A stretch of 64,000 nt of DNA from Hoylesella nanceiensis DSM 19126 = JCM 15639. GTDB lineage: Bacteria; Bacteroidota; Bacteroidia; Bacteroidales; Bacteroidaceae. Positions 1 through 64,000 of this stretch are shown here, piece after piece. How positions within the stretch are numbered: the stretch's first letter is position 1; each line of letters starts with the position of its first letter. Location: the NCBI RefSeq assembly GCF_000379965.1, contig NZ_KB904328.1:519976-583975 (forward strand), read 5' to 3'. The notes under the pieces are model-generated. The model worked only from the letters and a program-made list of their open reading frames with translations. It had not been told where the DNA came from and made no database searches. The position numbers were made by a program, and so were the translations under genes.

Positions 1-2
1 CC

Positions 3-881
3 ACAGATACAGCCATCGAGGCAGAGAAAATATACAATATGGTGCCCTTTGCAACCATTCTTTTTATGGTGAACCTAACACTGGGCTTGTGCGCTTTGGC
101 TCTACTCATTGTGCGACTCACCAAAAACTATTCGTTAAAAGAATTGCCACGCGGTTTTAAAGTGGTGGATAGTGCGCTATCGGTGTTGCTCTTTTTGTCG
201 TTCTTGGCATTGACCTTGTGTTTAACTTTGCGCTGGATTGTGAGCGGAACAGTGCCTATGAGCAACGGATATGAAACGATGTTGATAGTGGCTTGGTTTG
301 TGATGTTGGTGGCATTGATTACTTATCGCAAAGTGAATATCGTGAAGATGTTTGCCTTTTTGTTGTCGGGTTTCTTCTTGTTAGTGAGTCACATCGCCCA
401 AATGGACCCACAAATCACTCATGTTATGCCTGTGCTCAATTCGCCATTGTTGGCCATTCACGTTAGTATTATCATGATGGGTTATGCTCTTCTCGCCTTT
501 ACTTTTGTTTGTTCGCTCACTTCTTTGGTCTTATATCTGCTTCATCGCCAGTCGACCGACGTGCAACAGCAAAACATTAAGGCTTTGCAAATGTTGTCGA
601 TGCTATTCCTTTTGCCTGCATTGGTGGCGCTTTGCTATGGCATTTTTATTGGAGCTATATGGGCAAACATATCTTGGGGGCAGTATTGGAGCTGGGATCC
701 AAAAGAAACTTGGGCGCTTATTACGCTCATGGTCTATGCTGTTCCTGTGCATTTCTTCTATTCAAAGCATCAGCATGCGCCTCTCTTCTATCACATCTAC
801 ATGCTTTTGGCCTTCTCAACTGTGCTGATGACCTACTTTGGAGTGAACTATTTTCTTGGTGGTATGCATAGCTATGCTTAG
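3..881 (+). CDS. ccsA: Cytochrome c biogenesis protein CcsA-type, C-terminal part (5' end outside window)
   Basis: This is a polytopic membrane protein with about eight hydrophobic segments. Near residues 215-228 of the visible part it has the heme-handling tryptophan-rich motif WGQYWSWDPKETWA, the signature of the CcsA/ResC family, which presents heme for attachment to apocytochromes c outside the inner membrane (system II). The reading frame is open to the left edge with no stop before the first ATG at 39. The gene therefore very probably starts upstream, perhaps as a ResB-CcsA fusion of the kind seen in Bacteroidota. The last residues (YFLGGMHSYA) are typical of the family. Family assignment is firm; the fusion is an inference. 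Confidence 0.85.
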   Translation, partial: TDTAIEAEKIYNMVPFATILFMVNLTLGLCALALLIVRLTKNYSLKELPRGFKVVDSALSVLLFLSFLALTLCLTLRWIVSGTVPMSNGYETMLIVAWFVMLVALITYRKVNIVKMFAFLLSGFFLLVSHIAQMDPQITHVMPVLNSPLLAIHVSIIMMGYALLAFTFVCSLTSLVLYLLHRQSTDVQQQNIKALQMLSMLFLLPALVALCYGIFIGAIWANISWGQYWSWDPKETWALITLMVYAVPVHFFYSKHQHAPLFYHIYMLLAFSTVLMTYFGVNYFLGGMHSYA

Positions 882-900
882 CAAATGGATAGAAAAAGAC

Positions 901-929
901 TTGCTTTGAGCATAAAAGCACTATCTTTG
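901..929 (+). promoter_or_regulatory. Promoter of the carboxylesterase gene
   Basis: A TTG at 901-903 and TATCTTTG at 922-929 are separated by 18 bases, which fits the Bacteroidota TTG/TAnnTTTG promoter pattern. The esterase ATG follows about 40 bases downstream. Confidence 0.6.
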
Positions 930-967
930 TAGAGTCAAAAACAATTTTAAAGAGATATAAGATAGAC

Positions 968-2584
968 ATGAAGAAGACATTTTTAATGTTGCTATTCGCC
1001 CTTGTTGGTGTTTCGGTGAAAGCGCAGTTAGGCACCATTGTGTCGTACAAAGACGGACAAGTGGAAGGTATAGACTCTTCGGGAGTAAAGGTATTTCGAG
1101 GCGTTCCCTTTGCTCAACCACCCGTAGGACAGCTCCGTTGGAAAGCACCTCAGCCCGTTATTCCTTGGAAAGGTGTGCTCAATGCAAAGCAGTTTGCACC
1201 CGATCCGATGCAACACAATGCCTATGGAGATATTGTTTTTAATGGACCTAAGCAAAGTGAAGATTGCTTATACTTGAATATATGGACTCCTGCGAAGACA
1301 AAGAAGGACAAATTGCCTGTGTTGATCTATTTCAATGGTGGCGGATTGGTGTGTGGAAGTGGATCGGAAGCACGCTATCAAGGTTTAACTTTGGCTCGTA
1401 GAGGCGGTATAATCGTTGTTACTGCCAACTATCGTGAAGGCATATTTGGATTCTTTTCGCATCCACTCTTAACCCAAGAGGGCAACTGCAATGGTAATCA
1501 AGGATGGTTAGACCAAGCCGAAGCCATTAAGTGGGTGCATCAAAATATTAGTGCTTTTGGCGGTGATCCTAACAAAATAACTATCAATGGCGAATCAGCC
1601 GGGGCGCAATCGGTGTGCGCTCAAACGGTATCTCCAATAGCAAAACATCTCATTGCGGGCTATATGTGCTCGAGTGGGGCTATTGTTTCGAACGCAACTC
1701 CTGTGACTTTAAAAGAAAGTGAGCGTTTGGGTGAAGAGTGGACTCGCAAGAATAGCTTGACAAGTCTTGAACAAATGAGAGCGCTTTCTGCACAACAATT
1801 AGAGCAATTGAACGACGGACGCTTTGGAGAACCTACCAAATGTATTGATGGTATCTTCTTAACTGAAGACCCAAACGTCACTATTCAAAAGGGAAAACAA
1901 GCACAGGTGCCTGCTCTTCTTGGTCATAATAATGCCGAGTTAACCATCTCTGCCTTCAATGGAGGAAAGGTTCCAACACTCGAAAACGTTGCTCCTTTTG
2001 TGCAACATTATTTTGGTGTGGACGCAAGTAAGGTCTATCCTCTTTACAATATCTATTCGGATGCAGACCTTCAAGGCCTTGCTGGGTACGAATTAGGTGG
2101 CGATTGCTTTATATCTTATGCCACATGGAAGTGGACAGACATGGTTGCTGGCTCGTCTAAGAAGTCGGTTTACCGATATGTTTATTGTCACCCACGTCCT
2201 AATATGATTTTAAAAGGCAAAGCACCAGGTCTTGCTGGGGGCACAGTTGACGTGAAAGAAGAAGACAAACCCAAAGCAATAGCACCTGGAGCGATACACT
2301 CTGCGGACATAGAATATGCGATGGGAAACCTCTCTACCAATACTTCTTTTCCCTGGAGTGCTAAAGATTATGCTGTATCGGAAATCTTTCAACAAATCTA
2401 TATCAACTTTGTTAAATATGGAAACCCAAATGGTTTGGGCGTTCCTACATGGCAACCATATTCTAAAAACGATGAGGCTCCTGCTGTGATGTATATCGAT
2501 TTGAAAACGGAACAACGCAAAGACAAGGCGGTGATGCATCGATATAGAACGATTGATCAATATATTTTGAAGAAAATGAAATAG
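968..2584 (+). CDS. Secreted type B carboxylesterase
   Basis: This 538-residue alpha/beta hydrolase of the carboxylesterase/cholinesterase family hydrolyses carboxylic esters. A signal peptide is visible at residues 1-19 (ending VKAQ), so it acts in the periplasm or outside. The nucleophile elbow GESAG places the catalytic serine at residue 210. The oxyanion-hole segment FNGGG lies near residue 122. The conserved AIHSADIEY segment supplies the likely catalytic histidine at residue 444, and an acidic residue near 324 is a candidate third member. The length is normal for the family. It is transcribed alone from its own promoter. The natural substrate cannot be read from the sequence. Confidence 0.85.
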   Translation: MKKTFLMLLFALVGVSVKAQLGTIVSYKDGQVEGIDSSGVKVFRGVPFAQPPVGQLRWKAPQPVIPWKGVLNAKQFAPDPMQHNAYGDIVFNGPKQSEDCLYLNIWTPAKTKKDKLPVLIYFNGGGLVCGSGSEARYQGLTLARRGGIIVVTANYREGIFGFFSHPLLTQEGNCNGNQGWLDQAEAIKWVHQNISAFGGDPNKITINGESAGAQSVCAQTVSPIAKHLIAGYMCSSGAIVSNATPVTLKESERLGEEWTRKNSLTSLEQMRALSAQQLEQLNDGRFGEPTKCIDGIFLTEDPNVTIQKGKQAQVPALLGHNNAELTISAFNGGKVPTLENVAPFVQHYFGVDASKVYPLYNIYSDADLQGLAGYELGGDCFISYATWKWTDMVAGSSKKSVYRYVYCHPRPNMILKGKAPGLAGGTVDVKEEDKPKAIAPGAIHSADIEYAMGNLSTNTSFPWSAKDYAVSEIFQQIYINFVKYGNPNGLGVPTWQPYSKNDEAPAVMYIDLKTEQRKDKAVMHRYRTIDQYILKKMK

Positions 2585-3633
2585 GTGTTTTATTGCTTTC
2601 TGATTGTTTTACGGGTGCATTTGCATGGCTAAATAATAGGAAAGCATATCGAAAAAGCACTTGTTTGGGTGAATTTATAAAGAATAAAGGGCGAGAATGA
2701 GACGAAAGGTTTTGTTTTTGCCCTTTTATTTTGCGTCTGCGGGCAAATAAATAGTATTGCGAACGTTGGGTAGTTTGTGAACGTTTGAGGGCTGTAAGGG
2801 CGTTTATTGAGCTACACTTGAATTGCTTTCGAAGGTATATAAAGAAAAACATGCAGATACAATCACTTGCATCTGCATGTCAAAGAATAATGTTAACGTA
2901 TGTCTTCTATTACAAAATTGTTATAGATGACATAACGATTGTTACAAAATCTAATAACATAATCTTTACCTTAATCTATCAAAAACTACTAACCTAATGA
3001 AAACTTATTGTAAGTATTCTCACGAATACGATGCAAAGTTATGAATAAAATTTGAATAAACATTCATGGAAAGTCGCTTTTTCGTCGTGTTTATATTATA
3101 TTAACAAAAAGCAAATTGTTTTGATATTCCTATTTATTGTTGAATAATACCCTTGCTTTGGTGTGCTATGATACTTTCTTTTTCGCTGAAATTGTGGAGA
3201 TGTGATGTGGCAAAAAGTGTGTGTATTGGGGCAATGGCGAATGGAATAGCGGCTGAAAGACGTTGTGTTGTTGGCTCGATGTTGTCGCACTTTCTGCCTG
3301 TTGTCTATTGGTTGGGGTGTATAATCATTCACTTTATTCACTTATTGCATTGTTCCTCGTCTGCTTTGTGTACATCTTTGGGATCGAAGGTGGGTGTAAT
3401 ATGTTTTTAATAGGTATATAAAAGGGAGAGTAGTTACTTTACTTAGATGAGGAACAGTGATATGGTATGTTTTAATAAGAATATAAAAGAAAAGGCAAAA
3501 GGCAGTTGTTGCACTTGCTTTGCGCCTTATAACGTTCGTCTTTTACCCCTTTTATTGAGTAAAAGTAATAGGTTTGCCCTCCCCTTCTTTAGTGTTCGAG
3601 ACCGAGGTGCGATCAAAAAAAGCAATAAAAATT
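2585..3633. other. Gene-free stretch before tRNA-Leu
   Basis: About 1 kb holds no convincing gene. The short open frames here lack family features and good start regions. The only structure I can see is the hairpin at 2849-2880. The stretch is AT-rich and ends in the tRNA promoter. Confidence 0.5.
2849..2880. repeat. 10-bp inverted repeat (hairpin or operator)
   Basis: ACATGCAGAT at 2849-2858 is exactly inverted at 2871-2880 with a 12-base loop. No T-run follows on the + strand, so it is not a typical terminator. Its function is unknown. Confidence 0.4.
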
Positions 3634-3664
3634 TTGTTATATCACAGAAAATGTATTACCTTTG
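3634..3664 (+). promoter_or_regulatory. Promoter of tRNA-Leu
   Basis: TTG at 3634-3636, a 20-base spacer and TACCTTTG at 3657-3664 form a near-ideal Bacteroidota promoter, 11 bases before the tRNA. Confidence 0.75.
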
Positions 3665-3675
3665 CAACGCATTAA

Positions 3676-3757
3676 GCCCAGATGGCGGAATCGGTAGACG
3701 CGCTGGTCTCAAACACCAGTGGAGCAATCCGTCCCGGTTCGACCCCGGGTCTGGGTA
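3676..3757 (+). tRNA. tRNA-Leu (anticodon CAA)
   Basis: The acceptor stem GCCCAGA pairs with TCTGGGT. The anticodon arm is CTGGT-CTCAAAC-ACCAG, giving anticodon CAA. A long variable arm and the T-loop GGTTCGACCCC are present. The 82-base length fits a class II leucine tRNA. CCA is not encoded. The 3' end serves as integration site for the mobile element that follows. Confidence 0.95.
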
Positions 3758-3758
3758 C
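3745..3758. repeat. attL (tRNA-proximal attachment repeat)
   Basis: CCGGGTCTGGGTAC, covering the last bases of tRNA-Leu, recurs as CCGAGTCTGGGTAC at 22461-22474 after the integrase gene. Integration thus leaves the tRNA intact. Confidence 0.8.
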
Positions 3759-3761
3759 TAT

Positions 3762-3799
3762 AAATCCCTTGTAAGTCTTTGATTTACAAGGGATTTTTC
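3762..3799 (+). terminator. Terminator after tRNA-Leu
   Basis: The 13-base arm AAATCCCTTGTAA (3762-3774) is inverted at 3784-3796 and followed by a T-run. It ends the tRNA transcript just inside the element. Confidence 0.8.
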
Positions 3800-3931
3800 T
3801 TTTTCAACATGTACTAAAAGTGTACTTTATAGCAGAAGTATAAGAAACGTGTACTAAGACTGTATTCTACATAGTTTATTTAGATTTAATTAACGATAAT
3901 CATTTCCTTTTATTCTGTTTCCTTCCAATTA

Positions 3932-3964
3932 TTGCTATTATCTGCTGGTGATGTGTTACCTTTG
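3932..3964 (+). promoter_or_regulatory. Promoter of the first element gene
   Basis: TTG at 3932-3934 is followed 22 bases later by TACCTTTG at 3957-3964. The box overlaps the upstream candidate ATG at 3948, which argues for the internal start at 3996. Confidence 0.6.
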
Positions 3965-3995
3965 CAAATGTACTTACCTTATATTAAAAAAATAT

Positions 3996-4922
3996 ATGGA
4001 AGATAATAGACTTGAAATACAACTAACCAAGATACAAAGTTTCGTGGACCACTGCGTTATGCAAACTTTCAATATTCTCATTGGAAATGTCATGAGAAAA
4101 AAAGAATGTATAAGCTTAATACTTCTTAAAGAAATGTTGCAGAATGAGTTTTTGCAAATTACTAATAATCTATCCTCTATATACATGAAGTACCCAGCCC
4201 TTTCGTGTGTAGAAGAATCTTATAAAGAAAATAATTTCTTATGGGATAGCACTTTCTATGATTCATTGAATAAAGAGCAAAGGGTAAAGTATTCTAACTT
4301 TGATTTGGCTACGTTTGATTATAGTAAGTATATTGAGAATCACACTTTGTACGATGAAGAACTTCCGATGTTTTCATCGCTCATTGATGCAATTCTTTAT
4401 GAACGCTATGCAAATTATCTAAAATGTGAGATTGGAAAGATAGAACTAAACGAAATCAAGAATCCTTTTCAACGTCATTCTACAATTGTCTATGATGACA
4501 TCGAGCCAAGTCAGTTAAAAGAAAAACCTGTGATTGTTGGCAATGAAATCAATCCTTTCAAATCTGATTTTTCGGAAGAACAGATTGAAATACTAACTGA
4601 TTGCATCAATGAAGTTAAACTTTTTACGACCAGTGTTTCACCAAAGATTACTAAACATTTATTTGATTGTAATCTGAAAGGAGTACTAAAATCAAACAAT
4701 AACCGACTACTTACGTATCTCATGCAAAGTCTTAATCTTCGGGGATACGTTACTAATGAATGGCAGTCTACCATTGCACGCAGTAAACTCATATTGGGAA
4801 AAACCAAAGACACACCATTAACACGAACTGACCTATCCACTGCAACAGATCAAATCAACATGAAGCAGCCGAAAGGATGGGAAATCATAGATAAATACAT
4901 CAAACAACTGAAAAAAGATTGA
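3996..4922 (+). CDS. Unrecognised mobile-element protein (308 aa)
   Basis: I do not recognise this protein with certainty. It is charged, largely helical in character and soluble, with no signal peptide. It is the first gene of the element and has its own promoter. The start at 3996 (MEDNRLEIQL) is preferred because the promoter -7 box lies over the upstream ATG at 3948. Its position next to an excisionase-like gene recalls the RteC-type regulators of Bacteroides elements, but I see no decisive motif for that family. The C-terminal 100 residues (after about residue 190) contain repeated basic segments that could bind nucleic acid. The function is open. Confidence 0.7.
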   Translation: MEDNRLEIQLTKIQSFVDHCVMQTFNILIGNVMRKKECISLILLKEMLQNEFLQITNNLSSIYMKYPALSCVEESYKENNFLWDSTFYDSLNKEQRVKYSNFDLATFDYSKYIENHTLYDEELPMFSSLIDAILYERYANYLKCEIGKIELNEIKNPFQRHSTIVYDDIEPSQLKEKPVIVGNEINPFKSDFSEEQIEILTDCINEVKLFTTSVSPKITKHLFDCNLKGVLKSNNNRLLTYLMQSLNLRGYVTNEWQSTIARSKLILGKTKDTPLTRTDLSTATDQINMKQPKGWEIIDKYIKQLKKD

Positions 4923-4999
4923 GCATAGGTTGATACGTCAAACATTGCTCAATTCCAGTTCCTTTTATCGTTTCTAATTTTACTCTCGTTAACAGCAAC

Positions 5000-5015
5000 G
5001 AGGGTGCGCACCCTC
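5000..5015. promoter_or_regulatory. 16-bp perfect palindrome, candidate operator
   Basis: GAGGGTGCGCACCCTC is a perfect palindrome 28 bases before the excisionase-like gene. It is much more GC-rich than its surroundings. A dimeric regulator site controlling the replication/excision genes is plausible. Confidence 0.45.
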
Positions 5016-5042
5016 TATCGTTTTACCTAACAAATAAAAAAT

Positions 5043-5336
5043 ATGGAAAAGACCATAGAGGAACGAGTTTATGAACTCGAACAACTTCTCTTTACAAACA
5101 AAAATGTGCTTAGCTTTGATGAAGCAAGCAAGTTTCTTAACCTCTCAAAGAGTTATCTCTACAAGCTCACATCGGGCAATCTGATTCCTCATTATAAGCC
5201 ACAAGGTAAGATGCTTTATTTTGAGAAAGCAGAACTCGAAGCATGGCTGCGTCAGAATCCTATCAAGACTTCTGCGCAAATAGCCCAAGAAGCACAGAGA
5301 TATATTATGGGTAGCAAACCTTTAATGCAGAAGTAA
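5043..5336 (+). CDS. Excisionase-like helix-turn-helix protein
   Basis: This 97-residue protein has a MerR-like winged helix of the HTH_17/excisionase type: residues 22-65 contain the typical run LSFDEASKFLNLSKSYLYK, then an aromatic wing (HYKPQGKMLYFEK) and the LEAWL segment. Proteins of this family bend DNA at attachment sites or regulate element genes. It lies 4 bases before the ATPase gene, so the two are probably co-transcribed. It could act as the directionality factor for the integrase at the other end of the element, or as a transcriptional regulator. Confidence 0.8.
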   Translation: MEKTIEERVYELEQLLFTNKNVLSFDEASKFLNLSKSYLYKLTSGNLIPHYKPQGKMLYFEKAELEAWLRQNPIKTSAQIAQEAQRYIMGSKPLMQK

Positions 5337-5340
5337 GGCT

Positions 5341-6531
5341 ATGGAAAACGAGAACTTTATTCGTGTTGGCACAACCTTGTATAAGATTGTGAACCAACCT
5401 CGCATCAGTGGCGGTTTTGTAAAGAAGCGTATAGTATGGAATAATGAAACGCTACGCCAGGACTATGGCAAGGACTTCATTGCCACCGTCCCAAAGTACG
5501 ATGGTTTCTGCACTGTTCCTAATCATGTCAACTACCAACCAGTGGTTGATAAGTTCCTAAATCTCTATGAGCCGATAGGACACCAACCAAAAGAAGGAGA
5601 GTTTCCGCACGTTGAATCCCTGATAAGACACATCTTCGGGGAACAATACGAGCTGGGCATGGATTACTTGCAATTGCTCTATCTCCAACCCGTGCAGAAA
5701 CTCCCCATTCTCTTGATGGTATCAGAAGAACGCAATACAGGTAAGAGTACGTTCCTTAACTTTCTCAAAGCTGTTTTCCAAAACAATGTAACGTTCAATA
5801 CCAACGAGGATTTTCGCAGTCAGTTTAACGCAGACTGGGCAGGTAAACTGCTTATTGTGGTGGATGAAGTATTGCTTAACCGTAGAGAAGATAGTGAAAG
5901 ATTGAAAAACCTTAGCACAACACTTTCCTATAAGGTGGAAGCCAAGGGCAAAGACCGAGATGAAATCTCCTTCTTTGCCAAGTTCGTGCTGTGTTCCAAT
6001 AACGAGTTGCTCCCTGTCATTATAGACATAGGAGAAACCCGATATTGGGTAAGGAAGATAAATCGTCTGGAGGGTGACGATACAGAGTTTCTTCAGAAAT
6101 TGAAAGCAGAGATACCTGCCTTTCTTTATTTTCTTCAGCATCGCACGCTGTCTACCCAAAAGGAAAGCCGTATGTGGTTTGCACCCAAGCTGACTTTTAC
6201 ACCAGCCTTGCAACGCATTATCCGTAATAACAGAAACAAGCTGGAACTAGAAATGTCAGAGTTGTGTCTTGACATCATGGAAACAAACAATGTCGAGGAA
6301 GTCTCTTTCTGTATCAATGATATGATGCCTCTTTTAAGTAACACACAATGTAGGTATGACAAGGGGCAGATAAGGAGAGTTGTACAGGATATCTGGAAGC
6401 TCACACCTGTGTCCAATACGCTGACCTACACTACGTATCAACTTAGTTACAACACCCTGCAATATTACTCTCCTATTCGAAGGACAGGAAGGTTTTATAC
6501 AATCACCAAGGAGCAACTCAAGAGTTTATAA
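5341..6531 (+). CDS. SF3-type helicase/primase-like ATPase (DUF5906/VirE-associated type)
   Basis: This 396-residue P-loop ATPase has a Walker A of phage type (EERNTGKSTF, near residues 130-139) and a Walker B LLIVVDE near residues 169-175. The arrangement resembles the D5/SF3 helicases used for replication of phages and mobile elements. A C-terminal segment after residue 290 may be a winged domain. It sits between the excisionase-like gene and the Toprim primase, so it probably helps replicate the excised circular form. The primase-helicase pairing is common in Bacteroidota mobilizable elements. Family-level assignment is good; the exact role is inferred. Confidence 0.75.
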   Translation: MENENFIRVGTTLYKIVNQPRISGGFVKKRIVWNNETLRQDYGKDFIATVPKYDGFCTVPNHVNYQPVVDKFLNLYEPIGHQPKEGEFPHVESLIRHIFGEQYELGMDYLQLLYLQPVQKLPILLMVSEERNTGKSTFLNFLKAVFQNNVTFNTNEDFRSQFNADWAGKLLIVVDEVLLNRREDSERLKNLSTTLSYKVEAKGKDRDEISFFAKFVLCSNNELLPVIIDIGETRYWVRKINRLEGDDTEFLQKLKAEIPAFLYFLQHRTLSTQKESRMWFAPKLTFTPALQRIIRNNRNKLELEMSELCLDIMETNNVEEVSFCINDMMPLLSNTQCRYDKGQIRRVVQDIWKLTPVSNTLTYTTYQLSYNTLQYYSPIRRTGRFYTITKEQLKSL

Positions 6532-6798
6532 AAACATTATACCCATTATTTTGATGAAATGATGAATAGATTATATAAAGCTTTCAGTACAAGTCGTTTA
6601 CGTTCTCATCTTTTATTCATCGTGGATATTCTGCTGATGAAAAAAGAAAAGGATGATATTCTTCTTTTCGTCAGCAATTCTATTTTGAAGAATAGTATGA
6701 TGAGGGCATGATGAGTTCTCAACTATCTGATAACCATATAGATAAAATCAAATTCATCAAATCATCAAATTTTTCATCACTTTAACTTCCATATAATT

Positions 6799-7710
6799 AT
6801 GAATATTGACCAAATAAAAAAGATAAAGTTGCAGGAATTTCTTGCAACAATAGACTGCAAACCCGTAAAACAGTATGGTGTGAACCTCATGTACCTATCA
6901 CCACTTAGAACGGAGAAGCACGCATCGTTTAAGGTAAATACCGAACTTAATCTATGGTACGATTTCGGTATTGGCAGAGGTGGTAACATCATTGACCTTG
7001 CAGAATTGCTCTACAACTCTTCGGATGTGTCGTATCTCATTCGTCAGATAGAGCGTAATGCACCAAGCGGTGTATCGGTAAGTCTACCTAAAGCTAAGCC
7101 GAATACACCGCAGAACTCCTTTGAAAATCTTCAGGTACTTTCCATAGCCCATCCTGCGCTTATCAAATATCTTGGGGAAAGATGTATAGACATTGAAATA
7201 GCAAGAACTGTATGTAAGGAACTGCACTTTGATACAAGGGGCAAACATTACTTTGGTATTGGCTTTCCAAATATTGCAGGTGGCTACGAAATACGTAACC
7301 CGTTTTTCAAAGGAGGTATCACGCCAAAAGACATCAGTCTATTTCATAATGAGGAATCAAAGCAATCGTGTTTTGTCTTTGAGGGGTTCATAGACTTTCT
7401 TTCATTTATGATGCTCCAAAGAAAAGAGAATGACGGACTAAAACGACAAGATTATTTGGTACTCAACTCTGTCTCAAATATCCAGAAGGCATTAGAACCA
7501 TTATCACATTATGAGAATGTTCAATGTTTTTTGGACAATGATGAAGCAGGAAGAAATGCCTATCTGCGATTATCGAAGGAATTTGGGAATTTAGTTACAG
7601 ATGCTTCAACTTTATACAGTGGTTTCAAGGACTTAAACGAGTATCTTTGTGCTGAATCCAAGCATTCTGAGAAAACAGAAAATAAGAAAATCAGAGGGAT
7701 TAATCTATGA
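6799..7710 (+). CDS. Toprim-domain primase
   Basis: The protein has 303 residues. The N-terminal 90 residues resemble the DnaG zinc-finger fold (SPLRTEKHASFKVN, then WYDFGIGRGGNIIDL) but lack the zinc ligands. A Toprim domain follows, with the conserved glutamate in VFEGFIDFLSF (near residue 195) and the DxDxAG motif as FLDNDEAGRNAY (near residue 247). Such proteins prime DNA synthesis on mobile elements. A decayed copy of the same gene survives at 23228-23424, showing that a related element once sat next door. Confidence 0.8.
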   Translation: MNIDQIKKIKLQEFLATIDCKPVKQYGVNLMYLSPLRTEKHASFKVNTELNLWYDFGIGRGGNIIDLAELLYNSSDVSYLIRQIERNAPSGVSVSLPKAKPNTPQNSFENLQVLSIAHPALIKYLGERCIDIEIARTVCKELHFDTRGKHYFGIGFPNIAGGYEIRNPFFKGGITPKDISLFHNEESKQSCFVFEGFIDFLSFMMLQRKENDGLKRQDYLVLNSVSNIQKALEPLSHYENVQCFLDNDEAGRNAYLRLSKEFGNLVTDASTLYSGFKDLNEYLCAESKHSEKTENKKIRGINL

Positions 7711-7745
7711 TTGAAGGATTTGCTTTGCATAATCTATTTTTCGGG

Positions 7746-7787
7746 GGAGCAAGTTTATGTTTTGGGCATACCAAAACCACTTGCTCC
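7746..7787. promoter_or_regulatory. Candidate oriT inverted repeat
   Basis: GGAGCAAGT (7746-7754) is inverted at 7779-7787, with a second nested repeat TTTTGG/CCAAAA (7760-7765, 7771-7776). The structure lies in the short gap just before mobC and mobA, the usual place for oriT. The nick site cannot be assigned by eye. Confidence 0.5.
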
Positions 7788-7859
7788 ACCTCCTGACAGT
7801 CGTTGCAGAGGATTATCCCGATGGTCTCCATCAAATCAAATAAAATAAAAGAAACAAGT

Positions 7860-8213
7860 ATGATAAAAACAGAATATAAAAAAGGTGGTCGCCCAACCAA
7901 GGGCGCAGCCGAAAAGAAGAAATACCGTATCACGGTAAAACTGAATACGCAGGATTATTATACGCTCAAAGGCAAAGCCAAGAGCGCAGGAATATCCATG
8001 AGTGAGTTTGTAAGAAAACTTCTATATAATGGAAATATAATTGAACGCCTTACGGTTGAGCAGGCAGATTTCATTCGCAAGCTGTGTGGAATGGCAAACA
8101 ACCTCAACCAGTTAGCACATCGTGCCAATGCGGAAGGGTTCCATACCGTTACTCCTTTTCACAAAATCATTATTGGCAAGATTGACGAAATTCTAAATCT
8201 AATACGAAGATGA
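7860..8213 (+). CDS. mobC: Mobilization accessory protein MobC-like
   Basis: This is a basic protein of 117 residues with a lysine-rich N-terminus and a ribbon-helix-helix-like segment (YRITVKLNTQDYYTLKGKAK) followed by the SAGISMSEFVRKLLYNG helix. It matches the MobC/BfmC family that helps the relaxase open DNA at oriT. The start at 7860 is preferred over 7803 because the upstream extension runs into the oriT side and lacks family character. Its end overlaps the mobA start by four bases, showing translational coupling. Confidence 0.8.
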   Translation: MIKTEYKKGGRPTKGAAEKKKYRITVKLNTQDYYTLKGKAKSAGISMSEFVRKLLYNGNIIERLTVEQADFIRKLCGMANNLNQLAHRANAEGFHTVTPFHKIIIGKIDEILNLIRR

Positions 8214-9130
8214 TTGCAAAGATAGTGAAAGGTTCGGACTTCAGGGGTGTCATCAATTACATCCTTGACCCGAAGAAAGGGACGGAGCTAATAGACAGTA
8301 CTGGAGTAAGAACAGACAGTATTAGCCATATTGTCCAAAGTTTCATCGACCAAGCAGAACTAAATCCACGAGTGGGTAAGGTTGTTGGCCATATCTCCCT
8401 GAGTTTCTCCGCACAGGACACGCCCAAACTCAGCAATGAATGGATGGCGCAGATAGCTCGTGAATATATGGATAAGATGGGGATAAAAGACACGCAATAT
8501 ATCATCGGTCGCCACTTCGACAAGGAACATCCGCACATTCATATTGCTTTCAATCGGATAGATAACAACGGCAAGACCATCTCTGACCGTAACGACAGAT
8601 TCAGAAGTGAGAAGATTTGCAAAGAACTGACTGCCAAATACAGTTTATACTTCGCTACAGGTAAAGAGCAAGTCAAGGAATATCGTTTGAAAGAACCCGA
8701 CAAGACCAAGAATGAAATCTATCAGTCATTGAAAGCAGAAATAGCCCGGTGCAGAGATTGGAAAAACTTGCTTGTTCACTTAAAAAAGCAAGATATTGAT
8801 GTCCGCTTCAAGTACAAAAGCAACTCACAGGAGGTGCAGGGAATTATCTTTGAAAAGAATGGCTATCATTTCAATGGCTCTAAGGTGGACAGAAATTTCA
8901 GTTATTCCAAGATAGACTTTGCCTTGCAACAGAATAACAGGGAACACGAACAGCAGACACAAGGAATGATAAATCTCATATCCAATGTTGCAAGTGTTAC
9001 GAGCGAAATTACCAACGACCTCATCGAAGGAGGATTGGGATTGTTCCAAACTCATGGTACTGTTCCTGCGGAAGTTTACAACACTCTTGACAAAAAGAAG
9101 AAAAAGAAAAAACGTAAAATACATTTATAA
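8210..9130 (+). CDS. mobA: Relaxase MobA/VirD2 family
   Basis: This 306-residue nickase starts conjugal transfer by cleaving oriT and staying bound to the 5' end. The N-terminus MIAKIVKGSDFRGVINYIL is typical of Bacteroidota MOB relaxases, and the conserved metal-binding histidine motif is present as DKEHPHIHIAFNRID (residues 104-118). The candidate catalytic tyrosine is Y17. The C-terminus is lysine-rich. It overlaps mobC and is followed two bases later by the membrane-anchored accessory gene, so the three form one operon. Confidence 0.9.
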   Translation: MIAKIVKGSDFRGVINYILDPKKGTELIDSTGVRTDSISHIVQSFIDQAELNPRVGKVVGHISLSFSAQDTPKLSNEWMAQIAREYMDKMGIKDTQYIIGRHFDKEHPHIHIAFNRIDNNGKTISDRNDRFRSEKICKELTAKYSLYFATGKEQVKEYRLKEPDKTKNEIYQSLKAEIARCRDWKNLLVHLKKQDIDVRFKYKSNSQEVQGIIFEKNGYHFNGSKVDRNFSYSKIDFALQQNNREHEQQTQGMINLISNVASVTSEITNDLIEGGLGLFQTHGTVPAEVYNTLDKKKKKKKRKIHL

Positions 9131-9132
9131 CT

Positions 9133-9774
9133 ATGGCTGACAATAATACATTTGTCCTCTTTGAGGAAATTAAAAATAAGCTGGAGACAATTTACAGGGA
9201 GCTAAAGGAGTTGAAAGAAAAGGAGAATGGTTCTGTTTCCCTCCCTGTTCAATCTACACTAGCACAAAGTGATGAGCAACAGGAATTGCTCAATCAGTAT
9301 GAACAGCGAACAAAAGAAGTGATTAACAAGTATATTGGTGTGCAAGTGCGCATCAAGGACGAGGAGGCTAAATCCATGGACAAATTGGTGTCAAGCGTCT
9401 TGACCATGTTGCACGAGTGGCAGGAGAATAAAGAGCATCCAATACCGCAGGAACATATTCACAGGCACAGCTTTGATATCAAATCGTCAAGAGTCTTTAC
9501 TACTGTGGTGGCTGTGTCTATCATCTGTTTTATTTCTTTGGTCGGTAACTACTTCTTGTGGCAAAGCAAACAGCAAAACAAAGATGATGCCTTGAAATTT
9601 CGTATCATTAGAGTATGGAGAGGTTGTAGCCCTAAGGAAATCCTATGGCTTAACGATGTATTTGACATTCATCGTAATGAAAAGATTATCAAACTAATCA
9701 AGGAAAAAGCAGATGATTACGACATGGAATTGAAGCAAAAGGCGGATAGCCTGATGCAAAGAAAATTGAAGTAA
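9133..9774 (+). CDS. Membrane-anchored protein of the mob operon
   Basis: This 213-residue protein has a predicted coiled-coil N-terminal half (residues 8-90, rich in E, K, Q and L), one transmembrane helix near residues 122-144, and a charged C-terminal domain. It is encoded directly after the relaxase. Similar genes of unknown function often follow mobA in Bacteroidota elements. It may tether the relaxosome to the membrane, but that is only inference from position and topology. Confidence 0.65.
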   Translation: MADNNTFVLFEEIKNKLETIYRELKELKEKENGSVSLPVQSTLAQSDEQQELLNQYEQRTKEVINKYIGVQVRIKDEEAKSMDKLVSSVLTMLHEWQENKEHPIPQEHIHRHSFDIKSSRVFTTVVAVSIICFISLVGNYFLWQSKQQNKDDALKFRIIRVWRGCSPKEILWLNDVFDIHRNEKIIKLIKEKADDYDMELKQKADSLMQRKLK

Positions 9775-9787
9775 CTCTATACGGAAT

Positions 9788-9822
9788 AAGCCCAACCAAA
9801 CGTGGGGTGCTTGGTTGGGCTT
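9788..9822. terminator. Strong hairpin after the mob operon
   Basis: The 12-base arm AAGCCCAACCAA (9788-9799) is perfectly inverted at 9811-9822. It separates the mob operon from the region around the restriction locus. No long T-run follows, so termination may be weak or bidirectional. Confidence 0.55.
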
Positions 9823-9834
9823 GTGCGCTGCATC

Positions 9835-10160
9835 TTAGTCTATGATTTCCCAAAAGCCACCATTATCTGGTCCAACACGGCGGAGGTACTTATTACGCAT
9901 ATATTCGATGTTACGCATGATGGAGGTGAAACTAATTCCTACAGCAGCAAGTTCCATCTTGGTAATATAATGATTTTCAGCTATTAATTGTAAGATGGAA
10001 ATACGATTTAATGTTAATTTATCACCATTTTCTAATGCCTTGGCTACCCACTTTCACCACTATAACCTTTCGTTTATCAGTTATCTTGGATTGCTTATCA
10101 GTCACCCTATCAGATACCTTTGATTGGTTATCAGTAACTTTTTCAGATACTCTTAAGTAG
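9835..10160 (-). pseudogene. Remnant of a RecG-like/AAA_4 (COG2865) protein, C-terminal winged helix
   Basis: The minus strand encodes about 70 residues ending at 9835 (from KWVAKALENGDKLTL to VGPDNGGFWEIID). They look like the C-terminal winged helix of COG2865 proteins, whose ends often read RxGxxxGGYW. There is no start codon. Upstream the frame is lost and continues in another frame as a TDNQSK/VTDKQSK-type repetitive linker, also typical of that family. This is a truncated, frameshifted leftover beside the restriction locus. Confidence 0.5.
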
Positions 10161-10205
10161 TAAATTCTCCCTTCTTTACTTATTGCATATCAGTGGAGAG
10201 ATATA

Positions 10206-11462
10206 ATGGCTAATTCTTCCGATACGCCCCATTATGAGAATGTGCCGTTTGAGGTGCCAGAAAACTGGGAGTGGACTACATTAGGAGAAATTGGAACATG
10301 GCAATCTGGGGCGACTCCCAGTCGTTTGAGAAAGGATTATTATGGTGGCAACATCCCATGGCTAAAGACGGGTGACTTAAACGATGGATTGATTACGGAT
10401 ATACCTGAATTTATAACTCAAAAGGCATTAGATGAGACTTCTGTTAAGTTAAATCCCATAGGTAGTATTCTTATAGCTATGTATGGAGCTACGATAGGAA
10501 AGATTGGTATACTTACATTCCCTGCAACAACAAATCAGGCTTGCTGTGCCTGTAGTGACTATAAGATAGAGCAAATGTATTTATTCTATTTCTTACTTGC
10601 AAATAAAAAGGTATTTATAGCTATGGGAGGTGGTGGCGCACAACCTAATATATCAAAGGAGAAAATTGCAGTCACCTTTATGCCTCTCCCACCACTTACC
10701 GAACAGCAACGTATCGTTGTAGAAATTGAACGCTGGTTCAAACTCATTGATGCCATTGACCAGAGCAAAGCGGACTTACAAACCACTATCACGCAGACGA
10801 AAAGTAAAATCCTCGACCTTGCCATCCATGGCAAACTCGTACCACAAGACCCGAATGATGAGCCTGCATCGGAATTGCTCAAGCGCATCAATCCCAAGGC
10901 TGAAATTACTTGTGATAACGAGCATAGTAGGAAGTTACCCTATAATTGGTGTTTATGTAATCTTGGAGATGTTTGTATGCTTGAGAATGGCTTTGCATTC
11001 AGTAGCGACCAATATAAAGCAAAAGGAATACCATTGATTAGAATATCAAACATCAAAGACAATGAAATTTCACTATCTTCTTGTGTCTTTATAAATGAAG
11101 GATATGAAGAAAAATATATCGTTCATAGTGGGGATTTACTGATAGCAATGTCTGGTGCAACAACTGGGAAAATGGGCATATATAATCAAAAATATGTTGC
11201 TTATTTAAATCAGCGCGTTGGTAATATTAAGATTGTGGATTCTAATTTGCTTTTTGACAAGTATAGAAATTATTTCCTCTTTTCTCAAAAAAATAAAATT
11301 TTAGAATTAGCATATGGGGGAGCGCAGCCTAATATAAGCGGCAAAGTCATTAACTCTTTATTTGTTCCTCTTCCTCCCATCGCCGAACAAAAGCGCATTG
11401 TGCAAAAGATAGAGGTGCTATTTTCAATTATTGATACTGTTGAACAAGCTTTGCAAGCATAG
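10206..11462 (+). CDS. hsdS: Type I restriction specificity subunit, reservoir copy (hsdS1)
   Basis: This 418-residue HsdS-like protein has two target recognition domains (about residues 15-160 and 245-385) separated by the conserved helical region with the motifs PPLTEQQRIVVEIERWF and ILDLAIHGKLVPQDPND. It lacks the roughly 40-residue conserved N-terminus of the facing gene at 12819-14210. No hsdM or hsdR lies on this strand. It probably acts as a donor store of recognition domains for the expressed copy rather than as the expressed gene, although an ATG with a weak purine-rich leader exists. The repeats at 10219-10235 and 10876-10925 mark where it would recombine. Confidence 0.8.
   Translation: MANSSDTPHYENVPFEVPENWEWTTLGEIGTWQSGATPSRLRKDYYGGNIPWLKTGDLNDGLITDIPEFITQKALDETSVKLNPIGSILIAMYGATIGKIGILTFPATTNQACCACSDYKIEQMYLFYFLLANKKVFIAMGGGGAQPNISKEKIAVTFMPLPPLTEQQRIVVEIERWFKLIDAIDQSKADLQTTITQTKSKILDLAIHGKLVPQDPNDEPASELLKRINPKAEITCDNEHSRKLPYNWCLCNLGDVCMLENGFAFSSDQYKAKGIPLIRISNIKDNEISLSSCVFINEGYEEKYIVHSGDLLIAMSGATTGKMGIYNQKYVAYLNQRVGNIKIVDSNLLFDKYRNYFLFSQKNKILELAYGGAQPNISGKVINSLFVPLPPIAEQKRIVQKIEVLFSIIDTVEQALQA
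10219..10235. repeat. 17-bp inverted repeat at the TRD1 border (copy in hsdS1)
   Basis: CCGATACGCCCCATTAT is present in inverse orientation at 14019-14035 in hsdS2, immediately before the first recognition domain in both genes. Confidence 0.75.
10876..10925. repeat. 50-bp inverted repeat in the central conserved region (copy in hsdS1)
   Basis: Fifty bases are identical to the inverse complement of 13299-13348 in hsdS2. Wider similarity (about 230 bp, imperfect) extends toward the first recognition domain. Identity stops exactly at the border of the second recognition domain. Confidence 0.85.
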
Positions 11463-11489
11463 CCTTATTGGGCTACGCTTGCAAAACAA

Positions 11490-12293
11490 TTACCAGTTTA
11501 CAACTTTATCCACTATCTTCTGTTGCTCATTCGTTGTCCTGCGTAGATAGATGCGAGTGGTCTCTATGCTTTCATGCCCCATAAGGTCGGCTAATAGCGC
11601 AAGGTCATTGAAACGGTCGAGGAAATTCTTTGCAAAGCGGTGGCGGAAAGAATGTGGATAAACCACATCACGATTGATGCCATACTTTTCAGCAAAATGT
11701 TTAAGCTGTTGGGCAATACCACGTGTTGTAATTCGATTGCCAAAGCGATTGAGGAATATATACCCCGAACTTAATCCCCTTTCTTTAATCCACTTATTTG
11801 CTTCTGTCCGTAAATTCTTAGGAATATACAAACGCCTTATTTTGCCACCTTTACTATAAAGATCGAGATACCCTACTTGTACATGCTCTGCTTTAATTTG
11901 TAACAATTCACTGACACGTGCGCCCGTTGCTGCCATAAACCATATCGTGAAGTACCACTCATCAAAGCCATCAGCCTTTAGTTTGGTCTTCAAGAACTTG
12001 TAGTCGGCATCACTTATCACATTTTCCAAGAAGTTCTTTTGCTGTACCTTAACAAACTTCACTTTTAGTTTCTCCTGCTTTGAGTATTCCAAAAATTTAT
12101 TGATTGCCTGCAAACGTAAATTAACAGTCTGAGGCTTAAAATTCTCAACAAGGAATCCTTTGTATGCTAAAAGGTTCTTTTTATTCACTTCCTTGTAATG
12201 TTCAAAGAAGTAGTTCACTGTCCACACATACGATGTGATGGTGTTTGGTGCCAAGTTGGTCTTGGCAAGATGTTTCTGAAATGTTGTTACCAT
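11490..12293 (-). CDS. Tyrosine recombinase, probable hsdS invertase
   Basis: This 267-residue XerC/D-like recombinase has a short SAM-like N-terminal domain and the catalytic residues in ATGARVSELLQI (Arg I), HSFRHRFAKNFL (His-X-X-Arg), LMGHESIETT (His) and the terminal tyrosine in RIYLRR. Lysines in SKGGKIRR probably complete the set. The start MVTTFQKHLAK at 12293 is preferred because an upstream extension runs through the hsdS repeat. The gene lies between hsdS1 and the silent hsdS half-gene. This is the arrangement known for inverting type I loci of Bacteroidota, so it most likely inverts the hsdS segments. Confidence 0.85.
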   Translation of the reverse strand: MVTTFQKHLAKTNLAPNTITSYVWTVNYFFEHYKEVNKKNLLAYKGFLVENFKPQTVNLRLQAINKFLEYSKQEKLKVKFVKVQQKNFLENVISDADYKFLKTKLKADGFDEWYFTIWFMAATGARVSELLQIKAEHVQVGYLDLYSKGGKIRRLYIPKNLRTEANKWIKERGLSSGYIFLNRFGNRITTRGIAQQLKHFAEKYGINRDVVYPHSFRHRFAKNFLDRFNDLALLADLMGHESIETTRIYLRRTTNEQQKIVDKVVNW

Positions 12294-12340
12294 ATTACAT
12301 TGATTTATAATGAATAAAGTAACAATATAATAAAGCATAT

Positions 12341-12376
12341 CGAGCATTATCCGAAGTTGCCTAAGGGATGGAGCAT
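12341..12376. repeat. 36-bp inverted repeat at the TRD2 border (silent cassette copy)
   Basis: Thirty-six bases starting CGAGCATTATCCGAAG are exactly inverted at 13270-13305 in hsdS2. Identity ends sharply on both sides. Confidence 0.9.
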
Positions 12377-12824
12377 ATACAGGCTTGGAGACGTTGTAAA
12401 ATATGAACAGCCAACAGCATATATTGTACAATCAACTGCATATAGTGATGCTTATCCTATTCCTGTTCTAACGGCAGGGAAATTATTTATTATTGGGCAT
12501 ACGAAAGAGACGGAAGGAATCTATAACAGACTACCTTGTATTATCTTCGACGATTTTACAACTGACTCTCGATTGGTGGATTTCCCTTTTAAGGTTAAAT
12601 CGTCTGCAATGAAAATATTACAAGTGCATTATGGCGTCGAAGTGGAATATGTATCATTGTTTATGAGCATAACAAGACTTGTCGGTGACACGCATAAACG
12701 ATATTGGATTTCAGAATATTCAAAGTTGGAAATACCTATTCCTCCACAAGAAGAACAGAAGCGGATTATAGGGAAAGTGCGTCTACTCTTTGAGGTTTTA
12801 GATGTAATTGAGGAGAGTTTATAA
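12344..12824 (+). pseudogene. Silent hsdS half-gene (second recognition domain cassette)
   Basis: The frame runs from the 36-bp repeat (EHYPKLPKGWSIYRLGD) through a recognition domain unlike that of hsdS2 to the conserved end PPQEEQKRIIGKVRLLFEVLDVIEESL. It has no start codon of its own. Inversion between the 36-bp repeats would fuse it in frame to the first half of hsdS2 and give a new DNA specificity. It is best read as a storage cassette, not a decayed gene. Confidence 0.85.
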
Positions 12825-12840
12825 GTTCTCCTCAATTACA
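12803..12840. terminator. 14-bp hairpin between convergent hsdS ends
   Basis: TGTAATTGAGGAGA (12803-12816) is inverted at 12827-12840 with a 10-base loop. It holds the last codons of both the silent cassette and hsdS2. It may end transcription from either side and forms the symmetric centre of the invertible segment. Confidence 0.5.
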
Positions 12841-14210
12841 GTAAGCAATGCATACGCAGCATTTATTGCATCAATAATTCTTTCTTGTTCTGCATAAGGC
12901 GGTATCGGCACAGGGATCGCCTTAAACAGTTTTTTGTTCAAGTGTGGAATAGCAGAGCCTACTTTATTCTCTCTCAAAGGCTTTCTATGCAAATTGATGA
13001 TGTCTAAGACAAACTTTTCATTCATATTTTCATTGATATTTAGCTGCTTGAAAGTACTACCTTGATAGCCCTCAGTTGAAGTTTGGAACACTTCTCCCGA
13101 GTTCTCTCCATCAACTAATATCATATATGTGTTAGCTGGAACATATCTGCCAGCTTTTATAACTTTCCCATCAGAAAACCCTCTTAAAAACTTTGCGTCT
13201 AAGCTGGTCAGCAACCTATCTTCTTGCCTTTCTCCATCAAACAAACCACACACTTCCTGCATAGAAGTAATGCTCCATCCCTTAGGCAACTTCGGATAAT
13301 GCTCGTTATCACAAGTAATTTCAGCCTTGGGATTGATGCGCTTGAGCAGTTCCGATGCTGGCTCGTCATTAGTGTCTTGTGGCACGAGCTTGCCGTGAAT
13401 GGCAAGGTCAAGTATCTTGCTCTTTGTCTGCTTGATGGCTATTTGTAAGTCCGACTTTCCTTGCTCAACCGTATCAATTAAAGTAAACCATCGTTCAATT
13501 TCAGCTACAATGCGTTGTTGTTCTGCAAAAGGGGGGAGGGGAATGTAGAAATTCTTTAGAATATCGAAAGGTGGAATATTCTTGATGGCAGTCCCCTTAC
13601 TCTCTTTTGCTGCTTCACTTTTAAGCATGAAATCAAAGTAGAGTAAATAAAAATCAGAAATGGACTTATCAAAAAGTCTAATGAGCATAAGAGCTTGGTT
13701 AATAATACCCTCCCTCAGATTTAGTGGTAATACATAGGTTTCTCCTATTGTCCCTGCACAACTGACAATTATGTCTTCTGATTGAACAGTAAAACACTTG
13801 AGTTCTTCATACTTGTCTTTGTCAATAAAATAGTGCCCTAACGTAGCATCTTTGCTTATGGCATTTTTTTGTTCATAAACTTTATAAGCATCTGGTGAGT
13901 CCGGTACGAACATGGATTTCGTGAGACTGCTACCAAATGGCCCCTTCTTATAAAAAGCCAAGTCGTCTAATTTGCACCACTCCCACCCCTCGGGTACTTC
14001 AAACGGCACGTCCTGCGGATAATGGGGCGTATCGGTAGTTTTAGCAGACTTTCGACTACGTTTTATTTTCCCTTCTGAGATTAAGCGTTCTTTTTCTGTA
14101 CGGATGCGCTCAAGCAAAACAGATGCAGGCTCATCGTTTGGGTCTTGAGGTACAAGTTTGCCATGAATAGCAAGGTCTAATATCTTTTGTCTTAACTTCT
14201 TTGTGTCCAT
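12819..14210 (-). CDS. hsdS: Type I restriction specificity subunit, expressed copy (hsdS2)
   Basis: This is a full-length HsdS of 463 residues. A conserved N-terminal helix region (residues 1-60, ILDLAIHGKLVPQDPND) is followed by TRD1 (about 62-222), a central conserved region (PPFAEQQRIVAEIERWF, then the same ILDLAIHGK motif), TRD2 (about 305-440) and the conserved end VIEENL. HsdS gives the methylase and nuclease their bipartite DNA target. It is the last gene of the hsdR-hsdM-nuclease-hsdS operon and 11 bases after the DUF1016-type gene. Inverted repeats at both recognition-domain borders allow exchange with hsdS1 and the silent cassette, so its specificity is expected to vary within a population. 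Confidence 0.92.
   Translation of the reverse strand: MDTKKLRQKILDLAIHGKLVPQDPNDEPASVLLERIRTEKERLISEGKIKRSRKSAKTTDTPHYPQDVPFEVPEGWEWCKLDDLAFYKKGPFGSSLTKSMFVPDSPDAYKVYEQKNAISKDATLGHYFIDKDKYEELKCFTVQSEDIIVSCAGTIGETYVLPLNLREGIINQALMLIRLFDKSISDFYLLYFDFMLKSEAAKESKGTAIKNIPPFDILKNFYIPLPPFAEQQRIVAEIERWFTLIDTVEQGKSDLQIAIKQTKSKILDLAIHGKLVPQDTNDEPASELLKRINPKAEITCDNEHYPKLPKGWSITSMQEVCGLFDGERQEDRLLTSLDAKFLRGFSDGKVIKAGRYVPANTYMILVDGENSGEVFQTSTEGYQGSTFKQLNINENMNEKFVLDIINLHRKPLRENKVGSAIPHLNKKLFKAIPVPIPPYAEQERIIDAINAAYALLTVIEENL
13270..13305. repeat. 36-bp inverted repeat at the TRD2 border (hsdS2 copy)
   Basis: This is the exact inverse complement of 12341-12376. It lies at the start of the second recognition domain and encodes EHYPKLPKGWS in both copies. 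Confidence 0.9.
13299..13348. repeat. 50-bp inverted repeat in the central region (hsdS2 copy)
   Basis: This is the exact inverse complement of 10876-10925 in hsdS1. It overlaps the 36-bp repeat by seven bases, so the two exchange sites share one border. Confidence 0.85.
14019..14035. repeat. 17-bp inverted repeat at the TRD1 border (hsdS2 copy)
   Basis: This is the exact inverse complement of 10219-10235, placed just before the first recognition domain. Confidence 0.75.
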
Positions 14211-14221
14211 TATCTACCAAA

Positions 14222-15382
14222 TTAATCATTTGTATTGTTTTGCTCTTCCAGAAAAAGGTTGCAATATTCATTGAGTTGTTCTTGCATACGCTCTTGCGGA
14301 ATAAGAATACGTTTGTATTCTGTTATCAAAGTTGGGCTCATACTGCGACTCATAGCGTATTCTACCACCATTTTATCAACATCAGAACATAATAGAATAC
14401 CAATAGAAGGGTTTTCGTTGCTTCGCTTTACATCACGATCAAGGGCTTCGAGATAAAATTCCAACTGCCCGAGATCACGAGGATGAAACTTTGTCTTTTT
14501 CAGTTCTACCGCAACAAGTGCTTGTAACCCACGATGGAAGAACAATAAGTCGGCTTTGAAAGTTGATGCACCCACATTGAGGTTATACTCTTGTTCCATA
14601 AAGATAAAATCTTTACCCAACTCAAGAATAAATTGCTTCATGTGTTCTATCAATCCTTTCTTGAGCTTTGCTTCACTATGTTTTTGAGGTAACCCAAGGA
14701 AATCAACAAACAAAGTGTCCTTAAATACAACAGGAGCATTAGGATAATTCTGTAATAAGCCTTTCGACATATTCTTTTTATCGCCTAACAATGTTGTGTA
14801 GGTCTGGTTGGTAATGCTACGCTGAAGCTCTCTTTTTACCAAATGTTCTTTATGAGCATACAAAATATAGAATAGTCGTTCTTCGCTGCTTTTACAACGA
14901 CATAATATCTCTATATGGTTTGTTAATGTGGTCAGTGTAAGCAACTTTGGGAATTGTCCAATTCTTGGCTGGATAACTTGCATAGGAAGAGTGTCAATTC
15001 CTGGATAATCTTGTATCAAAGGCTTATCATTAGTTTGTGCAATTTTTGGCTGCACAAATTCTTTAGATAGGTATTGTGATGCTATAGATAAGAAGTTTTC
15101 GGAAGAATACTCTTCGTAGAACTGCACCATATTATATACACTTCTTCTGCTATATCCTTTCAACTTTGGTTGTTTGGTACGGATATATTCAGAAAGTTGA
15201 GTAACAACTTTGCTACCCCATTCTTCTGTTTTTAACTTATTGGAAACATAACCACCCACATTCCAAGCCATAAGCAGTGTTTCTTCATTCACTGCCCTTG
15301 AAGCACGACCCTGATGCTGCAAAATGATGTTGATTACCTCATCAAACTGCTGCTCTTGACTCAATATCACATTACTATCCAT
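14222..15382 (-). CDS. DUF1016/YhcG-type PD-(D/E)XK nuclease
   Basis: The protein has 386 residues. The N-terminal domain (about residues 10-125, with LLMAWNVGGYVSNKLKTEEWGSK split by turns, then LKGYSRRSVYNMVQFY) is the DUF1016 DNA-binding type. The C-terminal domain (about 215-345) has a PD-(D/E)XK nuclease signature with FKADLLFF (Asp) and AVELKKTKF (Glu-X-Lys). It is inserted between hsdM and hsdS2 in the restriction operon, five bases from hsdM. This family often travels with type I systems in Bacteroidota. Its exact function is unsettled; a role in DNA repair or as a second nuclease is possible. Confidence 0.85.
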   Translation of the reverse strand: MDSNVILSQEQQFDEVINIILQHQGRASRAVNEETLLMAWNVGGYVSNKLKTEEWGSKVVTQLSEYIRTKQPKLKGYSRRSVYNMVQFYEEYSSENFLSIASQYLSKEFVQPKIAQTNDKPLIQDYPGIDTLPMQVIQPRIGQFPKLLTLTTLTNHIEILCRCKSSEERLFYILYAHKEHLVKRELQRSITNQTYTTLLGDKKNMSKGLLQNYPNAPVVFKDTLFVDFLGLPQKHSEAKLKKGLIEHMKQFILELGKDFIFMEQEYNLNVGASTFKADLLFFHRGLQALVAVELKKTKFHPRDLGQLEFYLEALDRDVKRSNENPSIGILLCSDVDKMVVEYAMSRSMSPTLITEYKRILIPQERMQEQLNEYCNLFLEEQNNTND

Positions 15383-15387
15383 TCCGT

Positions 15388-16812
<1,425 letters not shown>

Positions 16813-19524
16813 TTAAGCTATTTTTCTGTAAATGATAAATTGTGATAATGAAGACAAAGCTTCATTTGCTATATTTTTTCCACCAAAGGCACGGATAAGT
16901 TGTGCCGCCTGTGTCTTGTCATTGTCTTTAATCTCTGTAATTGTACAATAACCATTCGATGCAATGTAGCTAAATACTTGTTGCATCACTCCAATCTGCT
17001 CTTCTGTAAGAGGTCGTTGATTTTGTCCACACCACAGATTAAAACGTTGGTTGGCAGATGGATACAAGCTTTCGAGCCTTCCTATCTGGTGAAAAGCATA
17101 ACGCACTAACTGGATAATGTTTGTAAGAGCTTCTTTTTCCTCTTTTGTAGAACTATGTTTTACCATTGGGGGATTGATTATGGCATAAGAGTTCCAAAGT
17201 AATGAAGTATTAAACTTACTATTTGCAAATTTCAATTTATTCTCCAAATCTTTTAGTATCGCATAAGTAAGAGGCTCGCCTTGATTATTGTAGATGATGC
17301 GCAATGCTTCTATTTCATCCTTATGCTCCTCACAATAGGCTTCAAAAGCCGAAGTGGTCGCCTGCGCTTCTTCCTGTGAAAAGCCTTTTGAAATAAGCAT
17401 ATCTTCTCCGGGCATCAAGGTCTCAATAAAACCTGCATTAAGTATCAATAAAAACTCACGTGCATCTGGCTCATTCGCAATGTTGTGCACCAAAGCCTTG
17501 CGGATTGTATTTGACTCATTCACATTGACGTATTCTGGTAAGGATCCTTGCTCAAGCGCATCAAAGATATTGGATGCAATATCCATCATACTTATATGTG
17601 CAAGACTGATAAACTTCTCACGGTCCTTTTCTTCACATTTATGACTGATACGAGATAAGCGACTTGCTAATAAACGCAGATAATCATCACTTACGTTACC
17701 ATGCGTTATTTTCTCCAAAAGTTCTTTCAAGGAGATTAGTTTGGTGGTTGCACTGTCTGAGGGAGAAGTAATAGACTTTTCATGCTCTGTAACACCTACG
17801 GCATCTACTAAAAAGAAACAATCCTTACTGTAAGCATTGGGCGTTACATTTCGTAGTTGCTCGTCTCCTATGGTACGCACACCTCGTCCTTTCATCTGAA
17901 TATATAACGGTTCTGATGCCACATCACGCATAAACATTACCACTTCAAGGGGTTTAATGTCTGTACCTGTTGCCACCAATGTGCAAGTTACGGCGATGCG
18001 GAAATCCTTATCGTTGCGGAACTGTCGTATCAGCTCATTGCTATCACCTGCCGAATAAGTGATTTTTTGTACGAAACAATTATCATTGTGTCCAAACACT
18101 TCTTTTGCTATTTGCACGATATTAGTTGCATGATTTTCATTGAGTGCAAAGATAAGTGTCTTGGGCAGATAGTCCATATTAGGTTCTCGCTGCGGGTCGG
18201 TAAACAACTCGGTATATACGGCATCACGGTAGGTCTCCAATATCAACTTAATCTGTGCAGGATTGATGATGCTGCGGTTAAGTTCCTCACGAGTATAATT
18301 TTTTGTTTCTTGGTTGTTAATAGTCTGAACTTGCCCCGTATAGCATGTTTCTCTCTTTACTTTATCACCTTCGAGAATAGCACCGCCGTTCTCTGTTGCC
18401 TGCGTTTTGATACGATAAACACGACAATCAACATTTACGCCATCAACGATAGACTTCTCCAACGTATAGTTTACGATGATATTGCCATTGAAGAAAGCCT
18501 TCGTCTCAGGAATAGGTGTTGCTGTTAATCCTATCAACTTTGCTTTTGAGAAATAATTGAGGACTTTCTGCCAATTACCATAAATAGAACGGTGGCACTC
18601 ATCAATAATTATCATATCAAAGAAATCTGAAAGAAGATTAGGATTCTCTGGGAGCATTATTTCCTTATCTTCAATTTCTTCATCGTCCTCATCATTATCG
18701 GTAATTTCGTCACCCTTTAACAATGAGAAAAGTCGTTGTATAGTGGATATTACCACATTGCTATCTGTTAGTACACTTGAAGACTTCAAGCGATTAACCG
18801 TAAAAATAGTATTGAATGGATCGCCATTCTCTGTCAAACGGAATGTACCAAATTCAGTTTCAGCCTGCTTACCCAAATTATTCCTATCCACCAAAAACAA
18901 GATGCGCTTCGTTGGCGTGAAAGCTAACATGCGATAGGCTGCCAAACAAGCAGTATAAGTCTTCCCGGCACCCGTTGCTAAAACCATCAAAGCACGATTT
19001 TCACCATTACGAAACGATTGTTCTAATTGAGTGATTGCCTCATATTGGCACGCACGCAATCCTTTGGGGCTCAATGTGGGCAAGCCAACATAATCATCTT
19101 CCAAGCTTAATAACTTTTTAACCTCTTTGGGAGTATGGATTTTCTTACAATACTCAAATTCAGAATTACTCTTTCGAGTATCATAAAACATCAAGTCTCT
19201 ACTATTAGCAACATAGGCAAGGGGTAAAGGTATATTAGGAAACCATGCTTGGCACCACTTAGGACAACTACGTGTATATAAGCGAGCTTGTTCTTGCACA
19301 ATATCAGAATTTATATCTGTTTCAATGCGCTTAGCTTCCAATACCCCAACTGCTTTTCCATTGAGAAACAATAAATAATCAGCTTCCCTATTGCCAACCA
19401 TCAATCCTTCCTTGATAGCCACAGCCGTCATATTTGGAGCATACTTATCTCTATCAACGACTTTCCAGCCTGCTTCTTCAAACATTCTGTCTATGATAAC
19501 TCGCGCTTTTTCTTCTGGTTTCAT
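16813..19524 (-). CDS. hsdR: Type I restriction endonuclease subunit HsdR
   Basis: This 903-residue motor nuclease has an N-terminal nuclease domain with the signature EADYLLFL and VGVLEAKR (residues 43-63). The superfamily 2 helicase core follows, with Walker A ATGAGKTYT near residue 184, DECHRS near 306 and GLTATPIP after it, then a helical C-terminus. The complex cuts unmodified DNA after translocation. It is the first gene of the hsdR-hsdM-nuclease-hsdS2 operon. Nothing suggests truncation. Confidence 0.95.
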   Translation of the reverse strand: MKPEEKARVIIDRMFEEAGWKVVDRDKYAPNMTAVAIKEGLMVGNREADYLLFLNGKAVGVLEAKRIETDINSDIVQEQARLYTRSCPKWCQAWFPNIPLPLAYVANSRDLMFYDTRKSNSEFEYCKKIHTPKEVKKLLSLEDDYVGLPTLSPKGLRACQYEAITQLEQSFRNGENRALMVLATGAGKTYTACLAAYRMLAFTPTKRILFLVDRNNLGKQAETEFGTFRLTENGDPFNTIFTVNRLKSSSVLTDSNVVISTIQRLFSLLKGDEITDNDEDDEEIEDKEIMLPENPNLLSDFFDMIIIDECHRSIYGNWQKVLNYFSKAKLIGLTATPIPETKAFFNGNIIVNYTLEKSIVDGVNVDCRVYRIKTQATENGGAILEGDKVKRETCYTGQVQTINNQETKNYTREELNRSIINPAQIKLILETYRDAVYTELFTDPQREPNMDYLPKTLIFALNENHATNIVQIAKEVFGHNDNCFVQKITYSAGDSNELIRQFRNDKDFRIAVTCTLVATGTDIKPLEVVMFMRDVASEPLYIQMKGRGVRTIGDEQLRNVTPNAYSKDCFFLVDAVGVTEHEKSITSPSDSATTKLISLKELLEKITHGNVSDDYLRLLASRLSRISHKCEEKDREKFISLAHISMMDIASNIFDALEQGSLPEYVNVNESNTIRKALVHNIANEPDAREFLLILNAGFIETLMPGEDMLISKGFSQEEAQATTSAFEAYCEEHKDEIEALRIIYNNQGEPLTYAILKDLENKLKFANSKFNTSLLWNSYAIINPPMVKHSSTKEEKEALTNIIQLVRYAFHQIGRLESLYPSANQRFNLWCGQNQRPLTEEQIGVMQQVFSYIASNGYCTITEIKDNDKTQAAQLIRAFGGKNIANEALSSLSQFIIYRKIA

Positions 19525-19609
19525 ATCTTCTATGATTCTTATAAGTGCATATTATCGGAAGTTAAAGAAATGATTTTCTCAAATAAATCAATCATCTAAA
19601 TAACATATT

Positions 19610-20659
19610 TCAAGATAAAGGCAAGACTTCTTCGTCTCCAATCCGAATTAAATCACCAAGCACTATATACATTATTATTACACATTGATTAGCTTCTTGT
19701 TCCGTCACTTTATTATGTATACCCTTGTTAGAGAGCTCATTTACTTTCTCTATTCTTTTCACCAAATCTTCAACACTTTGGTTTAGCAATTCTGTATGAG
19801 TATGCTTACCTGCTTTTTCAAATAACACAAATGATATTCTATTTAGGTATTTGTCCTCTGTTAAAACTCTCCGTTTGCCATCGGAACAGGTAACAGGGTC
19901 TGCTTGGGGAGGGCAAATCGCATTTGCATAAAGCATCAATACTTTTCTTATATCAAGTAATGCCTCCTCATAATCAATAGGCGTCCCCTTTATCATATGA
20001 GAATCTATCGCTTTAATATAATCATTAAAATTAGTGTCTATGTTTTCCAACTTATTTACGACCCATTCTTTATTATTTTCAAAGTATCTTGATAAGGTAT
20101 TACCCTGCATTAATTGCATTTCCGTTTCTATGAGATAGTCTATTACTCTGTCTCTAATCCTTTTTACTATATTCTGAAATTGCTCATACTGAAGATTAAG
20201 GAACATTCGATTCGCAGCATTATTCTGCTCCGTATAATATACATCCAAAGTATGCATACCTTTGGTATTAACCAAGGATTTTCTGTGGTTTTCGATTGTC
20301 TGGATCCTATCTTCTATATCATAAATACTATATGGGAAGACTTGGTCGCTTTTCTTTATATCCCCTGTTGGATTTAGTTCGTTAATACTCCTTTCTTCTA
20401 ACCATTTCATTAAATACTTTTTCCCATATAATTCATAGTCTTCTTTAACGAACTTAGCCTTCATTGTGTCATCAATTCTTCGAAATGTCCCTTGTGGATT
20501 ACCCTGCAATTCTTGTAATATCCACCATAGATTTATAAAATCTTTGCGGTGGGTAGCTATGCGTTGAGCTTGTTTAAGCAAATTGTTAGTTAGATAATTC
20601 TGCGTATTCGCATTTGATAATGCACATTGAACCAGTTCTAATAAATATCCTTCAGTCAT
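19610..20659 (-). CDS. Unrecognised protein, possible AbiTii-like N-terminus (349 aa)
   Basis: No firm family assignment is possible. The first 55 residues (LLELVQCALSNANT, then LLKQAQRIATHRKDFINLWWILQELQG) resemble the AbiTii domain of abortive-infection proteins, in which a helix pair ends in W-x-x-x-E-L-x-G. The C-terminus (LSNKGIHNKVTEQEANQCV, then YIVLGDLIRI) resembles helical ends of AbiTii/HEPN-like defence proteins. There is no signal peptide and no membrane segment. It sits 14 bases after a small repressor gene and just before the type I operon on the same strand, so a regulatory or back-up suicide role for the restriction system is plausible but unproved. Confidence 0.6.
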   Translation of the reverse strand: MTEGYLLELVQCALSNANTQNYLTNNLLKQAQRIATHRKDFINLWWILQELQGNPQGTFRRIDDTMKAKFVKEDYELYGKKYLMKWLEERSINELNPTGDIKKSDQVFPYSIYDIEDRIQTIENHRKSLVNTKGMHTLDVYYTEQNNAANRMFLNLQYEQFQNIVKRIRDRVIDYLIETEMQLMQGNTLSRYFENNKEWVVNKLENIDTNFNDYIKAIDSHMIKGTPIDYEEALLDIRKVLMLYANAICPPQADPVTCSDGKRRVLTEDKYLNRISFVLFEKAGKHTHTELLNQSVEDLVKRIEKVNELSNKGIHNKVTEQEANQCVIIMYIVLGDLIRIGDEEVLPLS

Positions 20660-20673
20660 AAGATTCCCTTATA

Positions 20674-20877
20674 TTATTCTGTCCACAACAAATCATCAAC
20701 CCTCACGCCCAATATCTTTGCCAACTGAATGAACATTTCAACATTTGGCTGGGCAACATTCGTTACCCACTTCGATATAACAGCAGGGTCTTTATCCAAA
20801 ATCTTTGCCAGTTGTTTATTGGTCATTCCTTTCTCGGCGAGAACCACCTTTAAACGGTTTATTTTCTTGCGCTCCAT
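20674..20877 (-). CDS. Small XRE-family repressor
   Basis: This 67-residue Cro/CI-type helix-turn-helix protein has its HTH at residues 17-38 (MTNKQLAKILDKDPAVISKW). The C-terminal MFIQLAKILGVRVDDLLW is typical of the family. It precedes the AbiTii-like gene and the type I operon on the same strand, so it probably controls their expression, as controller proteins do for other restriction systems. Confidence 0.85.
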   Translation of the reverse strand: MERKKINRLKVVLAEKGMTNKQLAKILDKDPAVISKWVTNVAQPNVEMFIQLAKILGVRVDDLLWTE

Positions 20878-20993
20878 ACTTATGTAACTTGATTACGCCA
20901 TAAAATTACTCATTATTTCTCAGAATATATCTCTTTTGAGTAAAAAGATGGTTGTTTCTAATCAAAAAAATGTTTTTCAATTCATTTTTCATC

Positions 20994-22217
20994 TTAAATT
21001 TTCAATTCTGGCAAACTATTGATTGCTTCCGACTTTAATTTATCCACGGCACGAGTATATTTCTCCGTGTGCTTCAATCCGCTATGCCCCAATAGGCTGG
21101 CAACGGTCTTGATGTTGGCTCCGTTGTTGAGGATGTTCACGGCAAAGCTATGGCGAGCGCAATGCCAACTGATGTGTTTGTTGATTCCTGCACGTTTTAC
21201 CCATCGTTTCACAGATTTACAGCAGCTCTCATACGAGGGAAGATTGAATATAGAAGAATCCAAATCGTCTGGAGCTTCGCCTATCAATGATAGCAATCCA
21301 TCGTTCAGAGGAATAACTACACCACTATGCGCCGAATGTCCTTTTGTCTTATTCTGCTCAAACTTCAATAGGCGATTGGTGTAATCTATATTTTTATAAG
21401 TCAAGTCTTTCACATCGCAGAAGCGCAGACCACAATACAGACAAAGGATAAAGGCTCGCCTGACATTGGGATTTTCATTATCATAATGGCATTGAATCAG
21501 TGATTGAATCTCATCCATTGACAACACATCTTTGCGTAAAATCTGCTCATCCACCTTGCACACTACTCCCTTACAAGGGTCTTTCAACATCACTTCGTGA
21601 TCGATGGCATAACGAACAACTTTCTTGAAACGCTGATAGATACTCTTTGCTCCTTCGCCGACACTTCTCGATTGTAGGTATTCAACAAATTGTTCCATCA
21701 TATCCTTGGTTATTAAGTCGGGCTTAATGCTAAACTCATAAACTGGATATTGCTCTTTCAGAAAATCCTTAAAACGATTCAAGGCTATCTTTATCATTCG
21801 TAGGTCTTTCTTCGTATAACTGTCTATGTACGCCTGATAATAGTCTAAGAAGTTGACATTTCTGTCTTTCTTCAGGCGATAACCAAGCATACTCTCCTTA
21901 AACTGTTGTTCACGCTCCGCACGGATTTTGGTAGCCAGTTCAAGCGTTTCCTTGTTTTGTTGTCGCTCCACAGGGGTGCGAGGCTTGGCTATCAAGTATA
22001 ATTGCAAGTTCTCTTTTCTTCTGTTATGCTTGATGTGTACTTTGGGTTTGCCTGCCATCTTTCCTGTTTCATACAAAACTGTATTGCCGTTTTCGTCCAA
22101 CACAGGTTTTTCTTCTCTACCGAGATAATATTCCAGATAAAGACTTATCCGACCATCAGAAAGCGTATTTTGCTCCAATTTCGGGTTCTCCTTTGCTTTA
22201 TTTTCTAATTTTGCCAT
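20994..22217 (-). CDS. int: Tyrosine integrase of the mobilizable element
   Basis: The protein has 407 residues: an N-terminal arm-binding domain (residues 10-115), a SAM-like core-binding domain (about 118-215) and a catalytic domain with Arg in LYCGLRFCDVKDL, His-X-X-Arg in SWHCARHSFAVNIL, His in LLGHSGLKHTEKY and the tyrosine in TEKYTRA. It lies at the right end of the element next to attR. It should recombine the attachment sites in the tRNA-Leu 3' end. A decayed relative is found at 26335-26577. Confidence 0.92.
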   Translation of the reverse strand: MAKLENKAKENPKLEQNTLSDGRISLYLEYYLGREEKPVLDENGNTVLYETGKMAGKPKVHIKHNRRKENLQLYLIAKPRTPVERQQNKETLELATKIRAEREQQFKESMLGYRLKKDRNVNFLDYYQAYIDSYTKKDLRMIKIALNRFKDFLKEQYPVYEFSIKPDLITKDMMEQFVEYLQSRSVGEGAKSIYQRFKKVVRYAIDHEVMLKDPCKGVVCKVDEQILRKDVLSMDEIQSLIQCHYDNENPNVRRAFILCLYCGLRFCDVKDLTYKNIDYTNRLLKFEQNKTKGHSAHSGVVIPLNDGLLSLIGEAPDDLDSSIFNLPSYESCCKSVKRWVKRAGINKHISWHCARHSFAVNILNNGANIKTVASLLGHSGLKHTEKYTRAVDKLKSEAINSLPELKI

Positions 22218-22298
22218 AGTTGATAGTTATGTACCTAAATGTGTATCAAACCGAGTAAAATCATTAACTTGTTTATTTTCAGATGTTTTCTTATTTTG

Positions 22299-22327
22299 CA
22301 AAGATACTAAAAAGTTCCGAACATCAA
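22299..22327 (-). promoter_or_regulatory. Promoter of the integrase gene
   Basis: On the minus strand TTG (22327-22325) is followed after 18 bases by TATCTTTG (22306-22299), about 80 bases before the integrase ATG. Confidence 0.6.
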
Positions 22328-22460
22328 AGTGTACAAAAAGTGTACTATCTAACAAAAAATAGGCAAAAAAGGGCAAAATAACTAAATATAAGAAAATTTC
22401 AAATAGCTGATTATCAATATAATATATTCTTTTGGTTTCTCTTGTTTTCACGACATTGTA

Positions 22461-22474
22461 CCGAGTCTGGGTAC
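22461..22474. repeat. attR
   Basis: CCGAGTCTGGGTAC matches the tRNA-Leu 3' end with one change (position 4). It marks the right end of the element. Confidence 0.8.
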
Positions 22475-22480
22475 AAAGTA

Positions 22481-22520
22481 AAAGGCTAAGTTTTGAATTA
22501 TCAAATACTTAGCCTTTTCT
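22481..22520. terminator. Terminator just outside attR
   Basis: AAAGGCTAAG (22481-22490) is inverted at 22508-22517 and followed by T residues. It sits where a terminator follows the tRNA at the left end and could be the original tRNA terminator, or that of the older neighbouring element. Confidence 0.6.
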
Positions 22521-22597
22521 TATTTTAAGAATCAACTATTGATTATTGAATTCCTTGAACTATTTTTATCTTTAAAAACTATCAAAAAGTAATTAAT

Positions 22598-23197
22598 ATG
22601 GATGTAAAAAAGCAAAAGTGGGGTTTCCTTAGAGAAACTAAGAGCATGGCAGAGAAGGCTGGAATAGACAAAGATACGGGTCTTCATAGAACTGGAATGG
22701 AAGACTATCTCAAAGTAATCTTTCCAGAAATTCCTACTAAAGAATGGATTCATGATAAGACAATTGAGGGCAGTAATCGCAGAAGTAGACCAGACTACAG
22801 ATGTGAAAGTCTTAAACTTATTATTGAGTTTGATGGTGTTCAGCATTATCAGAAGCCAGATCGAATAAGGAGAGATTATGAAAACCAAAGATTTTATGAA
22901 GAACTTGGTTATAAAGTTGTAAGGATTCCTTATTTTATCCAATTAAGTAATAATGTAGTTAAGTCTATGTTTGGTAGAGATATTGATGAACCTCTGTTTG
23001 ACGAGTCAATTCCTTCATTAGGTATCAAAGGTAGAAACACACCCGCCTATTGTTGTACTGAAGGTATAAAAAGAATGGCAAGAGAATTTAATTGTTATCC
23101 TGAACAATACCGTTCAAATCTAAAAGCGTTGCAAAATGAAAATGATGATTTCCTAACAGGAGTATCAATGCTTGAGAAAGAATATCTTAAAATTTAA
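22598..23197 (+). CDS. PD-(D/E)XK (DUF559/Vsr-like) nuclease-fold protein
   Basis: The protein has 199 residues. The core at residues 38-125 reads as a restriction-like fold: an acidic helix (GMEDYLKVIFP), RPDYRCE (Asp of the PD motif), LIIEFDGVQHY (Glu-X-Asp/Gln-His) and the strand VVRIPYF. The pattern is that of the DUF559/very-short-patch-repair-like families. The extended C-terminal part after residue 130 is unrecognised. It stands alone on the + strand just outside the intact element and beside remnants of an older one, so it is probably cargo of that element. A role in defence or DNA repair is inferred. Confidence 0.65.
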   Translation: MDVKKQKWGFLRETKSMAEKAGIDKDTGLHRTGMEDYLKVIFPEIPTKEWIHDKTIEGSNRRSRPDYRCESLKLIIEFDGVQHYQKPDRIRRDYENQRFYEELGYKVVRIPYFIQLSNNVVKSMFGRDIDEPLFDESIPSLGIKGRNTPAYCCTEGIKRMAREFNCYPEQYRSNLKALQNENDDFLTGVSMLEKEYLKI

Positions 23198-23227
23198 AAT
23201 AAAGCGATTTAAATGCGCCACAAATGA

Positions 23228-23424
23228 TTGAGATGGTATGATTTCGGTTATTGCAGGGGTGGTAATATTATCGCCCTTGTAGAGCTAGCTACAATTCCTC
23301 TGATGTATCTTATATCATTCGTTAGATTGAGTGTAATACACTAAGCTACGTTCCTTCCAGTTTGCCTGCAGCCAAGCCAATCACACTGCAGAATTCCTTT
23401 GAGCATCTTCAAGTACTTTCTCTC
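23228..23424 (+). pseudogene. Fragment of a Toprim primase gene
   Basis: About 200 bases match the N-terminal coding part of the intact primase gene at 6799-7710: RWYDFGYCRGGNII, then YNSSDVSYIIR followed by a stop and a frame change. DNA similarity continues to the segment encoding LQVLS. It is a remnant of a related element. Confidence 0.75.
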
Positions 23425-23730
23425 ATTCAAAAAGACAATTTGTGCAAATAAAATTCTTATTCAAACGGAGAAAGATAAAGTAGATTTAGCTAAAGAGGAG
23501 TTGAGAAACTTTAAACAAGAGATAGAGCATTGGTATCCTGGAAATATGTGCTAATGTGGATTTTGCCGATAGATGTTCTAAATATTATCGCATAAAAAAT
23601 GAGATTATTAGACAGTTGCATTTACAGTTGCATTTCTTTAAGGTTTTCTTTCTTAATATGCGAACTTTGGGTATTATTATAGACTAAAACATACATATAT
23701 TTCTTTACCATGAAGAGAATAAAGTTTGTA
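23425..23730. other. Decayed stretch without an intact gene
   Basis: A short open segment (about 30 residues, KVDLAKEELRNFKQEIEHW) without a start codon lies near 23460-23553. It may be another fragment of the older element. Nothing else is supported. Confidence 0.4.
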
Positions 23731-24207
23731 TTATTGTTTAAACATTATTATATTAGTACATAGGATGGCTAACTGTTTTTGTATAAACATAAGTTCAGGA
23801 GTAGTAGATGGGGTATCTGCTGTTACCTTATTATCATCATTGAGATATACAGATATCCCTGCATGATTCTTATGTTTTTTAGATGGTTTAGGTTCTAAAC
23901 AAATAGTTTGTTTTATCTTGTTATTTAACTCTCTAATATCTCCTGCTTTTAATAAAGCGTACCCATAGCGAGTATCATTAGGATTCCGTGCACGCATGCA
24001 TCTGCTTTGTTCCTCCAAATCATACCCCTCATTATCTCTCAATACTGAGATATAGTCCTCAGCTTTCCCAGACGGCATATACTCCCAACGAAATGCGGTA
24101 GGAGCCACCTTACCATTCTCAATATAGGAAGGAGAATATATTATTCTTGCAACATTTTCATCGTCCTCTATTGGTACGCATTTAGGTCTGTGGTTTCGCT
24201 TAGTCAT
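23731..24207 (-). CDS. Unknown protein, third gene of a coupled operon (158 aa)
   Basis: I do not recognise the function. The basic N-terminus KRNHRPKCVPIEDDENVARI and the later IENGKVAPTAFRW and YISVLRDNEG segments suggest a conserved Bacteroidota family of uncharacterised proteins. A short KPSKKHKNHAGISVY segment follows near residues 107-121. There is no signal peptide and no membrane helix. Its start overlaps the end of the preceding gene by eight bases, so translation is coupled. Confidence 0.65.
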   Translation of the reverse strand: MTKRNHRPKCVPIEDDENVARIIYSPSYIENGKVAPTAFRWEYMPSGKAEDYISVLRDNEGYDLEEQSRCMRARNPNDTRYGYALLKAGDIRELNNKIKQTICLEPKPSKKHKNHAGISVYLNDDNKVTADTPSTTPELMFIQKQLAILCTNIIMFKQ

Positions 24208-24760
24208 TTGTACTTAGCTTAGAGATAAAATTATATAATTCGTTTGGTGTAAATTTAAAGTTACCTTTTTCAGAAAGTTTATCAATAGTTCCTTTGAAGT
24301 AGATAACTTCATCCTTAGACAAAGTTATTCCTGCTATATTCTTATTTTTGGTATAGTCTAAATATAAATTACCATTAGCTTGTGGAAACACTGAAATATT
24401 TTCAATATCACTATCTGTACAAATATTTAGAACCTTTTTAAACTCAGTAATAACCTCAGAATTAATGCTTTGACTCTTGAAACCATCCCAACCTTCCTGC
24501 AAACAAGCCAAATCATCTACTCTTTGCCACATGGCTTGAACTTTCTCGCGCCCTGCTGCACCTAACTTAGAATTTCTTTGAACCTCTATTAGGGGTACTG
24601 AAAAATTATGGGCTTCTGTACAAGTAGCATTTGAAAATAAAAAGAAAATAAAAAGAAAAGTTCCTACATCAAAGATTGGCTCTAAAAATGTAAAAAGATT
24701 AATCTCGTTTTGTGGAATTATATCTTTACTATCATCTGCAAAAAACGCATCCATTTCCAT
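24200..24760 (-). CDS. Unknown protein with an EGWDG motif, second gene of the operon (186 aa)
   Basis: The function is unknown. One strongly hydrophobic helix (residues 27-46) near the N-terminus suggests membrane attachment. The soluble part contains LACLQEGWDGFKSQSI (near residues 84-99), then SVFPQANGNLYLDY and a short beta-rich end. The L-x-E-G-W-D-G helix followed by a beta sheet recurs in small uncharacterised proteins found on mobile elements. It starts one base after the stop codon of the upstream gene. Confidence 0.65.
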   Translation of the reverse strand: MEMDAFFADDSKDIIPQNEINLFTFLEPIFDVGTFLFIFFLFSNATCTEAHNFSVPLIEVQRNSKLGAAGREKVQAMWQRVDDLACLQEGWDGFKSQSINSEVITEFKKVLNICTDSDIENISVFPQANGNLYLDYTKNKNIAGITLSKDEVIYFKGTIDKLSEKGNFKFTPNELYNFISKLSTND

Positions 24761-24761
24761 A

Positions 24762-25436
24762 TTACATTTCTTTTTTTCTCATTAATTTAATAACATTCTC
24801 AGACATAGACCATCTCCACACATCAAATACTCTTTGATTTAGTTTGCTTACTTTATCCTTAAAAGGATGAGATGCATCAGTCTTTGTGGATGTTATAATT
24901 GTATACTCTATAGTATCAACACCATCTTTACAAGAAAAATGAACTTTTGTTATTATTAAAAAATCATCTATAGATTGAGTATGGGTTTCATTTTCATTGA
25001 TAATAGAATTAAAATCTTTTGAGAACAATACTTGTTTCATCCAACTTTCACCCTTACTACTCTCATGTTTAATGTTATATTTATTAGTTTTAATAATAGA
25101 AGTAGTCGTTATTATATTCTTTAGTTTATTTTGTACTTGACAAATGAGGTCTATAGTATCGCTTTGATCTTCAAAAGATTGATAATCTACTTTTGGAATA
25201 GATAGGAAAATACTATTTTTTCCAACAAACAAAAACGAAGAGCCTTTTTCAAAAGTCAATCCCACATCGTTGATATCTTTAACTCTCCAACCGCCATTTT
25301 TTAAAATAATAATAACTTTCTTATGTGAAGTACTTAAAATTTCTTTTTCAAATGAGCAGAGTATTGTCACACTATAGAGAAACGTTTTGTTAAAAATTTC
25401 TCTTTCTTGATGTGTAATGTTCATTGAATTCTTCAT
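24762..25436 (-). CDS. Unknown protein, first gene of the three-gene operon (224 aa)
   Basis: I cannot assign a family. It is a soluble protein with alternating strands: KKVIIILKNGG, then SSFLFVGKNSIFLSIPKV. A long polar middle part follows, and a C-terminal helix ends VFDVWRWSMSENVIKLM. The ending resembles TIGR04255-type proteins, but the N-terminal signature of that family is missing. A -7 box TACCTTTG lies on the minus strand at 25466-25459, 23 bases before the start. The whole segment is very AT-rich, in keeping with transfer. Confidence 0.65.
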   Translation of the reverse strand: MKNSMNITHQEREIFNKTFLYSVTILCSFEKEILSTSHKKVIIILKNGGWRVKDINDVGLTFEKGSSFLFVGKNSIFLSIPKVDYQSFEDQSDTIDLICQVQNKLKNIITTTSIIKTNKYNIKHESSKGESWMKQVLFSKDFNSIINENETHTQSIDDFLIITKVHFSCKDGVDTIEYTIITSTKTDASHPFKDKVSKLNQRVFDVWRWSMSENVIKLMRKKEM

Positions 25437-25458
25437 AAAGTCATATATAAATATGGTA

Positions 25459-25466
25459 CAAAGGTA
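25459..25466 (-). promoter_or_regulatory. -7 box of the three-gene operon
   Basis: TACCTTTG on the minus strand lies 23 bases upstream of the first gene. No clear TTG element is found at the expected distance. Confidence 0.4.
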
Positions 25467-26085
25467 ATAAAAAAAAAGAGAACTATGGTAATTTTTAGTT
25501 TTATTTATGATCCTCTATAATTCTATGTAAACTGTATCAAAGGTTGCCTGCATATAAGTAGAGAATAAGCTACAGATATCATTATTGCTTTTAATATCTT
25601 TGTATTTTACCATTATATAATGCGACTGAAAATATTATAGCTTGAATTATATATTGCATCCTATTTTTTTTATACTTAGACATACAGGATGAAAGTGAAA
25701 GATTATATTTATAACCTTCATTATAATAATTAAACCACATTGAAACATCATTATGTACGAATTTTAAAAAAGAATACGTTTTATCCCGTACTCCCCCGTC
25801 TGGAAATGGAACAATTTGAGAAAGTGACTTTATTCTTGATATTATTTTTTAGGTCTAAAGAGCTGATAGTATCTTTGTTTTTCCGTTAGTTTATTACTAG
25901 TACAGGTGCAATTTTATTACACCTTTAATTAAATATATATCCAAGATGAAGCCTTATGTAGAGATGGCTATAAAATTAGACAGCCACCGCATGAAAGGTT
26001 ATGAGGAGTTTATAAAAAAATAAAGAATAAAAGGATAGCATTATTCAGATAAAAAACTATAACGTTACAAGATAAATAGGCTAAA
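25467..26085. other. AT-rich stretch without a supported gene
   Basis: Only a 25-residue open frame (25946-26023, MKPYVEMAIKLDSH...) is visible, with no family features. The stretch is probably decayed mobile DNA. Confidence 0.4.
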
Positions 26086-26271
26086 ATGAATAGAAAGCAT
26101 ATTGCAAGAGAAGAAACTGAGCAGTTTAGTAAAGAGTTATATAAAGAGATTATAGCTTATGATTGGACTGAAGAGGAGGCTAATGGTATAGCTGGAAACA
26201 TAGAGCGCCTGATAAATGATATTCTTCCTTATCAGACACCACAGTCGTATGCAGAGTTTTTAAATATGTAA
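26086..26271 (+). CDS. Small unknown protein (61 aa)
   Basis: This is an acidic helical protein with QFSKELYKEII and WTEEEANGIAGNIERLI segments, resembling small orphan genes of Bacteroidota elements. No function can be assigned. A purine-rich stretch precedes the ATG. It may be intact cargo of the decayed element. Confidence 0.45.
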   Translation: MNRKHIAREETEQFSKELYKEIIAYDWTEEEANGIAGNIERLINDILPYQTPQSYAEFLNM

Positions 26272-26334
26272 TCGCTAAGATTATAAATGCAATCTTCTCT
26301 TTTAAATACTTGTGTTAGTAACCAAGATTTGTGC

Positions 26335-26577
26335 AGAGCAGAACAGGAATTTAAGGAAAGTATGCTCGGTTACCGCTTGAAGAAAGATAGAAACATCAAC
26401 TTCTTGGATTACTACCAGGCTTACATAGATACTAACTCTAAGAAAGACCTACAAATGATGAAGATTGCCTTGAATCGATTTAAGGATTTTTTGAAGAGCA
26501 ATATCTCGTTTATGAGTTCAGTATCAAGCCCAAACTAATAACCAAAGATACGATGGATCACTTTGTTGAATATATAT
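26335..26577 (+). pseudogene. Integrase fragment
   Basis: Residues QEFKESMLGYRLKKDRN, NFLDYYQAYID and MKIALNRFKDFLK match the integrase at 20994-22217 almost exactly (residues about 105-160). After a frame change the match continues as EFSIKPKLITKDTMDHFVEYI and then stops. Catalytic domain and N-terminus are missing. It marks the far side of an older, related element. Confidence 0.85.
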
Positions 26578-26727
26578 AATTAGTACTGGTGTATTTTCAA
26601 ACTCCATACCTAACTCATGAAGTATAGTATATATCGCATCCGATTTGTCGTGTCTCCCATTTGCATTTAAAACTACAATAAGGTGCTGTAATTTCTCTTG
26701 GAGCTTATAATATTCATCTGATAGCAT
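26524..26727 (-). CDS. Possible small unknown protein (67 aa)
   Basis: A helical N-terminus (MLSDEYYKLQEKLQHLIVVLNANG) is followed by a segment reading into the integrase remnant on the other strand. The first 50 residues look protein-like. The last 15 are antisense to the remnant and suggest that the original end was lost. Low confidence. Confidence 0.35.
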   Translation of the reverse strand: MLSDEYYKLQEKLQHLIVVLNANGRHDKSDAIYTILHELGMEFENTPVLIIYIQQSDPSYLWLLVWA

Positions 26728-27034
26728 CGTATTTTAATTTGATGTAAAGGTAATAATATTTGTTTTCTCAAGTTATTTATTTTCAAGTTTCTGCTAACTC
26801 TTTGCAAATTTCAATTTGAATCATCATTGTTATCAATCGCTTTCAGTTTCTTCTCAGGTATAAGCCAGGTATAAACTTACAACAATATGTACTCTTTTGT
26901 GGCGTGAAAACTACTCTAAAGACACCCATCGATTTCTTATAAAATTGCTTATTTCCATTCTTTCACCCACCCTTTCGCCCTCCATCTTTCTTCCCTTCCT
27001 CCCCTCAAATCATAAAAAGATGGAGTTTTTTGCA
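26728..27034. other. Non-coding stretch at the end of the accessory region
   Basis: No gene is supported. Composition shifts here from AT-rich mobile DNA to the more balanced chromosomal background. Confidence 0.4.
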
Positions 27035-27063
27035 TTGCTTTCCCCAAAAAAGCAGTATATTTG
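27035..27063 (+). promoter_or_regulatory. Promoter of the DUF4840-type lipoprotein gene
   Basis: TTG at 27035-27037, an 18-base spacer and TATATTTG at 27056-27063 form the promoter. A leader of about 120 bases precedes the gene. Confidence 0.6.
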
Positions 27064-27197
27064 TAGGAAGAAAACGAAGCTGACCCAACAAAGAGATTTC
27101 GCATTTTGACTGTACCAATCTACATGAAACGAGGAACCCCTTACATTGTATCAGTATTCATAAAAAGTAGTATAATCAATTGAAACGCATACGAATT

Positions 27198-27857
27198 ATG
27201 AAACAACGATCATTTATTTTATTCGTCTTAGCCGTGTTTTGCATCGGTTTGATGTCGTCTTGTGATAGTGAAAACAACGGCGATGTTCGAGTGTTGACCA
27301 AAGAAGAGAAAGCAAGAGCTTTGAGTCTTACCGTTGGAGAATATACAACAGGCATGACCTTTGTGCTTAATCAGCTTTCTAAACCAGGCTCGAAGTATAA
27401 CAAAGTAGACACCGTTCGCAACATAAAGTGCAGAGTGGCTAACGACACAACGCTCACCATCGCTTCTATTCCCATGCGAGCTTTGACCGACTTTATAAAA
27501 GACAGCAATTTGAAAGCAGCCTTAAATCAAGTAGAAGCACAACCACTTGTTTGTAAAATCAACTTCTACGACGATGCTCCTATTTGTTTTCTTATAACAA
27601 AAATACAGCCTCAAACCTTCAAAGTGACATACGGAGGCAAGCAACACACAGTGGTTCAAAACTATGATGTGGCAGCTCCTTGGTCGTGGGGATATTATGA
27701 TTACAAGTTTTCTAAGGATCTTTTTGCGATCGTTACTACTGGAAAGCTGACCGTAGATGGCGTAGAAGTGCCCCTACAAGCTACCACTATTGCGGTGAAT
27801 ACAACGCCCGATAATATCTATAGTGTAGACCTTTTACGAGCAAAATATAAGCAATAG
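27198..27857 (+). CDS. Lipoprotein, DUF4840-like
   Basis: The protein has 219 residues. The signal peptide MKQRSFILFVLAVFCIGLM is followed by the lipobox SSCD (Cys about residue 22). The mature part begins with an acidic linker and LTKEEKARALSLTVGEYTTG, a pattern I associate with the DUF4840 family of Bacteroidota surface or periplasmic lipoproteins. The start at 27198 is preferred over 27180 because the signal peptide then has normal length. The function is unknown. A terminator follows directly. Confidence 0.7.
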   Translation: MKQRSFILFVLAVFCIGLMSSCDSENNGDVRVLTKEEKARALSLTVGEYTTGMTFVLNQLSKPGSKYNKVDTVRNIKCRVANDTTLTIASIPMRALTDFIKDSNLKAALNQVEAQPLVCKINFYDDAPICFLITKIQPQTFKVTYGGKQHTVVQNYDVAAPWSWGYYDYKFSKDLFAIVTTGKLTVDGVEVPLQATTIAVNTTPDNIYSVDLLRAKYKQ

Positions 27858-27888
27858 CACATCAACGAGATGTTTTAATGTGATAAAA

Positions 27889-27924
27889 GAAGGGAGAATA
27901 GCCACAGAGCTGCTCTCCCTTTTT
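27889..27924 (+). terminator. Terminator of the lipoprotein gene
   Basis: AGGGAGA (27891-27897) pairs with TCTCCCT (27914-27920), followed by TTTT. Confidence 0.7.
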
Positions 27925-28262
27925 CGTGTTCTCTCCCACCCTTTCCCCTCCCTTTTGCCCCTTCTCTCCCACTCATCATAACATATTTAAAAGCAGTGAG
28001 ATAGACATTCCTTCCAAGAAGATATTTGCGGATGCAGAAAAAGCGGTGATATTGCGCCCCAATTGCAATGTAATTGGTAGATAAAAGCAGTGCTATTATG
28101 AGCAAAAAGCATAGCAATTAGATACATAAAGGCAGAAAGCCGTTAAATAAAGCATTTTAAATGCGCTACAATCGATTAATATAGTTCGATGTGAGCATTG
28201 TGTTGCGAAAGCAAATAGAAGCAGTTAGAGGCAAAGAAAACGGCAATGAGGCGACAAAAAGC
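27925..28262. other. Intergenic stretch with a copy of a dispersed repeat
   Basis: No gene is supported. At 28040-28125 it contains motifs of the GCATTGCAATT/AAAGCA type that also occur in four other intergenic regions of the window. Confidence 0.45.
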
Positions 28263-28302
28263 AACGAGCGAGACACCCATAACATAGTGTCCCGCTCGTT
28301 TT
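28263..28302 (-). terminator. Terminator of the susCD operon
   Basis: AACGAGCG at 28263-28270 is inverted in the CGCTCGTT around 28293-28300, with additional GACAC/GTGTC pairing inside. It lies about 35 bases after the susD stop codon. Confidence 0.6.
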
Positions 28303-28334
28303 GTATCGTTAAATATAATCTATTTCACCGATAA

Positions 28335-30098
28335 TTATTCCCAACCAGGGTTTTGTGTTAGTTGCTTGTTAAGCACCAATTCTTGTTTAGGAATAGGATA
28401 TAAGAAACGACGATCGTTGGTTTTCCATTGTCTTCCTGCATCATCAAGCTTCTTAGCAGCCTTGTATTGGTATAGATATGTTGCGCCATTGTATTCTATT
28501 GTTGGGCGACCTGTTTGGCTATCGAATGTGCCTGCAGGGAATCCGCTGATAGATTGTGGTGTAATCTTAATACCAAACATTGTTTTTGGATTAGACATTA
28601 GCTTCATTGCGTTCCAACGTTTGAGGTCATCAAGGCGGAATCCTTCAGCAATAAGCTCAATTCGGCGTTCACGTCTAATCTCATAAAGAAGATTAGAGAG
28701 TGTATAACCATAATCAATAGGCTTCGCATCGGTAACAGGAGATGTGGTTAAGTGAGGCATTCCCACACGGTCACGCAACTTGTTGATGGTCTTATCAAGC
28801 ACAGCTTGTGTGCAAGTGTTCAATTCTGCATTCGCTTCGGCATTGATTAACAACACTTCTGCATAACGATAAACGAACCAGTCGAATGTAGAGTTACGTG
28901 CTTCTTGTTGCACAGTGTTTGCATGATGGAACTTAACGCAGTCGTAACCCGTTACAGCTTTGCTCGATCCTACTCTATTTGCAGGCTCGTTAGCAATGCG
29001 TTCGCCGTTGCGTACATAGTATGGTTTGTGACTATTGTCTACAATTTGATACAAACGGGGGTCACGATTGGTTATTTCTTGTTCTAAATCGTCGTCGCCT
29101 GCATAGCCAGAACCACTGTTGTAGATAGGTGTTCCGTCTTTCATTAAGAACGATTCGATAAAGTCTTTAGATAAACCCATACCGCCATTTTGTGCTTGTC
29201 TACCTAATTCGTGAGTCAAAACACCTGTTTCATAGAAACGAGCAAGAATACATTCTTTGTTGGTTGAAAGGTCTTCTTGGGTGAATTGGTTTGAATAGTA
29301 GAGTGGATAATTAGCGTAAGGAAGTTGGTCGCAACCTGTATCTGTACCCTTCACGATGTCGAATTTGCCACTGTCCATCAATGTATCGGTTTGTGCCACC
29401 GCTTCTTTTAATAGCGCATTAGCCGCTAAGTCGCCTGTACCTGTTTGGTTGTGGTATTTCTTATAAGTACCAAAGTGAAGATAGATGCGTGCCAATTGGG
29501 TACGTGCAGCTTCTTTGTTGAGGCGTCCAGACTCTGATAATGACTTCTCAGGAAGCCATCTTATAGCAAATTTAAAGTCCTCGATAACATGCTTAAGCAC
29601 TTCGTCTTGAGGGTCACGGCCTTTATATAGTTGCTCTTTATCATCGGTTTGAAGGTCTGAATCATAGTAAGGCACGTCGCCAAACATCTTCAATTTGTTG
29701 AAATAATGCAAGCCACGGAAGAAGCGAACCTCTGCAACATACTTGTTAATTTCATCTTGACTGCCTTGAACTTTATTGTAACGTTTCATAAAGTAGTTGC
29801 AATTTCTGATGTCGTCCCAATACCATCCGTTTCCTGCAGATGCCTCTGTGGGTACAGTCATCTCATCAAATAGATAAGAACTATAGTTAGTTGTAACGAA
29901 GTTATCACTCACATTGTCGAGCGAAGCCGATGGACTGCTCAATGCTCCGTATAGTCCGTTGGCATAAAGTTTTAAGTCTTTGGTTGTGTTCCAGTATGTT
30001 TGATCTGTGAAAGAGTCAAGCGGAGACAAGTCTGTATAATCACACGCAGCTGCCATTCCTGCAAGTAATGATAGTGCGATATAATTTTTAAATTTCAT
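28335..30098 (-). CDS. susD: SusD/RagB-family outer-membrane nutrient-binding lipoprotein
   Basis: The protein has 587 residues. The signal peptide MKFKNYIALSLLAGMAAA ends at a lipobox cysteine (AACD). The SusD-like N-terminus (LSPLDSFTDQTYWNT), the TPR-like helical part (AEVRFFRGLHYFN) and the RagB C-terminal motifs (LYEIRRERRIELIAEGFRLDDLKRW) are all present. It forms the lid over the TonB-dependent transporter encoded just upstream. The start at 30098 gives a normal lipoprotein signal. No glycoside hydrolase or sensor gene follows, so the substrate (glycan or peptide) cannot be named. Confidence 0.93.
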   Translation of the reverse strand: MKFKNYIALSLLAGMAAACDYTDLSPLDSFTDQTYWNTTKDLKLYANGLYGALSSPSASLDNVSDNFVTTNYSSYLFDEMTVPTEASAGNGWYWDDIRNCNYFMKRYNKVQGSQDEINKYVAEVRFFRGLHYFNKLKMFGDVPYYDSDLQTDDKEQLYKGRDPQDEVLKHVIEDFKFAIRWLPEKSLSESGRLNKEAARTQLARIYLHFGTYKKYHNQTGTGDLAANALLKEAVAQTDTLMDSGKFDIVKGTDTGCDQLPYANYPLYYSNQFTQEDLSTNKECILARFYETGVLTHELGRQAQNGGMGLSKDFIESFLMKDGTPIYNSGSGYAGDDDLEQEITNRDPRLYQIVDNSHKPYYVRNGERIANEPANRVGSSKAVTGYDCVKFHHANTVQQEARNSTFDWFVYRYAEVLLINAEANAELNTCTQAVLDKTINKLRDRVGMPHLTTSPVTDAKPIDYGYTLSNLLYEIRRERRIELIAEGFRLDDLKRWNAMKLMSNPKTMFGIKITPQSISGFPAGTFDSQTGRPTIEYNGATYLYQYKAAKKLDDAGRQWKTNDRRFLYPIPKQELVLNKQLTQNPGWE

Positions 30099-30126
30099 AA
30101 TAAAATTGTTTTTAGAAGGTGACACA

Positions 30127-33100
30127 TTAGAATGTTAGATTCAAACCTACAGCAATTTTCTTGTTAATTGGGTAGGTCATGTTGCTTAAAGTCTCAGGAT
30201 CAAACGCCTTTATGAGCGAAGTGAAGGTGAATAGGTTTTCACCTGTGATGTAAACTCTAAGACGTGAAACACCAATCTTGCTAACAATAGATTTAGGAAG
30301 GGTGTATCCTAAGGTTACATTCTTAAGTCTACAGTAGCTTGCATTTTGCAAATAGCGTGTACTAACAGTACGGTTACCTCTGTTTGCCCATCCTAATTTA
30401 GGGAAGTATGCACCTGTGTTCTCTGTAGTCCAATAGTCGAGAGATGTTGTAAGCGGTGTTTGCCACTCGTCAGTGAAGCCCCAAAACGCTGCAGTACCAG
30501 AGCCTGGGAACCAATCACGCTTACCAATTCCTTGCCAGAACATTTCGAAGTCGAATCCTTTATACTCGAGTCCAGCTGTAATACCATAAGCAAAGCGAGG
30601 TGTTGAGTTACCAATTATCTTTCTATCACCAGGGTTTGCCAATGTGTTGTCGCCTATATCGATCTTGTTATCGTTGTTTAAGTTCTCGAAACGAACGTCA
30701 CCTGCTCCCCATTTACCACCATATAGGTAAGATTGGTTAACGTGATCTGTAGCCTCTTGGTCGCTTTGGAAGAGTCCATTAGATACAAATCCCCAGATTT
30801 CATTCATCTTACGTCCTTCGTAATATTGGCTAATTAGGCCTGTAGGGTTATTGAACTTGGTGATAGTTGATTGATAATCAGATAGCACACCCTTAACATG
30901 ATAAGACAAACCGCATGCTAAACGGTCGTTCCATTCCAATGAAACTTCCCAACCAACAGTCTTTAAGTTAGCTGCATTTTGGCGTGGAACGCCTGCTCCT
31001 AACACTGAAGGAAGCACCTCACCATTGACAAGCATGTCTTTAGTATTACGACGATACCAGTCGAAAGAGAAGTTAAGACGATTGCGAAGGAATGTTGCAT
31101 CGATACCTAAGTCAATCTGATTCACTGTTTCCCATGTGAAAGAAGAGCTCACAAGACCTGGTGCTGTGATGGCAACAGGGCGTGTTCCGCCAAGGATTGC
31201 GCCATATTTGCTATTAATTCCATAGGTAGCAAGATATGGGAAGTTACCATCTACCACCTGATTACCCAAAGATCCGTACGAAGCACGTAGCTTTAAGTTG
31301 TCACACCAGTCCTTCATGCTTTCAAAGAACTTTTCTTCTGATGCACGCCAAGCCACAGAAACAGATGGGAAGAACTGATAACGATATCCTTTTTTGAATT
31401 TAGATGAACCGTCGTAGCGGCCGTTTAATTCAACAAGGTAACGTCCTTTATAGTCGTAGTTGATACGAGCAAAGGCGCCATTAACCGACCATTGACCCAT
31501 ATTTCCATCGATATTCATATCTCCTGTTGCCTGATTGACAGCTGGATTGTTAGAATCTATCAAGTCTTTTCTACCTCCAAAGTAGTAATCGGTGCGTTTT
31601 TTCTCTTGGTTATAACCCAACATAAACTTAAAGTTATGCGCTTTTTGGTCTAAAGAGAGAGCATATTCTGCAAACGCATTGAATGAAGAATAGTAGTCGT
31701 TATTGCTCACTTTGGTTACACTACTTGGGTTAGTCCAAGGATAATAGTTTTCAGTTCCTGGTACAGCAGTGTAGTCGTAGAAGTTACGAACGTGCTGAGT
31801 TGAAGCCCAACCATAGTAGTTCCATGTGTAGTCGGCATTGATAACAAGACCTTTAAGCGGAGTAAGTTTCACGCCAGCAGTCATCCAAAGGTCGTTTTGA
31901 CGAGAGCTTGCGTTACCGCCTTGAGCCTGAATTGCAACAGGGTTAGTGAAGTTTCCTTGTCCAGCATAATGGCCATCGGGGTGCTTAACAGGCATTAATG
32001 GACTCAAGTCTGATTTCATCATACCGCTATAAGCAGAGATACCAGAGTATGCAGTCGAGTTCATTGCAGTTGTTCCACCTGTTGGATGCATTTCAGTTGT
32101 ATAGGTATGAGCGATCTTAGCCGACACTTCCATCCATGGAGTTAATTCAGATGTGATGTTAATGTTAGCGTTATACTTGTTGTATTTCTCGTTTGTTGCC
32201 TTTAAAATACCGCCTTGATTGTTTGCGCCGAGCGAAACATAGTAGCGAGTTTTTGACTTCCGCCGCTAATACTTGCGTTATAAATTTGCGAGAACGATGT
32301 TTTATAAAGCTCTTTCCACCAGTCTGTGTTACCATTATAGCCATATTTGAATGTACTATAGCTCTTATCGAAGAAAACAGGCTGATCATAAGTGCCGTTC
32401 ATGTATTTTTCTGTATACGAATAAACCAATGGATTGAAGTAATGTCCACTACCACCGCTGTTTTGATAAGCGATGTCTATCATCTTAAGATAGTCTAATG
32501 AGTTGACATTATGCATTTCAACAGCGGGCTTTTGCCAGTATCCTGAAGCCGAGAACTGCACTGTTGGGCGAGAATTTAGCTTACCTTTCTTAGTGGTAAT
32601 GAGGATAACTCCATACGCAGCACGTGCTCCATAGATAGCAGCAGAAGCCGCATCTTTAAGCACAGAGATAGATTCTATATCGTCGGGGTTCACTAAGTTG
32701 GCGTCCATTTGTACGTTATCCACCAACACAAGCGGTCCTCCTCCGTTGAGAGACGTTGTACCACGAACGTTAAACGATGCTCCTGCGCCAGGAGCTCCAC
32801 CCTTACCCATCGATACATTGAGGTTAGGTACAACACCTTGGAGGCCTTGTCCGAGGTTACTAATAGGTCTATTCTCGAGCACACTACCGCTAACTGAAGC
32901 CACAGCACCAGTTAAGTTGGCTTTCTTTTGTGTGCCATAACCCACAACAACCACCTCATTTAGGTCGTTAACGTCGCTTTGTAGGGTGATGCGCATGCCG
33001 TTTTGAGCTTTAGCACTGTGCGATTTAAAGCCCGTGTACGAGAAAGTGAGCTGCGTTCCGGGTGCAACATTAATAGAGAAGTTACCATCTAAGTCGGTAA

Positions 33101-33329
33101 CAGTTCCTGCAGAACTACCCGTTGCACGTACAGTTACACCAATAAGAGGCTCTCCTGTGTTACTAAGAACCGAGCCTTTGATTTGCTCTGCAGGCCGTGT
33201 TTGTTGAGTGATAGTGTTAGATGCTCCTACCGAAACAGCGGGAAGGAGTAGCATTCCACACACTAAGGTGGTGCTTCGCAATAGATGATTGAAGCTCATC
33301 TGTTGCGTCTTGTAGGTTAATCTTTTCAT
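30127..33329 (-). pseudogene. susC: SusC/RagA TonB-linked outer-membrane transporter, frameshifted
   Basis: A signal-like N-terminus, a carboxypeptidase-regulatory-like domain (GSVLSNTGEPLIGVTVRA), the TonB box region and the plug (NEVVVVGYGTQKKANLTGAV, then VLKDAASAAIYGARAAYGVI) are followed by a beta-barrel ending VGLNLTF, as in SusC proteins of about 1,060 residues. The frame breaks at an A-run (T-run 32250-32254 on the + strand). With one more A the frame would continue as SQKTRYYVSLGANNQGG, the expected family sequence. As written the gene gives a truncated 375-residue protein. The break could be a sequencing error, a true mutation or slip-strand phase variation. Confidence 0.85.
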
Positions 33330-33412
33330 ATTTATGTTTATCAAAAAAGGTTTATTGTCTCTTCAATACAGAGGTTTAAAGCGTGTTTAGTGATTTAAGT
33401 CAACTGTAAATG

Positions 33413-33420
33413 CAAATATA
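33413..33420 (-). promoter_or_regulatory. Probable -7 box of susC
   Basis: TATATTTG on the minus strand lies about 84 bases before the susC start. No clear TTG lies at the expected distance. Confidence 0.4.
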
Positions 33421-33747
33421 TGGAAAGATTTTTGTAAATCATCTCTGCGCAGCTTTCATTCTTAGTTAAATAGTTTAAAGTATTGAGAATAAAAGAGAAA
33501 GACTATTTTTGCTACCTTATTATATAAGAAAAAGACACCAGCCACTCTCCCATTTTGATACTTTTAGTGCAAAAAAAGTAGACAACATGTAGGCAAAATA
33601 AAAGCTCTTACAAGCACCTTGCACACCTGTTGCATTGCCTGTAAGAGCTAAAAGAATTTGTTGTTGTTCTAATATCAATGTAATTGCACGCTAAAGTCAA
33701 TGCCATTGCAGTGTAATAGCGATGCTATTGTGAACCAAAAGCTATGC
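33421..33747. other. Intergenic stretch with a dispersed repeat copy
   Basis: It contains no gene. The segment 33665-33745 carries the GCATTG/AATTGCAC/AAAAGC motif set shared with other intergenic regions. Confidence 0.45.
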
Positions 33748-34587
33748 TTATTTCAACGAAAGAATCAACTCAACGAATTGAGGATCTCTGTGAGAAGCAA
33801 ACAAAGTGTGCTTAGTATCCAACTTTTCGATGGTCTTCATGTCCTCATCGGTAAGTAAGAAGTTAAAGATATCCATGTTTTGTTCCATGCGATCTTTGTG
33901 AGTTGATTTAGGAATAACAACCACGCCACGTTGCAATAGATAGCGAAGAGCCACCTGAGCCACCGTTTTATTGTGTTTGTTTCCTATCTCGATTAAAGTC
34001 TCATTGTTGAAAAAATCGTTCTTTCCCTCTGCAAATGGACCCCAAGACATGATCTGACAATTGTATTTTTCCATGTATTTTTGCTCCTCAAGCTGTTGAT
34101 TAAACACATGAGTTTCTACCTGGTTCACGGCAGGTTTGATATCTACATGGTGATGAAGGTCGATCAATCGGTCGGGATAAAAGTTGCTTACGCCAATTGC
34201 ACGCACCTTTCCTTCACGATAAGCACGCTCCATTGCACGATAAGTTCCATAATAGTCGCCGTATGGTTGGTGCACAAGAAGCAGGTCGATATAATCACTT
34301 TTTAGCTTTTTAAGGCTCTCTAAGATCGACGCATAGGCCTTTTCTTCGCCTGCATTAGCTGGCCATACCTTTGTAACGATGAATAGTTCTGAGCGAGGAA
34401 CACCGCATTTGGCAATGGCATTGCCCACACCTTCTTCGTTTTTATAGATTTGTGCGGTGTCAATTAGTCTATATCCCACGCTAATTGCATCTAAAACGCA
34501 ACGCTCTGCCTCTGCTGGTTCTACCTGAAAAACACCATATCCAAGCTGAGGCATCTTCACTCCGTTATTCAATTCTACGTAATTCAT
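33748..34587 (-). CDS. Aldo/keto reductase
   Basis: This 279-residue NADPH-dependent oxidoreductase is of the 2,5-diketo-gluconate reductase type. The catalytic tetrad is visible: Asp and Tyr in DTAQIYKNEEGVG, Lys in IVTKVWP and His in LLVHQPYGD. The cofactor-binding end IPKSTHKDRMEQN is also present. The start at 34587 (MNYVELNNGVKMPQLGYG) matches the family; the longer frame runs into the promoter. A TATCTTTG box lies on the minus strand at 34635-34628. Probably a single-gene unit; the substrate is unknown. Confidence 0.9.
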   Translation of the reverse strand: MNYVELNNGVKMPQLGYGVFQVEPAEAERCVLDAISVGYRLIDTAQIYKNEEGVGNAIAKCGVPRSELFIVTKVWPANAGEEKAYASILESLKKLKSDYIDLLLVHQPYGDYYGTYRAMERAYREGKVRAIGVSNFYPDRLIDLHHHVDIKPAVNQVETHVFNQQLEEQKYMEKYNCQIMSWGPFAEGKNDFFNNETLIEIGNKHNKTVAQVALRYLLQRGVVVIPKSTHKDRMEQNMDIFNFLLTDEDMKTIEKLDTKHTLFASHRDPQFVELILSLK

Positions 34588-34675
34588 ATTATCCTTTCTG
34601 TTTAAATTGTTATTATATTGTATGGAACAAAGATACAAAAATATTATTGCGCAAAAAGTTTTTCGGTCTTTTTAG

Positions 34676-35599
34676 CTATCTTTTTACTACTTTTTGTGCT
34701 CCATTAATGATTGTTTTTACCACTTTGTCGGCACATAACGAGCCTATGATGCAACAAGTTGTGGCCACAAAGGCAAAGACAAAGCGGGTAGGGTCGAAGC
34801 TAAAATAGAGCTTGAAGGCCTTGAATAGGAAGGTGAATAAAGGAGAATAGAGGTAAATAGGGAGGGTTCTTTGACCGAGATAGCACACTTTTGAGCGCAA
34901 AAAGTGGGGACTAAGGTTGTAAACAAGTAGCATAACGCTCATCATCACATACACAATTGCGATGCCCGAAAGGCTCTCTTCTACAAAGAAAGCAGGATTA
35001 GTGCACAACACAACTAATGCAATCAACGCCAAGATATTAGGGCTTAAAACGCTGGTTATGTGTATGTTAGAACGTCGAAGAGTAGCTCCTGCAATGAAAA
35101 AACAGCCCGAAGCAAACGAAATAATGTGAACATATTGAGCCAAAACCCATATTGTGAGCACCATTGCAATGGCTTGTTTGCTTGTAGAGGAGGCGAAAAT
35201 GGTGTGCCAAAGCTTATACACCACAGCGCAAATAATTAGCGTATGTAGGAACCAATAGGGCCCAACTGGCGATGCAAAGAAGTGATATAAGAACGTGCTT
35301 ACATTGAGTTCGGCTATGGGAACTGCCGCCATTTTCAGTGCAGAGATAACGATATAGCCCGATTCGAACACGATATAGGGTAGGAGTATCTTCGAAATCA
35401 TTCGCCCAAAGTGGGGTAATGGCGCTTCAATGTTCATCAACCAGCCCGAAATAACTAAGAAAGCGGGCATGTGAAAGGTGTAAACAAACTGCTTTGCAAG
35501 GGTGTATTCGGTTGAAAAATAGGTTAAATGAAAGAGCACTACGAGCGTAATCAATATGCCTTTTAAATAGTCTAACTCTTCAATTCGTACAGGTTTCAT
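34676..35599 (-). CDS. Membrane acyltransferase family 3 protein
   Basis: This 307-residue integral membrane protein has about ten hydrophobic segments. The N-terminal RIEELDYLKGILITLVVLFH is typical of the OafA/NodX acyltransferase-3 family, with the catalytic histidine in VVLFHLTYF. Such enzymes transfer acetyl or other acyl groups to surface sugars. The end is lysine/arginine-rich. It has its own promoter upstream and no glycan cluster nearby, so the acceptor is unknown. Confidence 0.85.
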   Translation of the reverse strand: MKPVRIEELDYLKGILITLVVLFHLTYFSTEYTLAKQFVYTFHMPAFLVISGWLMNIEAPLPHFGRMISKILLPYIVFESGYIVISALKMAAVPIAELNVSTFLYHFFASPVGPYWFLHTLIICAVVYKLWHTIFASSTSKQAIAMVLTIWVLAQYVHIISFASGCFFIAGATLRRSNIHITSVLSPNILALIALVVLCTNPAFFVEESLSGIAIVYVMMSVMLLVYNLSPHFLRSKVCYLGQRTLPIYLYSPLFTFLFKAFKLYFSFDPTRFVFAFVATTCCIIGSLCADKVVKTIINGAQKVVKR

Positions 35600-35707
35600 T
35601 CGCTTTATGGTGTTAGTGAAATATTCAGTAGAGCTGTTTTCTTAACTCGTTGCACCTTGTTTGAGGCTCGCTAAGTGTGTTGTTCATACCTTGTTAGGTG
35701 CTTAATG

Positions 35708-35737
35708 CAAAGGTAGAGATTAAGTGTGATATAGCAA
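35708..35737 (-). promoter_or_regulatory. Promoter of the acyltransferase gene
   Basis: On the minus strand TTG (35737-35735), a 19-base spacer and TACCTTTG (35715-35708) match the Bacteroidota consensus. Confidence 0.65.
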
Positions 35738-35850
35738 AATCTATACTCTTTTTTGTATATTGATGTGCTTTTGGGGGCGGAAAAGGGGGCATATTGCTAA
35801 CTGATAACCCCATATTGCAAGGCAAATGGAGTGGGAGAGGAGTGTAATAA

Positions 35851-35866
35851 TGTTTCTCGTGAAACA
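35851..35866. promoter_or_regulatory. parS-like site (one mismatch)
   Basis: TGTTTCTCGTGAAACA differs by one base from the widespread ParB-binding consensus TGTTTCACGTGAAACA. It is intergenic. Two closer matches lie at 49879 and 50624. Confidence 0.55.
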
Positions 35867-35935
35867 TTGTTGTGATGTTATTGAAACACAAGGGAATAAT
35901 AAAGGTGATGAATGTGTAACGACATGAGAAAACAA

Positions 35936-35987
35936 AAAAGATGAATGTCGGTGGCGTTTGTTGCGCTTTTACCCACATTCATCTTTT
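35936..35987 (-). terminator. Terminator of the Omp28/TlpA operon
   Basis: AAAAGATGAATGT (35936-35948) is perfectly inverted at 35975-35987. On the minus strand a T-run follows. It lies about 70 bases after the last gene of the operon. Confidence 0.75.
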
Positions 35988-36059
35988 GTTTTATGTGCTT
36001 TTTGTTTTGTGTGACGATGCAATTCGTCTTTATTTAGCACGCATAAACGAAGTAGGAGG

Positions 36060-37367
36060 TTATTGAACCACCTCTTTTTTCGTTGTGCCGTCGCTGTATT
36101 TCACGATGTTAATGCCCTTAACAGGAGCCGAAATAAACTCTCCATTGATAGTATATCTAGCCACAACGTGCTTTTCTTTGTTGTCAATTGTGGTGCTTTC
36201 GATGCCTGTTGCGTTGGCAGTTTGAATCTTACATTTATTAGCATTCACAATTTTTCCATTGCTCGTGTCGATCAATAGCACGCAAACAGATAAGTTATCT
36301 TTGTTCTGTATCTTTCTATATTGAGCCATATTGTCGAACGATGTTTCGTGAACAATAGGCTTATCGGCAACGAATGGAGCCTTTACAATGCCCTCAAGTC
36401 CATTTGTAATGTTCTTTGCAGCAATGGCAACATGGTTGTTAGTCATGTCATAAATAGCCTGACCACTATTCATAAAGAACTCAGCTTCTTCCGAAACGCC
36501 CTTTAAAGTCATGTCTCCTGCGAAGTTATTGTTTTGTGCTCTTGTGGTTTTTATGCCGTCTTCGGTCAAAACATAAGCCAAAGCATAGTTCCCTTCGCTT
36601 GCATCTAGTCTGAAAGTAGTGGTAGATGTGATGCTAATCTTCTTCTTTCCTTCGTCCCAAACAGCAGAAATGTCAACGTCCATGTCTGCTCCTGCATCCC
36701 TTTCTCTTTCTAATTCGCTTTTAGGAACAAAGCTGTTCACTCTTGTTGTGCGGTTCATTAGAACGTATGGGCGACCTCTATACTTTGCCAATACATAGGC
36801 ATAGTCTGGCGTACTCAATACATCTCCATCGTGAGCAGCAATACCAATGAAGCTTTCTGGATAGTGTTTTTGCATGTATTCCATTGCTGCAATACCACGA
36901 GGGCACCATCCACACCACATGCCTGTGAAGTCTTCGACCACCACTTTGCGTGTTGCAAACTTTGAAATAAAGGTAAAAGGAATGTTACAAGAGCCTAAAG
37001 TAGCCCCGTTGCGTTCGTTATTTACCTTATTGATGCTGAATGTTAGACTTGTGATATCAGTGGTTTTGTTTACAGGAAACTCTATTTCACATGTTGAAGT
37101 GTCATATATTCTGAATGCTTCTTTAAAGGTATAAGTACCTTCAACCACTGTTCCTTTGTCGCTTGTTATGGTATATTCAAACGAGTTTACAACGTCTCTG
37201 CCAAAGCTTGTGACGCTAATAAAGGCCTTAGCAGTGCTTGATGAACGTGCAATATACGTTTTTCTTGCCGCTGCGGGCGCAAGACTTAGGTCGCCTGCCC
37301 AGCACTCATTGATGTTGAATAAAGTGCTTAAAACGAAAATAAATGCGCTTAGAACGAATTGTTTCAT
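36060..37367 (-). CDS. Omp28-related protein with thioredoxin-like motif
   Basis: The protein has 435 residues with an N-terminal signal peptide (ending near CWAG, residue 25). The core at residues 140-200 (VVEDFTGMWCGWCPRGIAAM) carries a CGWC motif in the Omp28/thioredoxin-like fold. The end (YTINGEFISAPVKGINIVKY) is the short C-terminal segment frequent in Prevotella exported proteins. It is the last gene of a five-gene operon with a TlpA-like protein, so a role in envelope disulfide chemistry is plausible. It differs from the smaller Omp28 lipoprotein in the same operon. Confidence 0.75.
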   Translation of the reverse strand: MKQFVLSAFIFVLSTLFNINECWAGDLSLAPAAARKTYIARSSSTAKAFISVTSFGRDVVNSFEYTITSDKGTVVEGTYTFKEAFRIYDTSTCEIEFPVNKTTDITSLTFSINKVNNERNGATLGSCNIPFTFISKFATRKVVVEDFTGMWCGWCPRGIAAMEYMQKHYPESFIGIAAHDGDVLSTPDYAYVLAKYRGRPYVLMNRTTRVNSFVPKSELERERDAGADMDVDISAVWDEGKKKISITSTTTFRLDASEGNYALAYVLTEDGIKTTRAQNNNFAGDMTLKGVSEEAEFFMNSGQAIYDMTNNHVAIAAKNITNGLEGIVKAPFVADKPIVHETSFDNMAQYRKIQNKDNLSVCVLLIDTSNGKIVNANKCKIQTANATGIESTTIDNKEKHVVARYTINGEFISAPVKGINIVKYSDGTTKKEVVQ

Positions 37368-37388
37368 GTTAGATTACTGTGCTATAAC

Positions 37389-38075
37389 TTAGCGAATGAT
37401 TTGCTTTGTTGTGTTAACTAAGCCTTTATTGTCGTATGCTTGCACGATATAAGTACCTGCTTGAAGACCTGAAAGACTTGCTGCTTTGTTTAAAACTTGA
37501 ATTCCTTGAAGGTTGAATACATTGTAGTAAGCAATGTTTGCAGCCTTTGTTGCATTGATTCCAGTAGTCTCTGAGGTGAATTCATAAGTCACTTTAGGAC
37601 CTGCTGTGAATGGATCTCCCTCAGAACTAAATATACTTTGGTAGAAAAGTTGCACTGTGATGCTTGCCTTACCCTTTGTTTCAAAAGCGAAATCAACGTC
37701 TACCACTTGCTTAGTTTCATCGGTAGAAAGAAGCTGTTGTTGGTCCATTTGATATGTTCCTACCGCTTCTTCTGCTGTACAATCGCCGTTAAAGCAAACG
37801 CCAACGTTAGTTCCTTCAAGCTTGTTGATAGTGTATTGAACGTAAACAATATAGTCTTGTTTGCGCAAATTGTCGATAACAAAGCTTTCTTTGATTAGCT
37901 TTCCGCCTTCACCATAAGGGTTATCGATAGCGTTATTGCTTTTAATTGTAGCACCATTTTCAATCTCTTGTCCGCCTGTTGTTACAAACTTGAAATCGGG
38001 ATTCGCTGTTTGTGCCTTAGCTTGAAGCATGAAACACAAGAGGAAAAGTAAACTAATTGAGTAGAATTTTTTCAT
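37389..38075 (-). CDS. Secreted protein with type IX-like C-terminal sorting domain
   Basis: The protein has 228 residues with a signal peptide MKKFYSISLLFLLCFMLQ (cleaved near AKAQ). The main domain (residues 25-165) is not recognised. The end (YYNVFNLQGIQVLNK, then LQAGTYIVQAYDNKG and KQIIR) is a typical type IX secretion C-terminal domain, so the protein is probably exported to the cell surface. It lies between two Omp28-like genes in the same operon. Confidence 0.75.
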   Translation of the reverse strand: MKKFYSISLLFLLCFMLQAKAQTANPDFKFVTTGGQEIENGATIKSNNAIDNPYGEGGKLIKESFVIDNLRKQDYIVYVQYTINKLEGTNVGVCFNGDCTAEEAVGTYQMDQQQLLSTDETKQVVDVDFAFETKGKASITVQLFYQSIFSSEGDPFTAGPKVTYEFTSETTGINATKAANIAYYNVFNLQGIQVLNKAASLSGLQAGTYIVQAYDNKGLVNTTKQIIR

Positions 38076-38158
38076 AATTGTATTGTTTTTAATTATTTGT
38101 TATTGTTTATTTGTTATCTTCTTTTTATCCTTCAGAAACCATTTCCTATCGTAGTATT

Positions 38159-38947
38159 CTACTCATTAGAAACAGCTTGTTGCACCACTTGCAACACTCC
38201 GCTATCGTTATACACGAAAGCAACGATGTGGCAGTTGTTTAAGTTGATGTAATCTTTAGCCGAATAGCGGTGCTCAAAGGTTTGAGGAGTGTTGCTGTTG
38301 AGGCTCACCTCTTCGCCCATTGCTCCGTTAATAGCGTCTCTCAACACATGGTTATGCACGTAGTTGTGTTGAACATCGTTGTTAGGTAGCTGCTGAATGG
38401 CAGTGATATTGTTTTCAACGAGCCACAATTGCAGATGTCCTTTCACCGCTTCTCCAGTGTTGTTGGTGGTGGTAGAGATGGTGATGTCGTTGCTGTTGGC
38501 AACACGTTGAGCCTTTGTTACGATTTTGATGCTACTTGTTTGTTGCAAATCCTCGTATATCTTAGCCGCCCAAGCGTTTCTTTTAATCACGCCACTGTTG
38601 CGGTTTATCACGGCACAAGGCACGCCACTCACCTTCCATAGCTTATAATATTGGTCGGAAAGGTCGGTTCTTAAGCCCACAATATTGCCGCTTGATTTGA
38701 GTGCAAGAGGCCCTCCATGAATGCCAACTACCACCACATTGCCCTCGTTATATTTGCTTTGAATATCCTTTAAGGCAACACCTGCGGCAGGACAGTTAAG
38801 ACATTTCTGCCCAGTAAACTCCTCAACCAACACATTGCGCTCTACTGTTGCAACTGGAATCTCAATCAATCGGTTGTTACTATCGATGTTGTTACAGCCC
38901 AATAGCATAGCCATGCAAAGGAAAAGTATATAATATTGTTTCTTCAT
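38159..38947 (-). CDS. Omp28-family lipoprotein
   Basis: The protein has 262 residues. The signal ends at the lipobox LLGCN (Cys about 18), so it is anchored in a membrane. The thioredoxin-like core reads VEEFTGQKCLNCPAAG, keeping a CLNC motif, followed by VVVVGIHGG. The family is known as Omp28-related outer membrane protein. It is the middle gene of the TlpA-DUF6029-Omp28 operon, with the upstream stop codon only five bases away. Confidence 0.8.
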   Translation of the reverse strand: MKKQYYILFLCMAMLLGCNNIDSNNRLIEIPVATVERNVLVEEFTGQKCLNCPAAGVALKDIQSKYNEGNVVVVGIHGGPLALKSSGNIVGLRTDLSDQYYKLWKVSGVPCAVINRNSGVIKRNAWAAKIYEDLQQTSSIKIVTKAQRVANSNDITISTTTNNTGEAVKGHLQLWLVENNITAIQQLPNNDVQHNYVHNHVLRDAINGAMGEEVSLNSNTPQTFEHRYSAKDYINLNNCHIVAFVYNDSGVLQVVQQAVSNE

Positions 38948-38952
38948 TTACA

Positions 38953-40590
38953 TTAAAAATTATAATTATAAGATAGGCTTAAGCCCTTACTTGCAGGCAC
39001 ATAGCGACACACTCCGCCTGCACAATTATAGCCAGCACGTGTTCGTTGATAGCCCAACTGAATGCGATGTGCTCCGTTATAGTAGCCAACAAACGACTGA
39101 TAGTAGTGCTGTTTGGTGCTACCGCTGTTGAAAAGGTCGGAAACCGACACCATCCAATGAGGCGAGAACGACACTTCAGCCAATGCAAAGAGCCAGTCTT
39201 TATCGCCATCGGCAGAGCTTAAATACTGCGCTTCGGCACGAAGTGTGGTTTTGTGCGATAGCTTTTGTTTTAGTTCGGCAATGAAAATGTTGTTGCGCAA
39301 CATACCCCCTTCGCCCTTAATAGCCGTTTCGTTGTATCTTTGATTCATATACATCAAGCCTATTTGGGTGCTTTTAGAGAGCTTTTTCTCTACCTGTAAG
39401 TTGATATCTTGATAGTAAGTGGCATCTCCCCACTTCCAAAATGCCGAGCCATAGCCGTCTTTTCCAGGCATGTTGAGGCCGTTGTTTTGAATGGCGTGCA
39501 CATGACTTGCATTGAATTTCACCTTCGTTCCGTATGCTCCACCTAACGAACTGCCCTTTTTAAAGGTATAGTTCAACGAGCATTGGTAGGCCCATTCGCC
39601 ATCGGGGTGAGTAGAATAGGGGTATAAAGCCGCAAGAGTGTAGGTGTGTTCCATGGTGAATGGGGGCATGTGATTGATGAAAGACGATAATCCGTCCATA
39701 CTTCTCACGCCTCTAAAGCCCATGTTTACACTTCTTTTGGCTTGCACAATAGCTCCCAATCCGCTTTTAGAATAAGAGCAAGAGAGCATTGTTACATATC
39801 CTTTTCGATAGATGTAGTTGTTGTTAAGCGTTGGGTCTTGTCCTTTAAAAGCACACTCTGCCAAGATATTTACGCCCTTGTGTTGCAGTTGAACCCTTGC
39901 ATCTACCACCGAAACGTTGCGTGGAAGGTTTAAACGATGTGTAGAACCCACAAGAATATCCTCGTCTTTCTCGTTCTTATTCACCAGCGATGCGCCCACA
40001 GAAAGGTAGGTTTCGCTTTGTTGAAGAGGCTTAATCCATTGCTCTAAGTTCAGTTCGAGGTCGGCACCCGAGATGAAAGAAGGGTTGAGTTTCCAATATC
40101 TTCGTTGCTTTCCAGCCAGTGCTTTGAGGCGAACACCATCGAAAGGAGTAGCCACAATGCGTGCTCCAAGAATAGAGTTGTCTATTCCCAAGCTGCGTTC
40201 TTCATAGCTTCTGAGGGCAAATCCAGCTCCGAATTGCTCGTAGAAATGTCCCAATGTAAGCTCAACTTTATTGAATCGACCTTTTAAATAGAAATGAGGT
40301 ACGCCCCAACCCTTAAAGTCTTGTTCAAAACCTGGTAAGGGATGTTGCATATATTCCATTCTAACTCCAGCGTCAAAGTTCTTATACGAGGCGTTAACGT
40401 CAACATAAGTGTTGTTCAACACCTTGTGTTCGATGTTGTTAATGCCCAGCTTTGTGTCTTTTTGAGGTAGTAGAAAGTCGGTCTGAATGCTTCCCGATAG
40501 GCGCACTTTGTCGCCCTCTTCCTGTGCAAAAGCAGAGAGAGTGGGAGAGAGGAGAAGCGTTGTTGCGATGCAAAAATAGCTTAGTTTCAT
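38953..40590 (-). CDS. DUF6029-type outer membrane beta-barrel protein
   Basis: The protein has 545 residues with a signal peptide (ending SAFAQ, residue 22). It is rich in alternating short strands (RLSGSIQTDFLLPQ, GVRMEYMQHPLPG, ending LSLSYNYNF), and the terminal aromatic residue is typical of barrels. I associate it with the DUF6029 family. Its ATG overlaps the stop of the TlpA-like gene, so the two are translationally coupled. The role is unknown; coupling with thioredoxin-fold proteins suggests a shared export or redox task. Confidence 0.75.
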   Translation of the reverse strand: MKLSYFCIATTLLLSPTLSAFAQEEGDKVRLSGSIQTDFLLPQKDTKLGINNIEHKVLNNTYVDVNASYKNFDAGVRMEYMQHPLPGFEQDFKGWGVPHFYLKGRFNKVELTLGHFYEQFGAGFALRSYEERSLGIDNSILGARIVATPFDGVRLKALAGKQRRYWKLNPSFISGADLELNLEQWIKPLQQSETYLSVGASLVNKNEKDEDILVGSTHRLNLPRNVSVVDARVQLQHKGVNILAECAFKGQDPTLNNNYIYRKGYVTMLSCSYSKSGLGAIVQAKRSVNMGFRGVRSMDGLSSFINHMPPFTMEHTYTLAALYPYSTHPDGEWAYQCSLNYTFKKGSSLGGAYGTKVKFNASHVHAIQNNGLNMPGKDGYGSAFWKWGDATYYQDINLQVEKKLSKSTQIGLMYMNQRYNETAIKGEGGMLRNNIFIAELKQKLSHKTTLRAEAQYLSSADGDKDWLFALAEVSFSPHWMVSVSDLFNSGSTKQHYYQSFVGYYNGAHRIQLGYQRTRAGYNCAGGVCRYVPASKGLSLSYNYNF

Positions 40591-41075
40591 TTTTTGCAGA
40601 CTTCCTTCACCTTTTCGTATAGTTCGTTTTCGCTTCCGTCAGCATAGCCACTATGCTTGTAAACGATGTTTTTATTCTTGTCTAACACCAACACAAAAGG
40701 AATCATTTGTGCGCCAACGGCACGACGAACCTCTCCATTTGGATCGAGAAGAACCTCGTATTTCCAACCATTAGCATCTACCAAAGGCTTCACTTTGTTG
40801 ACGTTTTGAGCTTGGTCGATAGAGATAGCGATGAGTTTAACGCCTGTTTCTTTTTGCCATTCGTCGTAAACCTCGTTAATTGCGCTCAATTCTCTGTTGC
40901 AAGGCTTGCACCATGTGGCAAAGAAAGACACGATAATGGGTTTGTCGTTGTTAGAAATGGTGTCGAGACGAACGCTCTTTCCATCGATACTTTTAAGTGT
41001 TATTTGAGGCAATTGCGCTTTGATAGGTGCACAGAATGCAGCTAATAAGACCAAGAGTAAGATCCAATTTTTCAT
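40587..41075 (-). CDS. TlpA-like thioredoxin-family protein
   Basis: The protein has 162 residues with signal peptide MKNWILLLVLLAAFCAPIKA. The thioredoxin fold carries the redox motif FFATWCKPCNREL (WCKPC, residues about 54-58) and a cis-proline region (MIPFVLVLDKN). It should act in the periplasm as a thiol-disulfide reductase. It is the first gene of the five-gene operon, with a clear promoter upstream and a 4-base overlap with the next gene. Confidence 0.88.
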   Translation of the reverse strand: MKNWILLLVLLAAFCAPIKAQLPQITLKSIDGKSVRLDTISNNDKPIIVSFFATWCKPCNRELSAINEVYDEWQKETGVKLIAISIDQAQNVNKVKPLVDANGWKYEVLLDPNGEVRRAVGAQMIPFVLVLDKNKNIVYKHSGYADGSENELYEKVKEVCKK

Positions 41076-41109
41076 ATTTGTCTGTGTTATTGTTTTGGTT
41101 AATGCGGGG

Positions 41110-41140
41110 CAAAGTTAGTTAGTTTTAACTTATTTTGCAA
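41110..41140 (-). promoter_or_regulatory. Promoter of the TlpA/DUF6029/Omp28 operon
   Basis: On the minus strand TTG (41140-41138), a 20-base spacer and TAACTTTG (41117-41110) precede the first gene by about 35 bases. Confidence 0.7.
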
Positions 41141-41474
41141 GTATTTTGTAGCTTATTTATAAGGAGTTGTAACTCTTTGAGTGTTAAAGAGAAAAAGTGG
41201 AACTACAAAAAGCATTGCACTTGCTTTGTAATTCCACTTCTTTTAGGGTGTAATAGCATTGAAATTGCGAGCCAAAAACACTGCTTTTTCAAGCCGATAA
41301 AATAGTATTTCTTTTGCGTTGGAGAGATGGTTCTCTTCTATCAAGCATCTTGTTCTACTTTGAATGGTGCGCCTTTTTCTTGTTGAGGCATTGCATCTTT
41401 CTCTTGGTAGCACACTTTTCTGTTTAAAAAGCACCTCACTTTTGCCTCTTTTCCCTTTGTTTTGGGAGGGTGTA
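41141..41474. other. Intergenic stretch after polA
   Basis: It holds the polA terminator and, at 41246-41290, another copy of the dispersed intergenic repeat motif. No gene is supported. Confidence 0.5.
41190..41239 (-). terminator. Terminator downstream of polA
   Basis: AAGTGGAACTACAAA (41195-41209) pairs with TTTGTAATTCCACTT (41225-41239), with one mismatch. On the minus strand a T-run follows. Confidence 0.65.
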
Positions 41475-44240
41475 TCAATGTGCTTCGAGCCAGTTTGCAC
41501 CCCAACCAGCGTCGGCAATCAATGGCACTTTTAGCTTAAAGGCATTCTGCATCTCTTCGAGCACTATCTTTTCCACTTGTTCTTTCTCGTTAGGAACCAC
41601 GCTAAAGTTCAATTCGTCGTGCACTTGAAGAATCATCTTGCTCTTTATTTCTTCTTTTTTGAATCGCTCATAGATACGAACCATTGCCAACTTGATGATG
41701 TCTGCCGCACTACCTTGTATGGGTGCGTTGATGGCATTGCGCTCTGCATAACCACGAACGGTGGCATTTTGACTATTGATGTCGGCAAGATAGCGACGAC
41801 GATGCATAAAGGTTTCTACATAACCGTTTTGTCTTGCGGTTTCTTTACACTGCTCCATATAGGCCTGAACCTGTGGGAAGGTGCTGAAATAGCCGTCGAT
41901 GAGCTGTTTGGCTTCGCTGCGTTCGATGTTCAAACGCTCTGCCAATCCAAAAACAGTGATGCCATATATAATACCAAAGTTGGCACGTTTGGCCTTGGTG
42001 CGCTCGTCTCTTGTCACCTCGTCGATAGGCTTTTTATAGATTTTTGCAGCGGTGGCAGCATGAATGTCGTGCCCTTCTATAAAGGCTTCGATCATGTTTT
42101 CGTCGCCACTTAGATGCGCCATGATGCGCAACTCGATTTGACTATAATCGGCACTGAAGAACAAACAGCCGTCGTTAGGAATGAAACACTTGCGAATTTC
42201 TTTTCCATCTTCGCCTCGAACAGGGATATTTTGCAAGTTAGGATCGCTCGAACTCAATCGTCCTGTGGCTGTTGTGGCTTGGTTAAAGCTGGTGTGAATG
42301 TTGCCAGTTTTGGGGTTTATAAGCTTAGGAAGGGCGTCTACATAAGTGCTAAGGAGCTTCTTTAGTCCACGATATTTCAATATCTCGTCGATAATAGGGT
42401 GTTTGTTGATGAGCTTCTGCAATTCTTCTTCGCTCGTAACATATTGCCCTGTCTTGGTTTTCTTGGGCTTTTCAGATATCTTTAGCTTTTCGAATAGAAT
42501 GCTTCCTACCTGCTTTGGCGACGAGATGTTAAAGGTTTCGCCTGCCAGTTCGTATATCTTTTGCTCGTATTGACTGAGTTGCTCGTTGAAGGTTTTGCTC
42601 ACTTCAGAAAGTGCTTGCACATCAAGTTTAACGCCATTGCATTCCATCTCTGCCAAAACATAAATCAAAGGCATTTCCACTTCCTTAAATAATGGGTATA
42701 AACCTTCTTCTTTTAGCTTGGGTTCGAATATGTTTTTAAGTTGCAAGGTGATGTCGGCATCTTCGCAAGCATAGTCTACTATCTGCTCGGGAGCAAGCGA
42801 ACGCATACTTAATTGGTCTTTTCCTTTGGCACCAATGAGCTGATCTATGTGGATAGTTTTATAGTGAAGATAGGTCTCTGCCATATCATCCATGTTGTGA
42901 CGAAGCTCTGGTTGGAGAAGATAATGAGCGATCATAGTATCGAAGAGGGGACCTTTCATCGTGATACCATAATTTCTTAGTACCTCGATGTCGTACTTAA
43001 TATTTTGTCCTACCTTCTCAATTTCTTCGTTTTCGTATAGCGGTTGAAATGCATTTACAATTTTTTGCGCTTTTTGTTGTTCGTTAGGAATGGGCACATA
43101 AAATGCTTCTTGAGGACTAACAGAAAAGCTCAAACCCACCAATTCTGCCTCTAATGGATTCAAAGAAGTGGTCTCTGTGTCTAAACTTACAATTCTTTTT
43201 GTCAGTAATAAATCACATAATTTATTTATATCCTCTTCTTTTTCAACGAGTTTATAATTATATTTGGTATCAAAAAGTGTCTTATAATTCTCAAATTTAG
43301 GCTCAACTGCATCGTTGGACGTGAATTCTTCAAAGAGATTTAACTGCGAATTGTCTTTCGTTTGTATATTTTCAGTCTTTTTAAAGAATTTATTTGCGAG
43401 GGTTCTAAACTCGAGTTCGTCGAACAAAGCACGTAACTTTTCTTCGTTAGGAGGGGTGAGTTGCAAATCGGTTAAATTGAGTTCGATGGGCACATCGGTT
43501 TTGATGGTTGCCAAAAAGTTCGACATCTTAATATCATCCACTGCGCCTTCGACCTTCTCTTTCAACTTTCCTTTGAGCTGGTTGGTATTCTCTAACAAGT
43601 TATTAATCGACTTAAAGTCGTTGATTAGCTTAATAGCTGTCTTCTCACCAACGCCTGGACAGCCTGGAAAGTTATCGGCAGAGTCGCCCATTAAGGCAAG
43701 AATGTCGATTACTTGCGATGGACTTTCGATTTGATACTTTTCTTTTATCTGCTCAACTCCAAGTATTTCATATCCTCCGCCGTGTCTTGGTCGATAGATA
43801 AAAACATTATCTTTCACCAATTGACCATAGTCTTTATCGGGCGTAAGCATATAGGTTTCCATGTCAAAGTGGCTTGCTTGGGTGGCAAGAGTACCGATAA
43901 CATCGTCGGCTTCGTATCCCTTTACCTCAAGAATAGGGATATTCATGGCCTCAAGAATCTGCTTTATGATGGGAACAGACAGCTTAATGTCTTCAGGAGT
44001 CTTTTCTCTTTGAGCCTTATAGTCGGCAAATGCCTCATCACGAAAGGTGGGACCGCTGGGGTCGAACGCCACTCCTAGGTGCGAAGGTTGTTCTTTTTGG
44101 ATTACTTCATGTAGGGTATTCACAAATCCAAGTATTGCACTTGTGTTGAAACCTTTAGAGTTTATGCGGGGATTCTTAATGAAAGCGTAATAAGAACGAT
44201 AAATTAATGCGTAGGCATCTAAAAGAAAAAGTTTATTCAT
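41475..44240 (-). CDS. polA: DNA polymerase I
   Basis: The protein has 921 residues. A 5'-3' exonuclease domain (residues 1-290, LFLLDAYALIYRSYYAF, then DYGQLV) is followed by a 3'-5' exonuclease domain with the catalytic DTE in ISLDTETTSLNPL. The polymerase domain has motif A DYSQIELRIMAHLSG, motif B KRANFGIIYG and motif C QVHDEL. It fills gaps in replication and excision repair. The proofreading residues appear intact. It is divergent from the polyprenyl synthetase gene. Confidence 0.97.
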   Translation of the reverse strand: MNKLFLLDAYALIYRSYYAFIKNPRINSKGFNTSAILGFVNTLHEVIQKEQPSHLGVAFDPSGPTFRDEAFADYKAQREKTPEDIKLSVPIIKQILEAMNIPILEVKGYEADDVIGTLATQASHFDMETYMLTPDKDYGQLVKDNVFIYRPRHGGGYEILGVEQIKEKYQIESPSQVIDILALMGDSADNFPGCPGVGEKTAIKLINDFKSINNLLENTNQLKGKLKEKVEGAVDDIKMSNFLATIKTDVPIELNLTDLQLTPPNEEKLRALFDELEFRTLANKFFKKTENIQTKDNSQLNLFEEFTSNDAVEPKFENYKTLFDTKYNYKLVEKEEDINKLCDLLLTKRIVSLDTETTSLNPLEAELVGLSFSVSPQEAFYVPIPNEQQKAQKIVNAFQPLYENEEIEKVGQNIKYDIEVLRNYGITMKGPLFDTMIAHYLLQPELRHNMDDMAETYLHYKTIHIDQLIGAKGKDQLSMRSLAPEQIVDYACEDADITLQLKNIFEPKLKEEGLYPLFKEVEMPLIYVLAEMECNGVKLDVQALSEVSKTFNEQLSQYEQKIYELAGETFNISSPKQVGSILFEKLKISEKPKKTKTGQYVTSEEELQKLINKHPIIDEILKYRGLKKLLSTYVDALPKLINPKTGNIHTSFNQATTATGRLSSSDPNLQNIPVRGEDGKEIRKCFIPNDGCLFFSADYSQIELRIMAHLSGDENMIEAFIEGHDIHAATAAKIYKKPIDEVTRDERTKAKRANFGIIYGITVFGLAERLNIERSEAKQLIDGYFSTFPQVQAYMEQCKETARQNGYVETFMHRRRYLADINSQNATVRGYAERNAINAPIQGSAADIIKLAMVRIYERFKKEEIKSKMILQVHDELNFSVVPNEKEQVEKIVLEEMQNAFKLKVPLIADAGWGANWLEAH

Positions 44241-44300
44241 AAATATGTATTTTGATGCGTAAAATTACGAAAAAAGAGCGATACTTACCGATTATTTGTT

Positions 44301-44308
44301 TATTTTTG
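44301..44308 (+). promoter_or_regulatory. -7 box of the polyprenyl synthetase gene
   Basis: TATTTTTG lies 13 bases before the ATG at 44321 and implies a very short leader. No well-spaced TTG is evident. Confidence 0.4.
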
Positions 44309-44320
44309 TAAGAAATTTGA

Positions 44321-45304
44321 ATGAATATGGATTACTTATCGGTAATAAAAAAGCCAATAACTGAAGAATTAAACCATTTCATCGATCTTTTTAATACATC
44401 GCTTGAGCATCAAGATGGATTGTTATCTCAAGTGCTAATGTTTATAAAGCAACGCTCAGGAAAGCGCATGCGACCTATGTTAATGTTGCTTATTGCAAAG
44501 GCATTTGGATGTGTTAGCGAGGTAACTCAGCATGCCGCAATAGGTTTAGAGCTGTTACATACAGCCTCATTAGTGCATGATGACGTTGTAGATGAAAGTG
44601 GAGAGCGACGTGGACAAGCGTCTGTTAATGCCTTTTATGATAATAAAGTGGCAGTACTTGTTGGCGATTATATACTATCTACAGCCCTCTTACATGTTAG
44701 TTACACCTCTTCCGACCGCATTGTGTCTGGCTTAGCAGAGTTAGGACGCACCCTTTCAGACGGAGAGATATTGCAATTAGAAAATATAAGCAATCAAACG
44801 ATATCTGAAGAGGCTTATTATGAAGTGATAAAGCGTAAGACTGCGGCTCTATTTGAGGCGTGTACAGAGATCGGAGCCTTATCTGTTGGAGCATCAAAAG
44901 ACGATGTTGAGCAGGCAAGACTATTCGGTTTGCACCTCGGAATGGCGTTCCAAATACGTGATGATATATTTGATTATTACGAATCGAACGACATAGGAAA
45001 GCCCACAGGCAATGATATGGCAGAAGGAAAGCTAACCCTTCCTGTGATACATGCAGTGCTATCCGCCGACAATGGCGCAATGAAAGACTTGGCATTGAAG
45101 GTGAGAAAGGGCGAAGTTACACCCGAAGAAGTGGCTCAGTTGGTTGCTTTCACAAAAGAAAATGGCGGTATTGAATATGCAGAAGCTAAGATGCGAGAGT
45201 TTAAAAACAAAGCTATCGGATTTATAGAAGAGAAGATTCAAGACGCAGACATTAAGCAAGCACTCAACGCTTACTTAGACTATGTGATAGAACGAAAGCT
45301 ATAA
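44321..45304 (+). CDS. Polyprenyl diphosphate synthase
   Basis: This 327-residue trans-prenyltransferase has both aspartate-rich motifs: LVHDDVVDESGERRG (first, near residue 88) and FQIRDDIFDYYES (second, near residue 216). KPTGNDMAEGKLTLPVI follows. It makes long-chain prenyl diphosphates, probably for menaquinone or related quinones. The residues before the first motif (ELLHTASL) do not by themselves decide chain length. A second ATG at 44327 is an alternative start. A bidirectional terminator follows. Confidence 0.92.
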   Translation: MNMDYLSVIKKPITEELNHFIDLFNTSLEHQDGLLSQVLMFIKQRSGKRMRPMLMLLIAKAFGCVSEVTQHAAIGLELLHTASLVHDDVVDESGERRGQASVNAFYDNKVAVLVGDYILSTALLHVSYTSSDRIVSGLAELGRTLSDGEILQLENISNQTISEEAYYEVIKRKTAALFEACTEIGALSVGASKDDVEQARLFGLHLGMAFQIRDDIFDYYESNDIGKPTGNDMAEGKLTLPVIHAVLSADNGAMKDLALKVRKGEVTPEEVAQLVAFTKENGGIEYAEAKMREFKNKAIGFIEEKIQDADIKQALNAYLDYVIERKL

Positions 45305-45354
45305 TGCCAGTAAAAACCCTTGAAATAGGGTAGAGCAGAGCATATAGATACAAT

Positions 45355-45412
45355 AAGGTCTCATAAGAAAATGGAATAGAAAACACCATTTAAATCTTAT
45401 GAGACCTTTTCT
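45355..45412. terminator. Bidirectional terminator between polyprenyl synthetase and deoC
   Basis: AAGGTCTCATAAGA (45355-45368) is perfectly inverted at 45395-45408, with T residues on both strands. Confidence 0.85.
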
Positions 45413-45441
45413 TTTTATAAGCATCAATGATGCTTTTCTAT

Positions 45442-46392
45442 TTAGAAGAACTTAGTTTCTTCGCCAGTTAGTTCGCTAAGAAGCAAGTTAGTGAGGCGAC
45501 TTGTACCCAAACGAAGATATTTATTGGTGAGCCATTCCTTACCCAATACCTCTTTAACGATGGTGTAATAGATGATAGCATCCATCACAGTGTTGATTCC
45601 ACCCGCTGGTTTAAAACCGATTTTGATACCTGTTTTCTCGTGATATTCTTTGATAGCTTGACACATTACGTATGCAGCTTCAGGAGTAGCAGATATTGGT
45701 TCTTTACCAGTTGAAGTCTTGATGTAGTCGGCACCAGCATACATTGCAAGTAAAGACGCCTTTTTAATGTTCTCAGCAGTCTTAATATCGCCAGTCTCAA
45801 GAATCACTTTCAAGGGCACATCGTCGCCACAAACGCTCTTAATTTCGCTGATTTCGTCGCACATTCCCTCATAGTCTCCGCTCAAGAATTTACCTACCGA
45901 CATCACAATATCAATCTCAGTAGCACCGTCTTTCACAGCAAGAGCAGTTTCAGCAACCTTTATTTCAGGAAGCATTTGTGATGAAGGGAAGCCCGCAGAC
46001 ACACAAGTTACCTCAACACCCTCAACCTCTAGGGTTTGACTTACGATAGAAGCATAGCAGGGATAGGTGCATATTGTAGCCACATGAGGCATGTCTGGAT
46101 AGGCAGAGTCGAACTGATTAACACGCTCGGTGAATGCAAGTATGCTCTCGTCGCTATCAGTTGTTTTAAGAGATGTTAGCTCGATACTTCCAAAGAGGAA
46201 ACGCTTTACATCGTCGTTATCGTTTTCGTGTACCTTTTCGGCGATAATTTTGCGCACTGCTTCGCTCACTTCAGCGTCGTTCAACTTAGTGTTGTAGAGT
46301 GCCAACATATCGAGATATTTATTCGTTTCTTCGTGATGATGACCACAGCAATCGTGATGCTCGTGGTTGCATTGGTTTGTTTCTGAATTCAT
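45442..46392 (-). CDS. deoC: Deoxyribose-phosphate aldolase with His-rich N-terminal extension
   Basis: This 316-residue class I aldolase splits 2-deoxyribose 5-phosphate to glyceraldehyde 3-phosphate and acetaldehyde. The Schiff-base lysine is in ADYIKTSTGK and the second lysine region is IGFKPAGGI. The first 20 residues (CNHEHHDCCGHHHEETNK) form a Cys/His-rich tail not needed for catalysis, which may bind metal. It ends a probable dtd-mazG-deoC operon, 19 bases after the MazG-like gene. Confidence 0.95.
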   Translation of the reverse strand: MNSETNQCNHEHHDCCGHHHEETNKYLDMLALYNTKLNDAEVSEAVRKIIAEKVHENDNDDVKRFLFGSIELTSLKTTDSDESILAFTERVNQFDSAYPDMPHVATICTYPCYASIVSQTLEVEGVEVTCVSAGFPSSQMLPEIKVAETALAVKDGATEIDIVMSVGKFLSGDYEGMCDEISEIKSVCGDDVPLKVILETGDIKTAENIKKASLLAMYAGADYIKTSTGKEPISATPEAAYVMCQAIKEYHEKTGIKIGFKPAGGINTVMDAIIYYTIVKEVLGKEWLTNKYLRLGTSRLTNLLLSELTGEETKFF

Positions 46393-46411
46393 GTTTGTAT
46401 TGTTTATTTTG

Positions 46412-46795
46412 TTATTTCAATTTATCGTTGTTCAAATGGCGTGTGGCGTCTCGTTCAGTCTTCTTTTTCATCGAGTCGTTAAACGCCTTAGTGAGGTCTA
46501 CACCCGTTTGATTTGCGAGGCAGATAAGCACCCAAAGCACGTCCGCCATCTCTTCAGATAGGTTGTGATTCTCGTTCTTTTTAAAGCTCTGGTCGCCATA
46601 GGTGCGAGCCATAACCCTTGCCAATTCGCCCACTTCTTCGGTTAAACACGCCATATTAGTAAGCTCCGAGAAATAGCGAACGCCATAAGTTTTAATCCAC
46701 TTGTCAACCTCTTGTTGCATGTCTTGCATGCTCTTAGGCTCTGTGGGCTCATTGCTTGCGTTGCAAGCGTTTATCTTTTGCGATTGATTGTCCAT
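46412..46795 (-). CDS. MazG-like nucleotide pyrophosphohydrolase
   Basis: The protein has 127 residues. The all-alpha NTP pyrophosphohydrolase fold is visible, with the metal-binding acidic motif EEVGELARVMARTYG (near residues 51-65) and the second EEMADVLWVLICLANQ (near residues 80-95). It hydrolyses nucleoside triphosphates, possibly non-canonical ones. A polar 20-residue N-terminal tail precedes the domain. It lies between dtd and deoC on the same strand. Confidence 0.88.
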   Translation of the reverse strand: MDNQSQKINACNASNEPTEPKSMQDMQQEVDKWIKTYGVRYFSELTNMACLTEEVGELARVMARTYGDQSFKKNENHNLSEEMADVLWVLICLANQTGVDLTKAFNDSMKKKTERDATRHLNNDKLK

Positions 46796-46837
46796 ATCTT
46801 GCGAGTTGAAATAAAGGATCTACGGCTCGTTTTTGCC

Positions 46838-47290
46838 CTATTCTTTGTTCTTAGAATCCATGCAGATGGTAACAGGTCCATCGTTGGTTAGACTCACTTT
46901 CATATCCGCTCCAAACACACCTGTGGCGATATCTTTGTTTAAGAGTTGCTTTAGTTTATCCACAAAGCTGTTGTAGAGTGGGAGAGAATGGTCGGGACTT
47001 GAAGCTCGAATGTATGAAGGTCGGTTACCTTTTTTATAAGATGCCATGAGAGTGAACTGACTAACAGCGAGGATTTCGCCATCAATATCTTGAATACTCT
47101 TGTTCATCACGCCCTCTTCGTCGTCGAAAACACGAAGCGAACACACCTTGTTGGCAAGCCATTCTACATCTTCTTGCGTGTCGGTTTGGGTAACTCCCAC
47201 TAACAAAAGAAAGCCTTTTGAAATGGCAGAGTGTACCTCGTTGTTAATCGAAACGCTGGCGTTTAAAACCCTTTGAATAACTATTCTCAT
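46838..47290 (-). CDS. dtd: D-aminoacyl-tRNA deacylase
   Basis: The protein has 150 residues. The start MRIVIQRVLNASVSIN is typical. The two conserved motifs are LAVSQFTLMASY and LTNDGPVTICMDS, where the NxGPxT loop holds the active site. It removes D-amino acids mistakenly attached to tRNA. It is the first gene of the operon with the MazG-like gene and deoC. A TAATTTTG box on the minus strand at 47303-47296 lies so close to the ATG that the transcript would have almost no leader. Confidence 0.95.
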   Translation of the reverse strand: MRIVIQRVLNASVSINNEVHSAISKGFLLLVGVTQTDTQEDVEWLANKVCSLRVFDDEEGVMNKSIQDIDGEILAVSQFTLMASYKKGNRPSYIRASSPDHSLPLYNSFVDKLKQLLNKDIATGVFGADMKVSLTNDGPVTICMDSKNKE

Positions 47291-47303
47291 GTTACAAAAT
47301 TAC

Positions 47304-47919
47304 AAAAAAAAGCGCATACGGCAGTCGTTATTTTCAAGTAGTTGCGTTGCACTTGTGCAAAATGCACACTTTTATTTTTATTGTGCATCATCTTTTAGGC
47401 TTATTTTGTCGATTTGCGCCCTTGTTGAGCATGAGGTGGGTATTGCAGTGGAAAAGAAATAAAACGATCTTAGAACGCAATTAAAAGCGATGTGAAGTGG
47501 CTTTGCTGTGCGTGTGCGGTGTCCTGTGGAAATGGTGGGTGCGCTATGGGGAAATAAAAGGCTTGCTTTTAGCTTGCAATAGTATTGCTTTTAGGGGGCA
47601 AACTCAATGCTTTTTTAAGATAATTGCACTGCAATTACAAAGTGTGCAAAAAGGTGCAGAAATAGAAAGGGGTTGAGAGATTGAGGTGAAAGGGTAGAGA
47701 AGGTGATAGAAAAGAATAGAACAAGTGGGAAAAGGGATTGGAATGGATGATGAAGGAAGACGAGGAGAGAGATAGAAAAGGATTGAAAGTGTAGAGGCGA
47801 AGGCTTGTGACAGCGGTGGGAAAAGATAGGACTTGGGGTGGAAAGTGGTTAAGGATGAAATGAAAAAAGGTGCTGTGTGAAGCAAGGAAAGGGCGTTTGT
47901 GGGGTAGAAAGCAATAAAA
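47304..47919. other. Intergenic stretch: dispersed repeat and purine-rich segment
   Basis: No gene is supported in about 600 bases. The first half contains motifs of the dispersed repeat (47448-47640). The segment 47640-47900 is almost entirely A and G on the + strand. Confidence 0.5.
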
Positions 47920-47959
47920 AAGATTCTAAAACGAGATGTTTACTCGCTTTAAAATCTTT
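47920..47959 (-). terminator. Terminator of uvrC
   Basis: AAAGATTCTAAAACGAG (47920-47936) pairs with CTCGCTTTAAAATCTTT (47943-47959), with one or two mismatches. It lies about 30 bases after the uvrC stop codon. Confidence 0.75.
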
Positions 47960-47987
47960 AATATATTGATTGTAAAGGGGTTACAAC

Positions 47988-49838
47988 TTAATTGTCGCTG
48001 TTTTGCTCTTCTTGATGAAAGTAATTGAACACAGTAGCGGCTTTGCTTGCTCCGAGCACCTCTGTAAGTTGCTCTAAGTTAGCATCTTTAATCTTCTTCA
48101 CGCTCTTAAACTGCGCAATAAGAGCCTCTTTAGTCTTCGCTCCAACGCCTTTAATGTTGTCTAACTCAGAATGTAGAGCGGTTTTAGAACGCTTGTCTCT
48201 ATGGAACGAAATGGCATAGCGGTGCACCTCGTCTTGAATGCGCATAAGTGCCAAAAACAATTCGCTATTGTTCTTCAATCCAATAACAATGGGAGGGTTT
48301 CCAAAGAGTAATTCGTTGGTGCGGTGATGGTTGTCTTTTGCCAATCCAGCAATGGGAATTTGGAGATGTAACTGACCCTCAATCACCTCTCGAACAACGC
48401 TCATTTGACCCTTACCGCCATCGGTAATGATGAGGTCGGGTAGCGGCTTTCCCTCGTCAATCATGCGCTTATAACGTCTATAAACAACCTCTTGCATCGA
48501 CGCATAATCATCAGGTCCAACCACAGTTTTGATGTTATACTTGCGATAGTCGCTCTTTGAGGGTTTCATTCCTTTGAAAACCACACAGCCTGCCACTGCA
48601 TTTGTTCCGCTGATGTTCGAGTTGTCGAAGCATTCGATGTGATAGGGTAGTTTAGAAAGCTGCAAATGGTTTTGCAATTCTTTCATTATTCGGGTGTATT
48701 TTTGCTCAGGATTGAGCTTGTCGGCTTGCTTCATGCGGTCGAACTTATACTGCTTTCCGTTCATTTCCGACAGCTCTAAAAGCTTCTTTTTGTCGCCTCT
48801 TTGTGGCACAGTGAAGTAGGCGTTGGTCAATTGCCAATCTATTTCAAATGGAACGATGATCTCTTGCGCCTCACTGGCAAAACGATTGCGAATTTCGAGG
48901 ATTGCACTTACCAAAAGTTCTTCGTTTGTTTCGTTCACCTTTTGCTTGTATTCGTAGGTGAAACTCTGATTAATCGTGCCATTTTTAACGTGAATGTAGT
49001 TGATAAAAGCCGTTTTTTCGTTGTCGTGATGCGTGATACTAAACACGTCTACATTGCGTATGGTGTGACTAACGACCTCGCTTTTGGCAACGAACGAGGC
49101 AATTAATTCGTATTGCTTTTTAAGCTCTTGGGCTTCTTCAAAACGCATTTCTTGAGCCAACTGCATCATCTTTTCGTAGAGAGTAGCACTGGTTTTGCGC
49201 ACGTTTCCTTTGAGTATTTCTTTGGCTTGGGCAATCTTTTCGTTATAATCTTCCATAGTCTGCTTGCCAATACAGGGGCCTAAGCAATTGTGAATGTGAT
49301 ACTCTAAACATGATTTGAACTTGTTATTGGCGATGCCTTGCGGTGTAAGTGGAAGCTGACAACTACGGGGTTTGTAGATCTTTGTAATGAGTTCTAAAAG
49401 TGATTTAAGAGCGGTTACGTTGGTGAAAGGACCAAAATAGCTGCCTGTTTTGTGATTAATGGTGCGGGTTTTGAATATGCGAGGAAAGTATTCGTGCGTA
49501 ACACAAATGCTGGGGTAGGTCTTTCCGTCTTTAAGTAGAACGTTATAGCGTGGCGTGTATTTCTTAATTAGGCTGTTTTCGAGTAGTAGTGCGTCTTCTT
49601 CAGTGTTGACAACGGTATATGAAATGTTGTGAATTTTACTTACAAGTACCTTTGTTTTAAATCTATCTACTTCTTTGTGGAAATACGAAGATACACGACT
49701 TTTGAGGCGTTTTGCCTTTCCTACGTATATAATAACGTTGTTTTCATCGTAGAATTGGTAACTACCAGGCTTCTCAGGCATGCTTTGTACGATGCCTTTT
49801 AATTTGCTAATGCGCTCTTCTTTTTTATCCTTTGTCAT
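47988..49838 (-). CDS. uvrC: Excinuclease ABC subunit C
   Basis: The protein has 616 residues. The GIY-YIG nuclease domain (GSYQFYDENNVIIYVGKAK, residues 21-39) makes the 3' cut. A UVR domain (MRFEEAQELKKQYELI, near 210-225), the RNase H-like C-terminal nuclease domain (HIECFDNSNISG) and terminal helix-hairpin-helix motifs (IKGVGAKTKEALIAQF) follow. The enzyme makes both incisions in nucleotide excision repair. Full length. Confidence 0.97.
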   Translation of the reverse strand: MTKDKKEERISKLKGIVQSMPEKPGSYQFYDENNVIIYVGKAKRLKSRVSSYFHKEVDRFKTKVLVSKIHNISYTVVNTEEDALLLENSLIKKYTPRYNVLLKDGKTYPSICVTHEYFPRIFKTRTINHKTGSYFGPFTNVTALKSLLELITKIYKPRSCQLPLTPQGIANNKFKSCLEYHIHNCLGPCIGKQTMEDYNEKIAQAKEILKGNVRKTSATLYEKMMQLAQEMRFEEAQELKKQYELIASFVAKSEVVSHTIRNVDVFSITHHDNEKTAFINYIHVKNGTINQSFTYEYKQKVNETNEELLVSAILEIRNRFASEAQEIIVPFEIDWQLTNAYFTVPQRGDKKKLLELSEMNGKQYKFDRMKQADKLNPEQKYTRIMKELQNHLQLSKLPYHIECFDNSNISGTNAVAGCVVFKGMKPSKSDYRKYNIKTVVGPDDYASMQEVVYRRYKRMIDEGKPLPDLIITDGGKGQMSVVREVIEGQLHLQIPIAGLAKDNHHRTNELLFGNPPIVIGLKNNSELFLALMRIQDEVHRYAISFHRDKRSKTALHSELDNIKGVGAKTKEALIAQFKSVKKIKDANLEQLTEVLGASKAATVFNYFHQEEQNSDN

Positions 49839-49878
49839 GCACTATAATGCCTTTAGAATCAGTATTTCTATACTTTTG

Positions 49879-49894
49879 TGTTTCACGTGAAACT
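49879..49894. promoter_or_regulatory. parS-like site, upstream of uvrC
   Basis: TGTTTCACGTGAAACT contains the perfect palindrome GTTTCACGTGAAAC and differs from the ParB consensus only in the last base. Confidence 0.7.
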
Positions 49895-50001
49895 TTTATA
49901 TGTAATAAATATTGTGTGGTAAAGTTTCACATGTTGTTCATCTTGTCGATGAAAGGTTTGTTTCTTTCTTGTGAAAGACGAGAAAGGGGTGGGGAATAAT
50001 A

Positions 50002-50052
50002 AAAGGATTGAATGGTGCCTTATGTAAGTTCGGCAAACCGATTCAATCCTTT
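50002..50052 (-). terminator. Terminator of apt
   Basis: AAAGGATTGAAT (50002-50013) is perfectly inverted at 50041-50052, directly after the apt stop codon on the minus strand. Confidence 0.8.
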
Positions 50053-50058
50053 CGTATC

Positions 50059-50589
50059 TTAAAGTTTTAGTAATGTGGTAATTTCGATGTCTTTATCGAA
50101 TACCTCTCTACCGTTAAGTCCTTCGTCTAAGAGTTCGATGATGAAGTTGCAATAAATCTTTTTAGGTTTGAATTTTCTAACAAGATCGCATGCAGCTTTC
50201 ATCGTTCCGCCAGTAGCAAGCAAGTCATCGTGAAGTAAAACCACGTCGCCTTCTTCTATTGCGTCTTTATGTATCTCGATAGTATCGATGCCATATTCCT
50301 TCTCATAGCTTTCTTGTACAGTTTCACAGGGTAGCTTTCCAGGCTTTCTACATAGCGCAATACCAGCGTTTAGTTTGATGGCAAGAGCAGAACTCATAAC
50401 AAAACCACGGCTTTCGATGCCAACTACCTTAGTAATGCCCTTGTCTTTATAAAGATCATACATTTCATCGGCAATTGTCTTTAAGCACTCTGCGTTTTTA
50501 AATAGGGTGGTAACATCTCTGAAGTTGACACCCTTTATAGGCCAATCTGGAATTGAACGCAGATTGTCTAATAATAGTTTGTTGTTCAT
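50059..50589 (-). CDS. apt: Adenine phosphoribosyltransferase
   Basis: This 176-residue enzyme converts adenine and PRPP to AMP. The start MNNKLLLDNLRSIPDWP is typical, as are the PIKGVNFRD motif and the PRPP-binding loop VVLLHDDLLATGGTM. The longer frame starting at 50715 reads through the parS-like palindrome and is not plausible; the ATG at 50589 fits the family length. Confidence 0.96.
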   Translation of the reverse strand: MNNKLLLDNLRSIPDWPIKGVNFRDVTTLFKNAECLKTIADEMYDLYKDKGITKVVGIESRGFVMSSALAIKLNAGIALCRKPGKLPCETVQESYEKEYGIDTIEIHKDAIEEGDVVLLHDDLLATGGTMKAACDLVRKFKPKKIYCNFIIELLDEGLNGREVFDKDIEITTLLKL

Positions 50590-50623
50590 TATCAAATAAT
50601 TATATTGTTGTTTCTTATTCTTT

Positions 50624-50639
50624 TGTTTCACGTGAAACT
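50624..50639. promoter_or_regulatory. parS-like site, upstream of apt
   Basis: TGTTTCACGTGAAACT is identical to the site at 49879-49894 and lies 745 bases from it, 35 bases before the apt start. Confidence 0.7.
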
Positions 50640-50737
50640 TACATTTGTCTTGCGATAGTTTCACGCTTGTTTCTTTCTTATCTTGTGAATGCATCGAAGA
50701 AAGTTCTCGATACATTCGAATATTTTCTGTTTTTAGA

Positions 50738-52612
50738 TTATCTTCCTAATAAGATAAGGAGCACGTTGATATCGCTTGGAGATACACCAGGAATTCTACT
50801 TGCCTCTGCTAACGTTTCAGGTTGAATCTTTTCGAGCTTCTGTCTGCCTTCAGTAGATATCTCGTGAAGTTGTGCATAATTAAATCTTCCCTTGATCTTG
50901 ATATCTTCTAAACGTCTCATTTTATCGGCAATGATTCGCTCTCTTTCGATATATCCTCTGTATTTAATTCTGATTTCTGCTGCTTCGGTGATTTCTTCCT
51001 CTCTGTTAGGAACGTCTTTTAAAATCTCGTTCAAATGGGGAATAACTTCAGCAAGGTTGCTCATTGTAAGTTGAGGACGAGCAATTAAATCTGAAATCTT
51101 GATAGATGAGTGGATAGGAGTGGTGCCCAAACGTTCTAAACTTGCATTGATATCTTTGGGTTTTATGCTGGTTTCATCGCAGAATTGTATGATTTTAGAA
51201 ATAGAATCTTCTTTCTGTTTCCACCAATCGTAACGCTCTTTAGTAGCAATACCCAATTCAAACGCCTTAGAAGTTAATCTGTAGTCGGCATCATCTTGGC
51301 GCAACAAGATTCTGTATTCTGCTCTTGAAGTAAACATTCGATAAGGTTCATCGACACCTTTAGTGGTTAAATCGTCGATGAGAACGCCAATATAGCTCTC
51401 GTCTCGTTTCATAACAAACTCCTTATCGTCGTAGAAACATTTTAGAGCTGCATTGATACCTGCAACTAAACCTTGACCTGCTGCCTCTTCATAGCCAGTA
51501 GTTCCGTTTACTTGTCCAGCGAAGTAAAGTCCTTTTACCACTTTACTTTCAAGAGTATGTTTAAGCTGAGTGGGGTCGAAATAATCGTATTCGATGGCGT
51601 AACCTGGGCGATAAATCTTCGCATCTCTTAGCGCAGGGATCTTGTGAAGTGCGTTTAACTGCACCTCGAAAGGCATACTTGAAGAGAAACCATTGAGATA
51701 CATCTCGTTGGTGTCGGTGCCTTCGGGCTCTAAGAATAAAGGATGTTTGTCTTTATCGGGGAAAGTTACGAGTTTGGTTTCAATAGAAGGGCAGTATCTT
51801 GGACCTGTACTTTGAATCTGTCCGTTAAACAATGGCGAGTCGGCAATACCCTTGTTGAGCTCCATGTGCGCTTCGGGGGTAGTGTAAAAAGTCCAACAAG
51901 GCAATTGTTTGAGAGGCTTATGAAGATTCATATAGCTGAACTGATGGAAATCGAAGTCGCCATCTTGTTTCTCCATTTCATCGAAATGCACCGAACGTTT
52001 ATCGATTCTTACAGGTGTTCCTGTTTTCATTCGGTCAGAACGGATACCCAATTGGTTGATACATTCGGTGAGATGGGGTACAGCAGGCTCTGCACATCTA
52101 CCTCCAGGGAAGGTTCTTCGTCCGATGTGCATTAATCCATTGAGGAAGGTTCCCGCAGTGATAATGACACATTTTGCGGTGAATTCAACTCCCCAAACGG
52201 TTCTTACGCCAACAATCTCATTGTTTTTAACGATCAACTCATCTACTTGGTCTTGCCAAATATCGAGGTTCTCCGTTTTATCTAAAGTCTCTTTCCATTT
52301 AGTTATAAACTTTTCTCGGTCGCATTGTGCACGTGGACTCCACACAGCGGGGCCCTTTCCACGGTTCAACATTCTGAATTGAATAGCCGTTGCGTCGGTA
52401 ATTAGACCCATTTGTCCGCCTAATGCGTCGACTTCTCTAACTATTTGGCCTTTCGCAATGCCACCAATAGCGGGGTTACAGCTCATTTGTCCAATCTTAT
52501 TCATGTCGATAGTGATTAGACAAGTCTTAGCTCCCATGTTGGAAGCAGCGGTTGCTGCTTCGTTACCAGCATGTCCTCCGCCCACAACAATCACATCATA
52601 TTTGAAGTTCAT
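50738..52612 (-). CDS. mnmG: tRNA uridine 5-carboxymethylaminomethyl modification enzyme MnmG (GidA)
   Basis: The protein has 624 residues. The FAD-binding start [16 protein letters not shown] and the motif [20 protein letters not shown] are diagnostic, as is [20 protein letters not shown]. With MnmE it modifies the wobble uridine of several tRNAs. The start at 52612 (MNFKYDVIV) fits the family; the upstream extension of 32 residues would run into the promoter area. It is divergent from the sdh operon. Confidence 0.97.
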
Positions 52613-52807
52613 TCTTGTTATTTTGGTTTTATCCTTAAATATGTTCTCGTATAATATATAAATAGGTGTGAGTCTTTCAACGTTCTTTTCAAATGTAAAA
52701 GAAACCAACCTCTCCTACAGTTTTTAATCTATTGTTTTATAAGCAATATCCTTGTGTTATGTAATAAATAAAACATCTTCTTATAGAAGCTTAAAAACAT
52801 TCGAACA

Positions 52808-52841
52808 CAAAAGTACAGAATAAAATTGGATTTTTAGTCAA
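52808..52841 (-). promoter_or_regulatory. Candidate promoter of mnmG
   Basis: On the minus strand TTG (52841-52839) and TACTTTTG (52815-52808) are separated by 23 bases, a rather long spacer. Confidence 0.45.
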
Positions 52842-52846
52842 AAGCT

Positions 52847-52876
52847 TTGATTTATCATCAAAATATAGTATTTTTG
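52847..52876 (+). promoter_or_regulatory. Promoter of the sdhCAB operon
   Basis: TTG at 52847-52849, a 19-base spacer and TATTTTTG at 52869-52876 form the promoter. It lies next to the divergent mnmG promoter and leaves a leader of about 120 bases. Confidence 0.7.
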
Positions 52877-53005
52877 CAAGCGGTTTTACGATTCATATAC
52901 CTACAAATGGGGGTGCTGTGAAGCGTAGAATTGTAACTTAAACATCAGGTTTAAGCTTCAAGAAGAATATATTCTAACAATTAAATAATTAATTTTCAGT
53001 CAATT

Positions 53006-53689
53006 ATGTGGTTATTTAAATCCTCTATTGGTAGAAAAGTGATAATGTCTGTAACAGGCATTGCGCTTATTCTATTTTTGACATTCCACATGTCGATGAA
53101 TGTTGTTGCTTTGTTTTCAGAAGCAGGTTACAACATGATTTGTCATTTCCTTGGTGCTAACTGGTATGCTGTTGTGGCTACAATGGGTCTTGCAGGTCTT
53201 GCAATGTTGCACATTGTGTATGCTTTTATCTTGACAGCACAAAACAGAAGAGCACGAGGCAGCGAGCGTTATGCTGTTGTTGACAAACCAAAGAAAGTGG
53301 AGTGGGCTTCTCAAAACATGTTAGTTTTAGGTATTATTATTCTTCTTGGCCTATTACTACACTTGTTTAACTTCTGGTATAACATGATGTTTGCAGAAAT
53401 TATTGGTGTTGAATTTGCTCATTCTCCATCAGATGGTTTCGCATACATTAGAGACACATTCGCAAATCCAGTTTACGTTGTGTTGTATGTTATTTGGATA
53501 GTGGCAATCTGGTTGCACCTTTCTCATGGATTCTGGAGTGCAATGCACACCTTAGGTATTAATGGTAAGGTTTGGTTTAAGCGTTGGCAAGCTATCGGCT
53601 TGGTATATTCTACCATCTTAATGTTAGGATTCCTCGTTGTAGTTCTTGCGTTTGCGTTCGGCTGTGCGCCTAGCTTATGCTGCCATTAA
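53006..53689 (+). CDS. sdhC: Succinate dehydrogenase/fumarate reductase cytochrome b subunit
   Basis: This 227-residue membrane anchor has five hydrophobic helices and histidines placed for di-heme binding (LFLTFHMSMN, AMLHIVYAF, IWLHLSHGFWSAMHTLG). It belongs to the Bacteroidota-type SdhC/FrdC with a single membrane subunit and two hemes. It carries electrons between menaquinol and the soluble subunits. First gene of the sdhCAB operon. Confidence 0.95.
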   Translation: MWLFKSSIGRKVIMSVTGIALILFLTFHMSMNVVALFSEAGYNMICHFLGANWYAVVATMGLAGLAMLHIVYAFILTAQNRRARGSERYAVVDKPKKVEWASQNMLVLGIIILLGLLLHLFNFWYNMMFAEIIGVEFAHSPSDGFAYIRDTFANPVYVVLYVIWIVAIWLHLSHGFWSAMHTLGINGKVWFKRWQAIGLVYSTILMLGFLVVVLAFAFGCAPSLCCH

Positions 53690-53735
53690 TTCAGTGTGTA
53701 AGAATTTAATTACTTTCTTTTAAGATTTAAAGATT

Positions 53736-55718
53736 ATGACTAATCAGATAAATTCAAAGATTCCAGAAGGACCTATAGCAGAGAAATGGACCAATTATAA
53801 AGCACATCAACGTTTGGTTAACCCAAAGAATAAATTAAAGTTAGATGTGATTGTCGTAGGAACAGGATTGGCTGGAGCTAGTGCAGCTGCATCTCTTGGC
53901 GAGATGGGCTTTAATGTTCTTAACTTTTGTATACAAGATTCACCTCGTCGTGCGCACTCTATTGCAGCGCAAGGAGGTATCAATGCCGCTAAAAACTATC
54001 AGAATGATGGTGACTCAGTTTATCGTCTTTTCTACGATACAGTTAAAGGTGGCGATTATAGAGCACGTGAAGCAAACGTTTATCGTTTAGCAGAAGTGTC
54101 AAATAGTATCATCGATCAGTGCGTAGCTCAAGGTGTTCCTTTTGCTCGTGAGTATGGTGGTATGTTAGCAAACCGTTCTTTTGGTGGAGCTCAAGTAAGT
54201 AGAACATTCTACGCAAAAGGACAAACTGGACAGCAATTGTTGCTTGGTGCTTACTCAGCGCTTAGCTGTCAGGTGAATGCAGGAAAGGTAAAGCTCTACA
54301 CTCGTTATGAGATGGAAGACGTAGTTCTTGTAGATGGCCGTGCAAGAGGTATCATTGCAAAGAACTTAGTTACAGGTAAACTAGAGCGTTTCTCTGCAAA
54401 TGCCGTAGTAATAGCAACAGGAGGATATGGTAATGCTTATTTCCTTTCTACCAATGCGATGGGTTGTAACTGTACAGCAGCAATCCAATGCTATCGTAAG
54501 GGAGCTTACTTTGCAAATCCATCATACGTTCAAATTCACCCAACATGTATTCCAGTACACGGCGATAAGCAATCAAAGCTTACCTTGATGTCTGAATCTT
54601 TGCGTAATGACGGACGTATTTGGGTTCCAAAGAAGATCGAAGACGCTAAAGCTTTGCAAGCAGGTACAAAGAAAGGCTCTGACATTCCAGAAGAAGACCG
54701 TGACTATTATCTTGAACGTCGCTATCCAGCATTCGGAAACTTGGTTCCTCGTGACGTAGCTTCTCGTGCTGCTAAAGAGCGTTGTGATAAGGGATTCGGT
54801 GTAAATAATACAGGACTTGCTGTGTTCCTCGACTTCTCTGAAAGTATTGAACGCTTGGGAGTAGATGCCATTCTACAACGTTATGGTAACCTATTCGATA
54901 TGTACGAAGAAATTACAGACGTTAATCCAGGCGAACTAGCAAACGAAATAAACGGTGTTAAGTATTATAATCCAATGATGATCTATCCTGCAATCCACTA
55001 TACAATGGGTGGAATCTGGGTTGATTACGAGCTAATGACTTCAATCGAAGGCTTGTTCGCAATTGGAGAATGTAACTTCTCAGACCACGGAGCAAACCGC
55101 TTAGGTGCTTCAGCGTTGATGCAAGGTCTTGCAGATGGTTACTTCGTACTTCCATACACCATTCAAAACTATCTTGCAGATCAAGCAATTTGGCCTCGTT
55201 TATCTACAGATCTTCCTGAATTCGAAGAAGCTGAGCGTGGAGTTCAAGCAGAAATCGATCGCCTAATGGGCATTCAAGGAAAGCGTTCAGTAGACTCAAT
55301 CCATAAAGAACTTGGTCATATCATGTGGGAACACGTAGGAATGGGCCGTACAGCAGAAGGACTTCGTGAAGGTATTGCAAAGATGAAAGAACTAAGAAAA
55401 GAGTTCGATACCAACCTATTCATACCTGGAAGCAAAGAAGGACTTAACGTAGAGCTAGACAAAGCCATTCACCTTCGTGACTTTATCATCATGGGAGAAC
55501 TTGAAGCATACGACGCTCTCTCTCGTAATGAAAGCTGTGGTGGACACTTCCGTGAAGAATATCAGACCGAAGAAGGAGAAGCTAAGCGTGATGACGAGAA
55601 CTATTTCTATGTAGGATGCTGGAAATATAATGGCAGCGATACAGCAGAACCAGAGCTTATCAAAGAGCCATTAGAGTATGAAGCAATTAAAGTTCAAACA
55701 CGTAACTATAAGTCGTAA
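53736..55718 (+). CDS. sdhA: Succinate dehydrogenase/fumarate reductase flavoprotein subunit
   Basis: The protein has 660 residues. The FAD-binding motif [16 protein letters not shown] and the flavinylation segment [17 protein letters not shown] are present, as are the substrate-site sequences GGAQVSRTF and [13 protein letters not shown]. It interconverts fumarate and succinate at the cytoplasmic face. In fermenting Prevotella-like bacteria the complex mainly reduces fumarate as the final electron acceptor. Second gene of the operon. Confidence 0.96.
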
Positions 55719-55852
55719 TTAAGTTAACGAGTGCATCTTATGTCGACAGCTCACAAATAATCGAGCACAGCAGTAATGTAACAGCCACCTAAAAGGGCAG
55801 TTTTCACTCAAGTCGACATAACAACTCTAAACGAATAAGCTATAAAACCCAT

Positions 55853-56608
55853 ATGGAGAAAAATATAAGTTTCACGCTAAAAGTATGGCGTCAAAATGGT
55901 CCTAAGGCAAAAGGACACTTCGATTCATTCGAAATGAAGGACATCCCTACAGATACTTCATTCCTCGAAATGCTCGACATCTTGAACGAGCAACTCATCG
56001 AAGAAGGTAAAGAACCATTTGTGTTCGACCACGATTGTAGAGAAGGTATCTGCGGTATGTGTTCACTTTACATCAATGGACACCCACACGGACCAGCTAC
56101 AGGAGCAACAACTTGCCAATTATATATGCGCCGTTTCAATGATGGAGACGTAATAACCGTAGAGCCATGGCGTTCTGCTGCATTCCCAGTAATTAAGGAT
56201 TGTATGGTAGATCGTGGTGCTTTCGATAAGATTATACAAGCAGGTGGATACGTAACAGTACGCACAGGCCAACCACAAGATGCAAACAGCATCCTCATTC
56301 CAAAGCAAGATGCCGACGAAGCAATGGATTGCGCAACATGTATCGGTTGTGGTGCTTGCGTTGCAGCATGTAAAAATGGTTCTGCAATGTTGTTTGTAAG
56401 TTCTAAGGTAAGTCAACTTGCACTTCTTCCACAAGGTAAACCAGAAGCAGCACGTCGTGCAAAGGCAATGATGTTGAAGATGGAAGAACTCGGATTCGGT
56501 AACTGTACAAACACTCAAGCATGTGAAGCAGAGTGTCCAAAGAACGAATCTATTGCCAATATCGCTCGTCTAAACCGTGAGTTCATCATGGCAAAGTTAA
56601 ACGACTAA
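55853..56608 (+). CDS. sdhB: Succinate dehydrogenase/fumarate reductase iron-sulfur subunit
   Basis: The protein has 251 residues. The cysteine motifs for the clusters are complete: [17 protein letters not shown] with a later Cys for [2Fe-2S], [17 protein letters not shown] for [4Fe-4S] and [13 protein letters not shown] for the remaining cluster. It passes electrons between the flavin and the heme subunit. It follows sdhA after a gap of about 130 bases, which is longer than usual but contains no separate gene. Confidence 0.96.
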
Positions 56609-56631
56609 TATTGCTTTAATTAAAATAGACT

Positions 56632-56668
56632 AAGGATGCCTGTCTGAGAAAGATAGGTGTCCTTTTTC
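56632..56668 (+). terminator. Terminator of the sdh operon
   Basis: AAGGATGCCTGTCT (56632-56645) pairs through G-T pairs with AGATAGGTGTCCTT (56651-56664), followed by TTTCC. It is 24 bases after sdhB. Confidence 0.65.
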
Positions 56669-57003
56669 CTTTTATGCCCTCTCGTCCTTTTATTAGGTAG
56701 AACATCGAGCCTAAAAAATGCTGCCTTGTACCCTTATTCATCATTCCGTTACCCATTGTTGTAGCAGAAAGATGAGGTACAGAACCCTCACAAAGCCCCA
56801 ATAGCTGTATTCCTTCGATATTTTCGCTGTATTTCATTAAAATATCTCGCCCCTTACTTTCCCTGTTTTTATCATTTCAGCGCCTTAGAAAGAGTTTAAT
56901 GAACTATATTATTAATGCCTTGTGATAAAAAACTATACAAAAAAGCTCTCTGACGACTTGAAATCATTAGAGAGCAATATATTTATATGATGTGACTTCC
57001 TAT
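56669..57003. other. Intergenic stretch
   Basis: No gene is supported. The open frame at 56616-56837 on the minus strand reads through the sdh terminator and lacks family features. Confidence 0.5.
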
Positions 57004-57144
57004 GCCACTAAACGCCAAATAAAGGCGATGAGCATCGTAACAACAATGCTAAAGACAAGCTTTGTTTTGTTCTTCCTTGTATGGGTTCTCTTTTTCGCCT
57101 TTGTAGTATTTACAAAGCTTCATTAATTTTTCTCTATCATCCAT
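57004..57144 (-). pseudogene. Small protein gene, probably frameshifted
   Basis: From ATG 57144 the frame gives 31 residues (DDREKLMKLCKYYKGEKENP, then YKEEQNKACL) and a stop at 57049. The C-K-Y-Y-K-G-E-K-E-N-P motif recurs at the N-terminus of many small Bacteroidota proteins. A neighbouring frame then continues as TKLVFSIVVTMLIAFIWRLVA, a clear membrane helix. One base change near 57056-57062 would join both parts into a protein of about 47 residues. The start overlaps the end of the upstream lipoprotein gene by eight bases. Confidence 0.45.
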
Positions 57145-57574
57145 GTTTCTTTTTACAATTTATATTGTCAACTTCAGTAGTATCTATTATTACCTTTTCT
57201 CCTTTAGCATTGCATTCTTTAATTTGTTTGTTAGTATCCTTTATTCCTTCTATAATCTCTTCATAAAGATCCTCGTCTACACCGAGCTTTTTTGCCTCCT
57301 CCTTACTTATGTTTAGGTAAAATACACTGTCTTTATAAAAGGCATAATTTTTTAGCGCAAGGGCAGCAGCTCTCTTTATTCTTATTTCTTTAGGCATTTG
57401 TCTTAGTTCTTCAACACTAAGCAATAGTGCCTTTGCCTCTTCGGCCTCAGAAGCATATACACGATTTCTTACGCTATTGTTTGTTTGCGATGGAGAGTCT
57501 TTTTTAGCGCACGAAGATGCAATAAATATAGCCAAAAGACTTAAAGGAATAAGTTTTAGAAAATTTTTGTCCAT
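57137..57574 (-). CDS. Small lipoprotein of unknown function (145 aa)
   Basis: The signal peptide (DKNFLKLIPLSLLAIFIASS) ends at a lipobox cysteine (SSCAK, residue 22). The mature part is helical and highly charged (EAEEAKALLLSVEELRQMPKEI, then NISKEEAKKLGVDEDLYEEI), ending in a Lys/Cys tail. No family is recognised. A TATATTTG box on the minus strand at 57682-57675 lies about 100 bases upstream. It seems co-transcribed with the small membrane-protein gene that overlaps its end. Confidence 0.7.
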   Translation of the reverse strand: MDKNFLKLIPLSLLAIFIASSCAKKDSPSQTNNSVRNRVYASEAEEAKALLLSVEELRQMPKEIRIKRAAALALKNYAFYKDSVFYLNISKEEAKKLGVDEDLYEEIIEGIKDTNKQIKECNAKGEKVIIDTTEVDNINCKKKHG

Positions 57575-57682
57575 CTTTTTTATGTTTAATAGGTTAATAA
57601 AATGGTATGATAAAGAGCATAAATAAAAGAAAGGAAAATTCTCTTTTTCAGCTTAATAAGTAATAGTCTTTTTGCAAATATA

Positions 57683-58152
57683 GGAAAAAAAATAAATGCA
57701 GATATTGTTTTTATCCTATTTAACGCAGGCATTTCTCGTTTAATTTTATGTCTTCACAGAACAATGCAAACCGCATTAGAGCGAAAGAATAACGACATTT
57801 GGATTTGTTCTTTTTTATTTCTTTTCCCTGTTCTATTCAATAAAAGCTCCGTAAAGATAGTTTAAAGAAGCTTTAATCCCTTGTTCCCTTTCTTTGTGTC
57901 ATCTCCTTATTTTTCTATAAACAGCCTCTTGCGTCCGAAAATCATTGCAATTGTGTTCCAAAAGCATTGTAATTACACGCCAATCTCACCGCTTTTACGT
58001 ACTAATTGCATTGAGTTTAAGGCAGACTTATTTTACAGACGGTTTATACATCTTATAGCTGAAAAATAGAAAGAGCTAATTGTAGGGGAGTTGATGATAG
58101 AAAGATACGTTAAAAATATTGTCTTAATGTATTTTTATTTAAAATATTTTCT
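57683..58152. other. Intergenic stretch before the CRISPR-Cas locus
   Basis: No gene is supported. It contains a good copy of the dispersed intergenic repeat at 57939-58022 (ATCATTGCAATTGTG, then AAAAGCATTGTAATTACACG). The 3' part is very AT-rich. Confidence 0.5.
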
Positions 58153-58160
58153 TACTTTTG
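58153..58160 (+). promoter_or_regulatory. Candidate -7 box for cas9
   Basis: TACTTTTG on the + strand would start transcription about 180 bases before cas9 and run through the tracrRNA region in antisense. A weaker alternative (TATTATTTG at 58314-58322) lies just before the gene. Confidence 0.4.
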
Positions 58161-58210
58161 TAAAAGACAACACTTAATGAAAGATATAGGGAATAACTAT
58201 AAGCTATATA

Positions 58211-58296
58211 TAAAAACAGTGCTCCCACGGTTGTCCGCAGGAGCAAGAAATCTTCGGCTTATAGCCTTGTTGTGAAAAGTCTTCACATGTATATCT
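58211..58296 (-). ncRNA. tracrRNA of the type II-C CRISPR-Cas system
   Basis: On the minus strand an anti-repeat segment (58269-58295, beginning near ACACAGATATACATGTG and ending CACAAC) is followed by the short nexus hairpin GGCTATAAGCC (58266-58256). A terminator hairpin comes next: TGCTCC-TG-CGG-ACAA-CCG-TG-GGAGCA (58245-58220), then a T-run at 58216-58212. A length of about 85 bases and the CAAGGCTATAAGCCGAAG pattern fit known tracrRNAs. A consensus promoter precedes it. The partner crRNA repeat, presumably beginning GTTGTG, is not in the window. Confidence 0.82.
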
Positions 58297-58301
58297 GTGT
58301 G

Positions 58302-58331
58302 CAAATATAAAACTATTATTTGGAAAAACAA
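58302..58331 (-). promoter_or_regulatory. Promoter of the tracrRNA
   Basis: On the minus strand TTG (58331-58329), a 19-base spacer and TATATTTG (58309-58302) place the start near 58295. Confidence 0.75.
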
Positions 58332-58348
58332 ATAAAAACCTTAAAAAT

Positions 58349-61300
58349 ATGACGCAAAAAATTTTTGGAATAGACCTTGGAACGAACTCTATTGGTACTT
58401 CTGTACGAAATACTGACCTCGGAAATAACCTAGTAGACCAGTTAGAATTCTTTTCTTCTGACATTTTTAATGCGAGTGTTAGCAAGAATACTAATGGAAG
58501 AGAATATTCTTTAGCAAGCGATCGCTCGGCACATCGTAGAGGTCGTAGATTAAATGACAGTCGTAGACGCAAGTTGTGGGCTACACTCGACTTGCTTATC
58601 AAAAACAATTTGTGTCCTATGGCGCCAGAATCATTAGAGCAATGGCGTACTTATGATAAGAAAAAGAAACTTTTCAGACAATATCCTATTGACGATAAAG
58701 CTTTCCATTCGTGGATAATTCTTGATTTTAATGGTGATGGAAAGCCCGATTATTCTAGTCCATACCAGTTGAGAAGAGAGTTGGTTTCAGTTCAATTAGA
58801 CTTTAATCAACCTATCGATCGATATAAACTAGGACGAGCTTTGTATCACATTGCCCAACATAGAGGTTTTAAAAGTAGTAAAGGAGAAACCATTGCAGAG
58901 CAAGAAAAGCAAGAAGACGACAGCAAGAAAAATAAGAATAGCGCTCTTACAGAAGAACATGTTGATGTTGTTAATGCAATGAAAGCCTCTGAAGAAAAGC
59001 TTTCAAAGGGGCTTTTAGCCTATATGCAAGAGCATAATTTGAAAACTGTTGGTGCCGCTTTTGCTCAACTAGAAGACGAAGGAATACGAATTCGCAATAA
59101 TAGTGAATATAAAGCAATACGTTCGCAACATCAAGACGAGATTAAAGAAATATTTAAATTTCAGAAAGGATTATCTGAACAAACAGAATTATTAGATACT
59201 CTTATAAGCGAAAAGCAAGGTATTGGAACCATTTTCTATAAGCGTCCTTTGCGTTCTCAGCGTGGAAATGTGGGTAAATGTACACTCGAACCAAACAAAC
59301 CACGTTGCCCAATAGGTCATCCTTTATTTGAAAAATTCCGTGCTTGGACGTTCATTAATAATATAAAAGCAAAGTCGCCTGATTCAGATTCTGCAGAACC
59401 ACTGCCAATGGATATGAGAATAAATATCTATAATAAACTCTTCTTGTCGAGAGTTAAGGCAGATTTTAAGTTCGAAGAAATTAGGCATTTCATTGAAAAA
59501 CAATGGGGAGTAGCCCTTTCTAAGGACGATAAAACAATTAATTATAGAGATGATACGAGTGTGGCAGGTTGCCCAATAACAGCCCGTATGATAAAAGTTT
59601 TAGGCGAAGACTGGGAGAATTTCCAGGTTATAGGAACGAAAGAGCGACAAACGCAGGGTAAGTCTAATAATGCATTGCATCAGGTTTGTTATACAGCAGA
59701 AGATGTATGGCATCTTTGTTATGATGCAGAAGATCCAGAACAAGTGCGTGTTTTTGCCGAACAAACATTGGGTTGGGACGAGAAAAAGGCTGCAGAATTA
59801 GTGCGTCTTTGGTCGGCAATTCCTCAAGGATATGCAATGTTGAGTCAAAAAGCCATTCGAAATATTAATCGAATGTTGTTGTTTGGCTTGAAATATTCAG
59901 ATGCAGTGTTGCTTGCTAAGCTTCCCGATATCTTAGAATTGTTGGATGAAGATATTCAAACTATCATCAAAAAAGCACAACAGCTAGAAGAAGTTGTAAA
60001 CGAAGAGAAAAGAATTGGCAACATTGTTAACTCGCTTATCGCTAACTATAAAGCTGAAAGCCTAGAGCATCGCTTTGCTGATCACAATTATGAATACCAG
60101 TTAGATGAGTCAGACGAAAGAGAGATTATCAAACACATAGAGAGTAATATCGGAAAACAACGTTGGGAATTGATGGATGCCGACGAACAAATCTCTATAT
60201 TAGAAGGGGTTAGAAGCGGATATCAAGCATTCTTTGCTAGTTACAAACGCAATTATATTGAGCTCCCACAGCTAGGCGAGCGATTAGTAGAATTACTCTC
60301 AAAAGAATATCCTTCTGTTGAAAAGAGGGAATGGGAGCGTTTGTATCATCCTTCACAAATAGCGATTTATCGTCCAATTTTGCTGGATAAGTCTGAACAA
60401 AATCTACGTTTGGGCGATCCAAATATAGGCGCAATAAAGAATCCAACAGTGATGCGAACACTCAATAACTTGCGAAGGAGAGTGAATCAGTTGTTAGATG
60501 ATGGAGTATTAGTGCCTAGTGAAACGAGAGTTGTGGTGGAAACAGCTCGTGAGTTGAACGATGCTAATGCTAAATGGGCTTTAGAAAAGTATCAAAAGAC
60601 AAGAAGAGATGAGAATGCACAGATAAAAAAGATTCTTGAAGAATTCTATTCAAAGCCCAATGGCATAACAGATACAGATGTAGACAAGGCCCGTTATGTT
60701 ATAGAACAATGCGAAGAAGATAATTATAAGTCTAAAAAAGAAATCGGAACTTATAGTAAAGACATTCAAAAGTATAAATATTGGCTAGAACAAGGCGGTC
60801 AATGTCTATATACTGGACGAATTATTAGCTTGTCAAATCTTTTCGATTCTAATGCATTCGACCTCGAACACACCATTCCTGCAAGTGTTAGTTTTGATAA
60901 TTCAGACCAAAATATGACACTATGCGAGGCTCATTATAACCGTTTTATTAAGAAAAATAACATTCCAACGGCAATGCCGAATTACGAAAAGGATGTTACA
61001 ATCGATGGAAAGCTATACACTGCGATAAAACCTAGATTGGAAAAATGGAAGAAACGTATAGAAAGACTCTCTAGAAATGTCGAATATTGGAAAGTTCAAG
61101 CACGACGTGCGCAAATGAAAGACCGTAAAGATGAATGTACAAAAGAGAAACTTCTTTGGCAAATGGAGTTGCAATATTGGCGAGATAAGTTGCAACGTTT
61201 TACCATTCTTGAGGTTACTGATGGCTTTAAAAATAGTCAATTGGTAGACACCCGCATCATCACTCGACATGCAACTCTATATCTAAAGAGTGTTTTTGAA

Positions 61301-62640
61301 AATGTAGAGGTGCAGAGAGGAAGCACAACTGCAGAGTTCCGAAAGATACTTGGAGTGCAAAGTGTAGAGGAAAAGAAAGATCGTACATTACATTCGCATC
61401 ACGCTATTGATGCAACTATCTTAACAACGATACCTACTGCTGCAAAAAGAGAACGTATTCTTGAACTCTTTTATAAAGTGCAAGAGAAGGAAAGAATACT
61501 TAAAAACTGCTCTGGAGATGTCTGTGAAGGCTTAAAACAAGATTTAGAAGGCTTGCAGGCAAAGCTTAAAAAAGAGGTTGCAGATTGCAAACTTGGTGGT
61601 GAAATCTCACAACTTGGCAACTTTATCAATGATAAAATCATCATCAATCATTGTGTAAAAGACCAAACTTTAACCCCTTCTCACAAGAGATTGAGAAGAA
61701 GAGGACGTGTCGTTGGAGGTAAAGAGCATCCTATTTGGCAAACAGGAGATACCCTAAGAGGAGAAATTCATGCTGCAAGTTATTATGGTGCTATCACACA
61801 ATACGCAAAAGATAAAGACGGTAATGTTCTCTTTAATGATGGTAAACCAAAGATAGACCCCACTATTTGGTATGTAATACGTCGAGAACTAAAACATAAA
61901 AAATCACCACAAGATACAGGTTTTGCCTCTTGGGACGACCTTGAAAAGGTGATTGTAGATAAGAATCTCTTTAAATTGATGAAAGAACAGTTCCCTGAAG
62001 GAACCTCTTTCAAAGATGCTTGTGAACAAGGTATCTACATGATAAAGAAAGGAAAAAACCAAGAACATAATATAAAGACCCATAGAATAAGACACGTGAG
62101 ATGCTATGCGGTTAAAACTGCACTGAAAATAAAAGAACAAACCAATAAATCAACAAAGGAATATAAGCAATATTTCTATGCTGCTGTCGGTGATTTATAC
62201 ACAATGTGTTGTTATACCAATGGAAAAAATAAAGAATATAGAATATATAGTTTATATGACATTGCTCAACATCGTAAGGCTGGAATAGAAGATATTCCTG
62301 AATTCATTACAGATAAAAAGGGAAATAGATTAGAGTTGGCTTATAAGTTGCGTAAAGGTGATATGATATTGCTATACGAAAATACTCCAGAAGAATTGTA
62401 TGACATGGATCCTGTGAACTTAAAACGACGATTATATAAGGTAAATGGTTTTGAGAATGATGGTTTAAGAGTAAGAATGACCAATCATATGGTCGCAAAT
62501 AAGGAAATGGGAGAATCTATTAAGGATTATTCTCAGATACCTGTAGCTGCTCGTTGTGGAATTAAAACTATTAAATTCTTGATAATGGGCGAGCATAACG
62601 ACTTCGTTATAAAGGGTAATAATATTATATTCAATCATCG

Positions 62641-62644
<4 letters not shown>
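58349..62644 (+). CDS. cas9: CRISPR-associated endonuclease Cas9, type II-C
   Basis: This 1,431-residue RNA-guided nuclease has RuvC-I IFGIDLGTNSIG with the catalytic Asp at residue 9, followed by an arginine-rich bridge helix (SAHRRGRRLNDSRRRKLW). RuvC-II is VVVETARELN with Glu 731. The HNH domain is FDLEHTIPASVSFDNS with His 841 and the later Asn. RuvC-III is HSHHAIDATIL with His 1018 and Asp 1021. All catalytic residues are present, so the protein should be active. The length matches the long II-C Cas9 of Bacteroidota. Its stop overlaps the cas1 start by four bases. No csn2 or cas4 is present. Confidence 0.97.
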
Positions 62645-63905
<1,261 letters not shown>

Positions 63906-63912
63906 AATATAA

Positions 63913-63946
63913 AAAAGAGTCCTAATATTAATATTGGGACTCTTTT
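63913..63946 (+). terminator. Terminator after cas2
   Basis: AAAAGAGTCC (63913-63922) is inverted at 63937-63946 and followed by a T-run. It closes the cas operon before the region where the CRISPR array is expected. Confidence 0.8.
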
Positions 63947-64000
63947 TTGTTGCAATTTTTATTTTACATAAACAGGAGATATATTCTTGAAACTCAATTA

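Follow-up and report, generated by a model that had tools for sequence, protein, structure and literature searches.

A probable recombinase-associated hsdS shuffling locus in Hoylesella nanceiensis and a possible overlap code separating its two classes of recombination sites

A type I restriction system of Hoylesella nanceiensis DSM 19126 = JCM 15639 carries an inverted repeat linking two genes for specificity proteins that face each other, which raises the question of how many specificities such a locus could express and what would keep the recognition domains (TRD1 and TRD2) of a reshuffled protein in their proper places. The original prediction, made from the letters of the window (the whole stretch of 64,000 nucleotides analysed here), described an invertible switch of the second domain. 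Pfam and PADLOC matches recognised hsdR, hsdM and hsdS at the locus, the genes of which are the following:

10206..11462, plus strand: presumably silent hsdS, 418 aa, TRD1b and TRD2c, without the N-terminal region ahead of TRD1
11490..12293, minus strand: PsrA-like tyrosine recombinase, 267 aa
12341..12824, plus strand: half hsdS carrying TRD2b, convergent with the active hsdS
12819..14210, minus strand: hsdS of 463 aa, TRD1a and TRD2a, presumed active from operon position and gene order
14222..15382, minus strand: DUF1016/YhcG PDDEXK nuclease-like gene in the hsd operon
15388..16809, minus strand: hsdM
16813..19524, minus strand: hsdR

The minus strand is thus read in the order hsdR, hsdM, DUF1016/YhcG and active hsdS, and facing the latter are the half hsdS, then the recombinase (minus) and the silent hsdS (plus). 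The silent genes at 10206-11462 and 12341-12824 hold other TRDs in the orientation opposite to that of the active gene, and the locus has two first-domain and three second-domain alleles. Past the 36-bp repeat that they share, a global DNA alignment gave about 50% identity between the TRD2 domains of the active gene and the half gene. Relaxase, MobC-like, primase-like and integrase genes adjoin the restriction system in the window, and from these neighbours it follows that the system probably rides on a mobilizable element. The search for the ends of such an element returned only direct matches of 11-12 bp between the tRNA-Leu region and 19400-26000, and no direct repeats of at least 20 bp were found within the 64-kb window.

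The gene next to the proposed switch had been predicted to encode a tyrosine recombinase, and this was borne out at 11490-12293. Its product matches Phage_integrase with an E-value of 1.9e-25 and shares 63% identity over 263 aa with a protein annotated as PsrA (WP_000651186.1) on a Streptococcus dysgalactiae plasmid, while NCBIfam gave nothing above its cut-off for this protein and the XerA/C/D models matched below theirs. The residues R126, H214, R217, H240 and Y249, which we take to be catalytic, are invariant in 11 aligned sequences, the window included.

Three pairs of inverted repeats, placed before TRD1 and between TRD1 and TRD2, were found at the locus:

10209..10235, plus strand: arm of the TRD1-start repeat in the silent hsdS (27 nt, 89% complementary)
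14019..14045, minus strand: arm of the TRD1-start repeat in the active hsdS (27 nt, 89%)
10876..10925, plus strand: arm of a perfect 50-bp inverted repeat, situated in the conserved central part of the silent hsdS
13299..13348, minus strand: second arm of this 50-bp repeat, in the central part of the active hsdS
10680-10939 / 13285-13544: 260-nt repeat of 80% identity that encloses the 50-bp repeat
12341..12376, plus strand: left arm of the 36-bp perfect inverted repeat, at the start of TRD2b in the half gene
13270..13305, minus strand: right arm of the 36-bp repeat, at the start of TRD2a in the active hsdS

The arms at 12341-12376 and 13270-13305 are exact reverse complements, as originally described, and a search allowing up to 3 mismatches matched the 36-bp arm at these two places only in the window and at 0 in 100 shuffles. 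The accompanying claim that identity stops exactly at both ends held for the inner end, the outer end lying instead in a 40-nt alignment with one mismatch (98%), so that the claim applies to perfect identity alone. That the reading frame is kept across the repeat was confirmed by a modelled inversion product, an open 462-aa HsdS combining TRD1a with the domain of the half gene. The 50-bp repeat, the 27-nt TRD1-start repeat and the silent two-domain hsdS had been left out of the original prediction.

Within these repeats, the following putative recombination sites were delimited:

10226..10231, plus strand: 6-bp overlap GCCCCA of the silent TRD1 site
14023..14028, minus strand: 6-bp overlap GCCCCA of the active TRD1 site
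10919..10924, plus strand: 6-bp overlap CGAGCA of the silent TRD2 site
12341..12346, plus strand: 6-bp overlap CGAGCA of the half-gene TRD2 site
13289..13316, minus strand: Xer-like site at the active TRD2, with its overlap CGAGCA at 13300-13305

The sites look Xer-like, with two arms and six bases between them. The active TRD2 site reads ACTTGTGATAA-CGAGCA-TTATCCGAAGT, so that 11-bp arms flank six bases with a dyad match of 9/11 (counted by eye), and dif sites have been described with the same 11-6-11 layout (accessible part of PMC5357621). CGAGCA and the next T are common to the three TRD2 sites of the window, the flanks differing on either side, and GCCCCA is common to both TRD1 sites. The site of the half gene, which has an unrelated left flank and a degenerate left arm, is found 47 bp upstream of the recombinase ATG. 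In the silent TRD2 site it is the right arm that is degenerate, with TAGTAGG in place of TTATCCG, and inversion there may take another route, through the longer repeat. When compared with a PsrA/CreX core like ATTATGGGAA, ATTAT was present at four of the five window sites and ATAGT at the silent TRD2 site.

Inversion was modelled in silico among the five sites, TRD1 sites being paired only with TRD1 sites and TRD2 sites only with TRD2 sites, and gave 8 arrangements with 6 distinct active HsdS proteins, all open and 452-482 aa long. A simple two-state TRD2 switch is therefore rejected, because the 50-bp repeat and the silent two-domain hsdS give six states; the invertible TRD2 switch first proposed for this type I system was right in kind and incomplete, as there are three repeat pairs and six HsdS proteins rather than two. 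Altogether, the locus is very probably a recombinase-driven hsdS shuffling system. In the mechanism that we propose, the PsrA-like recombinase would invert the DNA between oppositely oriented Xer-like sites, which would sit within coding sequence at the beginning of every recognition domain. Exchange would take place within each class, between the TRD1 sites on the one hand and among the TRD2 sites of the active, silent and half genes on the other, so that two TRD1 and three TRD2 alleles could pass through the single expressed hsdS and produce six methylation and cleavage specificities. The two site classes would have their arms in common and differ in their six-base overlaps, and, as strand exchange would need identity of the overlap, the classes would stay separate. 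We infer that one recombinase could in this way serve two non-mixing site classes, keeping the domains in register.

Judged by gene content and repeats, the locus is of the SpnIII/cod kind of inverting type I systems. It resembles the pneumococcal SpnIII / Spn556II / cod locus in having hsdR, hsdM, one presumably expressed and two presumably silent hsdS genes, a PsrA (CreX) recombinase, three inverted-repeat pairs and a predicted eight arrangements and six HsdS alleles, as described in the accessible parts of these reports (PMC4948785, PMC7096588, PMC7394358). The same partial sources give eight arrangements arising from inversions for Spn556II (PMC4948785) and six HsdS proteins for the Streptococcus pneumoniae D39 system (PMC7394358), and that the smallest repeat belongs to the half gene here fits the 553-bp hsdSB exchange described, in the text accessible, in pneumococcus. 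Unlike SpnIII and cod, the present locus is found in a Bacteroidota host beside relaxase, primase and integrase genes, its operon has the additional DUF1016/YhcG gene, and its repeats measure 36 bp, 50 bp (260 nt at 80%) and 27 nt (89%), compared with 15, 298/333 and 85 bp in the available descriptions of SpnIII/cod. Shufflon BB of Bacteroides fragilis (BF1839-1842) is likewise a Bacteroidota type I hsdS shufflon beside a tyrosine integrase gene, whereas it has four repeat sets and eight combinations, and its 38-bp repeat, as printed, bears no resemblance by eye to the sites found here (accessible part of PMC3090145). Prevotella intermedia ATCC 25611 also has a rearranging hsdS, at which two sequenced genomes of the strain differ by a 2371-bp inversion, as well as several methylation motifs; unlike the locus studied here, its hsdS is fragmented, and the word recombinase does not occur in the accessible part of PMC5608340. 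Phase-variable type I systems have also been reported from isolates of Porphyromonas gingivalis and P. intermedia (PMC5690328, in part). In the S. dysgalactiae plasmid locus, TRD1 and TRD2 sites could likewise be recognised by eye; the hexamer that precedes TTAT differs between the two classes and is the same in both copies of either.

The cargo of the R64 shufflon is different, consisting of pilin tips. Its sfx sites, recombined by Rci, resemble the present ones in a highly variable left arm and a conserved core and right arm, an asymmetry proposed to restrict that shufflon to inversions, and are unlike them in a 7-bp core that is conserved among sites (accessible part of PMC11852207).

Rearrangement in nature is indicated, at assembly level, by contig L036 of the nearest relative, Hallella seregens ATCC 51272, which has the same locus in another arrangement, a 2.4-kb segment being inverted relative to the window. 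L036 aligns with the flanks of the window in one orientation and with 10680-13544 in the other. Once the window was inverted between the 50-bp repeats, L036 differed from it at 43 of 14,363 columns (99.7% identity), whereas the uninverted window gave 1,652 differences in 14,683 columns; 25 of the 43 differences cluster at 8746-8895, in the relaxase gene. The two 260-nt arms can be told apart at 53 informative positions per arm. The left arm of L036 is of its own type up to 10875 (46 positions) and of the other-arm type from 10926 (5 positions), with the exception of two positions in 10826-10829 (bases 10826 and 10829) that match the opposite arm, and the right arm switches between 13298 and 13349 (5 and 48 positions). 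Since the markers switch at 10875/10926 and 13298/13349, the crossover is placed in the stretch of 50 identical bases that also holds the proposed site. The evidence consists of two assemblies of the locus, one per orientation, and mis-scaffolding of L036 at the repeat is possible. In the same two assemblies no flip of the 965-bp segment was seen within the species; the predicted inversion of this segment agrees with swaps of TRD2 between half and full genes in relatives, but the inversion observed crosses over in the 50-bp repeat and involves 2.4 kb.

Among other relatives, a hand count found mixed orientation in 3 of the 16 listed pairs of different records (L026/L057, L051/L161 and L053/L054), and no inversion was seen in the other 13 listed pairs, in which some matches may fall outside hsdS genes. 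Comparison of 243 domain sequences between loci revealed reciprocal swaps of TRD2 between half and full genes in L043/L048 (96.9 and 98.8%), L062/L064 (93.3 and 87.3%), L063/L066 (94.4 and 95.0%) and L083/L085 (96.4 and 92.5%), the full-gene domains of L063, L066, L083 and L085 being called TRD2 from overlap and place and not from the upstream motif, as well as a one-way swap in L053/L054 (96.9%). The half-gene domain of the window itself has relatives in the full gene of L024 (81%), which lies on the hsdM strand downstream of that gene, and in the L038 half gene (72%). It is through such homology that the exchange of the 36-bp type, between half and full gene, is supported.

Whether the six-base overlap sets the two site classes apart was addressed in a comparative sample of 80 loci plus the window, with sites or half sites found in 57 of the 81; half genes were looked for beside the recombinase only. 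In Phocaeicola vulgatus ATCC 8482 (L042) and Segatella copri (L057), where two hsdS genes flank the recombinase, the search pattern detected no site of a half gene. The concordance counts omit L036, a near-twin of the window, and keep other close relatives, so that they are not independent. On these terms, the active and silent TRD2 sites of a locus agreed in all six bases in 22/23 cases, the exception being L045, where concordance fails at one of its two TRD2 sites, and the TRD1 sites within a locus shared their hexamer in 11/11. The half-gene hexamer equalled that of a TRD2 site in 20/21 (the half gene of L090 carries that locus's TRD1 bases), and the TRD1 hexamer equalled the TRD2 hexamer in 0/29. 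Nine TRD2 hexamers are in use among the loci with two TRD2 sites, and three kinds of TRD1 overlap among the 11 loci with two TRD1 sites.

Additionally, after 6 of 43 loci were dropped for near-identical recombinases, the half-gene hexamer recurred elsewhere in its own locus in 31 of the remaining 37, compared with 19 of the 37 when the locus whose recombinase was most similar was examined instead. The matches obtained in 10,000 shuffles averaged 3.8 and reached a maximum of 13, and in a sign test 13 loci favoured their own locus and 1 the neighbour (two-sided p ~0.002). The half hexamer was absent elsewhere in the locus in L047, L071, L077, L097, L106 and L114 (6/37), some of which look like false site calls. 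A profile of hand-picked loci showed agreement at all six overlap positions in 27/27 pairs taken within 17 loci; the varying overlap positions had an excess of within-locus identity of +0.25, +0.62 and +0.38, two of these being the largest, while some right-hand positions also had an excess (at most +0.32) and the ten adjacent left positions did not exceed 0.08. For this profile 29 of the 37 loci were chosen by hand, the 8 omitted comprising 5 that failed and 3 that passed the half-hexamer test; usable pairs came from 17 of the 29 and none from L047, the sixth failing locus, and the pattern missed the mismatching second TRD2 site of L045. Because the loci were hand-picked, the 27/27 describes clear cases and is no test, the tests being the 31/37 and the class counts.

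The overlap was also found to change between close relatives, from CGGACA to CGGGCA at all TRD2 sites together in L051/L161, the TRD2 proteins of which are 100 and 98.8% identical, and from CGGACA to CGCGCA, again at all TRD2 sites together, in L043/L048. Such joint changes would imply that mismatched overlaps are either prevented from recombining or corrected in the course of exchange. In pneumococcus, the 5 bp adjoining the core appear to be important at one of the long repeats and unimportant at the other, as a class-specific overlap would predict. The comparison thus leans, by a modest measure, towards a reading for a broad family of PsrA-type hsdS shufflons, in which the overlap would be an address that keeps TRD1 and TRD2 in register with shared arms and two classes, drifting between species and changing at all sites of a locus together. 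This comparative overlap rule is the part that is new, the shuffling locus itself being of the already known SpnIII/cod kind, and no class-specific overlap in hsdS shufflons was described among the literature matches listed (titles and abstract starts, mostly non-subscription literature).

The repeats could also be no more than conserved coding sequence of homologous hsdS genes, rearranged by homologous recombination or gene conversion with the recombinase incidental. The length of the central repeat (260 nt at 80%) would suit this explanation, the L036 crossover lies in 50 identical bases where homologous recombination would also prefer to act, and L036 bases 10826 and 10829, which match the opposite arm, look like a conversion patch. 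In pneumococcus, moreover, inversion on long repeats persists without CreX (PsrA) and in recA mutants, according to the accessible part of PMC6620402, and inversion at the 50-bp/260-nt repeat of the present locus may likewise proceed without a PsrA-type recombinase. The half site, however, shares the six bases despite its unrelated left flank, on which ground conserved coding sequence was rejected as the sole cause. The overlap agreement of 6/6 in all 27 pairs of the 17 hand-picked loci, where within- and between-locus identity at the ten left positions differ by 0.08 or less, and the class-based count made without hand choice (half against TRD2, 20/21) also speak against it, and we consider an incidental recombinase improbable. 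Still more improbable, in our judgement, is that the silent hsdS and the half gene are decaying remnants of a locus that is now locked. The degenerate right arm of the silent TRD2 site and the single orientation of the 965-bp segment in the species would agree with such decay, but all six combinations translate, the full-length recombinase retains its conserved residues, and L036 holds another arrangement at 99.7% identity.

A harder alternative to set aside concerns recombinase-driven shuffling less than the overlap code, namely that the difference between TRD1 and TRD2 overlaps is a phylogenetic accident of domain starts of different descent and has no function as a code. TRD1 overlaps are few (three kinds in 11 loci), the classes may have separate ancestry, and a His codon constrains the last two bases of the overlap. 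Besides, domains crossed classes over longer times: class 1 was joined to class 2 or to a half gene in 11 of 102 pairs at 75% identity or above and in 32 of 241 at 70% or above. Among TRD pairs of at least 85% identity, 31 were same-class and 1 cross-class (L069/L072, TRD1-TRD2, 86.9%), a count that takes half genes as TRD2, assigns class partly from the overlap itself, and omits two half-half pairs, one pair of which a member was unassigned and four near-duplicate-locus pairs. Going by these identities, domains have crossed classes, and mixing is rare among near-identical domains, yet present. That 31/32 such pairs stay in class, and that TRD2 overlaps switch jointly in the near-identical systems L051/L161 and L043/L048, are the points against an accident, which we regard as a possible, if rather doubtful, account of the difference.

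If recombinase-driven shuffling takes place as proposed, the locus would let clonal cells differ in the DNA that they restrict and methylate, which would be relevant to defence against phages, to the uptake of genes and possibly to their regulation in Prevotellaceae. If true, the overlap code would account for how both domains of a specificity protein keep their places when it is reshuffled, and would represent a natural cassette exchange with non-cross-reacting sites. It would also give non-cross-reacting site pairs for a single enzyme and a rule by which active shufflons could be recognised from genome sequence alone.

The exact 35-nt half-repeat pattern had 0 matches in the viral_contigs collection, 77 records of the plasmids collection matched partially with none covering 80% of the query, and the best of 95 records in the phages collection reached 64.6%. 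The recombinase was detected in 15 of 150 sampled genomes of the genus (E <= 1e-40) and, at E <= 1e-100, in 37 of 399 genomes from the family and 6 of 393 from the order, the genome of the window being counted in each case.

The genes found together at positions 3676-22217 of the window, encoding a relaxase, a MobC/NikA-like protein, a Toprim primase-like protein, a DUF5906 protein, an HTH_17 protein and an integrase, along with a tRNA-Leu, suggest that the type I R-M locus is carried on a mobilizable element, and no clear repeats were found in the window at the ends of this putative element. Further genes and ORFs lie among or beside the R-M genes:

14222-15382, DUF1016/YhcG PDDEXK gene, between hsdM and hsdS
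within 19610-20877, 349-aa ORF upstream of hsdR, matching AbiTii only weakly (E 5.9e-7)
within 19610-20877, 67-aa ORF upstream of hsdR, resembling a helix-turn-helix regulator by eye

The top PADLOC match of the DUF1016/YhcG gene was the candidate defence family PDC-S02 (E 1.2e-112). Among the six loci compared (L022-L027, other genomes with recombinase relatives), this gene was present in L022, L023, and L026 at 69-91% and weakly in L025 (27%), with no match in L024 and L027.

Comparison with the near-identical Hallella seregens locus (L036) revealed possible traces of exchange. A 150-bp stretch of the relaxase gene (8746-8895) holds 25 of the 43 differences between the two, as if it had arisen by recombination with another copy. 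In addition, at positions 10826 and 10829, within the left arm of the 260-nt inverted repeat, two adjacent markers in L036 correspond to the bases of the opposite arm, a possible gene-conversion patch.

The motif GATA-N7-TTAT is over-represented in the window (11 observed vs 3.8 expected), and one match (12327-12341) lies beside the recombination site of the half hsdS, overlapping the region upstream of the recombinase gene, through which the recombinase could possibly regulate its own expression.

Close relatives of the recombinase (71-73%) occur in five loci (L099, L102, L104, L105, and L107) whose contigs carry the labels Gallibacterium, Paenibacillus, Clostridia, Clostridium, and Peptoniphilus, reflecting either wide transfer or contamination. 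In locus L031 (2975-10346), a relative with 57% identity lies close to a 1320-aa ORF that appears by eye to be a helicase-methyltransferase fusion. A 29-bp inverted repeat (5925-5953 / 9466-9494) codes for the NPPY motif of this ORF, and an oppositely oriented 309-aa ORF could, by eye, be a silent C-terminal part. Between these two ORFs lies another that resembles a transposase by eye. Single-chain R-M enzymes may also be shuffled by PsrA-like enzymes. Elsewhere, two recombinase matches with the same score and opposite orientations (G406:C6:20094-22786; L151, L044) are 1.1 kb apart, inside an inverted duplication of ~1.67 kb with 96% identity.
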